From Actinoplanes siamensis (GTDB lineage: Bacteria; Actinomycetota; Actinomycetes; Mycobacteriales; Micromonosporaceae): a stretch of 64,000 bases of DNA. The stretch lies in the NCBI RefSeq assembly GCF_016862395.1, contig NZ_BOMW01000032.1, forward strand, positions 62,001 through 126,000, in the 5' to 3' direction. The position numbers were made by a program, and so were the translations under genes. Below, one piece after another: positions 1 to 64,000 of this stretch (the stretch's first letter is position 1; the number at the start of each line of letters is the position of its first letter). The notes beneath the pieces are model-generated. The model saw nothing but the letters and a program-made list of their open reading frames with translations, made no database searches and was not told where the DNA came from.

Positions 1-1
1 C

Positions 2-784
2 CCGGGTCCGGGGCCGGGCCTGGCCCCGCTCCGCGAGAGGCGTCCCGCCCGCACCAAGCCGATGGTCATCGGCCTGGTGGCGGTGCTGCTCGCGGTGACC
101 GGCTGGCAGGCGTACCGCATCGAAACCGTGATCCAGAGCAGCAACGACCTGGCCACCGCGGTCTCCACCGAGCAGAACCGCAGCGCCGAACTGGAGAAGG
201 CGCTCACCAACGTCTTCGACCCGGAGGGCATCTCCTCGTCCGCGCTGCCCAGCGTCTTCCGGGTGCGCGCCGGCGACTTCACCGGCACCGCGTTCTCGGT
301 CGGCGCCAAGGCCAAGGACGGCACCGCCAACCTGCTGACGAACTTCCACGTCGTCGAGTCGGTGTTCAACGCCGGCAACCGCGGGGTCACCCTGGAACAG
401 GGCGCCACCCGGATCAACGCCACGATCGTCAAGGTCGACAAGGCCAAGGACCTGGCGCTGCTCACCGCCAAGAAGGAGATCAAGCCGCTCGCGGTCGCCG
501 CCGGCACGGTCAAGCCGGGCCAGCCGGTGGTCGTTCTGGGCAACCCGCTCGGCCTCGACGACACCGTCACCCAGGGTGTGATCAGCGCCTTCCGCCAGGA
601 CGACGCCGACGGGCCGACCATCCAGTTCGACGCGCCGATCAACCCCGGCAACTCCGGCGGCCCGGTGGTCAACACCGGCAAGCAGGTGGTCGCCCTGGCC
701 ACCGCCAAGGCCCGCGACGCCGAGGGCATCGGCCTGGGCATCCCGATCGCGACCGCCTGCGCCACCTTCAAGAACGTCTGCTGA
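2..784 (+). CDS. Membrane-anchored trypsin-like serine protease (5' end outside window)
   Basis: S1C-type (HtrA/DegP-like) protease core. Numbering from the ATG at 62: a transmembrane helix at about residues 1-18, a short coiled stretch, then the protease domain with His96 (TNFHVVE), Asp130 (AKDLALL) and Ser198 in PGNSGGP. The frame stays open from that ATG back to base 2 and encodes a Pro/Arg-rich stretch, as in actinobacterial proteases that carry a disordered cytoplasmic tail before the helix, so the true start probably lies left of the window. No PDZ domain follows; the protein ends 40 residues after the catalytic serine. The protease domain would lie outside the membrane. The substrate is unknown. 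Confidence 0.85.
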   Translation, partial: PGPGPGLAPLRERRPARTKPMVIGLVAVLLAVTGWQAYRIETVIQSSNDLATAVSTEQNRSAELEKALTNVFDPEGISSSALPSVFRVRAGDFTGTAFSVGAKAKDGTANLLTNFHVVESVFNAGNRGVTLEQGATRINATIVKVDKAKDLALLTAKKEIKPLAVAAGTVKPGQPVVVLGNPLGLDDTVTQGVISAFRQDDADGPTIQFDAPINPGNSGGPVVNTGKQVVALATAKARDAEGIGLGIPIATACATFKNVC

Positions 785-828
785 CCGCTGCGGGCCGCTG
801 GTGGCCCGGGCTCGCCTCGTGCCGTCGA

Positions 829-917
829 CACCCCTCGCGGCCCGCCGGGAACCGCGGACCAGTCGGCGTCCGAGTCGTCGCCGCGCGGTCACCCCTCGCG
901 GCCCGCCGGGAACCGCG
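829..917. repeat. Pair of identical 28-bp repeats forming hairpins between convergent genes
   Basis: Two exact 28-bp copies lie at 829-856 and 890-917. Each carries an inverted repeat. In the second copy CTCGCGG pairs with CCGCGAG around an 11-nt loop; in the first the stem is one to two pairs shorter. They sit between the protease stop (784) and the stop of the oppositely oriented DUF3000 gene (925), which is where a bidirectional transcription terminator would be expected. There is no T-tract. Confidence 0.6.
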
Positions 918-924
918 AGCCGGG

Positions 925-1497
925 TCAGGTGGCGGGGGCCCGGTGGCGGTCGGTGAGGGAGGCCACGCCGGGCGGGGGCAGGCCGGCCGTGGAGGCCAGC
1001 ATCGCGCACCAGCCCCGCAGGTGGGCGGCGAAGTCGTCGGAGAGCGGCGTCCAGGAGGCCCGGACCTCCAGGTCGGCCGTCGGAGCCGGGCCGGCCAGCT
1101 CGCCGAAGCGGGTCGACGCGGTCTGGGTGACCGTGCCGCCGATCGCGGTGTACGCGGCCGTGTGCTGGTCGAGGGCGTCGGTCAGCCAGGTCCAGGCGAC
1201 CGCCGGGAGCAACGGGTCGGTGGCCAGATCCGGCTCCAGTTCCGCGGTCACCAGGGTGACCAGCCGCATCTCGCCGCGCCAGGCGTCGTGGCCGGCCGGG
1301 TCGTGCAGCAGGATGAGCCGGCCGCTGGCCACCTCGTCCCCGGCGCGCAGGACGGTGGCGCTGAGCGCGAACGAGTACGGCGCGAGCCGCTGCGGCGCGG
1401 CGATCTCCTCGAGCAGGATCTCCGGCCGTGGCGAGTCCGCGCGCAACGCGGCCACCGCACGGGTGAACGCCTCGGGAACAGCGGAGGGGGACGCCAT
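925..1497 (-). CDS. DUF3000 family protein
   Basis: A 190-residue soluble protein of the DUF3000 family, actinobacterial proteins of unknown function; Rv2680 is the mycobacterial member as I recall. The start is the ATG at 1497 ([11 protein letters not shown]); upstream extension of the frame is not protein-like. Divergent from hemE, as in mycobacteria where the DUF3000 gene lies close to hemE-hemY-hemQ. That conserved linkage supports the family call but does not reveal the activity. No signal peptide or membrane segment is visible. Confidence 0.75.
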
Positions 1498-1579
1498 GGT
1501 GGAAGAGTATGCCGATCTACGCCCCGGCAGCCTTCGCCGCGCCGCCGGGGCTTCTTCACTCACGTGGCACCATGAGCCG

Positions 1580-2614
1580 GTGACCGTTCTCGAGGATTCC
1601 CCGTTCGTCCGCGCGTGCCGCGGCCTGCCCGGCCCGCACACGCCGGTCTGGTTCATGCGGCAGGCCGGGCGCTCGCTGCCGGAATACCGCAAGATCCGGG
1701 AGAGGACCGGGATGCTGGAGTCGTGCCGCCGGCCCGACCTGGTCACCGAGATCACCCTGCAGCCGGTGCGCCGGCACAACGTCGACGCGGCGATCCTGTT
1801 CAGCGACATCGTGGTGCCGATCGCGGCGGCCGGCATCGATCTGGACATCGTGGCCGGCACCGGCCCGGTCGTCGCCGACCCGGTCCGCTCCGCCGGTGAC
1901 CTGGAGCGGCTGCGGCCGATCACCACGGCGGACGTGGACTTCGTCGCCGAGGCGGTGCGGCTGCTGGTGGCCGAGCTGGGCGCGACGCCGCTGATCGGTT
2001 TCGCCGGTGCGCCGTTCACGCTGGCCAGCTATCTGATCGAGGGCGGTCCTTCACGGACCTACCTGAAGACCAAGGCGATGATGTACGCCGAGCCGGCGCT
2101 GTGGCACGCCCTGCTCGGCCGGCTCGCCGACATCACGCTGACGTTCCTGACGACGCAGGTCGACGCGGGTGTCAGCGCGGTGCAGCTGTTCGACTCGTGG
2201 GCGGGTGCCCTCTCCGAGGCGGACTACCGTGAGTTCGTCATGCCGCACTCGGCGAGCGTGCTGCGCGGGCTGGCCGGCGCCGGCGTGCCGCGGATCCACT
2301 TCGGCGTCGGCACCGCGGTGCTTCTGGAGGCGATGGGCGAGGCCGGCGCGGACGTGGTCGGCGTCGATTGGCGTACTCCGCTGGACGTGGCGGCGAAGCG
2401 GGTCGGCCCGGACCGCGCGGTGCAGGGCAATCTGGACCCGGCGATCCTGTTCGCCGGCTGGGACGTGGTGGAGCGGGAGGCCCGGCGGGTGCTGGCACAG
2501 GGCCGGGCAGCCTCCGGTCACGTGTTCAATCTCGGTCACGGCGTGATGCCGGAGACGGACCCGGACATCCTCACCCGGCTCGTCGCGCTGGTGCACGAGA
2601 TCACCGCCCGGTAG
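1580..2614 (+). CDS. hemE: Uroporphyrinogen III decarboxylase
   Basis: Decarboxylates the four acetate side chains of uroporphyrinogen III to give coproporphyrinogen III in haem synthesis. The 344-residue length is typical. The N-terminal signature [17 protein letters not shown] (substrate-binding arginines) is present, as are [12 protein letters not shown] in the middle and a C-terminal NLGHGV segment. I chose GTG 1580 ([13 protein letters not shown]) because homologues begin there; an in-frame ATG at 1496 overlaps the divergent DUF3000 start and would add an atypical leader. First gene of a hemE-hemY-hemQ group, all on the plus strand. Confidence 0.95.
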
Positions 2615-2653
2615 GGACCTTCGTCCCTGTCCCGCCCGGCTTTCCCCGGGCGG
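2613..2653 (+). terminator. Two tandem hairpins right after hemE
   Basis: Immediately after the hemE stop, AGGGAC (2613-2618) pairs with GTCCCT (2623-2628) around a 4-nt loop. Then CCGCCCGG (2632-2639) pairs with CCGGGCGG (2646-2653) around a 6-nt loop. There is no U-tract, so this may be a processing/attenuation structure or an actinobacterial-style terminator. Confidence 0.45.
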
Positions 2654-2659
2654 TCCGCC

Positions 2660-2850
2660 CAGCGGCATCTCGACGGCACTGGACACCGCTCGCGTCCAGC
2701 CGGCGGCGGCCGGCTGGCACCGAGGGGCCTCTCGACGGCCTTGAGCCATCCGTGACGGCCAGCCGGCAGCCGCCGACCGGAGGGTGTGTCGACGGCCTTG
2801 GGGCGCCCCTGAGGGCCAGTGGCCCGCGCGGGCCGGGCGTGAGAGGTGTG
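2660..2850. repeat. Three degenerate ~60-bp tandem units between hemE and hemY
   Basis: The core TCGACGGC recurs at 2670-2677, 2732-2739 and 2789-2796, a spacing of about 60 bp. The flanks are partly conserved (GCC/ACTTGG-like after the core, CCAGCCGGC-like before the next). The 333-bp gap between hemE and hemY is unusually long for this pathway and no plausible gene lies in it. The copies are imperfect, so this may be an old intergenic repeat family. Confidence 0.4.
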
Positions 2851-2947
2851 CGGCCCGAGGACTGCCGCGCGGGCTGCCGCCGGGGTGGCGGTCACAGGGG
2901 TGGACCCCGGGCGTTGCGGATCGGGGCGGGCTGGGAGGGTGGAGAGC

Positions 2948-4336
2948 GTGCGGAAGCGGATCGCGATCATCGGCGGCGGCATCGCCGGGCTGGCGGCCGC
3001 CGTCCGCCTGCGGGATGTGACGCCCGCGGACACCGAGATCGTCGTGTACGAGCAGAGCGGCGCCCTCGGCGGCAAACTGCGCACCGGCGAGCTGGCCGGC
3101 GTCCCGGTCGAGCGGGGCGCCGAGTCCTTCCTGAACGGCGCTCCCGGCGGCGGCGAGTCCGCGGCCGTGCGGTTCGCCCGCCGGCTCGGCCTCGGCGACG
3201 CGCTGGTGCACCCGGCCCCCCAGCCGGCCGCCCTGGCGATCGGCGGGAAGCTGGCCCGCATCCCGGCCGGCACTCTGGTCGGCGTCCCCGGCGACCTGTC
3301 CGCGCTGGACGGCGTGGCCGTCCCGGACGCGGACTCGGACGCCGACACCGGGCAGCCGTTGCTCGCCCCGGGCCAGGACGTCGCGGTCGGCGAGCTGGTC
3401 CGCTCGCGGTACGGCGCGCAGGTGGTGGACCGGCTGGTCGACCCGATGCTCGGCGGGGTCTACGCGGGCCGCGCCGACCAGCTGTCGCTGCGCGCCACGA
3501 TGCCGCAGCTGGCCCGCACGGCGGAGACCGAGCACACGCTGCGCGGCGCGGTCCGGGCGGCGCAGGCGCTGAGCCGGCGCACCCCGGGGCAGCCGGTCTT
3601 CGCGGCCGTGGCCGGCGGGATGAGCCGCCTGGTCGAGGCGGCCGCGACCGCCGCCCGGGCGCGGATCGGCCTCGGGCTGCCGGTGCGCGAGCTGGTCCGT
3701 ACCGGCGATCGCTGGCAGCTGGTGCTGGGGCCGGCGCCCGATCCGCGGACCGAGGACGTCGACGCCGTGATCCTGGCCGTGCCGGCGAAGCCGGCGGCCC
3801 GGCTGCTGGCCGGGGCCGCGCCGGAGGCCGCGCGGCTGATCGGCGCGCTGGAGTACGCGAGCGTCGCCCTGGCCGGGATGGCGCTGCCAGCCGGCACCGA
3901 ACTGCCCGAACTGTCCGGTTTCCTGGTCCCGCCGGGCGAGGGCACACTGGTCAAGGCGGCCACCTTCTTCACCCGTAAATGGCCGCACCTGACCGGTGCG
4001 GACGGCCCGGTGATCGTGCGGGCCTCGCTGGGCCGGGCGGGTGAACAGGAGCGCCTGCACCCCAGCGACGAGGCGTTGCTCGAGATCGCGCACCGGGAGC
4101 TGGGCGAGCTGGCCGGCACACGGCTGCCGGCGCCGGCCGCGTCGTGGATCCAGCGCTGGGGCGGTGGCCTGCCGCAGTACGCGCCGGGCCACCCGGACCG
4201 GGCGCTGGCGGCCCGGGCGGCGCTGCCGCCGGGCCTGGCGGTGGCCGGCGCCGCCCTGGACGGCGTCGGCATCCCGGTCTGTGTGGCCAGCGGTGAACGC
4301 GCGGCGGACGATGTGAACAGTTATCTGGACGCGTGA
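2948..4336 (+). CDS. hemY: Coproporphyrinogen III / protoporphyrinogen oxidase (HemY/CgoX type)
   Basis: FAD-dependent oxidase. In the actinobacterial coproporphyrin-dependent haem route it oxidises coproporphyrinogen III to coproporphyrin III. The 462 residues open with the Rossmann FAD motif [11 protein letters not shown] and end with the family's FAD-contacting segment ([20 protein letters not shown]). GTG 2948 was chosen because a GGAGGG ribosome site lies about 10 nt upstream; GTG 2939 in the same frame is too close to it. It is followed 41 bp later by hemQ, which fits this route; the chelatase is not in the window. Confidence 0.92.
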
Positions 4337-4377
4337 GCGGCAGCGTCCGGGGAGCATGCAAAGGAAGGCACACGACT

Positions 4378-5082
4378 GTGAGTGAGCAGCAGACCAACGC
4401 GGCTCGGATCAACGAGCTGAACGCCACCATCCGGTACACGATGTGGTCGGTCTTCCGGGCGTCCACCCCGCTGCCGGCGCTGCGTGACGAGCTGGCCGGT
4501 GAGGTCGACGGCCTCTTCGAGCAGCTGGCGGCGAAGGATGTGACGGTCCGCGGCACGTACGACGTCTCCGGCCTGCGCGCCGACGCGGACGTGATGATCT
4601 GGTGGCACTCGGCCGACTCGGACAACCTGCAGGAGGCGTACTCGCTGTTCCGGCGGACCGCGCTGGGCCGGCACCTGACCCCGGTCTGGTCGCAGATGGC
4701 CCTGCACCGGCCGGCCGAGTTCAACAAGAGTCACCTGCCGGCGTTCCTGGCCGGGGAGGAGGCGCGGCCGTACATCTGCGTCTACCCGTTCGTCCGCTCC
4801 TACGAGTGGTACCTGCTGCCCGACGAGGAGCGCCGGGACATGCTCGCCGAGCACGGCCGGCAGGCCCGCGGGTACCCGGACGTGCGGGCCAACACGGTCG
4901 CGTCGTTCGCGCTCGGCGACTACGAGTGGATGCTCGCCTTCGAGGCGGACGTGCTGCACCGGATCGTCGACCTGATGCGGGACCTGCGGGCCTCCCGGGC
5001 GCGCCGGCACGTCCGCGAGGAGGTGCCGTTCTACACCGGGCGGCGCCGGTCGATCGCGGAGATCGCCGCCAGCCTGCCGTGA
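4378..5082 (+). CDS. hemQ: Coproheme decarboxylase (HemQ/ChdC)
   Basis: Haem-binding enzyme of the chlorite-dismutase fold that converts coproheme to haem b using H2O2. The 234 residues are typical. Residues matching the actinobacterial active site are visible: Tyr136 in [11 protein letters not shown], the proximal His159 in LAEHGRQ, and the distal His119 in NKSHLPAF. The start is GTG 4378, nine nt after AAGGAAGG; an upstream in-frame GTG at 4333 overlapping hemY lacks a ribosome site. It closes the hem operon. Confidence 0.94.
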
Positions 5083-5083
5083 T

Positions 5084-5530
5084 CTAGACCCGCCGGGCCA
5101 TGGGTACGTGGGGGATGCCGTCCTCCACGTACTCCGGCCCGGACGGCTCGAATCCGTACCGCATGTAGAACTTCACCAGGTACGACTGGGCGTCCAGCAC
5201 GCTCGGCCGGTGACCGACGATTTCCAGCGCGTGCTCCATCAGCCGGCCGGCCAGCCCGGCGCCCCGGGCCGCCCTCGCGGTCACCACCCGGCCGATCCGT
5301 TCCATCCCGTGGTCATCGAGAATCCGCAGATAGGCCCGGATCTCCCGGTCCCGGGAGAACCATAGGTGTCGGGTGCCGGGTTCGGTGTCGCGGCCGTCCA
5401 GGTCGGGATAGGCGCATTCCTGCTCGACCACGAACACGTCGCTCCGTAGCCGGAGGATGTCGTAGAGCGTCGCGGCGGGGAGGTCGCGGAACGATGACAC
5501 GCGCAGTTCGTCGTGCGGTTCGGGATGCAT
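5084..5530 (-). CDS. ElaA-type GNAT acetyltransferase
   Basis: A 148-residue single-domain GNAT. The N-terminal half carries the ElaA-like sequence LRSDVFVVEQECAYPDLDG and RHLWF. The acetyl-CoA loop (RGAGLAGRLM) follows at about residues 96-105, and the C-terminal FYMRYGFEPSG is typical of the fold. The substrate is unknown. The stop codon lies one base beyond the hemQ stop, so the two genes converge with essentially no spacer. Start ATG 5530. Confidence 0.85.
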   Translation of the reverse strand: MHPEPHDELRVSSFRDLPAATLYDILRLRSDVFVVEQECAYPDLDGRDTEPGTRHLWFSRDREIRAYLRILDDHGMERIGRVVTARAARGAGLAGRLMEHALEIVGHRPSVLDAQSYLVKFYMRYGFEPSGPEYVEDGIPHVPMARRV

Positions 5531-5611
5531 CGGGCCAGCGTATGCGGCGCGTCGTCGCCGTTCCCCCCGGTCCCGCGTAGTAGTGATGTGGCTACTGCCT
5601 GTGGAGGACGC

Positions 5612-5866
5612 ATGATCAAACGCAGCAAGCTGTTCGGCAACAAGACCCGGGTGACCTTCTCCCTGCCGGCGGACGAGCCGTTCGGGGTGGTCAGCGTCGT
5701 CGGCACCTTCAACGACTGGCAGCCCGGCAAGCACGAGCTGCAGGTGCGCCGCAACGGCACCCGGACCGTGAGCGTCCCGCTGGAACCGGGGGAGTACCGG
5801 TTCCGCTACCTGGCCACCGGCGGCGTCTGGTTCGACGATCCGGACGGCAGCGAACTGCACCTATAA
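5612..5866 (+). CDS. Small CBM48/isoamylase-N-like protein
   Basis: An 84-residue protein consisting of a single early-set (CBM48/AMPK glycogen-binding-like) beta-sandwich. VSVVGTFNDWQPGKHEL and GEYRFRYLATGGVWFDDPD are the diagnostic strands and carbohydrate-facing tryptophans. It has a strong GGAGG site six bases before ATG 5612. Such stand-alone domains usually bind alpha-glucans or act as regulatory subunits. No catalytic domain follows. Divergent from the GNAT gene. Confidence 0.85.
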   Translation: MIKRSKLFGNKTRVTFSLPADEPFGVVSVVGTFNDWQPGKHELQVRRNGTRTVSVPLEPGEYRFRYLATGGVWFDDPDGSELHL

Positions 5867-5933
5867 GCGTTTCGGCGACCGGTTCCGGGGGATCTGTTCG
5901 AATCTGCGGTTCAGGCGTCCCGGAGGGGGAATC

Positions 5934-6047
5934 GTGGCAGACGTCAAGCTGGCGATCGTCTACTACTCGGCGACCGGCACCGTGCACGCGATGGCGAAGC
6001 GGTTGGCGCGCCGGATCGTCGCCATCGGCGGCAAGCTGAAGGCCTGA
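5934..6047 (+). pseudogene. Truncated WrbA/flavodoxin-like N-terminus
   Basis: A 37-codon frame starting at GTG 5934, preceded by a good GGAGG ribosome site at about 5922, reads KLAIVYYSATGTVHAMAKR near its start. This is the FMN phosphate-binding loop and first helix of WrbA-type NAD(P)H:quinone oxidoreductases, which are normally about 200 residues long. It stops at TGA 6045-6047, 12 bp before thyA. No further WrbA sequence follows in any frame. The simplest reading is a gene cut down by deletion; a translated leader for thyA is an alternative. Confidence 0.6.
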
Positions 6048-6059
6048 TAGAAAGGGCCC

Positions 6060-6857
6060 ATGGCCGTCGACACGCAATACGAGGAACTGCTCCGGCGGGT
6101 GCTGGAGACCGGCACGCCGAAGAGCGACCGCACCGGGACCGGCACCCGCAGCCTCTTCGGCGAGCGCCTGCGCTACGACCTGTCCGCGGGTTTCCCGCTG
6201 ATCACCACGAAGCGCGTGCACTTCAAGTCGATCGCCGTCGAGCTGCTCTGGTTCCTGCGCGGGGACACCAACGTGCGCTGGCTGCGGGACCAGGGCGTGA
6301 CGATCTGGGACGAGTGGGCCGGCCCGGACGGTGAGCTGGGTCCGGTCTACGGCTACCAGTGGCGCTCCTGGCCCGGCCGGAACGGCGGCATCGACCAGCT
6401 CTCCGGGGTCCTGGACACGCTCCGGAGGAATCCGGACTCGCGGCGCATGGTGGTCTCCGCCTGGAACGTCGGCGACCTCGACGAGATGGCGCTGATGCCG
6501 TGCCACGCGATGTTCCAGTTCTACGTCGCCGACGGCCGGCTCTCCTGCCAGCTCTACCAGCGCAGCGCCGACCTGTTCCTCGGCGTCCCGTTCAACATCG
6601 CGTCCTACGCCCTGCTCACCCGGATGATCGCCGACCAGGTGGGGCTGGCCCCGGGCGACTTCATCTGGGTGGGTGGCGACTGCCACATCTACGACAACCA
6701 CGTCGATCAGGTCCAGGAGCAGCTCGGCCGCGAGCCCTACCCGTTCCCGTCGCTGCGGATCGCGCCGCGGCCGAGCCTGTTCGACCACGAGTACGCCGAC
6801 TTCGAGGTCGTCGGCTACCGCCACCACCCGGCGATCAAGGCGCCGGTGGCGGTGTGA
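6060..6857 (+). CDS. thyA: Thymidylate synthase
   Basis: Methylates dUMP to dTMP using methylenetetrahydrofolate, releasing dihydrofolate. At 265 residues it is full length. The catalytic cysteine is Cys148 in [13 protein letters not shown], followed by the near-invariant [25 protein letters not shown] and [10 protein letters not shown]. The stop overlaps the start of folA (GTGA, 6854-6857), so the enzyme that regenerates the folate is translationally coupled. Confidence 0.97.
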
Positions 6858-7333
6858 GCGTGCACCTGATCTGGGCGGAGGCCCGTCACCGGGTGATCGG
6901 CGCCGGGGGCGGTATCCCCTGGCACGTCCCGGGCGAACAGGCGGTCTTCAAGGAGCGGACGATGGGCGCCACAGTGGTGATGGGCCGCGTCACCTGGGAC
7001 TCGCTGCCCCGCCGGCCGCTGCCCGGGCGGCGCAACGTGGTGCTCACCCGGGACCGGTCGTGGAACGCGGACGGCGCTCACGTCGTACACCATCGTGATC
7101 AGATCGTCGAAGACGATTTCTGGGTGATGGGTGGCGCGTCGATCTATGCGGACTTCCTGCCGCTGGCCGACCACATCGTGCGGACGACCATCGACCTTGC
7201 GGTGGAGGGCGACACCTACGCCCCGGAACTGGGTCCGGAGTGGAAGGTGGCCGCCTCCACCGGGTGGACGACCGCGCCGAACGGTGTCCGTTACCTCGTC
7301 GAGGACCTGGTCACTTCGGGTCGAGGCGGATAG
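6854..7333 (+). CDS. folA: Dihydrofolate reductase
   Basis: Reduces dihydrofolate (made by thyA) to tetrahydrofolate. The 159-residue protein has [21 protein letters not shown] at the front, the NADPH-binding [15 protein letters not shown], and [14 protein letters not shown]. The start is GTG 6854, overlapping the thyA stop. At the substrate carboxylate position, normally Asp (E. coli Asp27), this enzyme appears to have Glu (PGEQAVFK). The 3' end overlaps the convergent msrB by 23 bp. Confidence 0.93.
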
Positions 7334-7715
7334 ACAGGCTGTTCACGCAGTGCCGCGTGTTCTTGGCGGTGAAACCCTCACCCCGGAACACGTGGCCCAG
7401 GTGCCCGTCGCAGCGCGCGCAGCGGATCTCGACGCGCACCATGCCGTGGCTGCGGTCCTCGATCTCCTTGACCGCGCCGGGGATGGCGTCGTCGAACGAG
7501 GGCCACCCGCAGTGCGAGTCGAACTTGGTGGAGCTGGGGTAGAGCTCCGCGCCGCAGCCACGGCAGTGGTACATCCCCTCGGTCTTGGTGTTCACATACT
7601 CCCCGCTCCAGGGGGCCTCGGTGCCGGCCTCGCGAAGCACCCGGAACTCGGCCGGGTCGAGCCGGACCCGCCACTCGTCCTCGGTGGTGGGCAGCGTGGT
7701 CTCTTCGATCGCCAT
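7311..7715 (-). CDS. msrB: Peptide-methionine (R)-S-oxide reductase
   Basis: Repairs R-methionine sulfoxide in proteins. At 134 residues, the MsrB fold shows zinc ligands Cys51/Cys54 (CRGC) and Cys99/Cys102 (CARC), a likely resolving Cys69 in SHCGWPSF, and catalytic Cys123 in RHCVNSLS. Cytosolic, with no signal sequence. The 3' end overlaps folA on the other strand. Confidence 0.95.
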   Translation of the reverse strand: MAIEETTLPTTEDEWRVRLDPAEFRVLREAGTEAPWSGEYVNTKTEGMYHCRGCGAELYPSSTKFDSHCGWPSFDDAIPGAVKEIEDRSHGMVRVEIRCARCDGHLGHVFRGEGFTAKNTRHCVNSLSIRLDPK

Positions 7716-7789
7716 GCCGTCAACGGTACGTCGGCCTCCCGTCGCACCGGACGTGCGGCGACACGCGTGGGCGGGCCGTTGAGCCGTCT

Positions 7790-8275
7790 ATGGAAGCTGC
7801 ATCTCCGACGTTCCGGCCGACCTTCCAGCAAGCTTTCGGCCACGGCCTGTATCTCGGCGCGCTGAGCGCGGTGGCGAGTGTCACGACGGGGGTGATCGCG
7901 ACCATGTTCTGGCCCGGGCCGTCGAGCCCGCCGGGATGGTCGTGGGCGGTGCTGGTGCTGGCGCCGCTGCTGCTCGGGATCGCGCTGGGGATCATGTCGG
8001 GGCGGCGGACCGGGGTCCAGGTCGGCAGCCGCGAGATCCGCACGTCGTCGTTGCTCGGCGAGGGCGAGGTGCCCTGGAACCGGGTGGTGGACCTGCGCGC
8101 CGAGCGCCGGGGGCGGCGCAACGTGGTCTCGGTCTACCTGGACTCCGGGGCCAGCGTGCAGTTGAACGCGCCGTACAGCGGGGGGCTCTTCGCCGCGGAT
8201 CCGCAGTTCGAGCTCAAAGTGTTTGCTTTGTCGCATTTATGGCGCAGTCACCGATTCGGTGGTCTTCCGAGTTGA
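7790..8275 (+). CDS. PH-domain-like membrane protein
   Basis: A 161-residue protein with two predicted transmembrane helices at about residues 20-42 and 50-68. A short beta-rich domain follows (GVQVGSREIRTSSLLGEGEVPWNRVVDLR) with the bacterial PH-like pattern seen in YdbT/PH_6 proteins. The function is unknown; these domains usually face the cytosol. The start is ATG 7790 with only a weak ribosome site. Confidence 0.7.
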   Translation: MEAASPTFRPTFQQAFGHGLYLGALSAVASVTTGVIATMFWPGPSSPPGWSWAVLVLAPLLLGIALGIMSGRRTGVQVGSREIRTSSLLGEGEVPWNRVVDLRAERRGRRNVVSVYLDSGASVQLNAPYSGGLFAADPQFELKVFALSHLWRSHRFGGLPS

Positions 8276-8375
8276 AGACGCGCCGAGAGTGCCTTTCGGG
8301 TAAAACGGGCAATCCCCGCTAAGCTCCCGTGCGACCATGCAATCGTACCTAACAGCAACAGAACGGATACTCCTC

Positions 8376-8882
8376 ATGAGTCTTGCTCGTCGGCTGGCCG
8401 TGGGTCTTCCCGTGGCCGGCGCAGCCGCTTTCGCCGCTCTCGCCGTCTCGTCGCCGGTCCTCGGGGCGACCGATCCGGTCCGGGCCGGCCATCCGGTCGT
8501 GATGGCCAGCCCGGACCGGGGCCACGCCGGTTACGGCCCCGGAGGCGCCGCTCCGGCGACGCCGGCCACCACCGCGCCGGCCACCACGGCTCCACCGGCG
8601 GGTGCCGCGCCGGTCACCGAGACCCCGGGCACCGTCGGCGGCGCCCGCGGGAACGCCGGTTACGGCTCGATCAGCCCGGCGGGGTCCCCGACCGTCACCG
8701 GCGGGGCGAAGAGCGTTCCGGGCCGGGTCAGCTCGGCGTCCGTGCCGCAGCCCGGCGGCGTCTCGAACGAGCGCCTGCCGCTGACCGGCGGGCCGGTCGG
8801 CGCCACCGTGGCGGTCGGGGCGGTGCTGGTCGCCGGTGGCGCGGGCGCACTCTGGTACACCCGCCGCCGGAAGACCGCCTGA
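8376..8882 (+). CDS. LPXTG-type cell-wall-anchored protein
   Basis: A 168-residue secreted surface protein. It has an N-terminal signal peptide (MSLARRLAVG through about residue 30), a low-complexity Pro/Ala/Thr/Gly middle with two copies of the hexad G-x-AGYG, and a complete sorting signal: LPLTG at 134-138, a hydrophobic helix and the basic tail WYTRRRKTA. It would be cleaved by a sortase and attached to peptidoglycan. ATG 8376 puts the signal peptide at the N-terminus; the in-frame ATG at 8337 would add 13 residues ahead of it. Confidence 0.82.
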   Translation: MSLARRLAVGLPVAGAAAFAALAVSSPVLGATDPVRAGHPVVMASPDRGHAGYGPGGAAPATPATTAPATTAPPAGAAPVTETPGTVGGARGNAGYGSISPAGSPTVTGGAKSVPGRVSSASVPQPGGVSNERLPLTGGPVGATVAVGAVLVAGGAGALWYTRRRKTA

Positions 8883-8904
8883 TCGCGTCATGTGTCCGAT
8901 TTGC

Positions 8905-8935
8905 GAGGGTCGCCCGAGTTTTTCGGGTGACCCTC
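8905..8935 (+). terminator. Hairpin terminator after the LPXTG gene
   Basis: A 13-bp stem with one mismatch (8905-8917 with 8923-8935) around loop GTTTT lies 22 bp after the stop at 8882 and just before the Prim-Pol start at 8960. Confidence 0.65.
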
Positions 8936-8959
8936 CAGCTTTGGCATAGGGTCGGGGGC

Positions 8960-9985
8960 ATGCCGAGAGCCGCCGCCGAGGAACACCTGATCGCCGGTCA
9001 CACCGTGCGCCTGAGCAGCCCCGACAAGCTCGTCTTCGCCGAGCGCGGCTATACCAAGCGGGACGTCTTCGAGTACTACCTGGCCGCTGGCGACGGCATC
9101 CTGCGCGCCCTGCGCGACCGGCCCACCACGCTGCAGCGGTTCCCCGACGGCCTGGACGGTGAGGCGTTCTTCCAGAAACGCATACCGACCCGGGGCGTCC
9201 CCGACTGGATCACCACCGCGAAGATCACATTCCCGAGCGGCCGTACGGCGGACGAGCTCTGCGTCGCCGACCTCGCCCACGTGGCATGGGCCGCCCAGAT
9301 GGGCACCGTGGTGTTCCACCCGTGGCCGGTCCGCGGCTCCGCGCCGGACCACCCCGACGAGCTGCGCATCGACCTGGATCCGCAGCCGGGCCTCGGCTTC
9401 GGCGACGTGACAGCGGCCGCCGGCGTGGTCCGCGAGGTGCTCGACGAGCTGGGCTGGGTGGGCTATCCGAAGACCTCCGGCGGCCGGGGCGTGCACGTCT
9501 ACGTCCGGATCGCGCCGCGGTGGGACTTCGTGCGGGTGCGCCGGGCCGCGATCGCGCTGGCCCGGGAGGTGGAGCGGCGCAACCCGGCAGGCATCACCAC
9601 CGCCTGGTGGAAGGAGGAGCGCGGGCAGAAGGTGTTCCTCGACTTCAACCAGATGGCCCGGGACCGGACCATCGCCTGCGCGTACTCGTTGCGCGCCAAC
9701 CGGCGGGCCACCGTCTCCACCCCGGTCACCTGGGACGAGCTGCCGCAGGTCGAGCCGGACGACTTCGACCTGCGGACGGTGCCGAAGCGGATCGCCGAGC
9801 GCGGCGACCCGCACGCCGGGATCGACGACCTGGCGCACGACCTTACGCCACTGCTGGAGTGGGTCGAGCGGGACGAGAGGGCCGGCCTGGGCGACCTGCC
9901 CTACCCGCCGGATCACCCGAAGATGCCCGGCGAGCCTCCGCGCGTGCAGCCCAGCAAGATGAACCGGGCGAACTGGGAGTCCTAG
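8960..9985 (+). CDS. LigD-like primase-polymerase (Prim-PolC type)
   Basis: A stand-alone archaeo-eukaryotic primase-superfamily polymerase, related to the LigD polymerase domain. At 341 residues, the metal-binding DLD pair (Asp138/Asp140 in RIDLDPQPG) and the SGGRGVHVYV block are visible. Mycobacterial Prim-PolC (Rv3730c) sits beside LigC and fills short gaps in repair. Here a LigC-type ligase lies 1.6 kb away (11613-12680, minus), separated by one hydrolase gene, so a shared gap-repair role is likely. The start is ATG 8960. Confidence 0.88.
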   Translation: MPRAAAEEHLIAGHTVRLSSPDKLVFAERGYTKRDVFEYYLAAGDGILRALRDRPTTLQRFPDGLDGEAFFQKRIPTRGVPDWITTAKITFPSGRTADELCVADLAHVAWAAQMGTVVFHPWPVRGSAPDHPDELRIDLDPQPGLGFGDVTAAAGVVREVLDELGWVGYPKTSGGRGVHVYVRIAPRWDFVRVRRAAIALAREVERRNPAGITTAWWKEERGQKVFLDFNQMARDRTIACAYSLRANRRATVSTPVTWDELPQVEPDDFDLRTVPKRIAERGDPHAGIDDLAHDLTPLLEWVERDERAGLGDLPYPPDHPKMPGEPPRVQPSKMNRANWES

Positions 9986-9992
9986 GAGCCGC

Positions 9993-11555
9993 TCACTTCG
10001 CCGGGCAGCGCAGGCCCTCCGCCGGCACCTTCAGATCGATCAGGTAGCCGTCGACGGCCCGGGTGACGCACTCGGTCGACGGGTACGCCGTGTGGCCCTC
10101 GCCCTCCCAGGTCAGCACGTGCCCGGTGCCCAGCATGCCGGCCAGGCGCGCGGTGTTCTCGTACGGCGTGGCCGGGTCCCCGGTCGTGCCCACCACCAGG
10201 ATCGGCGGGGCGCCGTTCGCCTTCCCGGCCGGGTACGGGTCGGGCTTGCCCGGCCAGTACGTGCACGGCAGCATCCCGGTCGCCAGCGGCGCCCCGAACA
10301 TCGGGTACTTCACCCGCCACTGGCCCTGCAACTCGCGGACCCGGTCGGCGGTCGGCGCGTCGTCGGTGTCCGCGCAGTTCACCGCGAGGTTGGCGTCGAA
10401 CAGGTTGGAGTACGTCCCGTTCTGCTCGCGCTCGGCGTACTGATCGGCGAGCTCCATGATGCCCTTGGCGTCCCCGCGGGCCAGATCGGCGGTCGCCTTG
10501 GCCAGGCTGGTCCAGCCGGACTCGGTGTAGAGCGACGAGATCAGCCCCAGGAAGATCCAGCCCGGGGTGGCCTTGCGCCCGTCCCGGAGCGGAACCGGGG
10601 ACTTCTCCGCCTTCGCCAGCGCGCCGGTGATCGCGCCCCGCGGGTCGGCCGCGACCGGGCACTTGGCCGGGTTCGCCTTGCACCAGGCGGTGAAGTTGCC
10701 GAACGCCCGCTCGAAGCCCTTGGCCTGGGTCTCCGAGCTCTCCACGTAGTTCTCCGTGGGGTCGACCGCGCCGTCCAGCACCAGGGCCCGCACATTCTGC
10801 GGGAACAGCTGCGCATAGGTCGCGCCGAGCAGCGTGCCGTAGGAGAAGCCCAGGTAGGTCAGCTTGCTGTCGCCGACAGCGGTGCGCAGCGCGTCCATGT
10901 CCCGGGCGGCCTGCTCGGTGGAGAAGTTCGGCAGCTGGTCGCCGTACTTCCGGCCGCAGCCGTCGGCGATCTTCTTGTTCAGCGCGGTGAGCTGGTCGAA
11001 CGAGGCCTGGCTGACCGGATCGGGGTCGGCCCCGAAACTGGCGTCCTGGTCGCTGTCGCTGATGCACTTGATCGGGCTGGAGCGGCTCACCCCGCGCGGG
11101 TCGAAGCCGACGATGTCGAAGCGGTCGGTGATCTCGGCCGGCAGGCCGCCCATCGCCTGGCCGAACGAGAGGTAGACGGCGATGTCGACGCCGGAGCCGC
11201 CCGGGCCGCCCGGGTTGACCAGCAGCGAGCCGATCCGGTTCTTCTGCGACGTGGAGCGGACGCGGATCATCGCGACGTCGTACGTCTGGCCGTTGTCCGG
11301 TTGCGCCCAGTCCCGGGGGACCGCCACCGTGGCGCAGTCGTAGCTCATCCCGGCGGCGCCCCGGCCGATCAGCTTCTCCGGCACGTCCGGGCACGGAGAC
11401 CAGTGGGCGGCGGCGCCGGCGGTCGAGGCGACGGTCGGGACACCGCCGACCGGCTCGGCCGAGCCCTCCGGCGCGAACGCGGGCAGCGTGCAGCCCCCGA
11501 GGGCGGTGAGCAGCACGGCCAGCAGAGCGGTGACCGAACGCGATCGACGGGGCAC
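9993..11555 (-). CDS. Secreted alpha/beta hydrolase lipoprotein (S33/TAP-like)
   Basis: A 520-residue exported protein with a lipoprotein signal: Arg-rich start, hydrophobic core and lipobox with Cys22 (ALGGC). It has an alpha/beta-hydrolase domain with nucleophile Ser238 in GFSYG and oxyanion motif NPGGPGGSG. A C-terminal TAP-like domain supplies the acid and histidine (TTGDPATPY, EGEGHTAYP). Family members are Streptomyces-type tripeptidyl aminopeptidases. It is convergent with the Prim-Pol gene and shares its strand with ligC. Confidence 0.88.
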   Translation of the reverse strand: MPRRSRSVTALLAVLLTALGGCTLPAFAPEGSAEPVGGVPTVASTAGAAAHWSPCPDVPEKLIGRGAAGMSYDCATVAVPRDWAQPDNGQTYDVAMIRVRSTSQKNRIGSLLVNPGGPGGSGVDIAVYLSFGQAMGGLPAEITDRFDIVGFDPRGVSRSSPIKCISDSDQDASFGADPDPVSQASFDQLTALNKKIADGCGRKYGDQLPNFSTEQAARDMDALRTAVGDSKLTYLGFSYGTLLGATYAQLFPQNVRALVLDGAVDPTENYVESSETQAKGFERAFGNFTAWCKANPAKCPVAADPRGAITGALAKAEKSPVPLRDGRKATPGWIFLGLISSLYTESGWTSLAKATADLARGDAKGIMELADQYAEREQNGTYSNLFDANLAVNCADTDDAPTADRVRELQGQWRVKYPMFGAPLATGMLPCTYWPGKPDPYPAGKANGAPPILVVGTTGDPATPYENTARLAGMLGTGHVLTWEGEGHTAYPSTECVTRAVDGYLIDLKVPAEGLRCPAK

Positions 11556-11612
11556 GGCGCGACCTTTCGACGGCAGGCCACCCAGGCTAGCCTGTCCCCC
11601 CGCACGCCTCGC

Positions 11613-12680
11613 TCAGCGGCTGGTGAGCACCTGCGCCAGGTCGAAGCTGACCGGGCGCTCCAACTGCTCGTACGTGCAGGTCCGCGGCTCGCGGTCGGGC
11701 CGCCAGCGCTCGAACTGGGCGGTGTGCCGGAACCGGAGGCCCTCCATGTAGTCGTAGCGCACCTCGACCACCCGTTCCGGCCGCAGCGGGGTGAAGGACA
11801 GGTCCTTGCCGCTGTTCCAGCGGCTCACCTCGTTCTTGCGCGGGGTGCGCTCGCCCTGCAGGTGCGCGGCCCAGTCCCACGGGTGGCCCTCGAGCTCGGT
11901 GACCAGCGGCTGCAACTGCTCGAACAGCTCCTCGCGCACCTTCATCGGGAACGAGCCGATCACCCCGACCGAGACCAGCACGTCCCGCTCGTCGTAGAGG
12001 CCGAGCAGCAGCGACCCGATCCGGTTCTCCGCGGACTTGTGCACCCGGTACCCGGCCACCACGCAGTCCGCGGTGCGCTTGTGCTTGATCTTGAACATCA
12101 CCCGCTTGTCCGGCTGGTACGTCAGATCCCGCCCCTTGGCGATCAGGCCGTCCAGCCCGGCGCCCTCGAACTGCTCGAACCACCTCCGCGCGGTGGCCAG
12201 GTCGTCGGTGGCCGGAGTGACATACACCGGCGCCCGCGCCTTGTCCAGGGCCTGTAGCAGGCGCTCGCGCCGCTGCTCGAAGGGCAGCTCGGTGAGATCC
12301 TCGTCGCCGAGCGCCAGCAGGTCGAACGCGACGAAGCCGGCCGGGGTCCGCTCGGAGAGCAGCGTGACGCGGCTGGCCGCGGGATGGATGCGCTGCTGCA
12401 GGGCCTCGAAGTCGAGGGTGTTGCGCCCGGTGTCGGCGACGATCACCTCGCCGTCGATCACCGCCCGCTCCGGGAAATTGGCCAGCACCGCCCGCACCAC
12501 CTCGGGGAAGTACCGGGTCATCGGCTTCTCGTTCCGGCTGCCGATCTCCACCTCGTCGCCGTCCCGGAAGATGATCGACCGGAATCCGTCCCACTTGGGC
12601 TCGTAGATCTGCCCCGGGGGGATCTCCGCGACGGGTTTGGCGAGCATCGGCTTGACCGGGTGCTGGAACGGCAGCTGCAT
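11613..12680 (-). CDS. ligC: ATP-dependent DNA ligase (LigC type)
   Basis: Seals nicks via a ligase-adenylate intermediate. The 355-residue length and lack of polymerase or nuclease domains fit LigC. The nucleotidyl lysine is Lys29 in YEPKWDGFR. Later motifs are VIDGEVIV, DGLIAK and FKIKHKRTADCVV, followed by an OB-fold. Its likely partner, the Prim-Pol, is nearby on the plus strand. Confidence 0.93.
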   Translation of the reverse strand: MQLPFQHPVKPMLAKPVAEIPPGQIYEPKWDGFRSIIFRDGDEVEIGSRNEKPMTRYFPEVVRAVLANFPERAVIDGEVIVADTGRNTLDFEALQQRIHPAASRVTLLSERTPAGFVAFDLLALGDEDLTELPFEQRRERLLQALDKARAPVYVTPATDDLATARRWFEQFEGAGLDGLIAKGRDLTYQPDKRVMFKIKHKRTADCVVAGYRVHKSAENRIGSLLLGLYDERDVLVSVGVIGSFPMKVREELFEQLQPLVTELEGHPWDWAAHLQGERTPRKNEVSRWNSGKDLSFTPLRPERVVEVRYDYMEGLRFRHTAQFERWRPDREPRTCTYEQLERPVSFDLAQVLTSR

Positions 12681-12726
12681 CCGCTCAGTCTGCCGCGAAA
12701 CCCGGCGCCGTGATGCCCTTTACTCG

Positions 12727-12972
12727 GCCCCTGGGGCGGAGTCCACCATCGACGCCATGAGAACCCGGCCCGACTGGCTGTCCATCGGGGAGTTCGCCCG
12801 GCTCGCCGGCCTCTCGATCAAGGTGTGCGTGCCCTTCTCCGGCGGGGTCGAGCCGGTCCGGGACGTCTCATGGACTGGACGTGACAGAGCCGGTTCTCCG
12901 ACCCGCGCCCGCACCCGGGACCGGCGGTCGTCTGCGCCTGCCCACGGGGCGTGCGCTCCGTGGTGGACCTAA
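12727..12972 (+). pseudogene. MerR-family regulator remnant
   Basis: From ATG 12757 the frame reads LSIGEFARLAGLSIK, the start of a MerR winged-helix domain. After about 23 codons (near 12825) the expected recognition-helix and wing sequence is replaced by unrelated low-complexity residues, and no continuation appears in other frames. A small palindrome GCCCCTGGGGC (12727-12737) just upstream may be its old operator. Read as a gene fragment left by deletion. Confidence 0.5.
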
Positions 12973-13337
12973 CGGACCAGTAGCCCGACGAGCCGCTCCA
13001 ACTCGGCGGCCGGGTCCGCGGCCAGCCCCATGTGGACCGGGCCGGCCCGCAGCACGGTGCTGCGCGGGGCGACCAGCCAGCGGAACCGCTCGCCGAGCTT
13101 CATCCCGGCGGATGCGCCGCCGCCCGTGCAGGTCGTCTCCCAGGAGTCGAGCGCGGACCGGATCGCCGCCACGTCGGCGCCCGGGTCCAGGCAGAGCAGC
13201 CGGGACTCGTCCAGGTGGGTGCGGGCGGCCAGGAAGTCGTGCCGCTGCGAGTAGAGCAGCACCCCGACGTTGATCAGCTCACCGCGCTCGATCCGGGGCA
13301 CGGCCTGGATGACGGCGTACTCGTAGGGGACCCTCAT
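12969..13337 (-). CDS. DUF3037 protein
   Basis: A 122-residue protein of the DUF3037 family (YEYAVIQAVPRIERGELINVGVLLYS; DVAAIRSALDSWE). The function is unknown. Its ATG (13335-13337) overlaps the stop of the HipA-like gene as ATGA, so the two are translated together; this pairing recurs in actinobacteria and other bacteria. No membrane segments. Confidence 0.8.
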   Translation of the reverse strand: MRVPYEYAVIQAVPRIERGELINVGVLLYSQRHDFLAARTHLDESRLLCLDPGADVAAIRSALDSWETTCTGGGASAGMKLGERFRWLVAPRSTVLRAGPVHMGLAADPAAELERLVGLLVR

Positions 13338-14056
13338 GGCAGCCACGCCTCCGGCTTCGCGGCCCGGCGGGCGAGGTGGTCGAGATAGGCGTCCCGCCCG
13401 CCGTCGTCCAGCCAGTCCTCCGGGACCAGCGCGACCGCCTCGCCGATCAGCTCGGGCGTGATCCGGGCGGCCAGCGCCGGGCCCTCGGCGGCGAGCTGGG
13501 TGGCGTACGGCCTGAGCACGTGGTCGTCCCACCGGTACGGCCGGTGCACGACGCTCCCGGCGCGCGCCCAGTTGTGGTGGAAGTAGAGCGTGGCGCCGTG
13601 GTCGATGAGCCACAGGCCGCCGTGCCAGATCAGCAGGTTCGGGTTGCGCCAGCTGCGGTCCACGTTCTCCACGAAGGCGTCGAACGCCAGCACCCGGCTG
13701 GCCAGCCCGGCGTCGACGGGGTGCGCGTTCGGGTCGTAGCCGAGCGCGCCGGGCAGGAAGTCCATCCCGAGGTTGCCGCCGGCGCTGGCCTTGATCAGCT
13801 CCTGCACCTCCTCGTCGGGCTCGGCGCGCGCCACCACCGGGTCCAGCTCGACCCGGGCCAGCTCCGGCACCGGCAGCCCGAGCCGGCGCGCCAACTCCCC
13901 GGCGATCACCTCGGCGACCAGCGCCTTCGGGCCCTGCCCGGCGCCGCGGAACTTCACCACGTACGTCCCGAGGTCGTCGGCCTCGACGACGCCGGGCAGC
14001 GAGCCGCCCTCCCGCAGGGGGGTGACATAACGAATGGCGGTGATCTCACGCAGCAC
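13334..14056 (-). CDS. HipA-like kinase-fold protein
   Basis: A 240-residue protein with the HipA/PI3-4-kinase-like fold: an ATP-lysine strand (YVVKFRG), a catalytic-loop-like segment (AFVENVDRSWRNPNLLIW) with Asn-Asp-Arg, and the metal-binding DHG-like LIDHGATLYF. It is much shorter than HipA toxins (about 440) and no HipB antitoxin is present; DUF3037 takes that place. This family is often mis-annotated as an aminotransferase. The substrate is unknown. Confidence 0.8.
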   Translation of the reverse strand: MLREITAIRYVTPLREGGSLPGVVEADDLGTYVVKFRGAGQGPKALVAEVIAGELARRLGLPVPELARVELDPVVARAEPDEEVQELIKASAGGNLGMDFLPGALGYDPNAHPVDAGLASRVLAFDAFVENVDRSWRNPNLLIWHGGLWLIDHGATLYFHHNWARAGSVVHRPYRWDDHVLRPYATQLAAEGPALAARITPELIGEAVALVPEDWLDDGGRDAYLDHLARRAAKPEAWLP

Positions 14057-14124
14057 GCGACCACCCTAGGGCGCGCCCCGCCGACCGCGCGGGACAAGCC
14101 CCGGGGCCGGGCCGGCGCCGGGGG

Positions 14125-14679
14125 TCACCGGGCATCCGGCCCCTGGCGGCGCAGCTCGTCGACCTTCGTCATCGCCGAGCGCAGATCGGCCAGCCACTCC
14201 TGCGTGTGCTGCCCGACCAGGCGCACGCACCAGGCCAGCGCGTCCGACCGGGAGCGGGCCACCCCGGCGTCCACCAGCGTGTCGAGCACCTGCCGCTCGG
14301 GCTGGCGGAGCCGGGTCATCACCGGGGCGGCCAGATGCGTGAACAGCTCCGAGGTGTCGCCGCAGCGGGCGCCCCAGGCCACCTTGCGCTGGTAGCGGTG
14401 CTCGACCTGGCGGGCGATGAGGATCCGGTCGTCGCGGGTGTTCTCCCGGAACTGGGTGACCCGGCCGCTGTGGGCGGCGGCGCGGTCGGCGTCGGTGGCC
14501 TCGGCCGGCAGATCCGGCTCGGGCAGGCGGCCCCAGACGATGATCTCGTCGCGGTCGGTGACCACCTCGGGCGGCTCGACGAACCACCCGTCCGGCACCG
14601 CGCCGGTCACCCAGGCGGCGGCGTCGTCGGCGGGTGGCGGCTCGGTCCGGGCGCCGGGTGGGGCAGGGCGGAATCGCAT
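14125..14679 (-). CDS. Unknown protein with a C-terminal ribbon-helix-helix-like segment
   Basis: A 184-residue protein I cannot place in a named family. Residues about 135-160 (LDTLVDAGVARSRSDALAWC) read like the helix-turn-helix part of a CopG-type RHH domain. ATG 14679 has AGGAGG upstream. A tandem octamer in its promoter would suit autoregulation by an RHH dimer pair. No membrane segments. Confidence 0.65.
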   Translation of the reverse strand: MRFRPAPPGARTEPPPADDAAAWVTGAVPDGWFVEPPEVVTDRDEIIVWGRLPEPDLPAEATDADRAAAHSGRVTQFRENTRDDRILIARQVEHRYQRKVAWGARCGDTSELFTHLAAPVMTRLRQPERQVLDTLVDAGVARSRSDALAWCVRLVGQHTQEWLADLRSAMTKVDELRRQGPDAR

Positions 14680-14702
14680 AACGGCCTCCTCGTTCTTTGC
14701 AC

Positions 14703-14718
14703 TGATTACATGATTACA
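14703..14718 (-). promoter_or_regulatory. Tandem octamer operator upstream of the RHH-like gene
   Basis: On the minus strand the 16-mer TGTAATCATGTAATCA is two head-to-tail copies of TGTAATCA, ending 24 nt before ATG 14679 in an otherwise very GC-rich sequence. Head-to-tail short repeats over a promoter are typical of RHH repressor operators. The regulator is inferred to be the downstream gene product. Confidence 0.55.
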
Positions 14719-14759
14719 CCGCAATGGCTCAGGCCGCCAACCCGAGGGGAGGCGTCGAC

Positions 14760-14809
14760 TTGAGCAGTCGCTCAATTCCGTCTAGCCTTCGGTTTGAGCG
14801 GTCGCTCAA
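14760..14809 (+). promoter_or_regulatory. Promoter flanked by two TetR-type palindromic operators
   Basis: Two 16-bp near-identical palindromes, TTGAGC[A/G]GTCGCTCAA, lie at 14760-14775 and 14794-14809; the second has perfect 7-bp arms. The first contains a TTGAGC -35-like hexamer (14760-14765), and 17 bp later TAGCCT (14783-14788) fits a -10. A repressor bound at both sites would block this promoter. The operon's last gene (16988) encodes a TetR regulator, the obvious candidate. Confidence 0.75.
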
Positions 14810-14853
14810 AAACGGGGAGCGGCCGCTGACGACCAGGGGTGAGGTGTCTCCGC

Positions 14854-15744
14854 ATGCGGATGGAACGGGAAAGACGGATCCGGCCGGCGAACCTGTGGCT
14901 GGCCGCGCTGATCGGGCTCTCCGGAGTGGTGTGCTTCGTCGTCACGGTGCGCTCGGGCCGTGCCGACAGCGCCCTGCTCTTCGTGGCGTTCCCGGTCGCG
15001 CTCGCCGTGGCGCTGGCCCTGACGCCGGGCCGGAGCCCGCACGGCAAGGTCTTCCGGATCACCACGATCGCGCTGCTGCTGTCCGCGGTCTGGTTGCACG
15101 AGGGCGCCATCTGCGTGCTGCTGGCCGCGCCACTGGTCTACCTGGTGGCCCATGCGGCGACCGCGGCGGCGCAGGCCGCCAGGCGCGGCGGCCGGCGCAC
15201 CCTCGCCCTGCTGCCGCTGCCCCTGCTGCTGGCCGGCGGCGTGGAGGGCACGAACGCCGGCTGGCGGGTGCACCCGGACCAGTCGGTCGAGGTCACCCGC
15301 ACCATCGCGGTGCCCGCGGAGCGGGTGGCCGTGATCCTGGAGGCCGGCCCGCAGCCGACCGCCGCCCGCTCGCTCGCGCTGCGGCTGCTCGACGTGCCGA
15401 TGCCCGTGCACGTGCACGGGGACGGGCTGCGGCCCGGCGACCGCTGGACGTTCGTCTACCACGGCGGCTCGCACGGACCGGGCGGCGACATCGTCACCGA
15501 GGTCCGCGACGCCACCCCGCGCAGCATCACCTGGGCGGTGGTCGAGGACACCTCGATCACCAACCGCTGGGTCGGCATGCGCGACGCCACGCTGAGCTGG
15601 CACACCGTGGCCGGCGGGACAGCCGTGCGGCTGCGGATCGACTACCGGCGGGGGCTCGACCCGAGCTGGTACTTCGGGCCGCTCCAGGACCGCTTCATGC
15701 ACGCCGGCGCCGATCATCTGCTGGACATGCTGGCCCTGCGATGA
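14854..15744 (+). CDS. Membrane protein with SRPBCC-like domain
   Basis: A 296-residue protein with hydrophobic helices over roughly residues 10-125, then a beta-rich domain (VEVTRTIAVPAERVAVILEAG...DRWTFVYHGG) resembling the SRPBCC/START-like lipid-binding fold. ATG 14854 lies about 10 nt after GGGGTGAGG. Its stop overlaps the next gene as ATGA. Part of a three-gene operon with a methyltransferase-like membrane protein and a TetR repressor, suggesting handling of a hydrophobic compound. The function is unproven. Confidence 0.75.
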   Translation: MRMERERRIRPANLWLAALIGLSGVVCFVVTVRSGRADSALLFVAFPVALAVALALTPGRSPHGKVFRITTIALLLSAVWLHEGAICVLLAAPLVYLVAHAATAAAQAARRGGRRTLALLPLPLLLAGGVEGTNAGWRVHPDQSVEVTRTIAVPAERVAVILEAGPQPTAARSLALRLLDVPMPVHVHGDGLRPGDRWTFVYHGGSHGPGGDIVTEVRDATPRSITWAVVEDTSITNRWVGMRDATLSWHTVAGGTAVRLRIDYRRGLDPSWYFGPLQDRFMHAGADHLLDMLALR

Positions 15745-16991
15745 CCGCCGCCAGGTATCTCTCCCTGCTGTTCCCGGTGGCGGCGATGCTCGGCGCGGCG
15801 GTGGGGACCGGCCGCCGGGCCCGCACCGGCGCGGCCCTGTCGTTCCTGGCGGCCGCGCTCGGCGTCGCGGGGCTCACCGAGATCCAGTCCGGGTGGTACT
15901 CGTTCGCCGCGGTGGACGGCGCTTTCCGGGGCCTGCCGGTGGACCTGTGGCTGGGCTGGGCGGTGCTGTGGGGACCACTGCCGGTTCTGCTGCACCGCAG
16001 GCTGCCGCTGCCGGCCGCGCTCGCCCTGCTGCTCTGGATCGACCTGATCGCGATGCCGGCGCTCGACCCGCTGGTCCGGCTCGGCCACCACTGGCTGCAC
16101 GGGGAGCTGCTCGGGCTGGCCGTCGTGGCGCTGCCGGCGCAGCTGCTCGGCCGGTGGACCGGGACCGGGCGGCGCCTGTACGCCCGGGTCGTACTCCAGA
16201 TGATCCTGTTCTCCGGCCTGATCCTCTGGCTGCTGCCGACCCTGGTCTTCACGCTCGGCGGGAGCGGCGGCTGGGATCGCCTGCTCGGCCTGCCCGGTCC
16301 GGTGCTTGCCGGGTTCGTCCAGGTCGCCGCGGTGCTCGGGGTGCCGGCGGTGGCGGCGGTCCGGGAGTTCGCGGTGCGCGGCGGCGGCACGCCGTTCCCC
16401 TGGGATCCGCCGGTGCGGCTGGTGACCACCGGGCCGTACGCCTATGTCGCCAATCCCATGCAGCTGAGCATGGTCGCCGTCCTCGTGCTGCTGGCCGCCG
16501 GCACGCGGAGCCCGGTGCTGGCCGCCGCGGCGCTCGGCGCGGTGGCCTTCTCGGCCGGTGTCGCCGCCCCGCACGAGCACGACGACCTGCGGCGCCGGCA
16601 CGGGGACGGCTGGCTGGAATACCGCCGCCGGGTGCGCGACTGGTGGCCGCGGCGCAGGCCGTTCGAGGGGATCGAGCCGGCCCGGATCTGGCTGGACGAC
16701 GACTGCGGGCCGTGCGCGGCGACCCGGGACCTCGTGGCGGGGCGCTCGCCCGTACGGTTGGACCTCGTGCCCGCCGCGACTCACCCGACCACGCTGTGGC
16801 GCGCCCGCTACTCGGCCGCGGACGGCTACTCGGCGTCCGGCGTGGCAGCCGTGGCGTCCGCGTTCGATCACGTCAGCCTGGAATGGGCGTACCTCGGCTG
16901 GCTCTTGAATCTCCCGGTGTTCAACCGCCTGGCGCAACTGATCGCCGACGCCCAGATCGCCCCGCCGCACCCCGCCGGAGGAGCCAGATGA
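15741..16991 (+). CDS. ICMT/PEMT-like membrane methyltransferase with C-terminal DCC-type domain
   Basis: A 416-residue multi-pass protein. Residues about 225-310 carry the isoprenylcysteine/phospholipid methyltransferase signature (TTGPYAYVANPMQLSM, then HEHDDLRRRHGDGWLEYRRRV) that binds SAM at the membrane face. The tail (IWLDDDCGPCAATRDLV) matches the N-terminal motif of DUF393/DCC thiol-disulfide proteins, with a CGPC-like pair. It overlaps both neighbours as ATGA. The substrate is unknown; a prenyl or phospholipid group is possible. Confidence 0.78.
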   Translation: MTAARYLSLLFPVAAMLGAAVGTGRRARTGAALSFLAAALGVAGLTEIQSGWYSFAAVDGAFRGLPVDLWLGWAVLWGPLPVLLHRRLPLPAALALLLWIDLIAMPALDPLVRLGHHWLHGELLGLAVVALPAQLLGRWTGTGRRLYARVVLQMILFSGLILWLLPTLVFTLGGSGGWDRLLGLPGPVLAGFVQVAAVLGVPAVAAVREFAVRGGGTPFPWDPPVRLVTTGPYAYVANPMQLSMVAVLVLLAAGTRSPVLAAAALGAVAFSAGVAAPHEHDDLRRRHGDGWLEYRRRVRDWWPRRRPFEGIEPARIWLDDDCGPCAATRDLVAGRSPVRLDLVPAATHPTTLWRARYSAADGYSASGVAAVASAFDHVSLEWAYLGWLLNLPVFNRLAQLIADAQIAPPHPAGGAR

Positions 16992-17626
16992 TTGATCAGA
17001 AGAAGCCGGACACCAAGCAGCGGCTCCTCGACGGCGCCCTCGCCGCGGTGCGCGAGCACGGCGTGAGCGGGACCTCGGCGCGGACCATCGCCGCCGCGGC
17101 CGGGGTCAACCAGGCGCTGGTCTTCTACCACTTCGGCTCGGTCGACGACCTGCTCGGCGCGGCCTGCCGGCAGGCGACCGAGCAGCGGGTGGCCCACTAC
17201 GCGGACCGGTTCGCCGCGGTGACCTCGTTGCGCGAGCTGCTCCAGGTGGGCCGGACCCTGCACGCCGCCGAGCTGGCCCAGGGCAACGTCTCGGTGCTGG
17301 CGCAGATGCTCGCCGCGGCGCAGAGCAACGAGCGTCTGGCCGAGCCGATCCGGGCCACCTTCGCGCTCTGGACCGGCGAGATCGAGACGGTGTTGCGCCG
17401 GGTGCTGACCGGCTCGCCGATCGCCGAGGTCGCCGACGTGCCGGGACTGGCCCAGGCGATCTCGGCGGCGTTCGTCGGGCTGGAGCTGTTCGAGGGCGTC
17501 GACGCGGCCGGCGGGCGCCGGTCGATGGAGGCGATCGACCAGCTCGCGGTGCTGGTCGAGGTGATGGACGAGCTGGGCCCACTGGCCACCCGCGTGCTGC
17601 GTTCCAAGATCAAAAAACGCCTATAG
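16988..17626 (+). CDS. TetR-family repressor
   Basis: A 212-residue regulator with a clear N-terminal TetR HTH (GVSGTSARTIAAAAGVNQALVFYHFGSVDDLL, residues about 24-55) and an all-helical ligand domain. The start ATG is inside the preceding stop and follows GGAGGAG. As the last gene behind a promoter with two TetR-type palindromes, it very likely autoregulates this operon. It converges with and overlaps the next gene by 6 bp. Confidence 0.9.
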   Translation: MIDQKKPDTKQRLLDGALAAVREHGVSGTSARTIAAAAGVNQALVFYHFGSVDDLLGAACRQATEQRVAHYADRFAAVTSLRELLQVGRTLHAAELAQGNVSVLAQMLAAAQSNERLAEPIRATFALWTGEIETVLRRVLTGSPIAEVADVPGLAQAISAAFVGLELFEGVDAAGGRRSMEAIDQLAVLVEVMDELGPLATRVLRSKIKKRL

Positions 17627-19087
17627 TACGAACGCGTCCGTCCACAGCTGCCGCGAGCGCCCGGACAGCGCGTCCATCAGCCCGACCGCCTGCCCGTCGG
17701 TGAGCCCCGCCACGAAGTCGATCACCGCCCGCCCGCGCGCCCGGCTCAGCCGCTCCGGGGTGTCCCCGGGCAGTTCCACCTCGGCCAGCTCCACCAGGTC
17801 GCGCAGCCGCCGCGGCAGCCGGTCCTCCTCGTCCGGATCGGTCAGCCAGCCCAGCAGCGCCTCCACCAGCGTGGTCAGCAGCCGCCCCTGGCCGCGCTGG
17901 TGCAGGGCCAGGTCCGGCCGCGCCAGCACGAACCGGTTCTGCACGAACTTGAGGATCTGCACCTCGTGCCACTGCGCCACGGCAAGCTGCACGTGACCGC
18001 TGCGGATCGCCGCCTGTTCGGTCAGCCCCACCGAGTCGACCAGCCGCCGCGTCCAGGTCGCCGAGAACGCCGCGACCCGCGCCTCGGCCGCCACCGACCC
18101 GTCGAACGGCTGCGCCAGCAGACCGTCCACCAGCTCCGCGCGGACCAGCTCGACCGCGTCGGCGAACGCGTCGTCGTCGGCGATCCACCCCTCCTTGCGG
18201 TGCAGGCTGCGGCGCAGCGACTCGATCGCGCCGCCGGCCCGCTTCGGGTCGCTCGCCGCGCCCCAGCGCTGCCAGGCCATCAACTCGCTGGCCACGGCGC
18301 CCTGCTGCAGGACGCCGACCCGGTGCACATCTTCAAGATCATGGATCGCGTACGCGATGTCGTCCGCCGTGTCCATCACCGAGGCCTCGACGGTCTGCTG
18401 CCAGTCGGCGACCCGCCCGGCGAACGGCGCGCGCGCCGCCCGGACGTCGTTGATCTCGGTGGAGTAGGCCCCGAACTTCGCCGAGCCGGCGTCCGGGTCG
18501 TCCGGATGGGCGGCGGCCCCGCGCGGCGGCGGCTCCATGAAGCGCGGATGCGGGTCCGGGTGGCCGTGCCGGGTCCACGGGTACTTCAGGATCGCCGCGC
18601 GGGTGGCGGCTGTCAGGTTCAGCCCGATCGTGGTCTGACCGCGCACCTCGGTGCTGGTCACGATCCGGTAGGACTGGGCGTTGCCCTCGAACCCGTCGCG
18701 CAGCCCCAGCCGCTGCCGGGCCAGCCGGTCCAGCACCCGCTCGCCCAGGTGCCCGAACGGCGGATGCCCCAGGTCGTGGGCGAGCGCGGCGGCCTCCACC
18801 ACGTCCGGGTCGCAGCCGCCCAGCTTCTCCGCGAGATCCGGCTGGCCGGCCCGGATCCGCTCGGCGATCGCCCGGGCCACCTGCGCCACCTTGAGGCTGT
18901 GCGTGAGCCGGTTGTGCACCAGCAGCCCGGCCCCGCCGGGGCTGATCACCTGGGTGACCCCGGCGAGACGGGCGAAGAAGGGCGAGCTGACGATCCGGTC
19001 GCGGTCCACCCGGAACGGGCTGAGAGCTAGGTCACCAGGGGCGACAGTGCTGTCGCCGAAGAGCCGGGCGGCGCGGGGATCGTCCAT
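17621..19087 (-). CDS. dgt: dGTPase-like HD-domain triphosphohydrolase
   Basis: A 488-residue HD-superfamily enzyme of the deoxyguanosinetriphosphate triphosphohydrolase-like group. Metal ligands lie in HNRLTHSLKVAQ, AHDLGHPPFGHLGE (the HD pair) and MDTADDIAYAIHDLED. It would hydrolyse dNTPs to deoxynucleosides plus triphosphate, controlling dNTP pools. ATG 19087 gives the usual N-terminus. Confidence 0.9.
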   Translation of the reverse strand: MDDPRAARLFGDSTVAPGDLALSPFRVDRDRIVSSPFFARLAGVTQVISPGGAGLLVHNRLTHSLKVAQVARAIAERIRAGQPDLAEKLGGCDPDVVEAAALAHDLGHPPFGHLGERVLDRLARQRLGLRDGFEGNAQSYRIVTSTEVRGQTTIGLNLTAATRAAILKYPWTRHGHPDPHPRFMEPPPRGAAAHPDDPDAGSAKFGAYSTEINDVRAARAPFAGRVADWQQTVEASVMDTADDIAYAIHDLEDVHRVGVLQQGAVASELMAWQRWGAASDPKRAGGAIESLRRSLHRKEGWIADDDAFADAVELVRAELVDGLLAQPFDGSVAAEARVAAFSATWTRRLVDSVGLTEQAAIRSGHVQLAVAQWHEVQILKFVQNRFVLARPDLALHQRGQGRLLTTLVEALLGWLTDPDEEDRLPRRLRDLVELAEVELPGDTPERLSRARGRAVIDFVAGLTDGQAVGLMDALSGRSRQLWTDAFVL

Positions 19088-19098
19088 GCCCCGGGAGG

Positions 19099-19677
19099 CT
19101 ACCGGGACTGCAGAGCGTCCAGCGCGACGGCCATCGCCACGACCAGCCGGCGGTCCAGGTTCGGCTCGTGGATCGCGACCCGGTAGGTGTCGCGCAGACC
19201 CCACTTGCGCTCGACCGAGAACGCGGTGCGGCCGTCGACGACGAAGTCGAAGTGGTACGGCAGCCACGACAGGTAGTCGACGAAGCGCCTGGCGATCGCC
19301 ACGAAGACGTTGCGCTCCTGGCCGACGATCTCGGGCCAGCCCGGCTGCTCCAGCACCCAGGTGGAACGCAGCAGCGAGGCGCCGAACTTCTTGCGGAACA
19401 GGCCGATCGAGGCGCCGGCCGCGTCCAGCACGTCGTAGGTGGCGCCCAGGTCGATCACCTGGCGTGCCTTGAAACCGAGCACCGGGACCTGCTTGGTGTC
19501 ATCGGTGTAGAGGGTCACCTGCTCCTTGAACGCGAGCCGCTTCTGCTGCGCGAAGGCGAGGACGCCGGCTTCCTGGCCGTCCGGGGTGACCGCGTGCACC
19601 TCGTACTGATTGACCATCAAACGGATGCGCTGACGCACGATGAGCTGCGTCTGCTGCTGGAGAATATCGATCGTCAC
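19099..19677 (-). CDS. LURP-one/tubby-like family protein
   Basis: A 192-residue protein with the beta-barrel pattern of LURP-one-related (scramblase-like) proteins: YEVHAVTPDGQEAGVLAFAQQK, GATYDVLDAAGASIGLFRKKF, VDGRTAFSVERKWGLRD. The function in bacteria is unknown. The start is GTG 19677. It lies upstream of and on the same strand as dgt with an 11-bp gap, so they probably form an operon. Confidence 0.78.
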   Translation of the reverse strand: MTIDILQQQTQLIVRQRIRLMVNQYEVHAVTPDGQEAGVLAFAQQKRLAFKEQVTLYTDDTKQVPVLGFKARQVIDLGATYDVLDAAGASIGLFRKKFGASLLRSTWVLEQPGWPEIVGQERNVFVAIARRFVDYLSWLPYHFDFVVDGRTAFSVERKWGLRDTYRVAIHEPNLDRRLVVAMAVALDALQSR

Positions 19678-19705
19678 CGCGGCAGTGTGCCATATGCCGT
19701 CACCA

Positions 19706-19726
19706 GGGCAGGATCGGTCGTCCTGC
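19706..19726. terminator. Small perfect hairpin between divergent genes
   Basis: GGCAGGA (19706-19712) pairs with TCCTGCC (19720-19726) around a 7-nt loop, in the 220-bp gap between the LURP-one start and the MBL gene. It could be an operator or a leader structure; little more can be said. Confidence 0.3.
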
Positions 19727-19897
19727 CGGCCCGTGCCTCCTGCTTTCCGCCGGCGGTCCCGGCCGGCCGGCTTACCGCCGCGGCGCGGCAGGACATTCCG
19801 GGGGCGAGCCCGGCCGGGTTTTCTGCCGGCGGCCTTTCTGAGAGCGGCCTCAGGGAGGCGGTGGGCGGGACAGCGGGGGTCAGGTCAGACTGGGCGC

Positions 19898-20998
19898 ATG
19901 GCGAAGCGTGTTCGTACCCGTACGGTGGTGGCTCTGGCACTCGGTGCCGCGGCGGTCTGGGCCGCTCGTGATCTCCCGGCCCAGATGGGCGCGCGGGCGC
20001 GCGGCGCGCGGCGCGCCCGGATGGAGGCCTCACCCCAGTTCTCCGGCGGAAAGTTCCGCAACACTGTGCCGGCCACCGAGGTGGCCGCGGCGTCCATGCC
20101 CCGGCTGTTCGTCGCCGCGATGACCGATCGTGACGCCCGCCGGCCGCACCTGCCGGTCCCGGTCGTCACCCCGCCCCCGGCCGCGTCCGACGGCCTGCAC
20201 GTGACCTGGTACGGACACTCGTCCGCGCTGGTCGAGATCGAGGGCCGCCGGGTGCTGCTCGACCCGGTCTGGAGCGAGCGCTGCTCGCCGTCCCGCCTGA
20301 CCGGCCCGCGCCGCCTGCACCAGCCGCCGGCGCCACTGCGCGAGCTGCCCCCGCTGGACGCGATCGTGATCTCCCACGACCACTACGACCACCTGGACAT
20401 GGAGTCCATCCAGAACCTGGTCGACCTGCAGGCGGCCCCGTTCCTGGTGCCGCTCGGCGTCGGCGCCCACCTGGAGCACTGGGGCGTTCCGCAGACCCGG
20501 ATCGTCGAGCTGGACTGGAACGAGTCCCACCGGATCGGCACGCTGGAACTGATCGCCACCCCGGCGCGGCACTTCTCCGGCCGCGGCCTCAACCGCGACG
20601 AGACCCTCTGGGCCAGCTGGGTGATCAAGGGGCCGACCCGCCGCGCGTTCTACTCCGGCGACACCGGTTACTTCCCCGGCTTCGCCGACATCGGCGCCGG
20701 GCACGGCCCGTTCGACGTGACGCTGGTGCAGGTCGGGGCGTACGGCGACGCCTGGCCCGACATCCACATGGTGCCGGAGGACGGCGTCTCGGTGCACGTC
20801 GACGTCCGGGGCGGCCTGATGATCCCGGTGCACTGGGGCACGTTCAACCTGGCGCTGCACGAGTGGCCGGAGCCCGCCGACCGCACCTGGCGGGAGGCCA
20901 AGGCGCGCGGGGTGCGCCTGGCGATCCCCCGTCCGGGCGAGCGGGTCGACGTCGACAACCCGCCCCCGGTGGACGGCTGGTGGCAGCAGATCGCCTGA
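19898..20998 (+). CDS. MBL-fold hydrolase (NAPE-PLD/UlaG-like)
   Basis: A 366-residue metallo-beta-lactamase fold protein. The metal site HxHxDH is at 160-165 (SHDHYDHLD), with later ligands in ATPARHFSGRG, YSGDTGYF and PVHWGTF. The sequence resembles N-acyl-phosphatidylethanolamine phospholipase-D-like and UlaG-like hydrolases. A short hydrophobic stretch near residues 10-25 may tether it to the membrane. ATG 19898. Confidence 0.88.
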   Translation: MAKRVRTRTVVALALGAAAVWAARDLPAQMGARARGARRARMEASPQFSGGKFRNTVPATEVAAASMPRLFVAAMTDRDARRPHLPVPVVTPPPAASDGLHVTWYGHSSALVEIEGRRVLLDPVWSERCSPSRLTGPRRLHQPPAPLRELPPLDAIVISHDHYDHLDMESIQNLVDLQAAPFLVPLGVGAHLEHWGVPQTRIVELDWNESHRIGTLELIATPARHFSGRGLNRDETLWASWVIKGPTRRAFYSGDTGYFPGFADIGAGHGPFDVTLVQVGAYGDAWPDIHMVPEDGVSVHVDVRGGLMIPVHWGTFNLALHEWPEPADRTWREAKARGVRLAIPRPGERVDVDNPPPVDGWWQQIA

Positions 20999-21098
20999 CC
21001 CTCTTCCACCCGCCGGCCCAGGTCGCAGCTGGTCCCATGGGGGTCTCGGCGAGCGTGGATGGAAAGCGGGCCGGACCCGGGGGGAGAGGTCTCCGGTC

Positions 21099-21989
21099 TC
21101 ATGGGGCGGCGGGCACGCAGAGCGTGACCGCCGCCGGGACCACCGACACGGTGAAGTGCCTGGTCCGCGCGCGGGCGCCGCCGTCGAGCTCGTACTCCAG
21201 CTTGGAGTCCAGCGTGACCTCGATCCGGCGGGCCCGTGTGGTCCGCACGAACGGGGAGCTGTCCGAGCGCTTCACCGCCATCGTGCCGAGCGCCCGCGCC
21301 CACTGCAGCGCGCCCTGCGCGGTCGCCACGCCGACGTCCAGCCAGCCGTCGTCCGGCACCGCGTCGTCGAAGGCGTGGATGCCGCCGGTGATCGTCCCGA
21401 CGTTGCCGATCAGCACGCAGCTGGCGGCGTCGTCGAACCAGGTGGTGCCGTCCACCTTGATCTTCGTGCGCGGGGCCTCGCCCTTGACGTGGCGGATGCC
21501 GGTCCAGACGTACGCGAGCTTGCCCAGGCGGTCCTTCAGCGCCCCGTCGGCGTCCTTGATCATCGCCCCGTCGAAGCCGACGCCGGCCATCACCGCGAAG
21601 TGCTCGCCGTTGACTTTGCCCAGGTCCACCCGGCGGTGCTGGCCGGTGAACGCGATCTCGACGGCCTTCTCCAGGGACTCCGGCACGCCCAGGTTGGTGG
21701 CGAACAGATTGCCGGTGCCGGCCGGCATGATCGCGACCGGGACGTCCGAGCCGGCGACCACGTCGAGGGTGCGCTGCACCATGCCGTCGCCACCCCACAC
21801 CACCAGCAGGTCCGGCTTGCGGCTCAGCGCCTTGCGGACCTTCTTCGGGGCTTTGCGGCTCTTCGGCACCTCGTACCAGATGAGTTTCTTGACGTCCTTC
21901 TCGGTGAGCCGGCGGCGCAGCTCGTCCAGCCCTCCGTCGAGGGTCTTGCGCTGATGGGCAACGACGGCGATCGTGCGGGGGGTTCGCAT
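21099..21989 (-). CDS. Diacylglycerol/lipid kinase family protein
   Basis: A 296-residue DAGK-catalytic-domain protein. The nucleotide loop GGDGM is at 66-70, followed by MPAGTGNLFATNLG at about 93-106. Related proteins (DgkB, YegS) phosphorylate diacylglycerol or other lipids at the membrane. Start ATG 21989. A small membrane-protein gene follows 38 bp upstream on the same strand. Confidence 0.88.
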   Translation of the reverse strand: MRTPRTIAVVAHQRKTLDGGLDELRRRLTEKDVKKLIWYEVPKSRKAPKKVRKALSRKPDLLVVWGGDGMVQRTLDVVAGSDVPVAIMPAGTGNLFATNLGVPESLEKAVEIAFTGQHRRVDLGKVNGEHFAVMAGVGFDGAMIKDADGALKDRLGKLAYVWTGIRHVKGEAPRTKIKVDGTTWFDDAASCVLIGNVGTITGGIHAFDDAVPDDGWLDVGVATAQGALQWARALGTMAVKRSDSSPFVRTTRARRIEVTLDSKLEYELDGGARARTRHFTVSVVPAAVTLCVPAAP

Positions 21990-22027
21990 GTCGCCGCCGT
22001 TACCCGGGAGCCGCCGGGCGCGAAACG

Positions 22028-22231
22028 TCAGCGGAAACTGAAACGCCTGCGTTGCGGCTTCTTGCGACCGAACGTGGACTGGACGGTGTCGGCGCCCTGG
22101 CGCAGCAGCCGGGTCGCCCGGCTCGGCCCGCGACGTTTCTCGATGACCTCACTGAGCTTGCGGGCGCCGGCCGCACCCAGCGGCACGACGATGGCGGTAA
22201 TGATCAGACGACGCAGCAGATTCCAGATCAT
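22028..22231 (-). CDS. Small membrane protein of unknown function
   Basis: 67 residues: one N-terminal hydrophobic helix (LLRRLIITAIVVPLGAAGA), then a strongly basic, Arg/Lys-rich tail. It sits between and co-directional with the glycosylase and lipid kinase genes. I do not recognise a family. Confidence 0.6.
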   Translation of the reverse strand: MIWNLLRRLIITAIVVPLGAAGARKLSEVIEKRRGPSRATRLLRQGADTVQSTFGRKKPQRRRFSFR

Positions 22232-22258
22232 GCCGGCCGAATACCCGCCGATCGGGCA

Positions 22259-23167
22259 TCAGAAGCGTGCGAACGACCGAACTGGCATACGCGGGCCGTA
22301 GCGCGGGGCCATCAGGCCGCCCATCGCCAGCAGGTCGCAGACCCGGCCGCGGTGCCCGCGGAACGGCTCCAGCAGCTCCAGCATTCGTTCGTCGGTGCCG
22401 CGTGGCTCGCCGGCCAGCGCGTACGCCACGGTGTTGGGAATGTGGAAATCGCCGACGCTCACCGCGTCGGGGTCGCCGAAGGCGGTCCGGACCACCTCGG
22501 CCGCGGTCCACGGGCCGATCCCGGGCAGCGCGGTCATCCGCGCGGTGGCCTCGGCCGAGTCGGCGCAGCGCTCCAGCCGCTGGGCCACCTGGGCGGCGCG
22601 CAGCAGCGCCTGGGTGCGGCGCTGTTCGACGCCGAGCGGATGGAACTCCCAGTACGCGCTCGCGGCCACGGCGGCCGGTTCGGGCGGCAGCACCAGGCCG
22701 GCCGGGCCGGGAGCGGGCTCGCCGAAGTACCGGCAGATCGCCCGGTACGAGCGGTGCGCCTCGTTGCCGGTGACCTTCTGCTCCAGGATCGCGCGCAGCA
22801 GGCGCGGGAAGACCTGGCCGGTGGCCGGCATCCGGACCCCGGAGAAGGTCCTGGCCAGCCGGGCGACCACCGGATGACGCACGGCCAGCGCGGGGAACTC
22901 CGCGACGTCGTCGCGGAGCCCGGCGATCGCGTCGGCGCGCTCGACGACCCAGGCCGCCCCCGGCCCGAGCCCGGTGGCTACCAGTTCGCCGCCGGCGCGG
23001 GCCAGGTGGAGGGTCGCCCCGCCCTGCGGAGTACGGACGGAGAGCCAGAGCTCGCCGTCCCGGAACGTGCCGCACGGATCGTGCTTGGGCACCAGGAGCG
23101 ACCGCACCGAGGCGCCGAACTGATACCGCTCCGGCGGCGTCAGACGGCGGCTCACCTCGGAAGTCAC
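22259..23167 (-). CDS. DNA-3-methyladenine glycosylase II-like (HhH-GPD) protein
   Basis: A 302-residue base-excision glycosylase of the AlkA/HhH-GPD type. An N-terminal beta domain leads to the helix-hairpin-helix (ALPGIGPWTAAEVVRTAF) and the catalytic aspartate region (VSVGDFHIPN). FSGVRMPATGQVFPRLLRAILEQKVTG is the typical core helix. The start is uncertain: GTG 23167 (VTSEVSRRL) avoids reading through a strong hairpin just upstream, but the frame is open to 23245. Confidence 0.85.
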   Translation of the reverse strand: MTSEVSRRLTPPERYQFGASVRSLLVPKHDPCGTFRDGELWLSVRTPQGGATLHLARAGGELVATGLGPGAAWVVERADAIAGLRDDVAEFPALAVRHPVVARLARTFSGVRMPATGQVFPRLLRAILEQKVTGNEAHRSYRAICRYFGEPAPGPAGLVLPPEPAAVAASAYWEFHPLGVEQRRTQALLRAAQVAQRLERCADSAEATARMTALPGIGPWTAAEVVRTAFGDPDAVSVGDFHIPNTVAYALAGEPRGTDERMLELLEPFRGHRGRVCDLLAMGGLMAPRYGPRMPVRSFARF

Positions 23168-23190
23168 CGCTGAACTGTACTGCCGGCAAG

Positions 23191-23230
23191 CCGATGGCCC
23201 TGTCCCCGGTGCTGGGGTCAGGGCCATCGG
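23191..23230. terminator. Strong hairpin upstream of the glycosylase gene
   Basis: CCGATGGCCCTG (23191-23202) pairs perfectly with CAGGGCCATCGG (23219-23230). Inside, CCCC pairs with GGGG past one T-T mismatch, leaving a 6-nt loop. It lies 200 bp beyond the stop of the Asn/Gly-repeat gene on the same strand, so it is probably that operon's terminator. The remaining 23246-23430 shows no gene. Confidence 0.6.
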
Positions 23231-23430
23231 ACGGTGATCGAACACCCGAGAAAGGCTCGATCACCCGGTTGCGGAGCGATGCCCCGGGTGGAGGCCGGGC
23301 AGCCGCTGTGCACGTCCGGCAGGGGGAAGGACGGCCGGCGGGCCCGCAGGGGGTTCCGGGAAGGCACGACGGGAACGTGCTCTTCCCGGTACGGGCCCGC
23401 CGAACGGCTGTGCTCCGCGCGTTCGGAGAG

Positions 23431-24636
23431 TTACCGCACCCGGATCCGGACGATGTCGAACGCCGGGGTCTGGTTGGCGCGCTCCATCATCGGGATACGG
23501 TGCGAGCCGTCACCGGCCCACGAGGCGCACTGCGCGGTGCCGGCGGTCGGCAGGCCGGGAACCTGGATGGTGACCGTGTCCGGGGTGGCGCCGCCCTTGC
23601 TGTCCTCGGTCGCCACGAAGAACGCCGGCACCGGGTCCGGCGCGGGCGCCGAGTTGGTGTTGGCGAGCATCCGGCAGGCGGTGTGGAAGTGACCGCGGAC
23701 CAGGCCGTTCTGCAGGACGCTGGACTCCACGTAGTAACCGCCCTGGCCGGCCGCGAGGAACCGGTCACGGATCAGGTTGCGGGTGCTGACCTGCAGGGTG
23801 AACGCGGTGTTCCGGTTCACCTGGCGGGGCGCCTGGGTGATCAGCAGCGACGGGTTGTTCGCGGCCGAGCCGACCTCACCGAACTCGGTGCTGACGCAGC
23901 GGTCGCCCTTCTGGAAACCGTCGTGCTGCGGCAGGTTGCTGGTGTCGCAGCTGTTGGTCAGGATGCCGAGGCCGGCGCCGGGCGGCGGGGTGCTCGGAGC
24001 GGCGCCACCGTTGTTGCCGCCGTTGTTGCCGCCGTTGTTGTTGCCGCCGTTGTTGTTGCCACCACCGTTGTTGTTGCCACCGCCGTTGTTGTTGCCACCG
24101 CCGTTGTTGTTGCCACCGCCGTTGTTGGCGCCGCCGTTGTCGCCGCCGTTGCCGGCGGGAGCGCTGGCCGCGCCGCTGGCCGGGGCGCTGGCCGGAGCGG
24201 AGGCGTTGCCGTTGTTACCACCGTTGTTGTTACCGCCGCCGTTGTTGTTGCCGCCGTTGCCACGGCCGCCGCCACGACGCCGGTCGGCGTTCGTGTTGGC
24301 CACGTTCTTCATCACCCAGTCCCGGCACCGCGCCTTCACCTGCTCGGTGGTCGCCACGTCCCCGGCGCCGTCGTCCGGGTGCTGGGTGACGGTGCCGTTG
24401 TTCGTGGTGTACGTGTCCTTGCGGGTCTGCGTGGAGAGCTTGGTCTGCCCCCCGGCCTTCAGGTTGTCGCAGGCGGCGAGCGCGGACTTGGTGCCGTCGT
24501 TGGTGCTCGCGCTGGAGATCTGCGTAACCGTCACGATGCCGCCGAACGCCGCGAGCGTGGCCGCCACGGCGATGACCCGGCGACGCCCGCTGAACCACGT
24601 CGAATCACTGGCGCGCCGGTACTTGGACCTTCGCAT
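23431..24636 (-). CDS. Secreted Asn/Gly-repeat surface protein
   Basis: A 401-residue exported protein with a basic N-terminus and one hydrophobic helix (VIAVAATLAAFGGIVTV, about 22-38). After a short conserved segment with paired cysteines comes a low-complexity region (about residues 120-220) of GGGNNN-type units interrupted by an Ala/Ser/Pro stretch. A folded C-terminal domain has several cysteines (NSCDTSNLPQHDGFQKGDRC, FHTACRM, QCASW). It has no sorting signal. Last gene of an operon behind an ECF-style promoter. ATG 24636 has AAAGG upstream. Confidence 0.72.
   Translation of the reverse strand: MRRSKYRRASDSTWFSGRRRVIAVAATLAAFGGIVTVTQISSASTNDGTKSALAACDNLKAGGQTKLSTQTRKDTYTTNNGTVTQHPDDGAGDVATTEQVKARCRDWVMKNVANTNADRRRGGGRGNGGNNNGGGNNNGGNNGNASAPASAPASGAASAPAGNGGDNGGANNGGGNNNGGGNNNGGGNNNGGGNNNGGNNNGGNNGGNNGGAAPSTPPPGAGLGILTNSCDTSNLPQHDGFQKGDRCVSTEFGEVGSAANNPSLLITQAPRQVNRNTAFTLQVSTRNLIRDRFLAAGQGGYYVESSVLQNGLVRGHFHTACRMLANTNSAPAPDPVPAFFVATEDSKGGATPDTVTIQVPGLPTAGTAQCASWAGDGSHRIPMMERANQTPAFDIVRIRVR
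24003..24135. repeat. Coding tandem repeat for GGGNNN units
   Basis: Plus-strand units of about 15-18 bp (CCGTTGTTGTTGCCACC-like) repeat head to tail at least seven times inside the repeat-protein gene. A second shorter run of the same kind lies at about 24205-24255. Near-identical units at DNA level mean the array could expand or contract. Confidence 0.8.
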
Positions 24637-24679
24637 GGGTGACACCTTTCTTCGTCGCCGTCGGGGCGATTAGTTCGGG

Positions 24680-25435
24680 CTACCGCGAACGGAAGATGCG
24701 CATGGTGGTGATCACACCGATCACCAGCGCGGCAGCAAGGACGAGCAGAACTACTGTGTTGCTGAGGCCCGGCACCCCACCGCCGTTGCTGGCGGCGGCG
24801 ATCATCTGGTTGTCGATCGGCACCGGGCCCTTCTGGCCGGTGGCCGGCGCGGGAGCGGTGGGCAGCGCGCCGTAGTCGACGATGCCGCTGCTCTCCAGCA
24901 GGGTCATGTGCGTCATCACGAACTGGTTGGCCTGCTGGGCCAGCTTCCGGACGGTGTCGTTGCGGGTGCTCGCCCGGATGGTGCCGATGGCCGGGAAGAT
25001 CTTGCCGTGCGCGGCGCGGAGCCGGTCGACGAAGATCTGGTCGAACTGCGCCCCCTCGGCGTTCTTCATCTCGTTCAGCCAGCCCTGCTGATCGTCGTTG
25101 GGCTGGTTGGGCAGGTCGATGCCGAGCTTCTTGGCCGCCGCCCGGTCCAGGTTGTCCAGGGCGACGTGCTGCTGGGCGATCGACTTGCCGATCTTGACGA
25201 CGTTCGGGTCGTCCGACTTCTCCTGGGCCATGTTGCCGGCCGGGACCTCCCACAGACCGGCCAGCCGGACCTTGATCACGAAGTCGACGTCAGCGGCGCT
25301 GACCGAGCCCTTCGCGGTGTCGGTGAGCCCCGTGTTCGGGGGGACCGGCACCGCGTCGTCGGCCAGAGCCGGCGCGGCCGGTGTCAGCAGGAACGCCAAC
25401 GACACAGCCGCGGCGCCGACCAGCCAGGACTTCAT
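24680..25435 (-). CDS. DUF4142 exported protein with C-terminal membrane anchor
   Basis: A 251-residue protein: signal peptide (MKSWLVGAAAVSLAFLL...ALA), a four-helix ferritin-like DUF4142 domain (SAADVDFVIKVRLAGLWEVPAG...QFVMTHMTLLESSG), and a C-terminal transmembrane helix with basic tail (VLLVLAAALVIGVITTMRIFRSR). ATG 25453, overlapping the upstream stop, is a possible alternative start. Middle gene of the surface operon. Confidence 0.8.
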   Translation of the reverse strand: MKSWLVGAAAVSLAFLLTPAAPALADDAVPVPPNTGLTDTAKGSVSAADVDFVIKVRLAGLWEVPAGNMAQEKSDDPNVVKIGKSIAQQHVALDNLDRAAAKKLGIDLPNQPNDDQQGWLNEMKNAEGAQFDQIFVDRLRAAHGKIFPAIGTIRASTRNDTVRKLAQQANQFVMTHMTLLESSGIVDYGALPTAPAPATGQKGPVPIDNQMIAAASNGGGVPGLSNTVVLLVLAAALVIGVITTMRIFRSR

Positions 25436-25452
25436 CTTTCCACCCACCACCA

Positions 25453-26148
25453 TCAGTAGCTGTAGTCGCTGCCGGAGTCTCCGGCGTCGCTTCCGGAGGC
25501 GTCCGCGGGCGGCGCCACCGGCTTCGAGATCTTGGGAAGGCAGGTGAGGTTCTTGGTGCCGGTCGGCGTGATCACGAACCACTTGCCGTTCACGTTCTGG
25601 CCCTTCCACTCACCGGGCTTCTTGTCACCGGCGTAGGTGTAGAGCGGCCAGCCCTTGAGTGTCAGCTGCTTCGTGCCGTCCGCCCGGGTGACCGTGCCGA
25701 CCAGCTTCGCGTCGACGCCCTTGAGGGTCGGCTTGCCGTCGTTGGTCACGGCCGGCGGCCAGATCTTGGCGCAGTCGCCGTTGCAGTTGGACTTCGACGG
25801 GTCGTCGCCGTCGTCGTCGAACCGGTAGAGCACGAAGCCCTTCGGGTTCTCCACGACCTTGCCCATCTTCGGCACCGAGGCGCCGGTGAGCGACTTGGTC
25901 ACCCGGTCGTCCGCAACGTCGGAACCGGTGTCGCCCGGGGCCGGCTCGGCGGTCGGGTCGGCCGCGTTCGGGTCGACCGCGCCGTCGGTCGCCGAGGCGC
26001 CCGGGGTGGCCGCCACATCGGCCGCGGCGGGCTCAGCGGCGTTGCCGTAGTCGGCCGCGTCGTATGAGGCCGGAGCGCAGCCGGGCAGTGCGACCAGTGC
26101 CGCCAGTGCCGCGCCGACGACCATCAACTTGCGCTTCTCCGGTGCCAC
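25453..26148 (-). CDS. Secreted-repeat lipoprotein (COG4315/Lipoprotein_15 type)
   Basis: A 231-residue lipoprotein. GTG 26148 follows GGAGGAG and gives a compact signal peptide MAPEKRKLMVVGAALAALVALPGC with lipid-anchor Cys24; ATG 26181 in the same frame would put an acidic leader in front. An acidic Ala-rich linker precedes two repeats of the COG4315 secreted domain (GFVLYRFDDDGDDPSKSNC; WPLYTYAGDKKPGEWKGQ). Some family members are linked to redox/haem-like chemistry but the role is unknown. First gene of the surface operon. Confidence 0.82.
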   Translation of the reverse strand: MAPEKRKLMVVGAALAALVALPGCAPASYDAADYGNAAEPAAADVAATPGASATDGAVDPNAADPTAEPAPGDTGSDVADDRVTKSLTGASVPKMGKVVENPKGFVLYRFDDDGDDPSKSNCNGDCAKIWPPAVTNDGKPTLKGVDAKLVGTVTRADGTKQLTLKGWPLYTYAGDKKPGEWKGQNVNGKWFVITPTGTKNLTCLPKISKPVAPPADASGSDAGDSGSDYSY

Positions 26149-26193
26149 TGGCTCCTCCAGCTGATCGATACCTCTAGCCATTTCCGCGCTGTA

Positions 26194-26220
26194 GTACGGG
26201 ACCCGCGCCGGAGCGGTTGA
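26194..26220 (-). promoter_or_regulatory. ECF-sigma-style promoter for the surface operon
   Basis: On the minus strand TCAACC (26220-26215), a 16-bp spacer and CGTAC (26198-26194) match the AACC-N16-CGT pattern of actinobacterial ECF promoters. The predicted transcript would start near 26187, about 40 nt before GTG 26148. An ECF sigma/anti-sigma pair lies directly upstream on the same strand, making it the likely driver. Confidence 0.55.
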
Positions 26221-26300
26221 ACATTCGGCTCGATCAAATTCGGGAATTTTTGTTTGAACCCACCGGGGGGTCGCGTACGTATGGGAAGGGTCCCAGCAGC

Positions 26301-26333
26301 GAAAAAGGGCCCAGCCGGCTCGGCTGGGCCCTT
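26301..26333 (-). terminator. Rho-independent terminator after the anti-sigma gene
   Basis: A perfect 12-bp stem, AAGGGCCCAGCC (26305-26316) with GGCTGGGCCCTT (26322-26333), 5-nt loop, followed on the minus strand by TTTTT. It lies 16 bp after the anti-sigma stop. Confidence 0.9.
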
Positions 26334-26348
26334 ATCGTGATCGGGCGA

Positions 26349-27128
26349 TTACGGAATGCTGATCAGCGTCTCGCTGTTCCCGTTCGCCGCGAGTTCCTGG
26401 ACCTGGACGTGCGCGATGTCGTCGCGCGCCGTGCCGGTGACCGCCTGCAGCATCAGCGGCGCCGGGTTGGCCGCCGTGCCCCAGCCCTTGTCGCCGATCG
26501 TCCAACTGGCCACCCGCTCCGAGGTGCCGTCGGTGTGCACCAGGACCAGCGCGCAGGTCTTCGGGCCCTTGATGTTGGAGACCGCGAAGGAGACCTGGGT
26601 GCCCCAGTCCTTCTTCTCCAGGCCGACCGCGGCGCTGACGTTGGTGCGGTTGTCGGTGCCGCTGTAGTTCTGTCCGGGCAGCGGGGTGCCGCCGATGCCG
26701 ACGCCGTCGCTGTCCGGCAGCGGGTCGAGCTGGTCGCTGCCGCGCTGGGCGGTGGTGGCGCCACCCTTGGCCGGCGTGTCGTCGCCGAGCCACTTGCCGC
26801 CGGCGAACAGCGCGCCGATGGAGAGCATGGCGAAGACCACGACGGCGGCGGCCAGCGAGTAGAGCCGGCGGCTGTTCGCCCGGCTGCGGTCGGTGCGCAC
26901 CTCGGCGAGCATCTTGTTGAGCAGGACGGCGTCCTGCTCGGCCTTCTCCGCGGCGAGCAGCGCCTCCGCGTCGACGTCCGCCAGCACGTCCGCGACCTGG
27001 ACGAAGGACTCCAGCTCGAGTGCGCACTGTGGGCAGTCGATCAGGTGGTCCTCGAACCGCGCGGCGTCGCGGTCGTCCAGCACGCCGAGGGCGTACGACG
27101 CGACGTCGTAGTGCTCTTCCTGGGTCAT
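26349..27128 (-). CDS. Zinc-finger anti-sigma factor
   Basis: A 259-residue membrane anti-sigma factor. The zf-HC2 motif HxxxCxxC is present as DHLIDCPQC at about residues 27-35. A single transmembrane helix (LYSLAAAVVVFAMLSIGALFAGG, about 88-110) is followed by an extracytoplasmic sensor domain. It would hold the ECF sigma factor encoded immediately upstream, with which its ATG overlaps (ATGA). Resembles RslA-type partners of SigL. Confidence 0.88.
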   Translation of the reverse strand: MTQEEHYDVASYALGVLDDRDAARFEDHLIDCPQCALELESFVQVADVLADVDAEALLAAEKAEQDAVLLNKMLAEVRTDRSRANSRRLYSLAAAVVVFAMLSIGALFAGGKWLGDDTPAKGGATTAQRGSDQLDPLPDSDGVGIGGTPLPGQNYSGTDNRTNVSAAVGLEKKDWGTQVSFAVSNIKGPKTCALVLVHTDGTSERVASWTIGDKGWGTAANPAPLMLQAVTGTARDDIAHVQVQELAANGNSETLISIP

Positions 27129-27802
27129 TCCGTCACCCCCCGCTGCTGCAGAGCGGTACGCAGCGCACGCAGAGCGTAGTACACCCGGGACTTCGCCGTA
27201 CCCAACGGAAGGTTGAGAACCTCCGCCGCCTCGGGCACCGTGCGGCCCCGGAAGTACGTCTCGATCAGGATCTCCCGGTGCGAGTGGCTCAACTGGCGGA
27301 GCGCGTCCGACACCGTCATGGACTGCAGCACCCGGTCGGTCTCGTCCGACGTGGTCGGGAAGCTCTCCAGCTCGCGGTCGTACGTCTCCGCGGGCCGCGC
27401 GTTGGCGCTGCGGTGCTCGTCGATCGCGATCCGGCGGGCCACCGTGACCAGCCACGGGCGCAGCGACTGCTGGCCCTGCGCGCCGAGCCGGTGCGCGTTG
27501 CGCCAGGCCCGCAGCAGCGTCTCCTGCACGATGTCCTCGGCGCGCTGCCGGTCGCCGCCGGTCAGGCGCAGCACGAACATCAGCAACGGGCCGGCGTGCT
27601 CCTCGTAGAGCAGCTTGACGAGGGTGTCCTCGTGGGACGCGCTCTCCTTCGGCGCCCCGTGCCGGGCCGACTGGCGAGGGATCACCGAACCGTCGTCCTG
27701 CGCACCACGGCCTCCGTCGAGTGCCTGCCACCTACTTCCGGAGTGTCGCGCCATCACACGCACCCTCTCCGGCGTGAGCCGCTTCTCGGCCACCGCATGC
27801 AT
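27125..27802 (-). CDS. ECF RNA polymerase sigma factor
   Basis: A 225-residue sigma-70 ECF protein. Region 2 (LVKLLYEEHAGPLLMFVLRLTGG..AEDIVQETLLRAWRN) and region 4 (LRQLSHSHREILIETYFRGRTVPEAAEVL) are clear. An N-terminal extension of about 55 residues precedes region 2. ATG 27802 has an excellent GGAGG five nt upstream; ATG 27754 is a weaker alternative. Co-transcribed with its anti-sigma gene. The downstream surface operon with an AACC-N16-CGT promoter is its probable target. Confidence 0.88.
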   Translation of the reverse strand: MHAVAEKRLTPERVRVMARHSGSRWQALDGGRGAQDDGSVIPRQSARHGAPKESASHEDTLVKLLYEEHAGPLLMFVLRLTGGDRQRAEDIVQETLLRAWRNAHRLGAQGQQSLRPWLVTVARRIAIDEHRSANARPAETYDRELESFPTTSDETDRVLQSMTVSDALRQLSHSHREILIETYFRGRTVPEAAEVLNLPLGTAKSRVYYALRALRTALQQRGVTE

Positions 27803-28555
27803 CGATACCTCCGCCCGGACTTTCCCCGTCGCCTGTCTTACGGCTGGGGAGCCCGGCCGGGATCAAAGCCGGCACGAGATTTTCCGGGACACTCGGTCTC
27901 AAGGGTCCTCCGCTTGGTGACGATCGTGACGGCGTGCCGGGTCGCGGATCATGGGGGATTGATCTACGCCGATTCGGACGCCAGGTAAGGCGGAATGATA
28001 CTCAGTGACATCGGGGCCCAGACATGGCTGTGGAAATAAATTTGCCCACCCGGGAGAGTATGATCTCGCTGTGTGAACGAATGATTCCGCTCGGTGTTCG
28101 CGGATGAGTATTGTGTGGTGAAAGGTGGGGTCGTCGAGCCGTTCGGGGGATGCCCGGATATCTCTCGGGCCCCTTTCGGGCGACACTCGGTGGGAGCGCT
28201 CCCATTTGTTGATCTTGCTGCTCGGGAGCTTCTGGATATTGTAAGCAGTTGTTTACTCGTTGCTGGTGAGAGGCGCGGAGGCGGGTGATGCCGGCGGGTT
28301 GCGGAAGTGCTGCGACCAATTTTCTTCAGTTGATCGGCCTGTTCCGGCATGCGGTCGGCCGTCCCGATAATTGAGACAGGCGGTCGCTGCCACCCCGGGC
28401 CGCCGATGACGACGTACGCCCTCGCCCCGTCACCCCCTCACCCCGGCCCAGAGCGCCGCCGCCCGCAGCCCGTAACGCCCCTTCCACCCCGCCGTGGCGT
28501 CCTCGTGAGGTGCGCCGTGCTCGCGGTGGTCAGGCGGCGCGGCCCCCTCCCGGCC
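27803..28555. other. Long intergenic region, partly AT-rich, no supported gene
   Basis: About 750 bp between the sigma factor start and the terminator of the NurA operon. Roughly 27960-28290 is clearly less GC-rich than its surroundings and lacks codon-position bias in all frames. It contains a perfect TGGGAGCGCTCCCA palindrome. The short open frames here look random. It may hold divergent promoters, a small RNA or a decayed gene; I see no positive evidence for any. Confidence 0.5.
28191..28204. promoter_or_regulatory. CebR/LacI-type operator palindrome
   Basis: TGGGAGCGCTCCCA is the perfect 14-bp palindrome bound by the Streptomyces LacI-family regulator CebR, which controls cello-oligosaccharide uptake and cellulases. 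Here it stands in an AT-rich gap with no sugar-uptake or glycosidase gene on either side. A second exact copy lies at 48430. Confidence 0.6.
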
Positions 28556-28599
28556 GGTCCTGATGGGTGTCTCACGGCCTCGGGACACCCATCAGGACC
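28556..28599. terminator. Perfect 16-bp-stem hairpin downstream of the NurA operon
   Basis: GGTCCTGATGGGTGTC (28556-28571) pairs with GACACCCATCAGGACC (28584-28599) around a 12-nt loop. It lies 53 bp after the NurA stop on the minus strand. No U-tract. Most likely the transcription terminator of the HerA-SbcCD-NurA cluster. Confidence 0.7.
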
Positions 28600-28651
28600 A
28601 GCCGGCGACCGTGGCGGGCCGGGTGGGTGCGGTCGCGGGTGGTGGAGGCGG

Positions 28652-29620
28652 TCAGCGGGTCCGGGAGGTGGCCAGCGCCAGGGCGCGGTGCAGCACCCGC
28701 GAGTCGCCGAGCATCCCGCGCAGCCGCCGCTCCAGCCCGGCGATCGGCACCAGGTTCTGTGGCGCCCGCGGATCCTTGTAGGACGCCGACGCGAACCGCG
28801 GCAGCGTCGCCCCGGACAGGTGGGCCAGCTCGATCGCCTGCTCCACGGTCAGATCCGGCGAGCACTCCACCCGCACGATCCCGGACCACGGCGCGCCGCT
28901 GGCCCCGGGCAGACGCAAGTACCACGACCAGCCGCCCCACACCGTCCCGAGGTGGAAGACAGGCGTCCGCTGGCCCGGCCGCAGCGCGGTGACCACAGTG
29001 GTGAGCGCCGCCGGCAGGTACTGCTTCTGCTGGGTCTTCACATACCCGATGGTGCGCGGCAACTGCCGCCGGTTGCGCAGCGGCCCGTCCACGATCAGCA
29101 GGTCCGCGCCGTCCGACCCGCCGTCCCGGGCCGCGCTGGAGATCTCGATCTCCAGCGCGGTGAGCGGCCCCTGCACCGCGGCGGGCAACTTGCTCGCCTC
29201 GCCGCTGCCGTTGATCCGGTGGATCTCGTAGCGGACCGTGCCGGCCTGCAGGTCGCCCGCGGACGGGCTGGCGGTGAACAGGCCCCGGCCGACCCGGGCG
29301 CCGACCAGCTCGGCGGCGCCGCGGGCCAGGTCGCAGCGGACCACCCCGGCGGCGTACGACGCGGCCAGCCCCGCGTACGACGTACCGTCCTCCTCGGCCG
29401 TCCACAGTCCGGCGTCGTTGCGCCGCACCCCGTCGACCAGGAACACCACGTCCGGCGGGCGGGCCGCGGCGGGCACCCCGATCGGCGCCCACTCGGCGGC
29501 CGGCACCTCCACGTCGGTGTCCACCTGAGCGCTGCTGGGCGAGGCCGGCCCCTCGCCGTCCCCGCCCTCGAAACTGGCCCCGTACGCGGGGTCCCACGCG
29601 TCGACGAACATCCGTGTCAC
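28652..29620 (-). CDS. nurA: NurA-domain nuclease
   Basis: A 322-residue protein with the NurA 5'-3' nuclease layout: a first acidic motif at Asp63 (VVFLVDGVRRND), a second at Asp178 (LLIVDGPLRNRRQ), and the C-terminal ECSPDLTVEQAIELAH...DPRAPQNLVPIAGLERRLR segment typical of the family. GTG 29620 overlaps the sbcC stop as GTGA. In archaea NurA works with HerA, Mre11 and Rad50 to resect DNA ends; homologues of all three lie directly upstream here. Confidence 0.82.
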   Translation of the reverse strand: MTRMFVDAWDPAYGASFEGGDGEGPASPSSAQVDTDVEVPAAEWAPIGVPAAARPPDVVFLVDGVRRNDAGLWTAEEDGTSYAGLAASYAAGVVRCDLARGAAELVGARVGRGLFTASPSAGDLQAGTVRYEIHRINGSGEASKLPAAVQGPLTALEIEISSAARDGGSDGADLLIVDGPLRNRRQLPRTIGYVKTQQKQYLPAALTTVVTALRPGQRTPVFHLGTVWGGWSWYLRLPGASGAPWSGIVRVECSPDLTVEQAIELAHLSGATLPRFASASYKDPRAPQNLVPIAGLERRLRGMLGDSRVLHRALALATSRTR

Positions 29621-32115
29621 AGGCCGACCCTCTCGACGTGCGCGGTCCGCGCGTCCTTGTGCACCTCGAACCGGACCGGCACCCGCTCGGCCAGCGCCTG
29701 CACGTGGGTGACCAGACCGACCATCCGGTCGCCGCGGGCGGCCAGGTTCTCCAGGGTGGCCGCGACCACGTCGAGCGTCGCCGCGTCCAGGGTGCCGAAG
29801 CCCTCGTCCAGCACGATCGACTCCAGGCTGGCCGCGGTCGTGCTCATCCCGGCGAGCTGCTCGGACAGGGCCAGCGCGAGGGCCAGCGAGGCCTGGAACG
29901 TCTCGCCGCCGGACAGCGTGCGCACACCGCGCCGCAGCCCGGCGTCATGGTGGTCGACGACGTGGAACTCGCCCTTGTCGTGCATCAGCTCGTACTGCCC
30001 GCCGGTGAGCTCCCGCAGGATCCGGGACGCGCCGTCGACCAGCATGTCGAGGGCCTCCTCGAGCAGCCAGCGCTCGAAGTTGTTCGCCCGCAGGTGCCCG
30101 GCCAGCGACTTGGCGACCCGGCTCTCCCGCTGCAGGGCCATCCGTTGCTCCTGCTGCTCGCGGGCCTGCTCGAGCCGCTCGACCAGGCGCTGCCAGGCCG
30201 CCTCGGCGCGTTCCGCGGTGACCGCGGCGGCCCGGATCAGGGTGGCCTCGGCGTCGTCCGGACGGGCGGCCGGCGGTTGCAGCCCCGCGTCGGTGAACAG
30301 CGCAGCGATCGCCGCGTGCGCCCGCACCGTGGACTCGTGCGCGGCGGCCACCGTGGCCTCCGCCTGCGCCCGGCGCGCCGAGCGGGCGCCGTGCTCGGCC
30401 CGGGCCCACTCGACCAGGGCCTGCCAGGCGCCGGCCAGATCGTCCCGGTCGGCGGGCGGCGGGACGAATAGGGCCAGCCCGTCCCGTACCACATCGAATT
30501 TCTGCCACGCCGAACGTTGCTGCTCCTCGGCGGCCCGGACCGCGGCCTGCGCGGAGCGCAGCCGGTCGCGTGCCGCGCGCACCGCGGCGGTGGCGTCCTC
30601 CAGCTTGCCCCGCAGGCGGCCGAACTCGGCGAGCCGCTGCTTGATCGCGTCGGCGCCGGGCAGCCCCTGCACCGCCTTGCGGACCTCGGCCAGCCGGGTC
30701 AGATGGTGCTCGTACTGCCCGCGCTTGCGCTCCAGGTCGCTCTCCAGGTTGCGGGCCACCGCGTCGCGCTGCTGCCAGCGCGCGGCGGCCAGCTCGGCGG
30801 CCTCCCGGGCGGCGGCGCCGGCCGCCTCGGCCAGCCGGACCGCCGACTCGGCCGGCACCTCCGGCACCACCTCTACCTTCTGCAGGCAGACCGGGCAGTC
30901 GTCGCCGGCGGTCAGGTGTCCACGCAGGGCGGCCGCGCGGTCCCGCTGCTGGGCGTCGCGGTAGTCCTGCCGGGCCTGCTCCAGCAGCTGCTGCGCGCCG
31001 ATGTGCTCGGACTCGGCCAGATCGGCGGCGGCCCGCGCGTCCTGGCTCTCCACCTCGGCGACCGAGACCTTGCCGGCGAACCAGGTCTCCTGCTCGGTGA
31101 GGCGCTCCAGCTCGGTGTGCCGGTCCAGCGCCAGCCGCAGCGAGCCGGCGTCGCCGGCAGCGGCCAGTTCGCCGCGGACCTTCTCCTCGGCCTCCTCGGC
31201 CTCGTGCACCGCCTCGGCCGCCTCGGCGGCGGCGTCGCGCGCGGAGGTCACGGCCCCTGTCGCTTCCGCAAGACCCGACGGGGTACGGACCGAGCCCAGC
31301 AACCTCAGCTCGGAGTCCAGCGTGTCGCGGGCGCCGCGGGCGGCCTCCTCGGCGTCGCGGGCCACGCGCAGCCCGGGCACCGCGGCCTCCACCGCGGCGG
31401 TCAGCTCCCGCATCCGTGCCAGGTGCGCGGCGGCCTCCTCGACCGCCTCGTCGGTGGCGTCCTCCAGCGCCGCGAGCGCCTGGTCCACCACGGTCAGCTT
31501 GGCGTCCGCGGCCTTGCCCCGCTCCGCGGCCCGGGTCTGCACCCTCTCGTACATCTGCAGGCCCAGCAGGTTGACCAGGATCTGCTGGCGGGTGGCCGGT
31601 TTGGCGTGCAGGAAGTCGGCGAACTGGCCCTGCGGCAGCACCACGCAGCTGGTGAACTGCTCGTAGGGCAGGCCGACCGCGTGCAGCACCGCGTCGTCCA
31701 TCTCGGCCGGGACGCCGGCCAGCACCTCGCCGAGGTCGGCCAGGTCCATCCCGGTGTCCAGCTTCGTCACGTCGAAGCCGGGCGGCATCAGCTGCAGGCC
31801 GGCGCCGGACGTCTTGACGTTGCCCCGGCCGTCCCGCCGGACCACCCGGGTGGCGACGTAGCGGTCGCCGGCCGACTCGAAGACCAGGCGGACCCGCGCC
31901 TCGGCGGCGGACGGCGCGAGCGCGTTGCCGATGCCGCGGGCGCCGCCCCAGCGCGGGACCTGGCCGTAGAGCGCGAAGCAGATCGCGTCCAGCACCGTCG
32001 ACTTGCCCGAGCCGGTCGGCCCGACCAGCGCGAAGTAGTCGGCGTCGGTGAAGTCGACGGTGGTCTGGTCGCGGAACACCGTGAACCCGGACATGTCCAG
32101 CCGAATGGGCCTCAT
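29617..32115 (-). CDS. sbcC: SbcC/Rad50-like exonuclease ATPase subunit
   Basis: An 832-residue SMC-like ATPase: Walker A GPTGSGKST at 32-40, long coiled-coil arms around a zinc hook CPVC at about residue 406, ABC signature LSGGETFQ and Walker B SIVLDEGFGTLD near the C-terminus. It partners SbcD to open and trim DNA ends. Its ATG overlaps the sbcD stop as ATGA, and its own stop overlaps the nurA start. Confidence 0.95.
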   Translation of the reverse strand: MRPIRLDMSGFTVFRDQTTVDFTDADYFALVGPTGSGKSTVLDAICFALYGQVPRWGGARGIGNALAPSAAEARVRLVFESAGDRYVATRVVRRDGRGNVKTSGAGLQLMPPGFDVTKLDTGMDLADLGEVLAGVPAEMDDAVLHAVGLPYEQFTSCVVLPQGQFADFLHAKPATRQQILVNLLGLQMYERVQTRAAERGKAADAKLTVVDQALAALEDATDEAVEEAAAHLARMRELTAAVEAAVPGLRVARDAEEAARGARDTLDSELRLLGSVRTPSGLAEATGAVTSARDAAAEAAEAVHEAEEAEEKVRGELAAAGDAGSLRLALDRHTELERLTEQETWFAGKVSVAEVESQDARAAADLAESEHIGAQQLLEQARQDYRDAQQRDRAAALRGHLTAGDDCPVCLQKVEVVPEVPAESAVRLAEAAGAAAREAAELAAARWQQRDAVARNLESDLERKRGQYEHHLTRLAEVRKAVQGLPGADAIKQRLAEFGRLRGKLEDATAAVRAARDRLRSAQAAVRAAEEQQRSAWQKFDVVRDGLALFVPPPADRDDLAGAWQALVEWARAEHGARSARRAQAEATVAAAHESTVRAHAAIAALFTDAGLQPPAARPDDAEATLIRAAAVTAERAEAAWQRLVERLEQAREQQEQRMALQRESRVAKSLAGHLRANNFERWLLEEALDMLVDGASRILRELTGGQYELMHDKGEFHVVDHHDAGLRRGVRTLSGGETFQASLALALALSEQLAGMSTTAASLESIVLDEGFGTLDAATLDVVAATLENLAARGDRMVGLVTHVQALAERVPVRFEVHKDARTAHVERVGL

Positions 32116-33260
32116 TGGTTGCTGCTCACCTCGTCGTACAGCTCGTCGAAGAGCTCGCGGACGCCCTCCTCGGCGTTGCCGCGACTGTCCAGGTAGTCAC
32201 CGAAGAGTTCGCGCGGGGAACGGCCGGAGCGTTCCGCGGCGCGCGCTCCCGTACGGTCGGGCAGCATGTCCGGGTCGATGCGGACCTCCAGCGCGTTCGG
32301 CAGCAGCTCCTGCACGTCCTCGCGCAGGCCGGGGCGGGGCGCCTCCCGGACGAGGACACGCAGCCAGGCCTCCGGAAGGTTCACCGTGGCGAGCTGTTCG
32401 AGGGTGCCGCGGACCGTGCGCAGGGTCAGCGCCGAGGTCACCGGCACGTCCCGGACCTGGGCCGCCTTGTCCACCCCGACGTCGACGATCGCCACCGAGC
32501 AGACGTTCTCCTCCTCGCCGAAGTCGATCGCGAGAGGGCTGCCGCTGTAGCGCACCGGGCACGGGGCGATCACCCGCTGCGAGCGGTGCAGGTGGCCGAG
32601 CGCGACGTAGTGGGTGTTCTGCGGGAAGACCGTGGCGGGCACCGCGTACCCCATGATGGTGTGCGCCTCGCGCTCGCCGCCGCCGGTGCTGGCGCCGACC
32701 ATGGTCAGGTGCGAGGTGATCAGGTTGACCACGCCGGGCTCGGTGAACGGCTCGCTGAGCTTGCCGATCAGCCTGGCGATCAGATCGGCGTAGGTCTGGT
32801 TCGATTCGGCCTCGGTCAGGTCGTACATCTCGACGGCGCGGACCGCGTACCGCTGGGAGAGGAACGGCAGGGCCACCAGCCGCCAGCGCTCGCCGCCCTC
32901 GGTGGTGCCCTCGATCAGCAGGTCCCGGGGGTTGTCGAAGGAGCCGCGCAGCTCGATGCCGGCCGCGTCGGCCCACGGTCGGAGCGCGTCCAGGGCCTGC
33001 CCGTTGTCGTGGTTGCCGCCGATCGCCACCACCCGAGCGCCGGTCCGGCGCAGCGCGGACAGCGCCCGGGTGACCAGCTTCGTCGCCTCCGCGGTCGGCG
33101 CCGCGGTGTCGTAGAGGTCGCCGGCGACGATCACCAGATCGGGCCGCTCGGCCTGGGCGATCTCGATCACCTGGGCGAGCACCCGCCGGTGCTCCTCGCG
33201 CCGGTCGCGGCCCTTCAGGACCTTGCCGACGTGCCAGTCGGAGGTGTGCAGGATGCGCAT
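32112..33260 (-). CDS. sbcD: SbcD/Mre11-like nuclease subunit
   Basis: A 382-residue calcineurin-like phosphoesterase. Metal motifs in order: SDWHVGK, GDLYDT, GGNHDN, ITSHLTM and LGHLHRSQ. It is the nuclease half of the SbcCD (Mre11-Rad50) complex. ATG 33260. A 175-bp gap separates it from the HerA gene upstream; that gap shows no gene. Confidence 0.95.
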   Translation of the reverse strand: MRILHTSDWHVGKVLKGRDRREEHRRVLAQVIEIAQAERPDLVIVAGDLYDTAAPTAEATKLVTRALSALRRTGARVVAIGGNHDNGQALDALRPWADAAGIELRGSFDNPRDLLIEGTTEGGERWRLVALPFLSQRYAVRAVEMYDLTEAESNQTYADLIARLIGKLSEPFTEPGVVNLITSHLTMVGASTGGGEREAHTIMGYAVPATVFPQNTHYVALGHLHRSQRVIAPCPVRYSGSPLAIDFGEEENVCSVAIVDVGVDKAAQVRDVPVTSALTLRTVRGTLEQLATVNLPEAWLRVLVREAPRPGLREDVQELLPNALEVRIDPDMLPDRTGARAAERSGRSPRELFGDYLDSRGNAEEGVRELFDELYDEVSSNQ

Positions 33261-33435
33261 CGCGAAACCTTAGCCCCTGTCGCGCAGGGGCCGGCCGGGC
33301 TGCGACGTGGCCCGAACGCCGCCTGGCCGCACGGCGTGCGCACGCGGATGCGACCCCGGTGTCCGGGTGCTCACCGCGCACCCCCGGACGACACCTGAAC
33401 CTCGCCTCACCTCGACCACCCTCCCGACACGGGGG

Positions 33436-35223
33436 CTAGAACGGAATGTCGTCGTCGCCACCGGCCCGCCCGCCGATCACGGCGAACGGATCGGCGCTCT
33501 GCACGATCGAGCGGAGCGTCTCGGCCGGTGGGGGACCGGACTCCGACTTGCGGGTGGCCCAGGCCGGGAACGGGAACTCGACGCAGAGCGGGACCGGGAT
33601 GTCCGGCTGGTTGACGAACATCGTGCCGGGCCGGGCCAGCAGGGCGCGCTGGCGCATGGCCGGCGGCAGGAAACCGTACTCCGGCCGGGACGCCTCCGCC
33701 GGGTCCAGCCGGCCGACCACGCGGATCGCCGAGTTCGTCACGATCCGCCGCTCGACCTCGCTGGCGGTCTGCTGCGCGCCGATCAGGATCACGCCCAGCG
33801 AGCGGCCGCGCTCGGCGATGTCCAGCAGCACCTCCTTGATCGGGGAGGTGCCCTCGCGGGGCGCGTACTTGTTCAGCTCGTCGAGGACCACGAAGAGCAG
33901 CGGGCGGCCGGTGCCGGCCTTCTCCTTCTCCTCGAATTCGGTCTTGAGCGTCACGCCGACCACGAACCGCTGCGCCCGGTCCGGCAGGTTGTGCAGGTCG
34001 ACGACGGTGACCTGGGCGCTGTCCGCGGTGCGGATCTGGTGCGGGCGGCGCTGCGCCAGGTCGCCCCGGATCAGCCGGGACAGGTCGCGCTTGCTGCTGA
34101 TCAGCCGCCGGGCGAAGGCGTTCACCGTGCCCATGTTGACCGCGCTGCCGGCCCAGACCGACCGCGTCTCGTCGTCGGTGAGCTGGTCGACGATGTGGTC
34201 CACCAGGTCGCCGTAGGAGCCGATGCGGCGGCCGTCGATGCTGATCCCGCCCTCGGCCGGGACGGCGAACCGGTTCAGGTGGGCGGTGACCGAGTGCACC
34301 ACCATCGTGTACTGCTGGCGCTCGTCGTCGGCGTCGGCGAACACGTACGGCAGCAGCTTCGCCGAGCAGAACTCCTCGAGCGTCCAGTAGAACGCGTCGA
34401 CGCCGGTCAGCCGGCCGCTCACGTCCGGGGCGCCGGAGGGGTCGCCGGGGCGGGGCGGGGCGTACACCCGGACGTCGGTGAACGGGCTGTCCGGCAGGTC
34501 GAGCAGCTTGTAGTAGGCCCGGGTGCCGTCGTCCAGCTTCGTGTTCGGGTGGTCCAGGAAGAGCAGGTCCTCGCCCTTGACGTTGAAGATCAGCGCGCGG
34601 GCGTTCGCCCCGTCGGCGCCGAGCTGCCCGGACCGGAACACCGAATAGAGCAGGAAGGTGGCGAAACTGGTCTTGGTGGCCACGCCGGAGATGCCGGAGA
34701 TCGACACGTGCGCGCCCCGGGTGCCGTCCAGGAAGTCCGCGTTCAGGAAGACCGGGACGCCGTCGCGGCCGGTGCCCATCGGGACCCGCCGCTCCATCCG
34801 GTCGAAGTGCAGCGCGGCGTCGCGGGTCTCGCCGGAGGCCCGGTGCACGATGGCGCCGGGCGCCGGCGGGACGTAGAGCTCGGGGTCGACGCGGGTGGTG
34901 GTGATCTCGGCGGCCTCCTGCACCATGGCCGGCAGCGTGCCGTCGGCGATGGCGAACACGTCCGAGTCGAACTGGGCGCCCTCGTGCCGGGCCCGGACCT
35001 GGGTGACCACCCCGGCGATCGTCACCGGCTCGCGGTCCGGCAGGTCGCGCCGGGTCACCACGACGTCGTCGAGCTGCAGGTAGCTGCCGGGGGCGACGGC
35101 CGTCCAGAACTGCAGCGGGGTGGCATCCGCGGTGCCCAGGACCCGCCCGACCGGTTCTGACTCCGGTTTCGCATTCGGTTCTCCGCCGCGGGGAGGCTCA
35201 GCTTCGTCAGACACGCCGATCAT
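33436..35223 (-). CDS. herA: HerA-like HAS-barrel ATPase
   Basis: A 595-residue FtsK/HerA-superfamily motor. The N-terminal HAS-barrel (GRVLGTADATPLQFWTAVAPGSYLQLDDVV, residues about 27-95) precedes a RecA-like core. Walker A is GISGVATKTS (177-186, Lys184), a variant lacking one of the usual glycines; Walker B is LLFVVLDELN with Asp448/Glu449. HerA forms a hexameric DNA translocase that feeds NurA. It heads the minus-strand cluster HerA-SbcD-SbcC-NurA. ATG 35223 has GAGG nearby. Confidence 0.85.
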   Translation of the reverse strand: MIGVSDEAEPPRGGEPNAKPESEPVGRVLGTADATPLQFWTAVAPGSYLQLDDVVVTRRDLPDREPVTIAGVVTQVRARHEGAQFDSDVFAIADGTLPAMVQEAAEITTTRVDPELYVPPAPGAIVHRASGETRDAALHFDRMERRVPMGTGRDGVPVFLNADFLDGTRGAHVSISGISGVATKTSFATFLLYSVFRSGQLGADGANARALIFNVKGEDLLFLDHPNTKLDDGTRAYYKLLDLPDSPFTDVRVYAPPRPGDPSGAPDVSGRLTGVDAFYWTLEEFCSAKLLPYVFADADDERQQYTMVVHSVTAHLNRFAVPAEGGISIDGRRIGSYGDLVDHIVDQLTDDETRSVWAGSAVNMGTVNAFARRLISSKRDLSRLIRGDLAQRRPHQIRTADSAQVTVVDLHNLPDRAQRFVVGVTLKTEFEEKEKAGTGRPLLFVVLDELNKYAPREGTSPIKEVLLDIAERGRSLGVILIGAQQTASEVERRIVTNSAIRVVGRLDPAEASRPEYGFLPPAMRQRALLARPGTMFVNQPDIPVPLCVEFPFPAWATRKSESGPPPAETLRSIVQSADPFAVIGGRAGGDDDIPF

Positions 35224-35273
35224 GGTGCCTCAGAGGTACGACAAAATCCCCATGGGATCTTCAGCCTTTCGGG

Positions 35274-35314
35274 TTTTCCACAACTTCTTGTGTTCATCCA
35301 CAGAGTTATGCACA
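35274..35314. promoter_or_regulatory. Cluster of three DnaA-box-like 9-mers
   Basis: TTTTCCACA (35274-35282), TCATCCACA (35294-35302) and TTATGCACA (35306-35314), all in one orientation, each differ from TTATCCACA by one base. They fill a short AT-rich gap upstream of herA. No dnaA, dnaN or gyr genes are nearby, so this is not the origin by context. Confidence 0.4.
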
Positions 35315-35332
35315 AGATCTTGATCGAGAGCG

Positions 35333-36046
35333 TCAGGCGCGCGGGCGGGCGTATCGGAGGAACAACATGTCCTCCCGGGTCAGCGCATGCCGCAACGTCA
35401 TCGCCCGCGGCGGCGCCGCCGCCGGGCCGTGCGCGATCCGCCCGGCCGCCCCACCGGCCAGCAACGGCGCCACCGTGAGGCACAGCTCGTCGACCAGGTC
35501 CGCGGCGATCATCGAGCCGAGCAGGCCCGGCCCGCCCTCGCAGAGCAGCTGGGTGGCCCCGCGCCGGTGCAGCAGCCGCACCCCGGCGGCCAGGTCGACC
35601 CGGCCGTCGCCGATCGGGACGACCTCGGCCACCTCGGCGACCGGCGCGGCGACCGGCGCGGCGCGGTGGGTCAGCACGATCGGCCGGACCGGCGCGTCCG
35701 AGAAGACCAGTTGCGCCGGGTCCAGGTGGAGCGAGCCGGAGACGATCACCATGAGCGGGAACTCCGGCAGCCCGTGCGCCGTCCGCCAGGCCCGGGCCGC
35801 GGGGGTGAGGCGCAGCGCGTCGTACCGTTCGGCCCGGACCGTCCCGGCCGCGACCACCAACGCGTCACAGACCATCCGGAGGGTGTCGAAGACCTCCTTG
35901 TCGCCCGGGCCCTGCAGCCCGGCGGAGAGGCCGTCGACGGTGACCGCGCCGTCCGCGCTGGCGATGAAGTTCACCCGCAGGGTGGGCCGGTCCAGCCGCG
36001 GATAGAGGCCGGCCAGCTCCTCCGGATCGGTGGGGAGCGTCCTCAC
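35333..36046 (-). CDS. RibD-C-like pyrimidine/dihydrofolate-type reductase
   Basis: A 237-residue NADPH-dependent reductase of the RibD C-terminal/DHFR-like fold: LRVNFIASADGAVTVDG at the front, VAAGTVRAERYD, and the cofactor motif CEGGPGLLGSMIAADLVDELCL. Without a deaminase domain it is not complete RibD; close families include pyrimidine reductases and Rv2671-like enzymes. GTG 36046 overlaps the stop of a 39-codon Cys-rich gene as GTGA, which fixes the start. Confidence 0.85.
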   Translation of the reverse strand: MRTLPTDPEELAGLYPRLDRPTLRVNFIASADGAVTVDGLSAGLQGPGDKEVFDTLRMVCDALVVAAGTVRAERYDALRLTPAARAWRTAHGLPEFPLMVIVSGSLHLDPAQLVFSDAPVRPIVLTHRAAPVAAPVAEVAEVVPIGDGRVDLAAGVRLLHRRGATQLLCEGGPGLLGSMIAADLVDELCLTVAPLLAGGAAGRIAHGPAAAPPRAMTLRHALTREDMLFLRYARPRA

Positions 36047-36162
36047 GGGCCGGGCGGCCCGGTCACCGGCGGGACCGGCCGGGGCTCGCGGTGCTGGCAG
36101 TCGCACCACGATCCGCCCTTGCAGTCGTCGTGCCGGCGCTCCCGGCAAGCCGCGCAGATCAT
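36043..36162 (-). CDS. 39-residue Cys-rich small protein coupled to the reductase
   Basis: A tiny gene from ATG 36162 to TGA 36043-36045. It begins MICAACRERRHDDCKGGSW and has five cysteines (3, 6, 14, 20, 22) plus His11 and His24, a spacing that could bind zinc, then a Pro-rich tail. The GTGA overlap with the reductase start, an orderly Cys pattern and third-position GC bias argue it is real. I do not know a named family. It may be a metal-binding partner of the reductase. Confidence 0.65.
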   Translation of the reverse strand: MICAACRERRHDDCKGGSWCDCQHREPRPVPPVTGPPGP

Positions 36163-36416
36163 GCCTCGACTCTAGAACCGGGACCCGCCGCCCACCCGCG
36201 CGACCGGCGGGACCCGCGCGGACCGCCCGGGCGACTGTCCGACACCCGACAGCGGGCGGGAAAGCGGGAGTCCGATTTCTCTACTCCGAGTCGTTAAATC
36301 TGGCATATCCGGTACGGCTTGACGGCCGGGACACGGCCGTGCAATCGGTCGGAAACGCCGGATGGGCAGGGTGTTCACAGGACGGCGCGCCGGCTGTCCG
36401 CGACGGGAGGAGATAC

Positions 36417-37127
36417 ATGTTGCTGCGGGTTCGAGTCACCCTGCCGGACCGTCCCGGCGCCCTCGGCCAGGTCGCGCGCACCCTCGGTGTCGCCGGCGCG
36501 GACATCGTCCAGGTGGTGGTGCTGGAACGTCTCGGCGGCCGGGCCGTCGACGACTTCACCGTCGTCTGGCCGGGCGCGGCCCGCGTGGAGCGCCTGCTCG
36601 CCGGACTGGCCGCGATCCCGGGCGTCCAGGTCGACGGGGTGTGGAAGGCGATCGGCGCCCCGGTCAGCGGCGGCCACGACGCCGAGCTGCTCGCCCAGGT
36701 CGCGGCGAACCCGTCGGACGGCCTGGCCACCCTGGTCGACGCGATGCCCGGCCTGCTCGCCGCGGACTGGGCGGCCGCCGCGGTGGTCCCGGCCGACTGG
36801 GCGGCGCGCAACGGCTCCCGCGCGACCGGCAACGAGCCCCGGGTGGCGTACGCGAGCTGGCGCGCCCCGTCCCCGCTGTACCTGCCCGAGGTCACCCCGC
36901 TGCGGGCCCGCGCGTTCGCCGAGCCCGGGGGCGCCCGGTACGCGGTCGCGCCGTTCGGCCGCGGCGGGCTGGTCCTGCTGATCGCCCGCGCCGACGACAA
37001 CGACCTGCCGGCCGCCGCGTTCCACGTGACCGAGGTCGATCGGGTGGCCCAGCTGGTGCGCGCCGCCGCGGTGATCCTGGGCGGCCGGCTGGACGTCGTG
37101 ACGCCCGCCACGACCGCCCAGGTGTGA
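36417..37127 (+). CDS. ACT-domain protein
   Basis: A 236-residue protein with an N-terminal ACT domain (MLLRVRVTLPDRPGALGQVARTLG, residues about 1-70) that would bind an amino acid or similar small ligand, followed by an unassigned alpha/beta region. No catalytic domain is recognisable. ATG 36417 follows GGGAGGAG. A second ACT protein with a GNAT domain lies downstream. Confidence 0.8.
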   Translation: MLLRVRVTLPDRPGALGQVARTLGVAGADIVQVVVLERLGGRAVDDFTVVWPGAARVERLLAGLAAIPGVQVDGVWKAIGAPVSGGHDAELLAQVAANPSDGLATLVDAMPGLLAADWAAAAVVPADWAARNGSRATGNEPRVAYASWRAPSPLYLPEVTPLRARAFAEPGGARYAVAPFGRGGLVLLIARADDNDLPAAAFHVTEVDRVAQLVRAAAVILGGRLDVVTPATTAQV

Positions 37128-37177
37128 CGGTCTTAACCAGGAAATCGCTGCTGAAGGCAATATCGACGCAACAACGC

Positions 37178-37217
37178 CGGGGCACTCTGGAGACAGCCGA
37201 GCGAAAGGAGTGCCCCG
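37178..37217 (+). promoter_or_regulatory. Hairpin that hides the ribosome-binding site of the ACT-GNAT gene
   Basis: CGGGGCACTC (37178-37187) pairs perfectly with GAGTGCCCCG (37208-37217) around a 20-nt loop. The right arm includes most of the AAAGGAG site and ends one base before ATG 37219. A closed stem should block initiation. Opening by a ligand, protein or upstream ribosome would switch the gene on. Confidence 0.55.
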
Positions 37218-37218
37218 C

Positions 37219-38265
37219 ATGGCGTTGTGGCGGATCCGGGCCACGGTCGACGACCGCCCCGGCTACCTCTCCGTGCTGACCGCGAGTCTCGCCCTGAAAT
37301 CGGTGAACATCCTCGCCGTCCAGGTGCACACCACCGAGGGCGGCGCGGTCGACGACTTCCTGGTCGACGCGCCGGACACGATGACCGAGGCGGCCCTGCT
37401 GGGCGCGGTGGCCAAGGGCCGCGGCCGGGACGCGTTCGTGACCCGTGCCGAGGCCCACGGCCTGGCCGACCAGCCCACCCGCGCGCTGGCCATGGCCGGC
37501 CGCCTGGTGCACGAGCCGGACGCGCTCGGCGAGACCCTGGTCACCCTGCTCGACGCGACGGACGTGCGCTGGCGCCCGCACCCGGCGTTCGACCGGCCCG
37601 GCGTGCACGGCGGCCGGATGACCCTGGCCGACCCGGCCGGCGGCTCGTACGAGGTGCTGCGGGCACTGCCCGCGTTCACCCCCGCGGAGTACGCGCGGGC
37701 CCAGGCGCTGGTCGAGCTCGCTGCCGGGGTGACCCGAAGGCAGCGGGAGACCGTGACGTTCCTGCTGCCCGACGGCGTCGAGGCCACCCTGCGCCCGGCG
37801 GTCGCCGAGGATCTGGCCGCCGTCCGTGAGCTGCACGACCGCTGCTCGGCCGGCACGCTGCGCCGGCGCTACCTGAGCGGCGGCGCCCCCTCCGAGGCCC
37901 GGCTGCGCCGGCTGCTGGAGCCGGCCGGCGGGACGACCCTGCTCGCGGTGGCGCCCGGCGGCCAGGTGGTCGCCATGGCCAGCCTGCTCGCCGAGGGCGA
38001 CCTGGGGGAGGTCGCGGTCCTGGTCGAGGACGACTGGCAGCGCCGCGGCCTGGGCACCGCCCTGCTGCGCCGGCTCCGGGCGCACGCCGGGCGCTCCGGC
38101 TTCGCGGCCGTGGTCGCGCACACCGGGGCGGACAACGTGGCGATGCTGCGCACCCTGCGTCGGCTCGGCCACGGCCCGCTGGAGCGGGACGGCGCGCTGG
38201 TCAGCGTCACGCTGCCGAGCGCCGGCCGGCAGGTCTCCGACGAGACCGCGGCCAAGTCGGGCTGA
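37219..38265 (+). CDS. ACT-GNAT fusion protein
   Basis: 348 residues: an N-terminal ACT domain (MALWRIRATVDDRPGYLSVL, about 1-70), a middle linker domain, and a C-terminal GNAT domain with acetyl-CoA loop WQRRGLGTALLRRL at about 275-288. In actinobacteria, regulatory-domain/GNAT fusions include amino-acid-sensing protein lysine acetyltransferases, so a ligand-controlled acetyltransferase is a fair guess. ATG 37219 has AAAGGAG eight nt upstream, inside a hairpin. Confidence 0.85.
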   Translation: MALWRIRATVDDRPGYLSVLTASLALKSVNILAVQVHTTEGGAVDDFLVDAPDTMTEAALLGAVAKGRGRDAFVTRAEAHGLADQPTRALAMAGRLVHEPDALGETLVTLLDATDVRWRPHPAFDRPGVHGGRMTLADPAGGSYEVLRALPAFTPAEYARAQALVELAAGVTRRQRETVTFLLPDGVEATLRPAVAEDLAAVRELHDRCSAGTLRRRYLSGGAPSEARLRRLLEPAGGTTLLAVAPGGQVVAMASLLAEGDLGEVAVLVEDDWQRRGLGTALLRRLRAHAGRSGFAAVVAHTGADNVAMLRTLRRLGHGPLERDGALVSVTLPSAGRQVSDETAAKSG

Positions 38266-38532
38266 CGAGGCTTAGCCGGCTGTCCAGAAGCGGGAGATCC
38301 CGGCTGCTCCGCCGGTTGGTGAGGCTTCCGCTGCCTCAGCGGGAGCGGAGGAGAGGGGTGGCGGCGGGTACTGGTTCAGACCCGCCGTCACCCAGGGGTC
38401 CACCCTTTACCGCCCCCGTGCTCGACGCGGGTCGCCGTCCACCCGCCCGGCACGACCCGCACCTACATCCGGCGGCGGCAGGCCGGGGGAGAACCGCGGC
38501 GGCTCCGGCTCGCGCGCCGGGGCGCAGGCGGT

Positions 38533-39018
38533 GCGGTCGCCGAGCGGGGTGCCCGGCCGCGGGTCGAGGACGTTCGGCGGCACCTCGTGCGGGTCCAGCT
38601 CGGCCGGCTGGGCGGCGAACTCGGCCCGCTGCTCGACGGTCTCGCCCTGCCCGGGGATGCCGCCGCCGCAGACCTCCCCGCCGGGCTCGCGGACCACGGT
38701 CAGCGCGCTCCAGTGTCCTTCCCACGAATGGGTGGTCACCACGTGGGGGAACAACGACCGGCACGTCCCGGACGCGAACAGCGCCGGCCGGGAGCAGGAG
38801 TGGCAGTCCTCCGGGCAGCCGCCGGCCCTGAGCGAGACGATCCCCTCGGCCTCGGCCTCGACCTCCCGGCCGCACCACTTCATCCGCACGTCGGGGGCGA
38901 GCCGCGCGAGCTACGTCAGGTCCTCGCCGGGCAGGCGCCGGATCCGGAGGATCTCGGCCTGATCGAGGCCGCCGCCGTCGAGGACACGGGCACGTGCCCG
39001 GTCGAGGGTCCGGGGCAT
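38533..39018 (-). pseudogene. bioB: Biotin synthase, decayed (stop plus internal deletion)
   Basis: Reading from ATG 39018, biotin synthase sequence is clear: MPRTLDRARARVLDGGGL, then after an in-frame TAG, APDVRMKWCG and the radical-SAM cluster CPEDCHSCS. At ALFAS the sequence jumps straight to PHVVTTHSWEGHW and GETVEQRAEFAAQ, skipping roughly 90 residues of the barrel, and it ends after NVLDPRPGTPLGDR without the C-terminal third. The remaining frame cannot encode an enzyme. Divergent from the bioF remnant. Confidence 0.85.
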
Positions 39019-39085
39019 GTCCGTACCCTACAGACTCTCCGGCCCGGCAGGGACTGCCGGAGGTGGGTGGTAGTTTCCGGTTCTC

Positions 39086-39373
39086 GTGATCTCTGGGGGC
39101 GTCTTGGCGGACTGGTTGGAGTCGCTCGATCGCCTGGCCCGCGAACGGGCCGAGGCGGGGCTCACCCGTCAGCCGCGGCCGGCCGGCGCCGCGGCGGCCG
39201 GCGTGGCCGGGCGTCCGGACGTCGTCGTCACCGCCACGCTCTCCGAGTCGTTGGGTGGCGCGGGCGGGATGGTCGCCGGTGCCGAGCCGGTGATCCGGTA
39301 CCTGGTCGACGCGGGCGTGCCCGAGGCGGACTTCGCCCGGGCCCTGGACGTGATCGTGGAGTGCGCACCATGA
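39086..39373 (+). pseudogene. bioF: 8-amino-7-oxononanoate synthase, internally deleted
   Basis: A 95-codon frame that starts like BioF (LADWLESLDRLARERAEAGLTRQ) then jumps to the PLP-lysine region, DVVVTATLSESLGGAGGMVAG, where BioF has TLSKSLG: the catalytic Lys is Glu here. A short C-terminal piece (ADFARALDVIVECAP) follows. BioF is normally about 390 residues. The stop still overlaps the bioD start as ATGA, preserving the old bioF-bioD junction. Confidence 0.75.
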
Positions 39374-40689
39374 ACGCCAACCCTCCCCGGGCGGACCGCC
39401 CCTGGACGGACCGCGACCGAGCGGACCACGAGCGGACGAGCCGTCCCCGGACGGACCGCGAGCCGGCCGGCCGGCCGCGAGCGGACCGCTCCCGCGCCGA
39501 TCGTGACCGGCCGGGGGCCGCCTCCTACGCCGGGATCGCGGTCACCCCGCTGCCTCGTGGGTGGCGCAGTGGCGGGCACGGGCTACCCGTCCCGCCGCCG
39601 GCCCGGCTGCTCGATCGGGCCGATCCGCTGCCGGCCCACGGCGGCGGTCACCAGGCCACCGGTCCGGCCGGCTTCGCGGGCGCCGGGCGGTCGGCCGAGG
39701 GTGCTGGGCAGCCGGCCGGGGGCGTACTGTCGCAGGACGTGACCGCGCCTCATGCCGAGCCGGAAGCCGGGGAGCCCACCTCGGCCACCGACGCGCCGCC
39801 GGAGGCGGAGCCGATCTCGTCCGACGCTCCCCGCCCGGAGAACCACGGAGCCGGCGAATCGGAAGGATCCGATCTGTCGGAGGAGGGCCGGGCGCCGGAC
39901 GCCGCCGGGGCAGCGGCCGCGGCGCAAGCGCCGCCCTCGGTGGCGCCGCGCCGCCCCGCGGACCCCCGGGAGTGGCACGGGATCGTGCTGGTCACCGGCA
40001 CCGACACCGAGGTCGGCAAGACGATCACCACGGCTGCCGTGGCCGCCGCCGCGCAGGCCGCCGGGCTGCGGGTCGCAGTGCTCAAACCAGGGCAGACCGG
40101 CACGGTGACCGGCGCGCTGACCGACGCCGAGGTGGTCACCCGGCTCGCCGGGCCGGACACCGTGCGGACGCTCGCGGAATATCCGGAGCCGCTCGCCCCG
40201 CTCGCCGCGGCCAAGGTGGCCGAGCTGCCGCCGCTGGAGCTCCACGAGGTCGTCGACGTCATCCGGGCCGAGGCCGAGAAGCACGACCTGGTGCTGGTCG
40301 AGGGCGCCGGCGGCCTGCTGGTGCCGATGGGGCTGCGGCCGTCCGGGGAGGCCTGGACGTTCGCCGACCTGGCCACCACGCTCGGCGCGAACGTGCTGGT
40401 GGTGGCCCGCGCCGGCCGGGGCACGCTGAACCACACGGCGCTCACCCTGGAAGCGCTGAGCCGCCGCGGGGTGCGGGCCAAGGTGATCCTCGGCGCCTGG
40501 CCGGCCGAGCCCGATCTGGTGCACTGGGCCAACCTCAGCGAGCTGGTGCCGCACCTGGTCGGCGCCCTGCCGGCCGGCGCCGGATCGATGGACCCCGGTG
40601 TCTTCCGGCGCTCGGCCCCGGGCTGGCTGACTCCGGCGCTGCACGGCGTCCTGGATAATTGGCGAGTCTGGGCCGAGGAGGCGGGCTGA
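39370..40689 (+). CDS. bioD: Dethiobiotin synthetase with long N-terminal extension
   Basis: The C-terminal ~235 residues are a complete BioD: P-loop VTGTDTEVGKT, LKPGQTG, LVEGAGGLLVPMG. It would close the ureido ring of dethiobiotin using CO2 and ATP. Ahead of it are about 200 low-complexity residues, first Arg/Asp-rich (RADRPWTDRDRAD-like), then Gly/Pro/Ala-rich. High third-position GC supports translation, but GTG 39739 is an alternative start. Its biosynthetic neighbours bioB and bioF are broken. Confidence 0.8.
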   Translation: MNANPPRADRPWTDRDRADHERTSRPRTDREPAGRPRADRSRADRDRPGAASYAGIAVTPLPRGWRSGGHGLPVPPPARLLDRADPLPAHGGGHQATGPAGFAGAGRSAEGAGQPAGGVLSQDVTAPHAEPEAGEPTSATDAPPEAEPISSDAPRPENHGAGESEGSDLSEEGRAPDAAGAAAAAQAPPSVAPRRPADPREWHGIVLVTGTDTEVGKTITTAAVAAAAQAAGLRVAVLKPGQTGTVTGALTDAEVVTRLAGPDTVRTLAEYPEPLAPLAAAKVAELPPLELHEVVDVIRAEAEKHDLVLVEGAGGLLVPMGLRPSGEAWTFADLATTLGANVLVVARAGRGTLNHTALTLEALSRRGVRAKVILGAWPAEPDLVHWANLSELVPHLVGALPAGAGSMDPGVFRRSAPGWLTPALHGVLDNWRVWAEEAG

Positions 40690-40775
40690 CCGCTTCGGTC
40701 CCTGGCAACGATCACCTTCCACCCCTGGCGGCAGCCGCCGCGCAGTGCGCCCCTCCGACGTCGAGAGGTCCGAGA

Positions 40776-41621
40776 ATGACAAGCGAGGCCGGGTCGTTTC
40801 CGGATTTCCCGGCGCCGATCTCTCCGGGGCGCAACGCCGCCGAGCGGGCCGAGGCGATCAAGCACAGCGCGACGTTCACGCTGACGATCGACTGTGGCGG
40901 CGGCGGCATCAAGGGCTCGGTGCTCGACGAGGCCGGCACCATGCGGGCGCAGCCGATCCGGGTGCCCACGCCGTACCCGCTGCCTCCCGAGCTGTTCGTG
41001 AAGACCCTCGTCGACCTCGGCAGCCAGCTGCCGAACGCGGACCGGGTCACCGTGGGGATGCCCGGGATGATCCGGCACGGCGTGGTGGTGGCCACCCCGC
41101 ACTACGTGACCCGCAGCGGCCCGCGCACCAAGGTCGACCCGGAGCTGTTCGAGGCGTGGCGCGGGTTCGATGCCCGGACCGCGCTGGCCGAGGCCTTCGG
41201 GCTGCCCACGCTGGTGCTCAACGACGCCGAGGTGCACGGCGCGGGGGTGGTCGCGGGCACCGGCTTCGAGCTGGTGCTGACCCTCGGCACCGGGCTGGGC
41301 TGCGCGCTGTTCGACGGCGGCGAGCTGGCCCCGCACCTGGAGATGTCGCAGGCCCCGGTGCGCTGGGGGATGTCCTACGACACGTACATCGGCGAGCACG
41401 AGCGCCGCCGGCTGGGCGACGCGCTCTGGTCGCGCCGGGTCCGCAACGTGATCGAGGGGCTGCGCCCGGTCTTCCTCTGGGACCGGGTCTACCTGGGCGG
41501 CGGCAACTCCCGCCTGATCACCCCGGCCCAGCTGGCCCGGATGGGCGACGACGTGGTGGTGGTGCCGAACACGGCCGGCATCGTCGGCGGGGTACGGGCC
41601 TGGACGCTGGGGCAACGGTGA
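40776..41621 (+). CDS. ROK-family sugar kinase (polyphosphate glucokinase-like)
   Basis: A 281-residue ROK-fold kinase with phosphate-1 motif TLTIDCGGGGIKGSVLDE and LTLGTGLGCALFDGG. The sequence resembles actinobacterial polyphosphate/ATP glucokinases, although the sugar is not certain. Start ATG 40776. It overlaps the HAD gene by GTGA, so the two form an operon. Confidence 0.82.
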   Translation: MTSEAGSFPDFPAPISPGRNAAERAEAIKHSATFTLTIDCGGGGIKGSVLDEAGTMRAQPIRVPTPYPLPPELFVKTLVDLGSQLPNADRVTVGMPGMIRHGVVVATPHYVTRSGPRTKVDPELFEAWRGFDARTALAEAFGLPTLVLNDAEVHGAGVVAGTGFELVLTLGTGLGCALFDGGELAPHLEMSQAPVRWGMSYDTYIGEHERRRLGDALWSRRVRNVIEGLRPVFLWDRVYLGGGNSRLITPAQLARMGDDVVVVPNTAGIVGGVRAWTLGQR

Positions 41622-42346
41622 CACCGGCCGCGCTGCTGCTGGACTTCGGCGGGGTGCTCGCCGACGCGCCGCCGGTGGAGCGGACCGCCTCGCCCGAGCT
41701 GGTGCTGCGGGTCTTCAACCTGATCGGGGGCGCGCTCAGCCCCGGGCAGATCCAGCGGGCGTTCACCGAGGGCGGCGCGGCGTACGCCCGCTGGCGCGAC
41801 GAGGACCACCCGGACGAGCTGCCCCAGTCGGAGGTCTGGGAACGCTTCGTGATCCGGGACTGGCCGCCGGCCGCGCAGGTGAAGGTTCGGGGCGCGATCG
41901 CCCGGCTCAGCTACGACTGGGCGTGGCGCAACGGCTGGGCGCTGCGGCCGGGCATCCCGGAGGCGCTGGCGGCGTACTCGGCTGCCGGGGTCCCGTTGGC
42001 CGTGGTCAGCAACACGCTCAGCGGCGCCGCACACCGGGACTTCCTGGCCCGCGCCGGTGTGGGTGGCCTCTTCGCGGTGCAGATCTACAGCGACGAGGCA
42101 GGCGTCCGCAAGCCCAATCCGCAGATGATCTGGAACGCCACGGATGCTCTCGGGGTGCCGCCGGCGGACTGCTGGTTCGTCGGGGACAGCAGGCGACGGG
42201 ACGTGGCCTGCGCCCGGCGGGCCGACGTGGCCAGGGCGATCCTGATGCCGTCCGGCCGTCGCGACCCGGACGACCCGGCGATCAGTCCGGAGCCGGACGT
42301 GGTGGTCGAGGACGGTTTCGGGCTGGTGCGTCTGCTGTCCGCCTGA
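41618..42346 (+). CDS. HAD-superfamily hydrolase
   Basis: A 242-residue haloacid-dehalogenase-like phosphatase. Motif I is LLDFGGVLAD, motif II VVSNT, motif III lysine in GVRKPNP, motif IV FVGDSRRRDV. Likely a sugar- or nucleotide-phosphate phosphatase. Coupled to the ROK kinase gene (GTG 41618 inside its stop), so a linked substrate is possible. Confidence 0.88.
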   Translation: MTPAALLLDFGGVLADAPPVERTASPELVLRVFNLIGGALSPGQIQRAFTEGGAAYARWRDEDHPDELPQSEVWERFVIRDWPPAAQVKVRGAIARLSYDWAWRNGWALRPGIPEALAAYSAAGVPLAVVSNTLSGAAHRDFLARAGVGGLFAVQIYSDEAGVRKPNPQMIWNATDALGVPPADCWFVGDSRRRDVACARRADVARAILMPSGRRDPDDPAISPEPDVVVEDGFGLVRLLSA

Positions 42347-42364
42347 ACCTGCCCTCGCGGACGA

Positions 42365-42994
42365 TCAGACGACGACCTGCCACACCGAGGTACGCCGGAC
42401 CGTGCAGCTCTCCAGCGCCTCGGTCACCGGCACGTCGTAGGTGGCCCGCCGGACCAGCCCCTCCGGCAGGTAGGCCCGCCCCGGGTCGCCGACCAGCACC
42501 AGCGAGCCCCGGCCGGCTGCCCGCCGCAGGTAGGGCAGCACCCGCCCGGCCATCTCCCGGCTGTAGAAGACGTCGCCGGCGAGCACCACGCCGTACCGCT
42601 CGTCGGTGTCCAGCAGGTCGCCCTCCAGCGTCTCCACCGTCACCCCGTTGTCCGCGGCGTTGGCCGCGGCCGCGGCCAGCGACAGCGGGTCGATGTCGTT
42701 GGCGACCACCGGACGCGCCCCGGCCCGGGCCGCCGCGACCGCCACCAGGCCGGAGCCGGTGGCCAGGTCGAGCACGCTGCGCCCGGCGACCAGCTCCGGA
42801 TCGTCCAGCAGGTGCCGGGCCAGTGCCTGCCCGCCGGCCCAGGCGAACGCCCAGAACGGGGGCGGCTGCTCGGCGCCGCCGGCCTCGGTGGCCTCCCAGA
42901 GCGCGATCGGCTCCTCGGCCTGCCGGAGCCGGACCTCCGGGACGAACGGGACCGGGGCCAGGACGGTGTGGGCGCGTACGAAATCGAGGAGCAC
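42365..42994 (-). CDS. Class I SAM-dependent methyltransferase (METTL20/PrmA-like)
   Basis: A 209-residue Rossmann methyltransferase with SAM motif VLDLATGSGLVAVAAARAGA and VVANDIDPLSL. The overall shape (PFWAFAWAGGQALARHL ahead of the SAM motif) matches the ETFB-lysine/ribosomal-protein methyltransferase group often labelled PrmA-like. A protein substrate is likely but unknown. Confidence 0.82.
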   Translation of the reverse strand: MLLDFVRAHTVLAPVPFVPEVRLRQAEEPIALWEATEAGGAEQPPPFWAFAWAGGQALARHLLDDPELVAGRSVLDLATGSGLVAVAAARAGARPVVANDIDPLSLAAAAANAADNGVTVETLEGDLLDTDERYGVVLAGDVFYSREMAGRVLPYLRRAAGRGSLVLVGDPGRAYLPEGLVRRATYDVPVTEALESCTVRRTSVWQVVV

Positions 42995-43079
42995 CCGACG
43001 ATTGTGCCCTTTCCCTCAGATCCGTGATCCACCAGCCGAAGGGTCCGGCACAGGTACCTGAGTCGGGAGGGTGACGGGG

Positions 43080-46000
43080 ATGCCGACGCGCTGGCCGGCC
43101 GCCCTCTTCGGCGCCTGGATCGTGGTCCTCGGCGTCGCTTACGCGCTCACCCCGCGGGCGCACGGCTGGCTGATCCTGGCCGGCGGCCTGTCCGCGGCGG
43201 CCGCTGTCCTGGTCGGCACGTACCGCAGCCAGCCCGACGACCGTCTGCCCTGGTGGCTGCTGGCCGCCGCGACCGGACTCTCCGGCCTGGGCGGCGCGCT
43301 CGGCGCCGCCCCGTCGTTCGTCACCGACCTGCTGCCCTGGCTGGATCCGGCCGGCACCGCCCTGCTGCTGCTCTCCTACCCGGTGCTGGCGTTCGCGCTG
43401 GCCCGGTTCATCAGGCGGCGGACCGGCTCGGACCGGGACGTGCCCGGTGTGCTGGACGCGCTCATCGTCACCTCCGGCGTGGCGCTGCTGATCTGGACGT
43501 TCGTGGTCGGCCCCCGGATGTCGGACGCGACCGTCGGCGGGCTGGAGCAGTTGCTGCCGGTCGCCGACCTGCTCTGCCTCGGCCTGCTGATCCGGCTGGC
43601 GCTGGTCCCCGGGCGGCTGGTCGCCTCCGGGTACTGGTTGGGAGCGGGCACCGGCGCGATGCTGGTCGCCGACGTGGCGCGGGCGTCCGGGTACGGCCAG
43701 TTCGCTCTCTATGCCACAGCGGCGATGGCGGCGTTGATCCCGTCGATGGCCGAGCTGACCCGACGGTCGGCGGCGCCGGCCGCGGAGACCAGCCGGGGCC
43801 GGCTCGCCCTGCTGGCGGTCGCCGCGCTGGCCGCGCCCACCGTGCTGATCGGCAAGATGTTCCAGGACGGCCAGGTGGCCGGCCTGTTCCTGGTGGCCGT
43901 GCTGAGCCTGCTGATGTTGATGCTGGTGCTGGCCCGGATGGCCGGGATCATGACGAGCCACCGGCAGGCGGTGACCCGCGAGCGGGCGCTGCGCGAGGCG
44001 TCCGCGGCGCTGGTCTCGGCGGCCGACGCGGAGGCTGTCGGTCTGGCGGTCCGCACCACCGTCGCGCAACTGCTGCCCGGCGACGTGCCGCACGGCGTGG
44101 TGCTGGCGATCAGCATCGCCCAGGACGAGCCGATGTCGCCGGAGGCCGCCGCGCAGGCGGCGGTGGACCGGGCCACCGGCACCGCGGCCCGGCTGGTGCA
44201 GACCCGGGACGTGGACTGGGCGGTCTCGGTCCGGCTCACCCAGTTCGCCGAGACGCTGCGCTGCCCGATGGTGCTGCAGGACCGGCCGACCGGCGACCCG
44301 CTGGTCGGGGTGCTGCACGTGGGCGCGCCCGGCTGGGCGTTGCGCGAGCTGCAGCGCTCGGTGGAGGTGCTGGCCGGGCAGGTGGCGCTGGCGCTGGAGC
44401 GGATCGCGCTCAGCCACGAGGTGAACCAGCGCAACAGCGAGGCGTACTTCCGGACCCTGATCCTGAACACCGCCGACGTGATCACCATTCTGGACGAGGA
44501 GGACCGGATCCGGTACGCCAGCCCGTCCGCGCTCGGCGTCTTCGGCGCCGACCCGACCGGGGTGCGGCTGCCCGACGTGATCCACCCGGGGGACCGGGAG
44601 CGGCTGGACGGCGTGCTCGCCGCGGTCCGCGGCGGCGACCTGGGCGAGCAGCAGCTCGACTTCCGCGCGGTGAACGCCCGCGGCACCGACCTGCTGCTCG
44701 AGCTGCACTGCCGGGACCTGCGCGCCGACCGCAGCGTGGCCGGCCTGGTGATCACCATGCGGGACGTCACGGAGCGGCGCAAACTCGAGAACGAGCTGAT
44801 CCACCAGGCGTTCCATGACGCGATGACCGGTCTGGCCAACCGGGTGCTCTTCCACGACCGGCTGGAGCACGCGCTGGCCCGCAGCGCCCGGGACGGCTCG
44901 GTGGTCGGCGTGCTCTTCATCGACCTGGACGACTTCAAGATCGTCAACGACACGCTCGGCCACGCGGTCGGCGACCAGCTGCTGATCGAGGTGGCGAACC
45001 GGATCGCCGGATCGCTGCGCGCCGACGACACGGCGGCCCGGCTCGGCGGCGACGAGTTCGCCGCGCTGATCGAGAACGTGCGCGACCCGCTGGCGGTGGA
45101 GGACACCGCGAACCGGATCCTGACCGCGCTGGCCTCACCGATCGAGACCGACGCCAAGCCGCTGTACGCGATGACCAGCATCGGCATCACCACCACGCTG
45201 GAGGCGACAGACGGCGACGAGCTGCTGCGCCAGGCCGACCTCGCGCTCTACGTGGCCAAGGGCGCCGGCAAGAACCAGTGGCGGCGCTACCAGCGGCACC
45301 TGCACGACGAGATGGTGGAGCGGCTGGAGCTGCGCTCGGCGCTCGGCCACGCGGTGAGCGAGGGCCGCTTCCTGCTGCACTACCAGCCGATCGTGGATCT
45401 GGCCGGCGGTGTCGCGGTGGGCTTCGAGGCGCTGGTCCGCTGGGCCCACCCGAACCGTGGCGTGATCACTCCGGACCAGTTCATCGAGGTGGCCGAGGAG
45501 AGCGGGCTGATCGTGCCGATGGGCCGCTGGGTGCTGGAGGAGGCGCTGCGGACGGTCTCCGAGTGGCGCCGGGTCCTGCCGTCCGGGCACGCCCCGTACG
45601 TCAGCGTCAACGTCTCGGTGCGGCAGTTCCGCGAGGCCGGCTTCGTGGAGCAGGTGCGCGCCGCGTTGCAGCACACCGGCGTACCACCGCGGGCCCTGAT
45701 GCTGGAGATCACCGAGACCCTGCTGATGAAGGACGACGAGCAGCGGATCTGGGCGGATCTGAACACGCTGCGCGAGATGGGCATCCGGATCGCCATCGAC
45801 GACTTCGGCACCGGGTACTCGTCGCTGGGTTACCTGCGGCAGCGCCCGATCGACGTCGTGAAGATCGACAAGACCTTCATCGACGACATGGTGGCCAGCC
45901 CGCAGCTGGTCGACGGGATCGTCAGCCTGGCCCGTTCGCTGGGGCTCACCGTGGTGGCCGAGGGGATCGAGGACCCGGCGCACCGCGATCTGCTGGTGCG

Positions 46001-46097
46001 GATGGGCTGCCCGCTGGGGCAGGGCTTCCTGTTCTCCAGCCCGCTGGGGCCGACCGAGGTGCTGGCCTGGATGACCGGCGCCGCCGTCGCGGTCTGA
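43080..46097 (+). CDS. Membrane PAS-GGDEF-EAL cyclic-di-GMP protein
   Basis: 1005 residues. About nine predicted membrane helices occupy residues 1-290, then a GAF-like segment, a PAS domain from about 455, GGDEF and EAL domains. The cyclase site is intact (GGDEF at 656-660) with an RxxD product-inhibition site five residues before it (RADD). The phosphodiesterase has EAL at 783-785 and DDFGTG at 907. Both activities may therefore be real; it would make and/or destroy c-di-GMP in response to a membrane or redox cue. ATG 43080 follows GGGAGG. Confidence 0.92.
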   Translation: MPTRWPAALFGAWIVVLGVAYALTPRAHGWLILAGGLSAAAAVLVGTYRSQPDDRLPWWLLAAATGLSGLGGALGAAPSFVTDLLPWLDPAGTALLLLSYPVLAFALARFIRRRTGSDRDVPGVLDALIVTSGVALLIWTFVVGPRMSDATVGGLEQLLPVADLLCLGLLIRLALVPGRLVASGYWLGAGTGAMLVADVARASGYGQFALYATAAMAALIPSMAELTRRSAAPAAETSRGRLALLAVAALAAPTVLIGKMFQDGQVAGLFLVAVLSLLMLMLVLARMAGIMTSHRQAVTRERALREASAALVSAADAEAVGLAVRTTVAQLLPGDVPHGVVLAISIAQDEPMSPEAAAQAAVDRATGTAARLVQTRDVDWAVSVRLTQFAETLRCPMVLQDRPTGDPLVGVLHVGAPGWALRELQRSVEVLAGQVALALERIALSHEVNQRNSEAYFRTLILNTADVITILDEEDRIRYASPSALGVFGADPTGVRLPDVIHPGDRERLDGVLAAVRGGDLGEQQLDFRAVNARGTDLLLELHCRDLRADRSVAGLVITMRDVTERRKLENELIHQAFHDAMTGLANRVLFHDRLEHALARSARDGSVVGVLFIDLDDFKIVNDTLGHAVGDQLLIEVANRIAGSLRADDTAARLGGDEFAALIENVRDPLAVEDTANRILTALASPIETDAKPLYAMTSIGITTTLEATDGDELLRQADLALYVAKGAGKNQWRRYQRHLHDEMVERLELRSALGHAVSEGRFLLHYQPIVDLAGGVAVGFEALVRWAHPNRGVITPDQFIEVAEESGLIVPMGRWVLEEALRTVSEWRRVLPSGHAPYVSVNVSVRQFREAGFVEQVRAALQHTGVPPRALMLEITETLLMKDDEQRIWADLNTLREMGIRIAIDDFGTGYSSLGYLRQRPIDVVKIDKTFIDDMVASPQLVDGIVSLARSLGLTVVAEGIEDPAHRDLLVRMGCPLGQGFLFSSPLGPTEVLAWMTGAAVAV

Positions 46098-47177
46098 TCA
46101 GTACGGGTCACCGGTGCCGGGCAGCCGCCCGCGCAGCAACCCGCCCAGCCGTCCCGGCTGGCTCGCCGCGGCGTCCAGCGGCGGCGAGTCCGGCCGCCCG
46201 GCCCGTTCCGCCAGCCCCGCCACCAGCTCACGCAACGCCTCCACGGCGTCCCGCGACGGCCGCCAGCCGAGCTCCGACGCGGCCCGGTCACAGCACATCA
46301 GCGGCGCCTTCAACGCGAGCCGCACCCAGCCCCGGTCCACCGGTTGCAGCCGCAGCAGCCAGCTCAGCGCCGCGGCGCCCTCCAGCGCGAACCCCGGGAC
46401 CGGGACCGGCACCCCGTGGAACGTCCTGGCCAGCACCCCCGGATCGAGAACCGGCCCGGCCGCGATGTTGAACGCTCCGCGCACGTCGGCCCGCAGCACC
46501 CGCAGGTACGCGTCGGCCACGTCGTCCGCGTGCACTCCCTGCAGCCGCAGCCGCCGGTTCGCCGGCAGCGCCGGCAGCCAGCCGAACCGCAGCAGCCGCG
46601 CCGGCAGCAGCGGCCCGGCGAAGTACCGCCCGATCTCGGTCCCGGCGTCCCGCTGGAAGATCAGTCCCGGTCGCAGCCGGACCACCCGCAACGTCGGATG
46701 GTCCGACTCGATCTCGTCGAGCATCCGCTCGGTCAGCGCCTTGTGCCGGCTGTACGACGACTCCGGGACGCCGGTGCGCAGCCAGGTCTCCTTGACGTAC
46801 GCCCACTTCGGCCCGGGCGCGTAGACCCCGACCGAGGACGCGTGCACCAGCGCGCCCACGCCGGCTCGTAGCGCCGCGCGGAACACCGCGCGGCTGCCCA
46901 GCACGTTCGTCCGGTAGAGCCGCCGCGCGTCGTGGCTGGGCTGGATCTGCCAGGCCAGGTTCACCACCGCGTCGGCGCCCTGAAAGATTCCGGTGAGCTG
47001 ATCCGGGGCGTCGTCGTGGCCCACGTCGACCGAGTGCCACTGGAGGCCGGCGTACGGCCCGGTGTCCTCGGGCAGACGTCGGGCGACCCCGATCGCCTCG
47101 ATGTCGGGTTCGGTCCGGAGCCGGCGCAGCAGCGCGGTGCCGGCGTTGCCGGTCGCGCCCACGATGACGACACGCAT
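46098..47177 (-). CDS. NAD-dependent epimerase/dehydratase family protein
   Basis: A 359-residue extended SDR with NAD motif VGATGNAGTALL, active-site Ser in HASSVGVY and YSRHK. It resembles the nucleoside-sugar epimerase and 3-beta-HSD-like groups. The substrate is unknown. It starts at ATG 47177, with a 663-bp gap behind it. Confidence 0.85.
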   Translation of the reverse strand: MRVVIVGATGNAGTALLRRLRTEPDIEAIGVARRLPEDTGPYAGLQWHSVDVGHDDAPDQLTGIFQGADAVVNLAWQIQPSHDARRLYRTNVLGSRAVFRAALRAGVGALVHASSVGVYAPGPKWAYVKETWLRTGVPESSYSRHKALTERMLDEIESDHPTLRVVRLRPGLIFQRDAGTEIGRYFAGPLLPARLLRFGWLPALPANRRLRLQGVHADDVADAYLRVLRADVRGAFNIAAGPVLDPGVLARTFHGVPVPVPGFALEGAAALSWLLRLQPVDRGWVRLALKAPLMCCDRAASELGWRPSRDAVEALRELVAGLAERAGRPDSPPLDAAASQPGRLGGLLRGRLPGTGDPY

Positions 47178-47790
47178 GCCCGCAGCCGTACCCGCCGGTG
47201 GGCGATCGAATCACATTTCCGTCACCATTCCGGCGCCGGTCCGCGCCCGGAAGGATCATCGGATTTCGGCCCCTGCCGGGGGCCGGCGCGTTCCGATCGG
47301 CGAGGCGGCTCGGGGGCCGGGGCGTTCCGGTTCCGGCTTTCGGCGTTCTGTGATGCCGGTTTCCGGACTTTCGCCGGGTTTGCGTTCGGCTCGGCGGCGG
47401 CCGCGACGAAAGGTCGGCCCGGTACCGACCCGGCGTCACTGTTTTCCGCCCGCCGCCGGGCCGCTTTCCACCGGCTCCGCTCGATTTCGTGGTACGGCCC
47501 CGGCCCGAGCCCCGGCCCCGATTCCACAGGCGCGCGAACCGAGGCGCCGGCCGGTGGCGAACCGCGTCCCGGTTACGCCCCTGATCTGCGGCGCGGGTCA
47601 TTCCGGGCCGACGGCGAATGGCCCGGTCACCTGCCGTTTCCGATCTTGCCGGGGTGTCGTGGGGTCCTTATCGGTCGCCGTGCGCCGGGTTGTCCCGCCG
47701 TGCTCGAGCGGAATCGCCCCGATTGACTACGGTCATCGCCGGAACGGCCGTACGGTCCAGTTGCAGCCGTCCTGACCAGGCTTTACAGCC
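47178..47790. other. GC-rich gap without a supported gene
   Basis: About 610 bp. Several long open frames cross it on both strands, as expected at this GC content, but none shows a recognisable domain, a ribosome site or clean third-position bias. Repeated TTCCG/TTTCCGG-like words are frequent. It may contain a decayed gene. Confidence 0.5.
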
Positions 47791-47826
47791 AAAACGGCGT
47801 CACCGGTGGCCCGGTGACGCCGTTTT
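47791..47826. terminator. Strong bidirectional-looking terminator after lsr2
   Basis: A perfect 16-bp stem, AAAACGGCGTCACCGG (47791-47806) with CCGGTGACGCCGTTTT (47811-47826), 4-nt loop. Read on the minus strand the hairpin ends in TTTT just after the lsr2 stop; on the plus strand it ends in TTTTT. Confidence 0.92.
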
Positions 47827-47840
47827 TGGAGGACAGTCGA

Positions 47841-48188
47841 TCAGCGCTTGGCGTGGTACGCCTCGACGACGTTGCTGGGGATCCGGCCCCGTTCGGAAAC
47901 GGGGTAGCCGTTCTTGTTGGCCCACTCGCGAATGGCCTGGTTCTGGTCGCGGCTGGACCGGCTGGTCGCGGCCGGGGCGGTCCGCCGGGCAACGGTCGGA
48001 GTGGCGCCGGAACGGCCGAGCCGGGTGGCCGCGGAGAGGAACGGTTCCAGGGCCTTGCGCAGCTTGCCGGCGTTCTTCTCGGACAGGTCGATCGTGTAGT
48101 TCACGCCGTCGAGTCCGAATTCGACGGTGCGGTCGGCCTCCCCGCCGTCGAGGTCGTCGGTCAGAAGGGTAATTATCTGCTTGGCCAT
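47841..48188 (-). CDS. lsr2: Lsr2 nucleoid-associated protein
   Basis: A 115-residue H-NS-like silencer. The N-terminal dimerisation domain begins [15 protein letters not shown]; the C-terminal DNA-binding domain contains the AT-hook-like Arg-Gly-Arg (100-102) in [15 protein letters not shown]. It binds AT-rich DNA and silences foreign or specialised-metabolite genes. A strong terminator follows. Confidence 0.95.
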
Positions 48189-48429
48189 GTTGTGTTCGCT
48201 CCTACAGCGATGTCATTCGGGTGACGGCTGTACGCGAGCGGTGGGGGTGCCGCGATTAGTCGTCGTCGCATTCATTGTGTCGCGCACATGGTGGGTAATG
48301 CAAATTGCACGTTCTGGCATGTCGCAATTCCGCTGCGCATCCGCCCGGCAGCGGAGGGTGGTCACCGCTGGCTGGAAACGTCGGCGCGAGCCTCTTTTCG
48401 AACTCGTGAATGTGCGGTAACGTCGCAGG

Positions 48430-48443
48430 TGGGAGCGCTCCCA
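48430..48443. promoter_or_regulatory. Second CebR/LacI-type palindrome
   Basis: TGGGAGCGCTCCCA again, identical to the site at 28191. It lies about 240 bp upstream of lsr2 and about 580 bp past the GMC oxidase stop. No sugar gene adjoins it. Confidence 0.6.
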
Positions 48444-48775
48444 GCGCTCCGGCCGCCACGCCGGTGGACCATGCGTGCCATCCGCCGGCGCCGCGACAAC
48501 CCGCACCGTACCGGGCCCGGCCCGGCACCCGCAGTCCCGAGCCGCCTCGTCGCCGATTCTCCGGTGCCGGGGCGGTTCGCCGTTCCACCGCGGGGCGGCG
48601 CACGACGGCCCGCCCGATCCCGCCGCAACCCGCCCGATCCCGCGCGGCCCGCCAGTCACGCGGCCTGGCGAGGAACCACCGCGCACCCGGGCACCCCAGT
48701 CCGCTGGTCACGCCCGCCCGTCGCGCCACTCCCGGCAGGCGGTCGACCTTACTGCCGCCGGCGCCGGCTAGGGCT

Positions 48776-48905
48776 GGTGGTGGTCATCCGGGCTGTTCAG
48801 CGACGAAAACGCCCAGCCGGGCGTTTTCGGGTCGGGTCGGTGGTGGTCATCCGGGCCGTTCGGGACCATGACGCCCACCCGGGCGCTTTCGGCTGGGCTG
48901 GTGGT
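48776..48905. repeat. Two 63-bp direct repeats with internal hairpin
   Basis: Copies begin at 48776 and 48839 with the shared GGTGGTGGTCATCCGGGC, and a partial third (GGTGGTTAGG-like) starts near 48900. Copy one contains a perfect 11-bp hairpin, CGAAAACGCCC (48804-48814) with GGGCGTTTTCG (48819-48829); copy two keeps a weaker form. Lying 110-240 bp beyond the GMC oxidase stop, it may serve as its terminator. Confidence 0.55.
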
Positions 48906-49012
48906 TAGGTGCCCCCGTGGGCTCGGCGGATGGGAGCGGATCGGGCGTCCCCACCGCGACGTGGCAGGGCCCGGCGACCGCCCCGGACGGCATTGAGCGG
49001 ATCTCCGGTGCC

Positions 49013-50647
49013 TCAGAGCAGACGGAGAGCCGCCGGCGCGTGCGCGGGCACCGCCGGCGAACGCGGCGCCACCGGCGTCACCCGCTGGTAGGGCTCGCCG
49101 GGAGCGGGCCGCGGATCCGCGTCCCCTTTGTTCGGCCAGAGCGACATGGCGCGCTCCGCCATGGCGGTGATGGTCAACGACGGATTGACCCCGAGGTTCG
49201 CCGGGACGGCCGACCCGTCCACCACGTGCAGCCCGGGGTAGCCGAAGACCCGGTGATACGGATCCACCACGCCCGAGGCCGGCGAGTCCCCGATGGTCGC
49301 CCCGCCCAGGATGTGCGCCGTCATCGGGATGTTGAACACGTCCCCCACGGTTCCGCCGGGGAACCCGCCGATTCGGTCGGCGATCCGGCGGACGGCCTCG
49401 TGCCCCACCGGGATCCAGGTGGGATTCGGCTCCCCGTGCCCGGGGCTGGTCGTCAGCCGTCCGCGCCGGGTTCTGCGTACCGTCAGGGAATTGTCCAGGG
49501 TCTGCATCACCAGCGCGATGATGGTTCGCTCGCTCCACCGCCGCACCGAGATCGAGTAGGCGAGCACCATCGGGTGCCGGATGCAGTTGAACAGGAATCT
49601 GAGCGGCCGGGGCACCCGCCCGCCGCCGTCCACCAGCAGCGTGGAGAGCAGGCCCATGGCGTTGCTGCCCGGCCCGTAGCGGACCGGCTCGATGTGGGTG
49701 TTCGGGTCGGGGTGGAACGACGAGGTGATCGCCACTCCGGTGCTGAACGGCGCGTCCGGCACATCCTTGGTCTCCGCCCCGAGCAGCGCCTCGGAGTTGG
49801 TCCTGGTCAGCCAGCCGAGACGTGCCGAGACGGCGGGCAGCACCCCGGTGTCCCGCATGGTGTGCAGCAGCCGTTGCGTGCCCAGCGCCCCGGCGGAGAG
49901 GATCACCTGGCGGGCGGTGAACGTGCCGGTGCGGGCCGACACGATCCATCCGTCCCCGTCCGGCCGGATGGCGGTGACCTCGGTGTCCGGGTGCACCGTG
50001 GCACCCTTGCTCTCCGCGAGGTACAGGTAGTTGACGTCCAGCCGGTTCTTGGCGCCCACCCGGCAGCCGATCATGCAGTTCCCGCACTCGGTGCAGCCGG
50101 TGCGGGCCGGGCCGGCGCCGCCGAAATAGGGATCGGGCACGGTCTTCCCGGGTTCTGCGAAGAAGACCCCGACGGGGGTACGGCGGAACGTCCGGCCGAC
50201 GCCCATGTCCTCGGCCACCTGCTTGATCACCACGTCCGAGGGCGTCATCGTCGGCTGCTCGGTCACGCCGAGCATCCGGGACGCCTGGTCGTAGTGCGGC
50301 GCCAGCTCCCCCGCCCAGTCGGTGATGCCGGCCCAGTGCGGATCCGCGAAGAATGTGGCGGGCGGCTGGTAGAGCGTGTTGGCGTAGACCAGCGAGCCGC
50401 CGCCCACCCCGGCCGCGGACAGCACCACGATGTCCTTGAGCAGGGTGATCCGCTGGATGCCGCGCATCCCGAGCTTCGGCGCCCAGAGGAAGTTCCGCAG
50501 GTCCCAGGACGTCTTCGGCAGCGTCTCGGGGGTGAAGCGGCGGCCGGCCTCGAGCACGCCGACCCGGTAACCCTTCTCGGTCAGCCGCAGTGCGCTGACG
50601 CTGCCGCCGAAGCCGCTGCCCACGATCACGATGTCGTAGTCCGTCAT
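49013..50647 (-). CDS. GMC oxidoreductase (cholesterol-oxidase/ChoD-like)
   Basis: A 544-residue FAD enzyme with N-terminal FAD motif VGSGFGGSVSALRL, the Cys-rich TGCTECGNCMIGCRVGAKN typical of the ChoD group, and C-terminal DGSAVPANLGVNPSLTITA. It may oxidise a hydroxyl of a sterol or other lipid alcohol. No signal peptide. It is the last gene of a minus-strand run that includes lipid synthesis and export genes, so its true substrate may be the lipid made there. Confidence 0.85.
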   Translation of the reverse strand: MTDYDIVIVGSGFGGSVSALRLTEKGYRVGVLEAGRRFTPETLPKTSWDLRNFLWAPKLGMRGIQRITLLKDIVVLSAAGVGGGSLVYANTLYQPPATFFADPHWAGITDWAGELAPHYDQASRMLGVTEQPTMTPSDVVIKQVAEDMGVGRTFRRTPVGVFFAEPGKTVPDPYFGGAGPARTGCTECGNCMIGCRVGAKNRLDVNYLYLAESKGATVHPDTEVTAIRPDGDGWIVSARTGTFTARQVILSAGALGTQRLLHTMRDTGVLPAVSARLGWLTRTNSEALLGAETKDVPDAPFSTGVAITSSFHPDPNTHIEPVRYGPGSNAMGLLSTLLVDGGGRVPRPLRFLFNCIRHPMVLAYSISVRRWSERTIIALVMQTLDNSLTVRRTRRGRLTTSPGHGEPNPTWIPVGHEAVRRIADRIGGFPGGTVGDVFNIPMTAHILGGATIGDSPASGVVDPYHRVFGYPGLHVVDGSAVPANLGVNPSLTITAMAERAMSLWPNKGDADPRPAPGEPYQRVTPVAPRSPAVPAHAPAALRLL

Positions 50648-50679
50648 CGCTTCACCTAAGCATTACTCGCCAGTAACCG

Positions 50680-52275
50680 CTAGGGGCGCCGGTAGATCCT
50701 CATGGAGTATCCAACGTGGTCGATCTCGGTGCTGGTGGCGATCAGGCCCCGCAGCCGTACGCCGGCGAGCGCCACCCGCGAGTCGGAGAGCACCAGGAGA
50801 CCGTGGACCTGGTCGTCCGGCACGGTGTACGGGTCGGACGCGTCGATGCCGTAGTAGGCCGGAACGCCGCTGCCCTTGTAGACCAGCCACACCTGTTCGC
50901 CCGGATAGTCCGTCCGGAGCTTGTGCGCCAGCCGGGCCAGGTCCTGACCCCAGTCGACGTTGGAGTCGTGCAGGTTGCGGTGCGTGTTCGCGGTCCCGCC
51001 GAAGGCCTCGTTCGAGTACGGCAGATAGTACGGAAACGTCCGCAGCGAGCTGACCGCGACGAACAACGCCAGCACGGCCGCGGTGATCCGCACCCACCGG
51101 ACCTCGATCAGCGCCACCGTGCCGGCCGCCACCGCCAGGAAGAACGGCAGGAAGATCGCGTACCGCGAGCCGTAGTCGCGCGAGCCGGTCATCGCGACGA
51201 CCAGCAGCACAGCGGAGACCGGCAGCAGGTAGAGCGCGGCCGCCCGCAGCCGCGGCAGGAAGATCATGGTGAGCGCGCCGGCCGCCCAGAGCGCCAGCGC
51301 CCCCAGCGGAGTCTTGATCAGCATGGCGGCCGGCAGATAGAACCACAGGTTGCCCCGGTAGCCGTGCCCGAGCAGGAACCCGTTGTACGCCTTTTGCTCC
51401 AGCTGTAACTGCTTCAACAGCCCGTCCCGGTACGCCTGCGGGAACGGCAGCCAGTCCACGGCCAGCCCGGTCAGCCCGCCGGGATGCGGCAGGTCCGGCG
51501 GCGGCGTCCAGCGCAGGTGCGGATCGACGGCCAGATACACCACCCAGACCACCGCCACCGCGATCAGTCCGGTTCCGATCAGCGCTCCGGCGGCCGCCGG
51601 AAGCCGTCGCCTGGTGGCGGAGACCCACATCGACAGCGCGGCGAGCAGCACCAGCAGGGGCACGGCCGGAAGTGTGCTCGCCCGGGTGGCCAGTGCCGCC
51701 CCGAGCGCGACCCCGGCCAGCGGCAGGTAGCGATACGGCCGCTCCCGTCCCCGCCAGGCCAGCCAGAACGCGGTGAGCAGCATCCCGGCGGCCGGAACGT
51801 CCAGGGTGGCCAGCGATCCGTGCGCGATCACGTCCGGCGAGAACGCGTAGAGCGCCAGCGCCAGCAGCCCGCCGGCCGGTCCGGCCAGGTCCCGCGCGAA
51901 CGCCAGCACCACCAGCCCGAACAGCAGCGTCAGCAGGATCATCGGCAGCCGTGCCGCGAGCAGCAGGCGGAACGGGTTGTTCCCGCTCTCGTAGAGCAGG
52001 TGCCGCCCGAGCGCCGTCTGGCTCCCCGGATACGCCGGGTCGAGCTCCCGCACGTCCTCGAAGGCCAGCCCGGCCGCCATGATCAGCTTGCCGAGCGGCG
52101 GGTGCTCCGGGTTGAACCGCAGGCTGTGCTGCTGGGTGTAGACCTCGGCGGTGGCCAGGTAGACCGGCTCGTCGATGGTCGGCGTCTGCTGCACCGCAGT
52201 GGTGACCATGGCGAACGCCATCTGCCCCAGCATCACGACGACAGCGAGCAGGTAGACCAGGCGTCGTCGCGGCAT
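50680..52275 (-). CDS. GT39-type (PMT/ArnT-like) membrane glycosyltransferase
   Basis: A 531-residue protein with about 10-12 membrane helices and the GT-C layout: an early acidic pair (TPTIDEPVYLATAEVY) in the first extracytoplasmic loop, and EHPPLGKLIMAAG. Such enzymes use polyprenyl-phosphate sugars to glycosylate proteins or lipids outside the membrane. Its C-terminal loop has a LHDSNVDWGQDL segment common in this family. Gap of 20 bp from the upstream synthetase gene. Confidence 0.83.
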   Translation of the reverse strand: MPRRRLVYLLAVVVMLGQMAFAMVTTAVQQTPTIDEPVYLATAEVYTQQHSLRFNPEHPPLGKLIMAAGLAFEDVRELDPAYPGSQTALGRHLLYESGNNPFRLLLAARLPMILLTLLFGLVVLAFARDLAGPAGGLLALALYAFSPDVIAHGSLATLDVPAAGMLLTAFWLAWRGRERPYRYLPLAGVALGAALATRASTLPAVPLLVLLAALSMWVSATRRRLPAAAGALIGTGLIAVAVVWVVYLAVDPHLRWTPPPDLPHPGGLTGLAVDWLPFPQAYRDGLLKQLQLEQKAYNGFLLGHGYRGNLWFYLPAAMLIKTPLGALALWAAGALTMIFLPRLRAAALYLLPVSAVLLVVAMTGSRDYGSRYAIFLPFFLAVAAGTVALIEVRWVRITAAVLALFVAVSSLRTFPYYLPYSNEAFGGTANTHRNLHDSNVDWGQDLARLAHKLRTDYPGEQVWLVYKGSGVPAYYGIDASDPYTVPDDQVHGLLVLSDSRVALAGVRLRGLIATSTEIDHVGYSMRIYRRP

Positions 52276-52295
52276 CGGGCAAAGATAGCCCGCGG

Positions 52296-53975
52296 TCAGC
52301 CGGTGAACTCGCCCGGCGGAGCCGCGGCCGGATCGGCGTGCTTCTCCGCCTCGGCGGCCCGCAGCTCGACCCGCCGGATCTTGCCGGAGATCGTCCTGGG
52401 CAGGTCGGTGAACTCCAGGCGGCGGATCCGGGCGTACGGCGGCATGTGCTCGCGGGCATGCGCGAAGATCGCCGCCGCGGTCGTCTCGTCCGCCGCCCAC
52501 CCGTCGGCGAGCAGCACGTACGCCTTCGGCACGGCGAGCCGGACCGGGTCGGGTGAGGGCACCACCGCGGCCTCCACCACCGCCTCGTGCTCGATCAGCA
52601 CACTCTCCAGCTCGAACGGCGAGATCCGGTAGTCGGACGCCTTGAACACGTCGTCGGTCCGCCCCACGTACGTGATGTAGCCGTCCTGGTCCCGCGCCGC
52701 CACGTCCCCGGTGTGGTAATAGCCGCCGGTCATCCGCTCGACGGTGAGCTCGGGGTCGCCGTGGTAGCCGGCCATCAGCCCCACCGGTCGCGGGTCCATC
52801 GCCACGCAGATCTCGCCCTCGCTCGCCTCCCGCCCGGTCACCGGGTCGAGCAGCGCGATCCGGAACCCGGGCGCCGGCCGGCCCATCGACCCGGCCTTGA
52901 CCGGCTGCCCGGGGGAGTTGGCGATCTGCACGGACGTCTCGGTCTGCCCGAACCCGTCCCGGACCGTCACTCCCCACTTCGCCGCGACCTGCTCGATCAC
53001 CTCGGGGTTGAGCGGTTCGCCGGCGCCCACCGCGATCCGCGGGGGCGTCGTCAGCTCGGTCAGGTCGGCCTGGATCAGCATCCGCCACACCGTGGGCGGC
53101 GCGCAGAAGCTGGTCACCCCGCAGCGCTGCATCTCGGCCATCAGCCGCCGGGCGTCGAACCGGGTGTAGTTGAAGATGAACACGCAGGCCTGCGCGTTCC
53201 ACGGGGCGAAGATGTTGCTCCAGGCGTGTTTGGCCCAGCCCGGCGACGAGATGTTCAGGTGCACGTCGCCCGGGCGCAGGCCGATCCAGTACATCGTGGA
53301 GAGGTGCCCCACCGGGTACGACACGTGGGTGTGCTCGACCAGCTTGGGCTGGGCCGTGGTGCCGGAGGTGAAGTAGAGCAGCAGCGTGTCCCCGGCCCGG
53401 GTCTCGCCGTCCGGGGTGAACTCGGCACTTGCCCGGCCGGCCGAGCGGTAGTCGAGCCAGCCATCGGCCGGCCCCACCGCGATCCGGGTGACCCCCGGGT
53501 CGGCCTGGACGAACTTGCCGGCCGCCGAGGCCATCGCGATCACGTGCCGGGCGCCGCCCCGGGCCACCCGGGCCGCCGTGTCGGCCGGGCCGAGCAGCGG
53601 GGTGGCCGGGATCAGCACGGCGCCCAGCTTGATCCCGGCGAGCACGGTCTCCCAGAGCTCCACCTGGTTGCCGAGCATCACCACGATCCGGTCGCCGCGC
53701 CGCACGCCCTGCTCGCGCAGCCAGTTCGCCACCCGGTTGGAGCGCTCGGACATCTCGGCGAACGAGACGCGCTGCTCGCTGCCGTCCTCCTCGACGATCC
53801 AGAGCGCCGGCTGGTCGTTGCCCGCGGCGATCACGTCGAACCAGTCGAGGGCCCAGTTGAACCGGTCCGGCCGGGGCCAGGCGAAACCGTCGTACGCGGC
53901 GGGGTAGTCCTCGCGGTGGGCGAGCAGGAAGTCGCGCGCCCGCCGGAATGCGGCGGTCGCCTCGGTCTCGGCCAT
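52296..53975 (-). CDS. Acyl-CoA synthetase (AMP-binding, MACS-like)
   Basis: A 559-residue adenylate-forming enzyme: P-loop YFTSGTTAQPK, DGFGQTETS, GEICVAM, YYHTGDVAARDQDGYITYVGRTDD and the catalytic C-terminal lysine in RTISGKIRR. It activates a carboxylic acid (probably medium/long chain) to an acyl-CoA. In this cluster it is the natural supplier of the starter acyl group. ATG 53975 has GGGAGGAG upstream. Confidence 0.9.
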   Translation of the reverse strand: MAETEATAAFRRARDFLLAHREDYPAAYDGFAWPRPDRFNWALDWFDVIAAGNDQPALWIVEEDGSEQRVSFAEMSERSNRVANWLREQGVRRGDRIVVMLGNQVELWETVLAGIKLGAVLIPATPLLGPADTAARVARGGARHVIAMASAAGKFVQADPGVTRIAVGPADGWLDYRSAGRASAEFTPDGETRAGDTLLLYFTSGTTAQPKLVEHTHVSYPVGHLSTMYWIGLRPGDVHLNISSPGWAKHAWSNIFAPWNAQACVFIFNYTRFDARRLMAEMQRCGVTSFCAPPTVWRMLIQADLTELTTPPRIAVGAGEPLNPEVIEQVAAKWGVTVRDGFGQTETSVQIANSPGQPVKAGSMGRPAPGFRIALLDPVTGREASEGEICVAMDPRPVGLMAGYHGDPELTVERMTGGYYHTGDVAARDQDGYITYVGRTDDVFKASDYRISPFELESVLIEHEAVVEAAVVPSPDPVRLAVPKAYVLLADGWAADETTAAAIFAHAREHMPPYARIRRLEFTDLPRTISGKIRRVELRAAEAEKHADPAAAPPGEFTG

Positions 53976-54039
53976 GTCTCTCCTCCCAGCGGGACAGGCC
54001 CCGGGCCGGGGTTCTCCGGAACACGGCCTGGTGACCTGG

Positions 54040-54876
54040 TCAGTCTGCCCCGCGCAGACCGCCCCCGCCAGCAGGTAGCAGCACTTGCCGCCGGGCGGCG
54101 GCGAGCCGGGCCGGGTGGGCCTTGGTCGTCCGGTACAGCTTGACGATCACGAGGAGTTCGAAGAGCAGCAGCGCCGCGCCCGCGAAGATCGTCACCGGGA
54201 AGATCAGTCCGGTCAGCGGGCCGATGATGTAGACGAACATCTCGTACTCGATGCCGCTGAACAGGTGGGTCCGGATCCGGTTGCGCCGCAGCCAGGCGCC
54301 GGCCCGGCGCCGCAGCGGGCGTGGGCCCCGGCCGGGCCCGGCGGGCGCCGGCGCGAGCGGGTCCGGGGTGGTCAGCGACTCCAGCTCGTCGGTCATCCCG
54401 CGGCGGACCTTGGACACCTGGCTGCCGTTGAGATACCGGATCAGGTCCAGGAAGATCGCGACGGCCATCAACCAGAGGTACGACACGTCGCCGTCGCGCA
54501 GGTACTGCCCGCCGAACAGGGTCAGCGCGCAGAAGAACACCCGCACCCGGTCGAGCACGAAGTCCAGCCATTGGCCGAAGACCGTGCCGGTCCCGTTCAG
54601 CCGGGCGATCTTCCCGTCCATGCAGTCGACCACGAAACTCAGGTGGAACAGGACCGCGCCGAGGACCAGGGCGCCCCGGGCGAAGGCGACCATCGCCCCG
54701 GCCCCGACGGCTGTCGCGACAAGCGTCAGCGCATTGGGGGTGATCCATCGGTACGGAGCCACGAGGCGCACCAGCCGGGACGCCAGCGGGTCGACCAGGA
54801 GCACGGTCCACCAGGCGTCGATCGGCTTGTAGGTGCGCTCCCGGATCTCCTGCAGGGACACTCTCAGTGGCGGCAC
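54040..54876 (-). CDS. CDP-alcohol phosphatidyltransferase
   Basis: A 278-residue membrane enzyme with the complete CDP-AP motif: VVDCMDGKIAR, then GQWLD and FVLD, supplying Asp84, Asp87, Asp105 and Asp109. It moves a phospho-alcohol or phosphatidyl group from a CDP-activated donor to a second alcohol. GTG 54876 (VPPLRVSLQEIRERTYKPIDAWW) matches the usual N-terminus and has AAGG upstream; a TTG at 54951 would run through an AT-rich promoter-like stretch. Confidence 0.85.
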   Translation of the reverse strand: MPPLRVSLQEIRERTYKPIDAWWTVLLVDPLASRLVRLVAPYRWITPNALTLVATAVGAGAMVAFARGALVLGAVLFHLSFVVDCMDGKIARLNGTGTVFGQWLDFVLDRVRVFFCALTLFGGQYLRDGDVSYLWLMAVAIFLDLIRYLNGSQVSKVRRGMTDELESLTTPDPLAPAPAGPGRGPRPLRRRAGAWLRRNRIRTHLFSGIEYEMFVYIIGPLTGLIFPVTIFAGAALLLFELLVIVKLYRTTKAHPARLAAARRQVLLPAGGGGLRGAD

Positions 54877-55045
54877 GTTAAACCTTAAAGTCCAGTAAAT
54901 ACCATTTGTCCACCTGGTGTCTTCACGTTCCCCACCAGAGGTGACAATCAACCAGAATACCGGCGATACGCCGCCGTTCCCCCGGACGAGGGACGGGACC
55001 GTGCCTCGCCTCGCCTCGCGCTCGCGCGACCCGCGCGAGGGGCCT

Positions 55046-57268
55046 TCAGTGCTCGCGCAGCCCGAGCCGGGCGTGCAGGGCCCGCAGCGGCCGCGGCGCC
55101 CACCAGTTCCACCGGCCGGCCAGCCGCATGAACGCCGGCACCAGCACCGGCCGGACCAGCAGCGCGTCCAGGATGATGGCCAGGCTGGCGCAGAGGCCGA
55201 AGAACTGGATCAGCGACACCCCGGAGGTGAGCATCGCCAGGAACGACACCGAGAGGATGCCGGCCGCCGCGCTGATCACGCGGACGCTGCGCGACATGCC
55301 CTCGACCACCGCGGTGCGCAGGTCGGCGCCCTGCTCGTGGCGCTCGATCACCCGGGACAGCACGAACACCTCGTAGTCCATGGACAGCCCGAACGCGACA
55401 CAGAACAGCAGCACCGGGATGGCCACCGCGAGCGGCGTCCCGGTCTGGCCGAGCACCTCGGAGAGATGGCCGTCCTGGAAGACCCAGACCGCCACGCCGA
55501 ACACCGCGCTCATCGTCAGCGTGTTCAGCAGCAGCGCCTTGAGCGGCAGCAGCACGCTGCCGGTGAGCAGGAAGAGCAGCAGGAACGTGGTCACCGCGAT
55601 CAGGATCCCGGCGACCGGCAGTCGCGCGCCGATCGAGCCGGTGATGTCCACCAGCTGCGCGGGCGGCCCGGTGACCAGCACCGGGACCTCGGCCGGCACC
55701 GGCACGGCACGGACCGCGCGGGCCAGCGCGGCGCCCTCGTCCGAGTACGGCTCCACGCCGCTGACCACCGAGAACCAGGTCGTCTCGCGGTTGACGAAAC
55801 GCGGGTCGGGCCGGCCCGGGGCCACCACGATCACCCCGTGCCGGTAGGTGCCCACCATGCTGTCCACCCGGGTCACCCCGGGCACCTCGGAGAGCCGCGC
55901 GGCGTAGTCGGCGACCCGGATCCGCGCGTCCGTCCCGGCGCCCCAGTGCTCGGCGACCACCACTGTCGCCCCGCTCCCGGTGTCCGAGAACCGGGTCCGC
56001 AGGGTCTCCGCGACGACCCGGCTCTCCGCCGTCCCGGGCAGCACCCGGTCGTCGGCCAGCCCGAAGCGGACATGGGCCAGCGGCACGGCGAGCAACGCCA
56101 AGATCAAGATCACCGGAGCGGCGGTACGGACCGGACGGCGCAACACGAACGCCGCGAGCCGTGCCCAGAACGTCGAGTCGGCCCGCGGCTGCCACAGCGA
56201 CCACTTGTCGATCCGGTGCCCGAGCAGCGCCAGCAGCGCCGGCAGCACCAGCATCGCGGCGCCCACCGTGGTCACCACCACGGCGATGCCGGCGAAGGCG
56301 AAGGAGCGCAGGAAGTACTGCGGGAACACCAGCAGGCTGCACAGCGCCACGGCCACGGTCGCCGCGCTGAACGCGATGGTGCGCCCGGCCGTGCGCATGG
56401 TGTTGCCCAGCGCCGTGGCCAGGTCCGCTTCGAGCCGCCGCTCCTCGCGGTACCGGGAGACGAACAGCAGGCTGTAGTCCACCGCCAGGCCCAGGCCCAG
56501 CGCGGTGGCCATGTTGACCGAGAAGACCGACACGTCGGTGATCGCGGCCAGCAGCCGCAGCGTGCCCAGCGTGCCGACGATCGAGAAGATCCCGATCAGC
56601 AGCGGCGCTCCGGCCGCCCCGACCGTGCCGAAGACCAGCAGCAACAGCACCAGTGTGATCGGGATGGCGATCGACTCGGCGGTGGCCAGGTCCCTGGTGA
56701 CCTGGTCGTTGATGTCGTTGTTGATCTGAGTGAAGCCGCCGAAGGAGACCCGGACCGGCCCCTGCGCCACCGCGAGCTCATCGTGCAGCGTGGCGACCCG
56801 CCCCGCGCTGGTGTTCTCGTCGCCGTCCACGTGGACCAGCACCAGGCCCGCGTCCCGGGACCGGCTGGCCAGCTGCGGCACCCGGCCGGTCCAGTACGAC
56901 CCGGCCACCGTCACCGCGTGGTCGCCCGCCAGCCGGTCGGTGATCTGCCGTGCGACCGCGGTGATGTCCGGGTCGTCGACGCTGCCGCCGGGCTTGGAGA
57001 TCAGCACGACCAGATTCGGGTCGGCGGCCCGGAAACGCTCGGCGAGGACCTGCCGGCCGCGTACCGAATCGGAGGCCGGATCGTCGAAACCCCCGGTCTT
57101 GAGCGCGCCGACCAGGCCGCCGCTGAAGGCCACCGCGAGCGCGGCCAGCAGCAGGGCGACGAGCAGGACGAGCTTGGGGCGGCGGGCGACGAACCGGACC
57201 ACCGGTCCGGGGGCGGCGAACTGGTCGCCGTCCCCGGACCGGGGGCGGGTGGGTGTCGATGAGGTCAT
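55046..57268 (-). CDS. MMPL/RND-type lipid exporter
   Basis: A 740-residue MMPL-family transporter: two blocks of six membrane helices each behind a large extracytoplasmic loop. The second helix cluster of each half carries the family motifs (GLGLAVDYSLLFVSRYREE; AFGLSMDYEVFVLSRVIE) with the proton-relay Asp-Tyr pairs. In mycobacteria MMPL proteins export polyketide-derived and trehalose lipids. It starts 14 bp after the PKS-AOS stop, so the two are co-transcribed and the exporter probably moves the product. Confidence 0.92.
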   Translation of the reverse strand: MTSSTPTRPRSGDGDQFAAPGPVVRFVARRPKLVLLVALLLAALAVAFSGGLVGALKTGGFDDPASDSVRGRQVLAERFRAADPNLVVLISKPGGSVDDPDITAVARQITDRLAGDHAVTVAGSYWTGRVPQLASRSRDAGLVLVHVDGDENTSAGRVATLHDELAVAQGPVRVSFGGFTQINNDINDQVTRDLATAESIAIPITLVLLLLVFGTVGAAGAPLLIGIFSIVGTLGTLRLLAAITDVSVFSVNMATALGLGLAVDYSLLFVSRYREERRLEADLATALGNTMRTAGRTIAFSAATVAVALCSLLVFPQYFLRSFAFAGIAVVVTTVGAAMLVLPALLALLGHRIDKWSLWQPRADSTFWARLAAFVLRRPVRTAAPVILILALLAVPLAHVRFGLADDRVLPGTAESRVVAETLRTRFSDTGSGATVVVAEHWGAGTDARIRVADYAARLSEVPGVTRVDSMVGTYRHGVIVVAPGRPDPRFVNRETTWFSVVSGVEPYSDEGAALARAVRAVPVPAEVPVLVTGPPAQLVDITGSIGARLPVAGILIAVTTFLLLFLLTGSVLLPLKALLLNTLTMSAVFGVAVWVFQDGHLSEVLGQTGTPLAVAIPVLLFCVAFGLSMDYEVFVLSRVIERHEQGADLRTAVVEGMSRSVRVISAAAGILSVSFLAMLTSGVSLIQFFGLCASLAIILDALLVRPVLVPAFMRLAGRWNWWAPRPLRALHARLGLREH

Positions 57269-57282
57269 GGAGGCGGTTTCTC

Positions 57283-60200
57283 TCAGGCGGGCTGCGGCAC
57301 GCGGGCCGGGTCCAGGTTCCGGGCCAGCAGGTCCACGGTCGTCTCGATGTCCTCGACGGTGTGCTCGGCGGTGATGAAGAACCGCAGCCGGGCCAGCCGC
57401 TCCTTCACCGCCGGGTACATGATCGGGTTGACGCTGATCCCGTTCTTGAACAGCGTGTCGGCCAGCTTCAGCGCCTGCACCGAGTCGCCGGTGATGCACG
57501 GGATGACAGGCGTGCCGGCGCTCGGCCCGGTGTCGATCCCGGCCCGCTTGGCCAGGCGCAGGAAGGTTGCCGCCCGGTCGTGCAGCACCTTGAGCCGCTG
57601 CGGCTCCTCACGGATGATGTGCAGCGCGGCCAGCGCGGCGGCCGCGTTCGGCGGGCTCATGCCGGCGCTGAAGATGAAGCCCGGCATGGTGTAGCGCAGG
57701 TACTCGATCAGCTCGCGTCGGCCGGCGAGGTAGCCGCCGCAGCTGGCCAGCGACTTGGACAGGGTGCCCATCCAGATGTCCACGTCGCCGCGGTCCACCC
57801 CGAAGTGCTCGCCGACGCCGCCGCCGCGGGCGCCGAGCACTCCGATGCTGTGCGCCTCGTCCACCATCAGCAGCGCGCCGTGCTTCTTCTTCAGCGCGAT
57901 CAGCGCCGGCAGGTCGCAGATGTCGCCGTCCATGCTGTAGACGCCCTCGACGATGATCAGCACCCGCCGGTAGCGGTCGCGGATCCGGGTCAGCAGCGCG
58001 TCCAGAGCGGCCAGGTCCTGGTGCGGGAACGGCTGGCGGTTGGCCCCGGAGAGGCGGCAGCCCTGCAGGATGCTGTCGTGCGCGAGCGCGTCGTGCACGA
58101 TCAGGTCTTCCGGGCCGACCATGTGGCCGATGACCCCGACGTTCGTGGAGTGCCCGCCGAGCAACGAGATCGCGTCCTCGGCGCCGACCAGGGCGGCCAG
58201 GCTGCGGTCCAGCTCGTCGTGCAGGGCCCGGTTGCCGGACAGGATGCGGGCGGCGGAGACCGAGGAACCGTACCGCTCGACCGCCTCCTTCACCGCGTAG
58301 TTCACCATCGGGTGCCCGGACAGACCCAGGTAGTTGTAGCTGGAGAAGGAGATGATCTGGCGGCCCTGCACCGAGGTCCGGCTGTTGATCACGCTGTCGT
58401 GGACGATGTAGTACGGGTTCGCCACCTTGACCCGCTCCAGGATGTCGCCGCGCGCCTCGAACTGCACGATCTCCGGCAGCTTGGTGACGTCGGCGACCTC
58501 GGGCCGGCGGGCGTCGTCCCGTGGGACCAGGGCCTGCTGGGCCTCGGGAACGGAGGCCGGAGCGGCCGGCGCCGGGGCCGCCTCGGCCACCGGGGTGCCG
58601 CCGCCCAGCGACTGCGTCAGCAACTGCACCAGCTCCCGGACGGTGGCGACGCCGAACACCTGCTCGGGCGCCAGGTCGAGATCCGGCCAGCGGCGCTTGG
58701 CCGCCGCGATCAGCTCGGCCGTCATGATCGAGTCGAAGCCCAGATCGGCCGCGAACGTCTGCTCCGGCCGGACCATGTCCGCCGGATAGGCGCTGATCTT
58801 GCCGACCATCGCGGCCACCTCCGCGGCGACCTCGGCGTACAGCTGGTTGCTCTCGGTCTTCTCCGGAGCCGGCTTCTGCGCCGGCACCGAGACGCGGACC
58901 GCGGGCGGCGCGGCGTTCTCCGGCTTCGCCGCGGCCGGGGCCGGCGCCGGCGGAGCCGCCGGGAGGGCCGGGGCCGGCACCAGGTCGGCCGGGTCGGCGC
59001 CGATGCCACGCAGGACCGCTAGCTGCTCCCGCAGCAGGGAGATGACGTCGTTCACGGGATTCTGTTCTCCGTTACTGATCGCGGCCGCCGGCAGCGCCGC
59101 GCGCGCCGGGGCTTCGGGGGGACGGGGGTGACTGTCGTCAGTTGTGCGGATGAATCGGGCCGGTGTGGCGCCCGGTGCGGTTCGCCGGATCGAGTAGTGC
59201 TGCGTGGCCAGCGGCGACGGCGGCAGCGTGACCAGCGGGATGCTCAGCCCCTCGAACAGCGGCGTGAGGTCCACCGGCACGCCCGCCACGGCAAGTCGGC
59301 CCAGGCCCTCCAGCAGGGCGTACCCGTCATCCGGCTGGGACGGCATCAGCGCGATCGAGTCCAGGCCGCGCGCCGCCGGGGTCTGCGCGGTCATGCCCAG
59401 CAGCGCGTCCCCGGCCGAGACCTGGACCAGGATCTTCGCGCCCTCGGCCACCGCCGTGTCCACCGCCTCGCGGAACAGCACCGGCGCCGAGCCCTGCCGG
59501 CCCCAGAGGGCGCGCAGCGACTCCGGGTCGGCCGTGGCCGCCGGGTCCACGCTGGAGACGAAAGTACGGATCGGCTTGCGCACCGGCAGGCGCGCGACGT
59601 GCGCGGCCACCCGGGAGTCGACCTCTGCCATCAGCGGCGAGTGGAAGGCGTGCGAGACGCGCAGCGGCACCACCGGGACCTCCCGTTCCCGGCAGCGGTC
59701 CACCAGCCGGCCGACCGCGTCCCGGTGCCCGCTGGCGACGATCTGGGACGGGTGGTTGTAGCAACCCGCCCAGACCCCCTCGATGCCGGCGCACAGCTGC
59801 TCGAACCCGGCCGCGTCGATCCGGACCGCGGCCATCGTGCCGGGCGGCGGCTCCAGGCCCGCGGTCACCGCGGCGCCGCGCTCGATCAGGAACTCGATGC
59901 CGTCGTCCGGGGTCAGCGCCCCGGCGGCGACCGCCGCGGCCAGCTCGCCGACGCTGTGCCCGAGCGTGATCGCCGGGGTCACCCCGAGGTCGGCGAGCAG
60001 CTGGGTCATCCCGATCCCGGCCACGCCGAGGCCGGGCTGGCAGATCCGGGTCGCGCTGACCCGCTCCTCGTCACCCGGCCCGGGCGTGTCGCAGAGCAGG
60101 TCGGTGACCGGCTCGCCGGTGCGCTCGTCGACCTGGTCGGCCAGCGGGCGGACGTGCTCGGCCAGCGCCGGGAACCGGGCGACCAGGTCACGCAGCACGC

Positions 60201-61929
60201 CGGGGCGCAGCGAGCCCTGGCCGGGGTAGAGGAAGGCCAGGGAGCGCTGCTCCGGCGCCAGCGGGGCGGTGCTGGCGTACACCCCGGGGGCCAGGCGCCC
60301 GGTGGCGTCGCCGGCCAGCTCGCGGGCCGCGGCGGCGAGGCGCTCGGCCAGCTCCTCCCGGGTCCGGCACATCACCGCCAGCCGGGCGCCGAGCAGGGTG
60401 CGGCTGGCCATCGTGCGGGCCACCGCCGCAGGCGTCAACTCCGGGTCGGCCCGGATCAGACCCGACAACCTCCGGGCGTACGACGTGAGCAGGTCCCCGT
60501 CGTCGGCGGAGAGCAGCACCACCCACGGGCGGTCCGCCTCGTCCCCGTCGTCCTCCGGTTCGGGCGCCTCGCTCAGCACGGCGTGCACGTTGGTGCCGCC
60601 GAAGCCGAACGAGCTGACGCCCGCCCGCCGCCTGTCGTCGGCCGGATGCGCCCAGGCCCGCGGCTCGGTGGCGATCGCCAGCCCGGCCTCGGCCAGGGGC
60701 AGCTCGGCGTGCGGGTCCATGGCCGCCGGCTGCGGCGGGACGACCCGGTGGTGCAGGGCCAGCGCGGTGCGCAGCACGCCCGCGGCGCCGGCCGCCGGCA
60801 GCGTGTGCCCGATGGTGGCCTTGCCCGAGGACAGGTAGCAGGGCCGGTCCGCGGACTTGGCGCGCAGCCGGCGGATCGCCTCGACCTCCACCTTGTCGCC
60901 GACCGTGGTGCCGGTGCCGTGCGCCTCCAGGAAGTCGATCGCGCCCGGCTCCACCCGCGCGTCCCGGTAGGCGGCGCGCATCGCCGCCTCCTGGCCCTCC
61001 GCCTTCGGGGTCATCGGGCCGGCGCCCTTGCCGTCGTTGGCGGTGCCGATGCCGTTGAGCACCGCGTAGATGCGGTCCCCGGCCTCCAGCGCGTCGTCCA
61101 GCGGCCGGAGCACGGCCAGCGACCCGCCCTCGCCGAGGACGAAGCCGTCAGCCCGGGTGTCGAACGGGCGGCACACCCCGGCCGGCGACAGCGCGCCCAC
61201 CCGGGAGAAGCCGACGAGCGCGTTCGGGGTGAGGTTCAGGAACACGCCGCCGACCAGGGCCGCGTTGCACGAGCCGGTGCGCAGATGGTTGACCGCCTCG
61301 TGCATGGCCACCAGCGCGGACGAGCACGCCGCGTCCACGGCGAACGACGGCCCGCCGAGGTCGAGCAGCTCGCTGACGGTGGCCGGGGCCATGTTCAGCA
61401 GCGAGCCGGCCATCGAGAACGACTGCGGCGGGTCGATCGCCGCCTTCGCCGCCTCGGCGATCGCCTTGAGCAGCTCCGGGTCGTTCGCGTTGGGCGACAG
61501 CGACCCGTCGGCGAGCAGGCTGGCGGTCAGCCGGGCGCCGGTCATGTCCTTGTAGTCGGCGGTGCTCAGCCCGACGAAGACCCCGGTGGTCGCCCGGTCG
61601 AACGGGCGTCGCTCCCAGCCCGCGTCCTGGACCGCTTCCCGGGCCAGGTCGACGAGGAGCCGGTGCTGCGGATCCATGGCCTTGGCGCGCCGCGGCGGGA
61701 TGCGGTGGTGCAGGGCGGCGAACCTCTCGACCTCGTCAAGAAAGGCCACCCGGTCGGTGTACGTCGAATGATGGTCACGAAAATTCGTCGAATAGAAAGT
61801 TTCGTGATTCCAGCGCGCCGGCGGTACGGGGCGGAATTGATGAGCGGCGGTCAGTGAGTTCGCCCAGAACTCGACCACGTCGCGCGCCCCCGGAAAACGG
61901 CAGGATAGGCCGACGATGGCAATGTCCAA
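57283..61929 (-). CDS. KS-AT-ACP-alpha-oxoamine synthase megasynthase
   Basis: A 1548-residue fused enzyme. Ketosynthase (about 1-425): catalytic Cys near 202 (DAACSS), His in EAHGTGTT and TIGHTLPAAG. Acyltransferase (about 530-830): GHSVGE near 657 and HAFH near 760, the malonyl-CoA type. ACP (about 1020-1100): DLGFDSIM. C-terminal PLP alpha-oxoamine synthase (BioF/KBL/SPT type, about 1150-1540) with Lys near 1391 in TLSKSLAS. There is no KR, DH, ER or TE. It should add one malonate unit to an acyl starter, then release it by decarboxylative condensation with an amino acid as an alpha-aminoketone, as in prodigiosin RedL. TTG 61929 gives the usual KS start; the frame is open to GTG 62031. Confidence 0.9.
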   Translation of the reverse strand: MDIAIVGLSCRFPGARDVVEFWANSLTAAHQFRPVPPARWNHETFYSTNFRDHHSTYTDRVAFLDEVERFAALHHRIPPRRAKAMDPQHRLLVDLAREAVQDAGWERRPFDRATTGVFVGLSTADYKDMTGARLTASLLADGSLSPNANDPELLKAIAEAAKAAIDPPQSFSMAGSLLNMAPATVSELLDLGGPSFAVDAACSSALVAMHEAVNHLRTGSCNAALVGGVFLNLTPNALVGFSRVGALSPAGVCRPFDTRADGFVLGEGGSLAVLRPLDDALEAGDRIYAVLNGIGTANDGKGAGPMTPKAEGQEAAMRAAYRDARVEPGAIDFLEAHGTGTTVGDKVEVEAIRRLRAKSADRPCYLSSGKATIGHTLPAAGAAGVLRTALALHHRVVPPQPAAMDPHAELPLAEAGLAIATEPRAWAHPADDRRRAGVSSFGFGGTNVHAVLSEAPEPEDDGDEADRPWVVLLSADDGDLLTSYARRLSGLIRADPELTPAAVARTMASRTLLGARLAVMCRTREELAERLAAAARELAGDATGRLAPGVYASTAPLAPEQRSLAFLYPGQGSLRPGVLRDLVARFPALAEHVRPLADQVDERTGEPVTDLLCDTPGPGDEERVSATRICQPGLGVAGIGMTQLLADLGVTPAITLGHSVGELAAAVAAGALTPDDGIEFLIERGAAVTAGLEPPPGTMAAVRIDAAGFEQLCAGIEGVWAGCYNHPSQIVASGHRDAVGRLVDRCREREVPVVPLRVSHAFHSPLMAEVDSRVAAHVARLPVRKPIRTFVSSVDPAATADPESLRALWGRQGSAPVLFREAVDTAVAEGAKILVQVSAGDALLGMTAQTPAARGLDSIALMPSQPDDGYALLEGLGRLAVAGVPVDLTPLFEGLSIPLVTLPPSPLATQHYSIRRTAPGATPARFIRTTDDSHPRPPEAPARAALPAAAISNGEQNPVNDVISLLREQLAVLRGIGADPADLVPAPALPAAPPAPAPAAAKPENAAPPAVRVSVPAQKPAPEKTESNQLYAEVAAEVAAMVGKISAYPADMVRPEQTFAADLGFDSIMTAELIAAAKRRWPDLDLAPEQVFGVATVRELVQLLTQSLGGGTPVAEAAPAPAAPASVPEAQQALVPRDDARRPEVADVTKLPEIVQFEARGDILERVKVANPYYIVHDSVINSRTSVQGRQIISFSSYNYLGLSGHPMVNYAVKEAVERYGSSVSAARILSGNRALHDELDRSLAALVGAEDAISLLGGHSTNVGVIGHMVGPEDLIVHDALAHDSILQGCRLSGANRQPFPHQDLAALDALLTRIRDRYRRVLIIVEGVYSMDGDICDLPALIALKKKHGALLMVDEAHSIGVLGARGGGVGEHFGVDRGDVDIWMGTLSKSLASCGGYLAGRRELIEYLRYTMPGFIFSAGMSPPNAAAALAALHIIREEPQRLKVLHDRAATFLRLAKRAGIDTGPSAGTPVIPCITGDSVQALKLADTLFKNGISVNPIMYPAVKERLARLRFFITAEHTVEDIETTVDLLARNLDPARVPQPA

Positions 61930-62287
61930 TGATGTTCCCCATGCTTGCGTGCCTGAAGGTCCGCCGGAAAGCGGCCAGGAAAGCGCGGGACAAGCCGATG
62001 GATGATCGTCGGCGATGCGCTTCGTGAGCACACGCTAACGCACGACGCCCAGATTGCACGGAAGGCGCCTCGGCGTTTTCACGGGACCTGTTGCAGGTTC
62101 TTGTCAAAAGTTAGAACAGTGCCATGCCAACATGTGTGATCTTTTTGTTCGGGTCACTCGTCAGTGGTACCCCCGTGTCGCGATCCGGGCTTCGGCGCGT
62201 TGTTCCGGTGCAGGCCGGGACGGGGGTACGTCACCCGCGCGTGTGTCGATTTGGGAAATTAGCCCGGTTCGCCTAGTTTTGTGCGCC
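61930..62287. other. Divergent promoter region between the megasynthase and a small secreted protein
   Basis: About 360 bp, distinctly less GC-rich than the flanks around 62040-62170. It includes TTGACA-like hexamers on the minus strand near 62100 but no convincing partner -10. No gene is supported. It presumably contains the promoters of both flanking genes. Confidence 0.5.
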
Positions 62288-62707
62288 ATGAAGCACGCAA
62301 CCATGCGGTGGCTGGCCGCAGCCGTGGCGCTGGCCGGCATCGCCTCCGCCAGCCCCGCCCAGGCAGCCCCGTCGGATCCCCCCTTCGGTCCCATTCGGAT
62401 GAACGCGACCGCCTACTACGGAACGCTCGACGTCATCGCTCGCGAGACGCTCGGGCTCAAGGCCCAATTCACCACCTGGGACGGTCACCCGGTGGCCGGC
62501 CTGCCGATCCAGTTCACCACCACGGGTGAGCGCTTCCCGCTCTGTGAGGCGACCACCGACTTCGGCGGCTGGGCCGAGTGCAAGAACGGGCCCGTCCCGC
62601 CGCCCGTCTCGCTGGCGAACCTGCTGGTCAACGGCTACGACGCGGTCTGGCAGGGCAACCGGCGGTTCGCGCCGGTGAGTGCGCACAACAACATCGGTAT
62701 CGGCTGA
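62288..62707 (+). CDS. Small secreted Ig-like-domain protein
   Basis: A 139-residue exported protein: signal peptide MKHATMRWLAAAVALAGIASASPAQA, then one domain resembling a bacterial Ig-like (Big-type) strand pattern (LGLKAQFTTWDGHPVAGLPIQFTT, then two cysteines CEATTDFGGWAEC). ATG 62288 is chosen for the signal peptide. The role is unknown. It sits between the megasynthase and the desaturase but on the other strand. Confidence 0.72.
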   Translation: MKHATMRWLAAAVALAGIASASPAQAAPSDPPFGPIRMNATAYYGTLDVIARETLGLKAQFTTWDGHPVAGLPIQFTTTGERFPLCEATTDFGGWAECKNGPVPPPVSLANLLVNGYDAVWQGNRRFAPVSAHNNIGIG

Positions 62708-62829
62708 CCGCTGCCGGACCCGGGACGCGGCGGACCGCGTACCGGTGAATCGGGAAATGCGGCCGTGAGGTGCGTGCTCACCTGGTGGCGCACCCGCGGC
62801 CGCCCCCGGATCCCCGCTCCCGGCGGGGC

Positions 62830-63846
62830 TCAGCCGCCGGCCCGTCCGGCGCGCAGGTCGGCGCCGACGTCGTGCAGGTGGCGCAGCGCCTGCCGGTACG
62901 ACTCGACGAGTCCGGTCATCTCATAGGGCACCCCGATCTCCGCGCAGTAGTCCCGCACCAGGGGCTGGGCCTTGCGCAGGTTGGGCGTCGGCATCGCGGG
63001 GAACAGGTGATGCTCGATCTGGTAGTTCAACCCGCCCAGGGCCACGTCGGTCAGCCAGCCGCCGCGGACGTTCCGTGAGGTCAGCACCTGCTTGCGGAAG
63101 AAGTCCTCGGTGCCGTCCGGATGCGGCATCCCCTTGTGGTTGGGCGCGAAGGTCAGACCCAGATAGACCCCGAACAGCGCCTGGTGCACGACCAGGAACG
63201 CCAGCGCCTGCGCCGGGGTGAGCACCAGCAGCAGGGCCGCGGCGTAACCGGCGAAGTGCGCGCCGAGCAGCGCCCACTCCGCGCGGCGCCGCTTCACCGT
63301 CTTGTCCAGCAGGGCCCGGACGCTGTCCCGCTTCAACGAGATCCCGAGCAGGGTGAGCAGCGGGAAGAAGAGCCACGCCTGATGCCTGGCCAGGAAGCCC
63401 TTGCCGGCCGCCGCCTCCCGGGACCAGACCAGCACGCCCGGCCCGACGTCCGGGTCCAGGTCGTCGTGGTTCGGGTTGGCGTGGTGCTTGGTGTGCTTGT
63501 CCATCCAGTATCCGTAGGACATCCCGATCGCCAGGTTGCCGGCCAGCAGGCCGGCTCGGGCGCTCGGCGCGTTGGTGCGGAACACCTGCCGGTGCGCGAG
63601 GTCGTGCGCGACCAGCGCCACCTGGGCGTTGACCACGGCCAGGAAGACCGCCACGGCCAGCGTCCACCAGGACGCGCCGACCAGGAGGAACGCCGCCCAC
63701 CCGGCGATCAGGGCGAGCGTCACCAGGCTCAGGCGCACGGCGTAGTGGCCGGGACGGCGGCGCATCAGGCCGGCCGCGTTGATCCGGCGGTTGAGTTCGG
63801 CGAAGTCGCTTCCGGCGGCCCGCGGCCGCTCCGTCGTGGTGGTCAT
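62830..63846 (-). CDS. Membrane fatty acid desaturase
   Basis: A 338-residue di-iron acyl-lipid/acyl-CoA desaturase with three histidine boxes: HDLAH (81-85), HTKHH (118-122) and QIEHH near residue 276, with about four membrane helices between them. The glutamine in the third box is typical of front-end/linoleoyl-type desaturases. It introduces a double bond into a fatty acyl chain. A palindrome and the start of another gene lie divergently upstream. Confidence 0.9.
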   Translation of the reverse strand: MTTTTERPRAAGSDFAELNRRINAAGLMRRRPGHYAVRLSLVTLALIAGWAAFLLVGASWWTLAVAVFLAVVNAQVALVAHDLAHRQVFRTNAPSARAGLLAGNLAIGMSYGYWMDKHTKHHANPNHDDLDPDVGPGVLVWSREAAAGKGFLARHQAWLFFPLLTLLGISLKRDSVRALLDKTVKRRRAEWALLGAHFAGYAAALLLVLTPAQALAFLVVHQALFGVYLGLTFAPNHKGMPHPDGTEDFFRKQVLTSRNVRGGWLTDVALGGLNYQIEHHLFPAMPTPNLRKAQPLVRDYCAEIGVPYEMTGLVESYRQALRHLHDVGADLRAGRAGG

Positions 63847-63906
63847 GTCTCTCCACCCAACCGGAGCGATCCGCCGCCGTCAGGAGTGCAGACCCCCCGG
63901 TGCGGG

Positions 63907-63924
63907 GGTAGTGCTGGCACTACC
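63907..63924. promoter_or_regulatory. Palindromic operator upstream of the desaturase
   Basis: GGTAGTGC (63907-63914) and GCACTACC (63917-63924) are perfect 8-bp arms around TG, in the 111-bp gap between the divergent desaturase and the partial gene at 63958. It is a likely binding site for a dimeric regulator such as a NarL/LuxR-type response regulator. Confidence 0.6.
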
Positions 63925-63957
63925 GACAGGGGTGCGCGGGGCGAGCAGGATGGGGGC

Positions 63958-64000
63958 ATGGACTCGCGTGACTGGATCCGCGACGGGCTCCGGGCCGTCC
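63958..64000 (+). CDS. Start of an unidentified gene, cut by the window edge
   Basis: ATG 63958 opens MDSRDWIRDGLRAV before the sequence ends; GAGCAGGA about 8 nt upstream could be the ribosome site. Fourteen residues do not allow identification. A sensor kinase next to a desaturase would be a familiar arrangement (DesK-like), but this is only a guess from position. Confidence 0.4.
   Translation, partial: MDSRDWIRDGLRAV

Follow-up and report, generated by a model that had tools for sequence, protein, structure and literature searches.

A probable composite locus in Actinoplanes siamensis: a polyketide synthase-oxoamine synthase and an MMPL exporter set among envelope-lipid genes

On balance we read this locus as a composite of two units, in which a polyketide synthase-oxoamine synthase (PKS-AOS) and an MMPL protein, with the small protein T12, would form a make-and-export system (unit 1) set in an older envelope-lipid neighbourhood (unit 2). 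In the window, that is the whole stretch of 64,000 nucleotides of Actinoplanes siamensis DNA that was analysed, the genes lie as follows.

57283..61929, minus strand: PKS-AOS, a KS-AT-ACP-alpha-oxoamine synthase of 1548 aa (Pfam/NCBIfam domains, active-site motifs)
55046..57268, minus strand: MMPL/RND exporter of 740 aa, the putative partner of PKS-AOS (PF03176)
54040..54876, minus strand: CDP-alcohol phosphatidyltransferase (CDPOH), assigned to the pre-existing locus (PF01066, motif)
52296..53975, minus strand: AMP-binding acyl-CoA synthetase (ACS, MbcS-like), assigned to the pre-existing locus (PF00501)
50680..52275, minus strand: GT39/PMT_2-like membrane glycosyltransferase, assigned to the pre-existing locus (PF13231, PF02366)
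49013..50647, minus strand: GMC oxidoreductase, cholesterol-oxidase-like, assigned to the pre-existing locus (PF05199/PF00732)
62288..62707, plus strand: small protein T12 of 139 aa, Ig-like, divergent from PKS-AOS (Big_1 in relatives)
62830..63846, minus strand: fatty-acid desaturase (DES), assigned to the pre-existing locus (PF00487, 144 bits)

The six minus-strand genes at 49013-61929 are present with the families, domains and spacing given in a preliminary description. The gaps, in order from PKS-AOS to GMC, are 14, 169, 64, 20 and 32 bp; the second (54877-55045), previously put at 170 bp, separates MMPL from CDPOH and is the seam between the two proposed units. Two neighbours, T12 and DES, had no entry in that description and matter for the comparison.

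Third-codon-position GC is 0.89-0.97 in the frames of PKS, MMPL, CDPOH, ACS and GMC. It is 0.5 in 50663-52459, the longest ORF across the GT39 gene, which we rejected because it is not the coding frame; the frame that codes for the gene stops at 50680, and its product scores above the cut-offs of PMT_2 and PMT (PF13231, 33.4 bits; PF02366, 28.6 bits). The start codon of PKS-AOS is TTG, with a GTG at 62031 likewise open. The CDPOH motif D..DG..AR.{8}G...D...D is intact. ACS scores 361.6 bits against NF047394, under the cut-off of 850, and GMC 546.8 bits against the cholesterol oxidase model NF058674, under its curated cut-off of 850. A scan of 48900-62900 gave no sigma-70-type promoter site, and four terminator-like sites against 2.3 expected.

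The six genes had been proposed to form a single route, in which ACS loads the starter, PKS-AOS produces an aminoketone that is then modified by CDPOH, GT39 and GMC and exported by MMPL. All six are co-directional, and their order (type A) is kept beyond this strain, in 11 of 67 Actinoplanes genomes, and is unbroken in all 11. These belong to one clade, the type A rows of the CDPOH tree forming a single group of 11 with support of 100/100. Among ten measured loci the seam is closed in L058 (-13 bp) and nearly so in L041 (7 bp), with starts uncertain; together with the common direction of the genes this makes co-transcription, or a later coupling, possible. The type A order does not discriminate between the readings because the flanking genes are also kept.

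Across the genomes compared, however, the six genes do not behave as a set that occurs together or not at all. PKS-AOS is found in 17 of 67 Actinoplanes genomes, whereas relatives of unit 2 genes are found in 52-67 (GMC in 67 at E<=1e-180, GT39 in 61 at E<=1e-130, ACS in 52 at E<=1e-180). The PKS-AOS and MMPL pair occurs in five further Actinoplanes genomes, at two other places, where CDPOH, ACS, GT39, GMC and DES are all lacking. Conversely, 29 of the 38 Actinoplanes loci retrieved around the best CDPOH match have neither PKS-AOS nor MMPL. Of the 15 type C loci, 14 have ACS together with CDPOH and no PKS, which counts against a single route; of the 14 type B loci, 13 have DES upstream of CDPOH. 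These arrangements suggest that desaturase-CDPOH-(ACS)-GT39-GMC is an older envelope-gene neighbourhood, often existing without the pair. Since the units are separable across genomes, we rejected the six-gene route as the main reading, and consider it unlikely that such a route holds even within the type A clade alone. On the composite reading, unit 1 would have been placed into the unit 2 neighbourhood, probably once, in an ancestor of the 11 sampled species.

The separation extends beyond Actinoplanes. An MMPL gene is found close to PKS-AOS in 12 of the 17 named loci and in 17 of the 20 Streptomyces-like ones, the remaining five and three being without it; the two sets overlap, with three named loci in both. 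None of the outside loci examined in these sets has CDPOH, GT39, GMC or DES, and the sole unit 2-type match among those with MMPL is a weak ACS-like one of 25% (L110). The earlier idea that PKS and MMPL follow a make-and-export logic is supported.

In PKS-AOS the KS, AT, ACP and AOS domains are joined in a single polypeptide, and their sites are intact: C/H/H in KS, GHSVGE and HAFHS in AT, DLGFDS in ACP, and the lysine and DEAHS in AOS. We take the HAFH of the AT to be a malonyl motif. The enzyme is a single module in which a domain search (E<=0.001) gave no KR, DH or ER match, and therefore the chain would retain its beta-keto group. These domains predict a reaction like that of RedL, in which a beta-ketoacyl chain condenses with an amino acid. 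The starter, an acyl group drawn from the fatty-acid pool, would load on KS and be extended once by malonyl-CoA with no reduction, and the C-terminal PLP-dependent AOS would release the beta-ketoacyl chain by condensing it, with decarboxylation, with a small amino acid (Ser, Ala or Gly). The resulting 1-amino-2,4-diketone may close to a 2-alkyl-4-keto-pyrroline (a 3-hydroxypyrrole tautomer), like RedL in prodiginine synthesis. From this we infer an aminodiketone or 2-alkyl-4-keto-pyrroline as the product. PKS-AOS, an unusual enzyme, probably makes a nitrogen-containing lipid, with its own exporter adjoining.

RedL is described as converting dodecanoic acid to 4-keto-2-undecylpyrroline (PMC12654105, in part), and shares with PKS-AOS a non-reducing KS-AT-ACP-AOS arrangement on a single chain. 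It differs in that PKS-AOS begins with KS, lacking the N-terminal AMP-ligase and ACP. RedL-like proteins at five loci have AOS domains 52-53% identical to that of PKS-AOS, and one locus has RedH above cut-off; this RedH-bearing cluster encodes a RedL-like AMP-ligase-ACP-KS-AT-ACP-AOS protein (AOS 52% identical). The L201 protein has an AMP-binding and two PP-binding stretches. None of the five has an adjoining MMPL, unlike the present locus, and the AOS motif reads SAARILSG here against SATPLLFG in RedL. No red enzymes of the prodiginine cluster are found among the neighbours of PKS-AOS in the window.

A compact set of PKS and AOS may alternatively make a sphingoid base, the AOS using L-serine, with later reduction to a sphinganine and addition of a phospho head. 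Such a set, SgaAB of Pseudomonas fluorescens MYb115, gives long-chain amino lipids, SgaA (PKS) and SgaB (AOS) making C24, C26 and C28 sphinganines according to part of the published account, which also describes the PKS as iterative (PMC12134224). The AOS is a separate protein there and is fused here. In SgaA the PKS carries out chain reduction, for which PKS-AOS has no matching domain, and no recurring counterpart of the reductase SgaC was seen among the neighbours of PKS-AOS. Nor was an SDR found among the recurring neighbours scanned around PKS-AOS loci; one SDR-looking family occurs in 5 of 34 loci, away from the PKS. The AOS of PKS-AOS is 53-58% identical to stand-alone AOS proteins, whose genes in two cases (L141 and L174) come after a PKS gene of the same orientation, against 52-53% to RedL, so RedL is no closer; the AOS tree gives no decision. 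The residue equivalent to V79 of ThAOS is a small one, Ala, in PKS-AOS and Thr in the four RedL rows listed. The V79A variant of ThAOS was most active with L-Ser in the part of the report consulted (PMC11906848). Ala fits several amino acids, so we rejected this position alone as proof of amino-acid choice. The lack of any match to a reducing domain favours a ring derived from the beta-keto chain over a sphingoid base, which we regard as improbable; an amino lipid or ketopyrroline, as previously suggested, stands as a possible product.

In Actinoplanes, MMPL adjoins every PKS-AOS of at least 70% (16 of 16 loci); named Actinoplanes carry relatives of PKS-AOS at 85-88%, and the distant PKS-AOS of G254 is without MMPL. 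The identity of MMPL is 71-86% to PKS-AOS partners inside the genus and 43-60% to those outside, against at most 41% to paralogues in its own genome. The nearest solved chains are MmpL3, at up to 311 bits, with MmpL4/5 at most 111; the score against the MmpL3 equivalog NF052608 is 361.9 bits, below the cut-off of 1400. We infer an export role, in which this MmpL3-like protein would move the product out of the membrane. A match to TIGR00833 (actII) of 182.3 bits, under the cut-off of 874.7, could instead point to an ActII-3-like pump and no lipid exporter, the pair then serving a diffusible antibiotic, signal or pigment precursor, and the AOS-PKS precedent RedL is part of an antibiotic pathway. 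Four Streptomyces-like loci near this AOS in the tree (L102, L181-L183) carry GFO/IDH/MocA, acyl-CoA dehydrogenase, AvrD-family and NADH:flavin oxidoreductase genes beside the pair, which need not then be the whole pathway. However, among solved chains MMPL is nearer MmpL3, and these four gene types are limited to subgroups, with none beside the Actinoplanes pairs examined. We think a small-molecule role quite unlikely.

The mycobacterial PpsE-MmpL7 system is likewise a PKS working with an MMPL exporter, as part of one report describes (PMC1238737), its product being PDIM. Eight loci of Nocardia, Rhodococcus and relatives (L112, L113, L118, L119, L123, L137, L166, L208) have KS-AT with an AOS 60-64% identical to the present one, but the KS is only 37-40% identical and there is no MMPL match; FAAL and ACP genes lie upstream (L118 by scanning, L208 by place, the others by clustering). 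We know of no AOS in the PpsE-MmpL7 system. In the open-licence PMC literature we found nothing linking oxoamine synthase and polyketide synthase with Actinoplanes, nothing joining 8-amino-7-oxononanoate synthase, polyketide synthase and MMPL and, among the matches listed, no oxoamine synthase alongside an MMPL/RND transporter and polyketide; work that links oxoamine synthase with polyketide gene clusters and Streptomyces includes the paper on SgaAB.

The 16 of 67 Actinoplanes genomes that have T12 are those with the pair, and in all 16 loci it is divergent from PKS-AOS. Judged by eye, its N-terminus is signal-peptide-like. The fold is Ig-like beta, with Big_1 matching all but one of 28 relatives (27) at E<=0.1; the AlphaFold model has a mean pLDDT of 81.8, and a fold search gave no match in the PDB at E<=0.001. 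T12 is absent from 32 further PKS-AOS loci (31 outside the genus and G254). We rejected it as a universal partner of PKS-AOS: relatives occur in only 5 of 392 Streptomyces-like genomes, of which only G596 also has an AOS match, on another contig. Tentatively, a minimal PKS-AOS with a dedicated MmpL3-like transporter may, in several actinobacterial orders, make undescribed exported envelope lipids of the alkyl-ketopyrroline (or serine-derived hydroxymethyl-pyrrolinol) type, with the secreted Ig-like protein as carrier or receiver in Actinoplanes. If the composite reading is true, PKS-AOS and MMPL would give actinobacteria other than mycobacteria a compact and movable core for making nitrogen-containing lipids, readily carried into a laboratory host, and the locus would warn against a common error in reading clusters, where a neighbourhood kept within a clade is mistaken for one pathway.

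In SE50/110, the industrial acarbose strain, the copy appears to lie within antiSMASH region 18, judged from where it sits in SE50 (L046), an almost identical assembly. In the part of the source available, this region (7,710,720-7,782,831) is annotated as NI-siderophore, T1PKS; no product is assigned to the copy there, the closest known cluster being desferrioxamine E (PMC11626248).

Within the window (62001-126000 on a contig of 156,493 bases, in a genome of 8.22 Mb) the preliminary description had read six minus-strand genes at 49013-61929 as one lipid route. The sequence bears out the genes, strand and gaps given there. Our main reading is that two of them form a make-and-export pair, with a third gene, T12, divergent from it:

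57283-61929, minus strand, PKS-AOS (KS-AT-ACP-alpha-oxoamine synthase)
55046-57268, minus strand, MMPL exporter
62288-62707, divergent from PKS-AOS, small protein T12

The PKS-AOS contains KS, AT, ACP and aminotransferase class I/II domains, with a Pro/Ala-rich linker between AT and ACP, and its catalytic motifs are all intact. The AT carries an HAFH motif, which we take to be malonyl-specific. No reducing domain was matched in the protein (E ≤ 0.001). The aminotransferase domain matches AOS families (BioF 348.9 bits, SPT 328.5 bits, both below the cut-offs). PKS proteins 85-88% identical to this one come from named Actinoplanes, and on that homology the window is assigned to the genus.

The pair can be separated from its neighbors within the genus. 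The AOS end has matches in 17 of 67 genus genomes (E ≤ 1e-120). Eleven have the window's arrangement, termed type A (the window, L040-L044, L046, L058, L065, L067 and L094), five carry the gene elsewhere (L088-L092), and one, G254, has a distant relative (L093, 56%) without MMPL. MMPL adjoins PKS-AOS in all five loci elsewhere, and their 20-kb stretches give no tblastn match (E ≤ 1e-5) to the CDP-alcohol phosphatidyltransferase (CDPOH), acyl-CoA synthetase (ACS), GT39, GMC, desaturase (DES) or Lsr2. Four of the five (L088, L089, L090 and L092) share a site beside a VWA/AAA operon, and in genome G102 (L091) the pair lies at another place. The CDPOH locus of the other four genomes (G076, G140, G143 and G146) is of type B, lacking PKS-AOS, MMPL and ACS; that of G102 is of type C.

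T12 is divergent from PKS-AOS in 16/16 loci, and is found in exactly the same 16 of 67 genus genomes (E ≤ 1e-6; Fisher p 1.5e-14, kinship ignored), G254 being the sole PKS-positive, T12-negative genome. A Big_1 match occurs in 27 of 28 aligned relatives (E ≤ 0.1), the predicted structure is a beta fold that we read as Ig-like, and by eye there is a probable signal peptide. T12 is unlinked to PKS-AOS in Streptomyces-like genomes.

The remaining genes are taken to belong to an older locus, sampled as stretches around the best CDPOH match in 38 of the 60 other genus genomes listed with a match and in two genomes of other genera, the latter two showing CDPOH alone. The 38 loci comprise 9 of type A, 14 of type B (CDPOH with DES, GT39 and/or GMC) and 15 of type C, in which CDPOH is accompanied by ACS in 14 and GT39 in 4. 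Among type B, L053 has no DES match, L045 no GT39 match and L076 only a short GMC piece; absences are weaker in the short stretches L060, L062, L068 and L075. Across the genus GMC is matched in 67/67 genomes (E ≤ 1e-180), GT39 in 61/67 (E ≤ 1e-130) and ACS in 52/67 (E ≤ 1e-180), some being paralogues elsewhere in the genome. With L062 and L068 excluded, type A forms one group in the CDPOH, ACS and GMC trees, with full support in the first two and weak support (68/18) in the third. From the spread of these genes, rather than a dated species tree, we infer that the pair moved into, not out of, the CDPOH locus.

Against separate units, the type A order is unbroken in 11/11 members, and in L058 and L041 little or no gap separates MMPL from CDPOH; the units may therefore have become coupled within the type A clade.

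Several other features accompany these loci. A divergent sensor kinase (Pfam, L009:51-1244), with a regulator-like gene beyond, suggests possible membrane-lipid regulation of the desaturase, by analogy with DesK/DesR. In several loci of types B and C, CDPOH is separated from GT39 or ACS by a protein of ~130-216 residues (T15; L045 11456-11848 and relatives); this protein has no NCBIfam match, and gene calling did not yield it in the type A loci covered. The genus genomes listed, including G000, hold 1-7 CDP-alcohol transferase matches each, and some paralogues are near glycerol kinase-like genes (L097-L100, by eye). Downstream of the block lie Lsr2 (47841-48188) and a PAS-GGDEF-EAL protein (43080-46097). 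Lsr2 is downstream in 10/11 type A loci, the L058 stretch stopping short of its position.

The pair also occurs outside the genus. In 17 of the best 80 loci among the named-genome matches listed, AOS follows KS-AT (at least 41%, over 94% of the query length; split into two pieces in L115), and MMPL is near in 12 of these (divergent in L102). AOS is rare in the phylum sample (2/296 genomes, the window's own included) and present in 65/392 genomes of the Streptomyces sample (E ≤ 1e-120); of 20 loci fetched from its 27 highest rows, 17 have MMPL nearby, divergent in three. The two counts overlap, since L185/L103, L189/L111 and L193/L105 match across sets. Were ten MMPL genes scattered over 9 Mb, chance alone would give about 0.02 per 20-kb stretch, a rough figure uncorrected for kinship. 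Counting against the pair, MMPL is missing from five named loci (L101, L105, L108, L115 and L117) and three Streptomyces-like loci (L184, L193 and L195). No relatives of CDPOH, GT39, GMC or DES were found in the 37 outside loci, and the single ACS-like match is weak (L110, 25%, 52 bits).

Neighbors were clustered over 28 loci, the 20 Streptomyces-like and eight named; the latter were chosen for having MMPL, so their MMPL count is no evidence. PPTase recurs in 10/28, and Acg-type and GFO/IDH/MocA oxidoreductases in 6/28 each. Acyl-CoA dehydrogenase, an AvrD-family protein and NADH:flavin oxidoreductase occur in four, L181-L183 and, judged by family, most likely L102. Accessory enzymes thus occur in subgroups, including one whose AOS is sister to the Actinoplanes clade in the AOS tree, and none is common to the whole set; beside the Actinoplanes pairs we recognised no such enzyme. 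TetR, Acg, GFO/IDH/MocA and AAA genes also lie next to PKS-AOS in L102 and L181-L183, and the AvrD-family match (295 bits) is beside a beta-ketoacyl maker (both scanned in L181).

Two known systems offer models for the product. An excerpt of PMC12654105 describes RedL converting dodecanoic acid to 4-keto-2-undecylpyrroline. The L201 protein (2298 residues, AMP-ligase-ACP-KS-AT-ACP-AOS) is labelled RedL from its architecture and neighbors, which include RedH (1648.5, above the cut-off of 1350). Its AOS is 52% identical to that of the window, and the AOS tree leaves the relation of RedL, stand-alone AOS and the window clade without resolution. Five RedL-like loci, from lower rows of the 392-genome sample, have no MMPL. 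A RedL-like beta-keto product is preferred over an SgaAB-like sphinganine because there is a single non-reducing module. The V79-equivalent residue is Ala in the window AOS, Ser in many relatives and Thr in the four RedL rows shown; the amino acid substrate may be Ser, Ala or Gly.

Related arrangements were also seen. AMP-ligase and ACP genes lie upstream of KS-AT-AOS in L112, L113, L118, L119, L123, L137, L166 and L208 (Nocardia, Rhodococcus, a Solirubrobacteraceae MAG and G489). These RedL-like arrangements are split over several genes and lack MMPL. Another AOS-PKS subgroup, ~1090-1190 aa as called (L093, L136, L159, L172, L177 and L180, one from Actinoplanes, G254) has two small genes alongside, with a MAB_1171c-like putative transporter in 5/6. 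Stand-alone AOS, ~55-59% identical to the window domain, are frequent in the Planctomycetota MAGs of the best 80 loci (e.g. L121, L122, L130, L147 and L169), and in L141 and L174 a PKS lies upstream of a stand-alone AOS, as in SgaAB.
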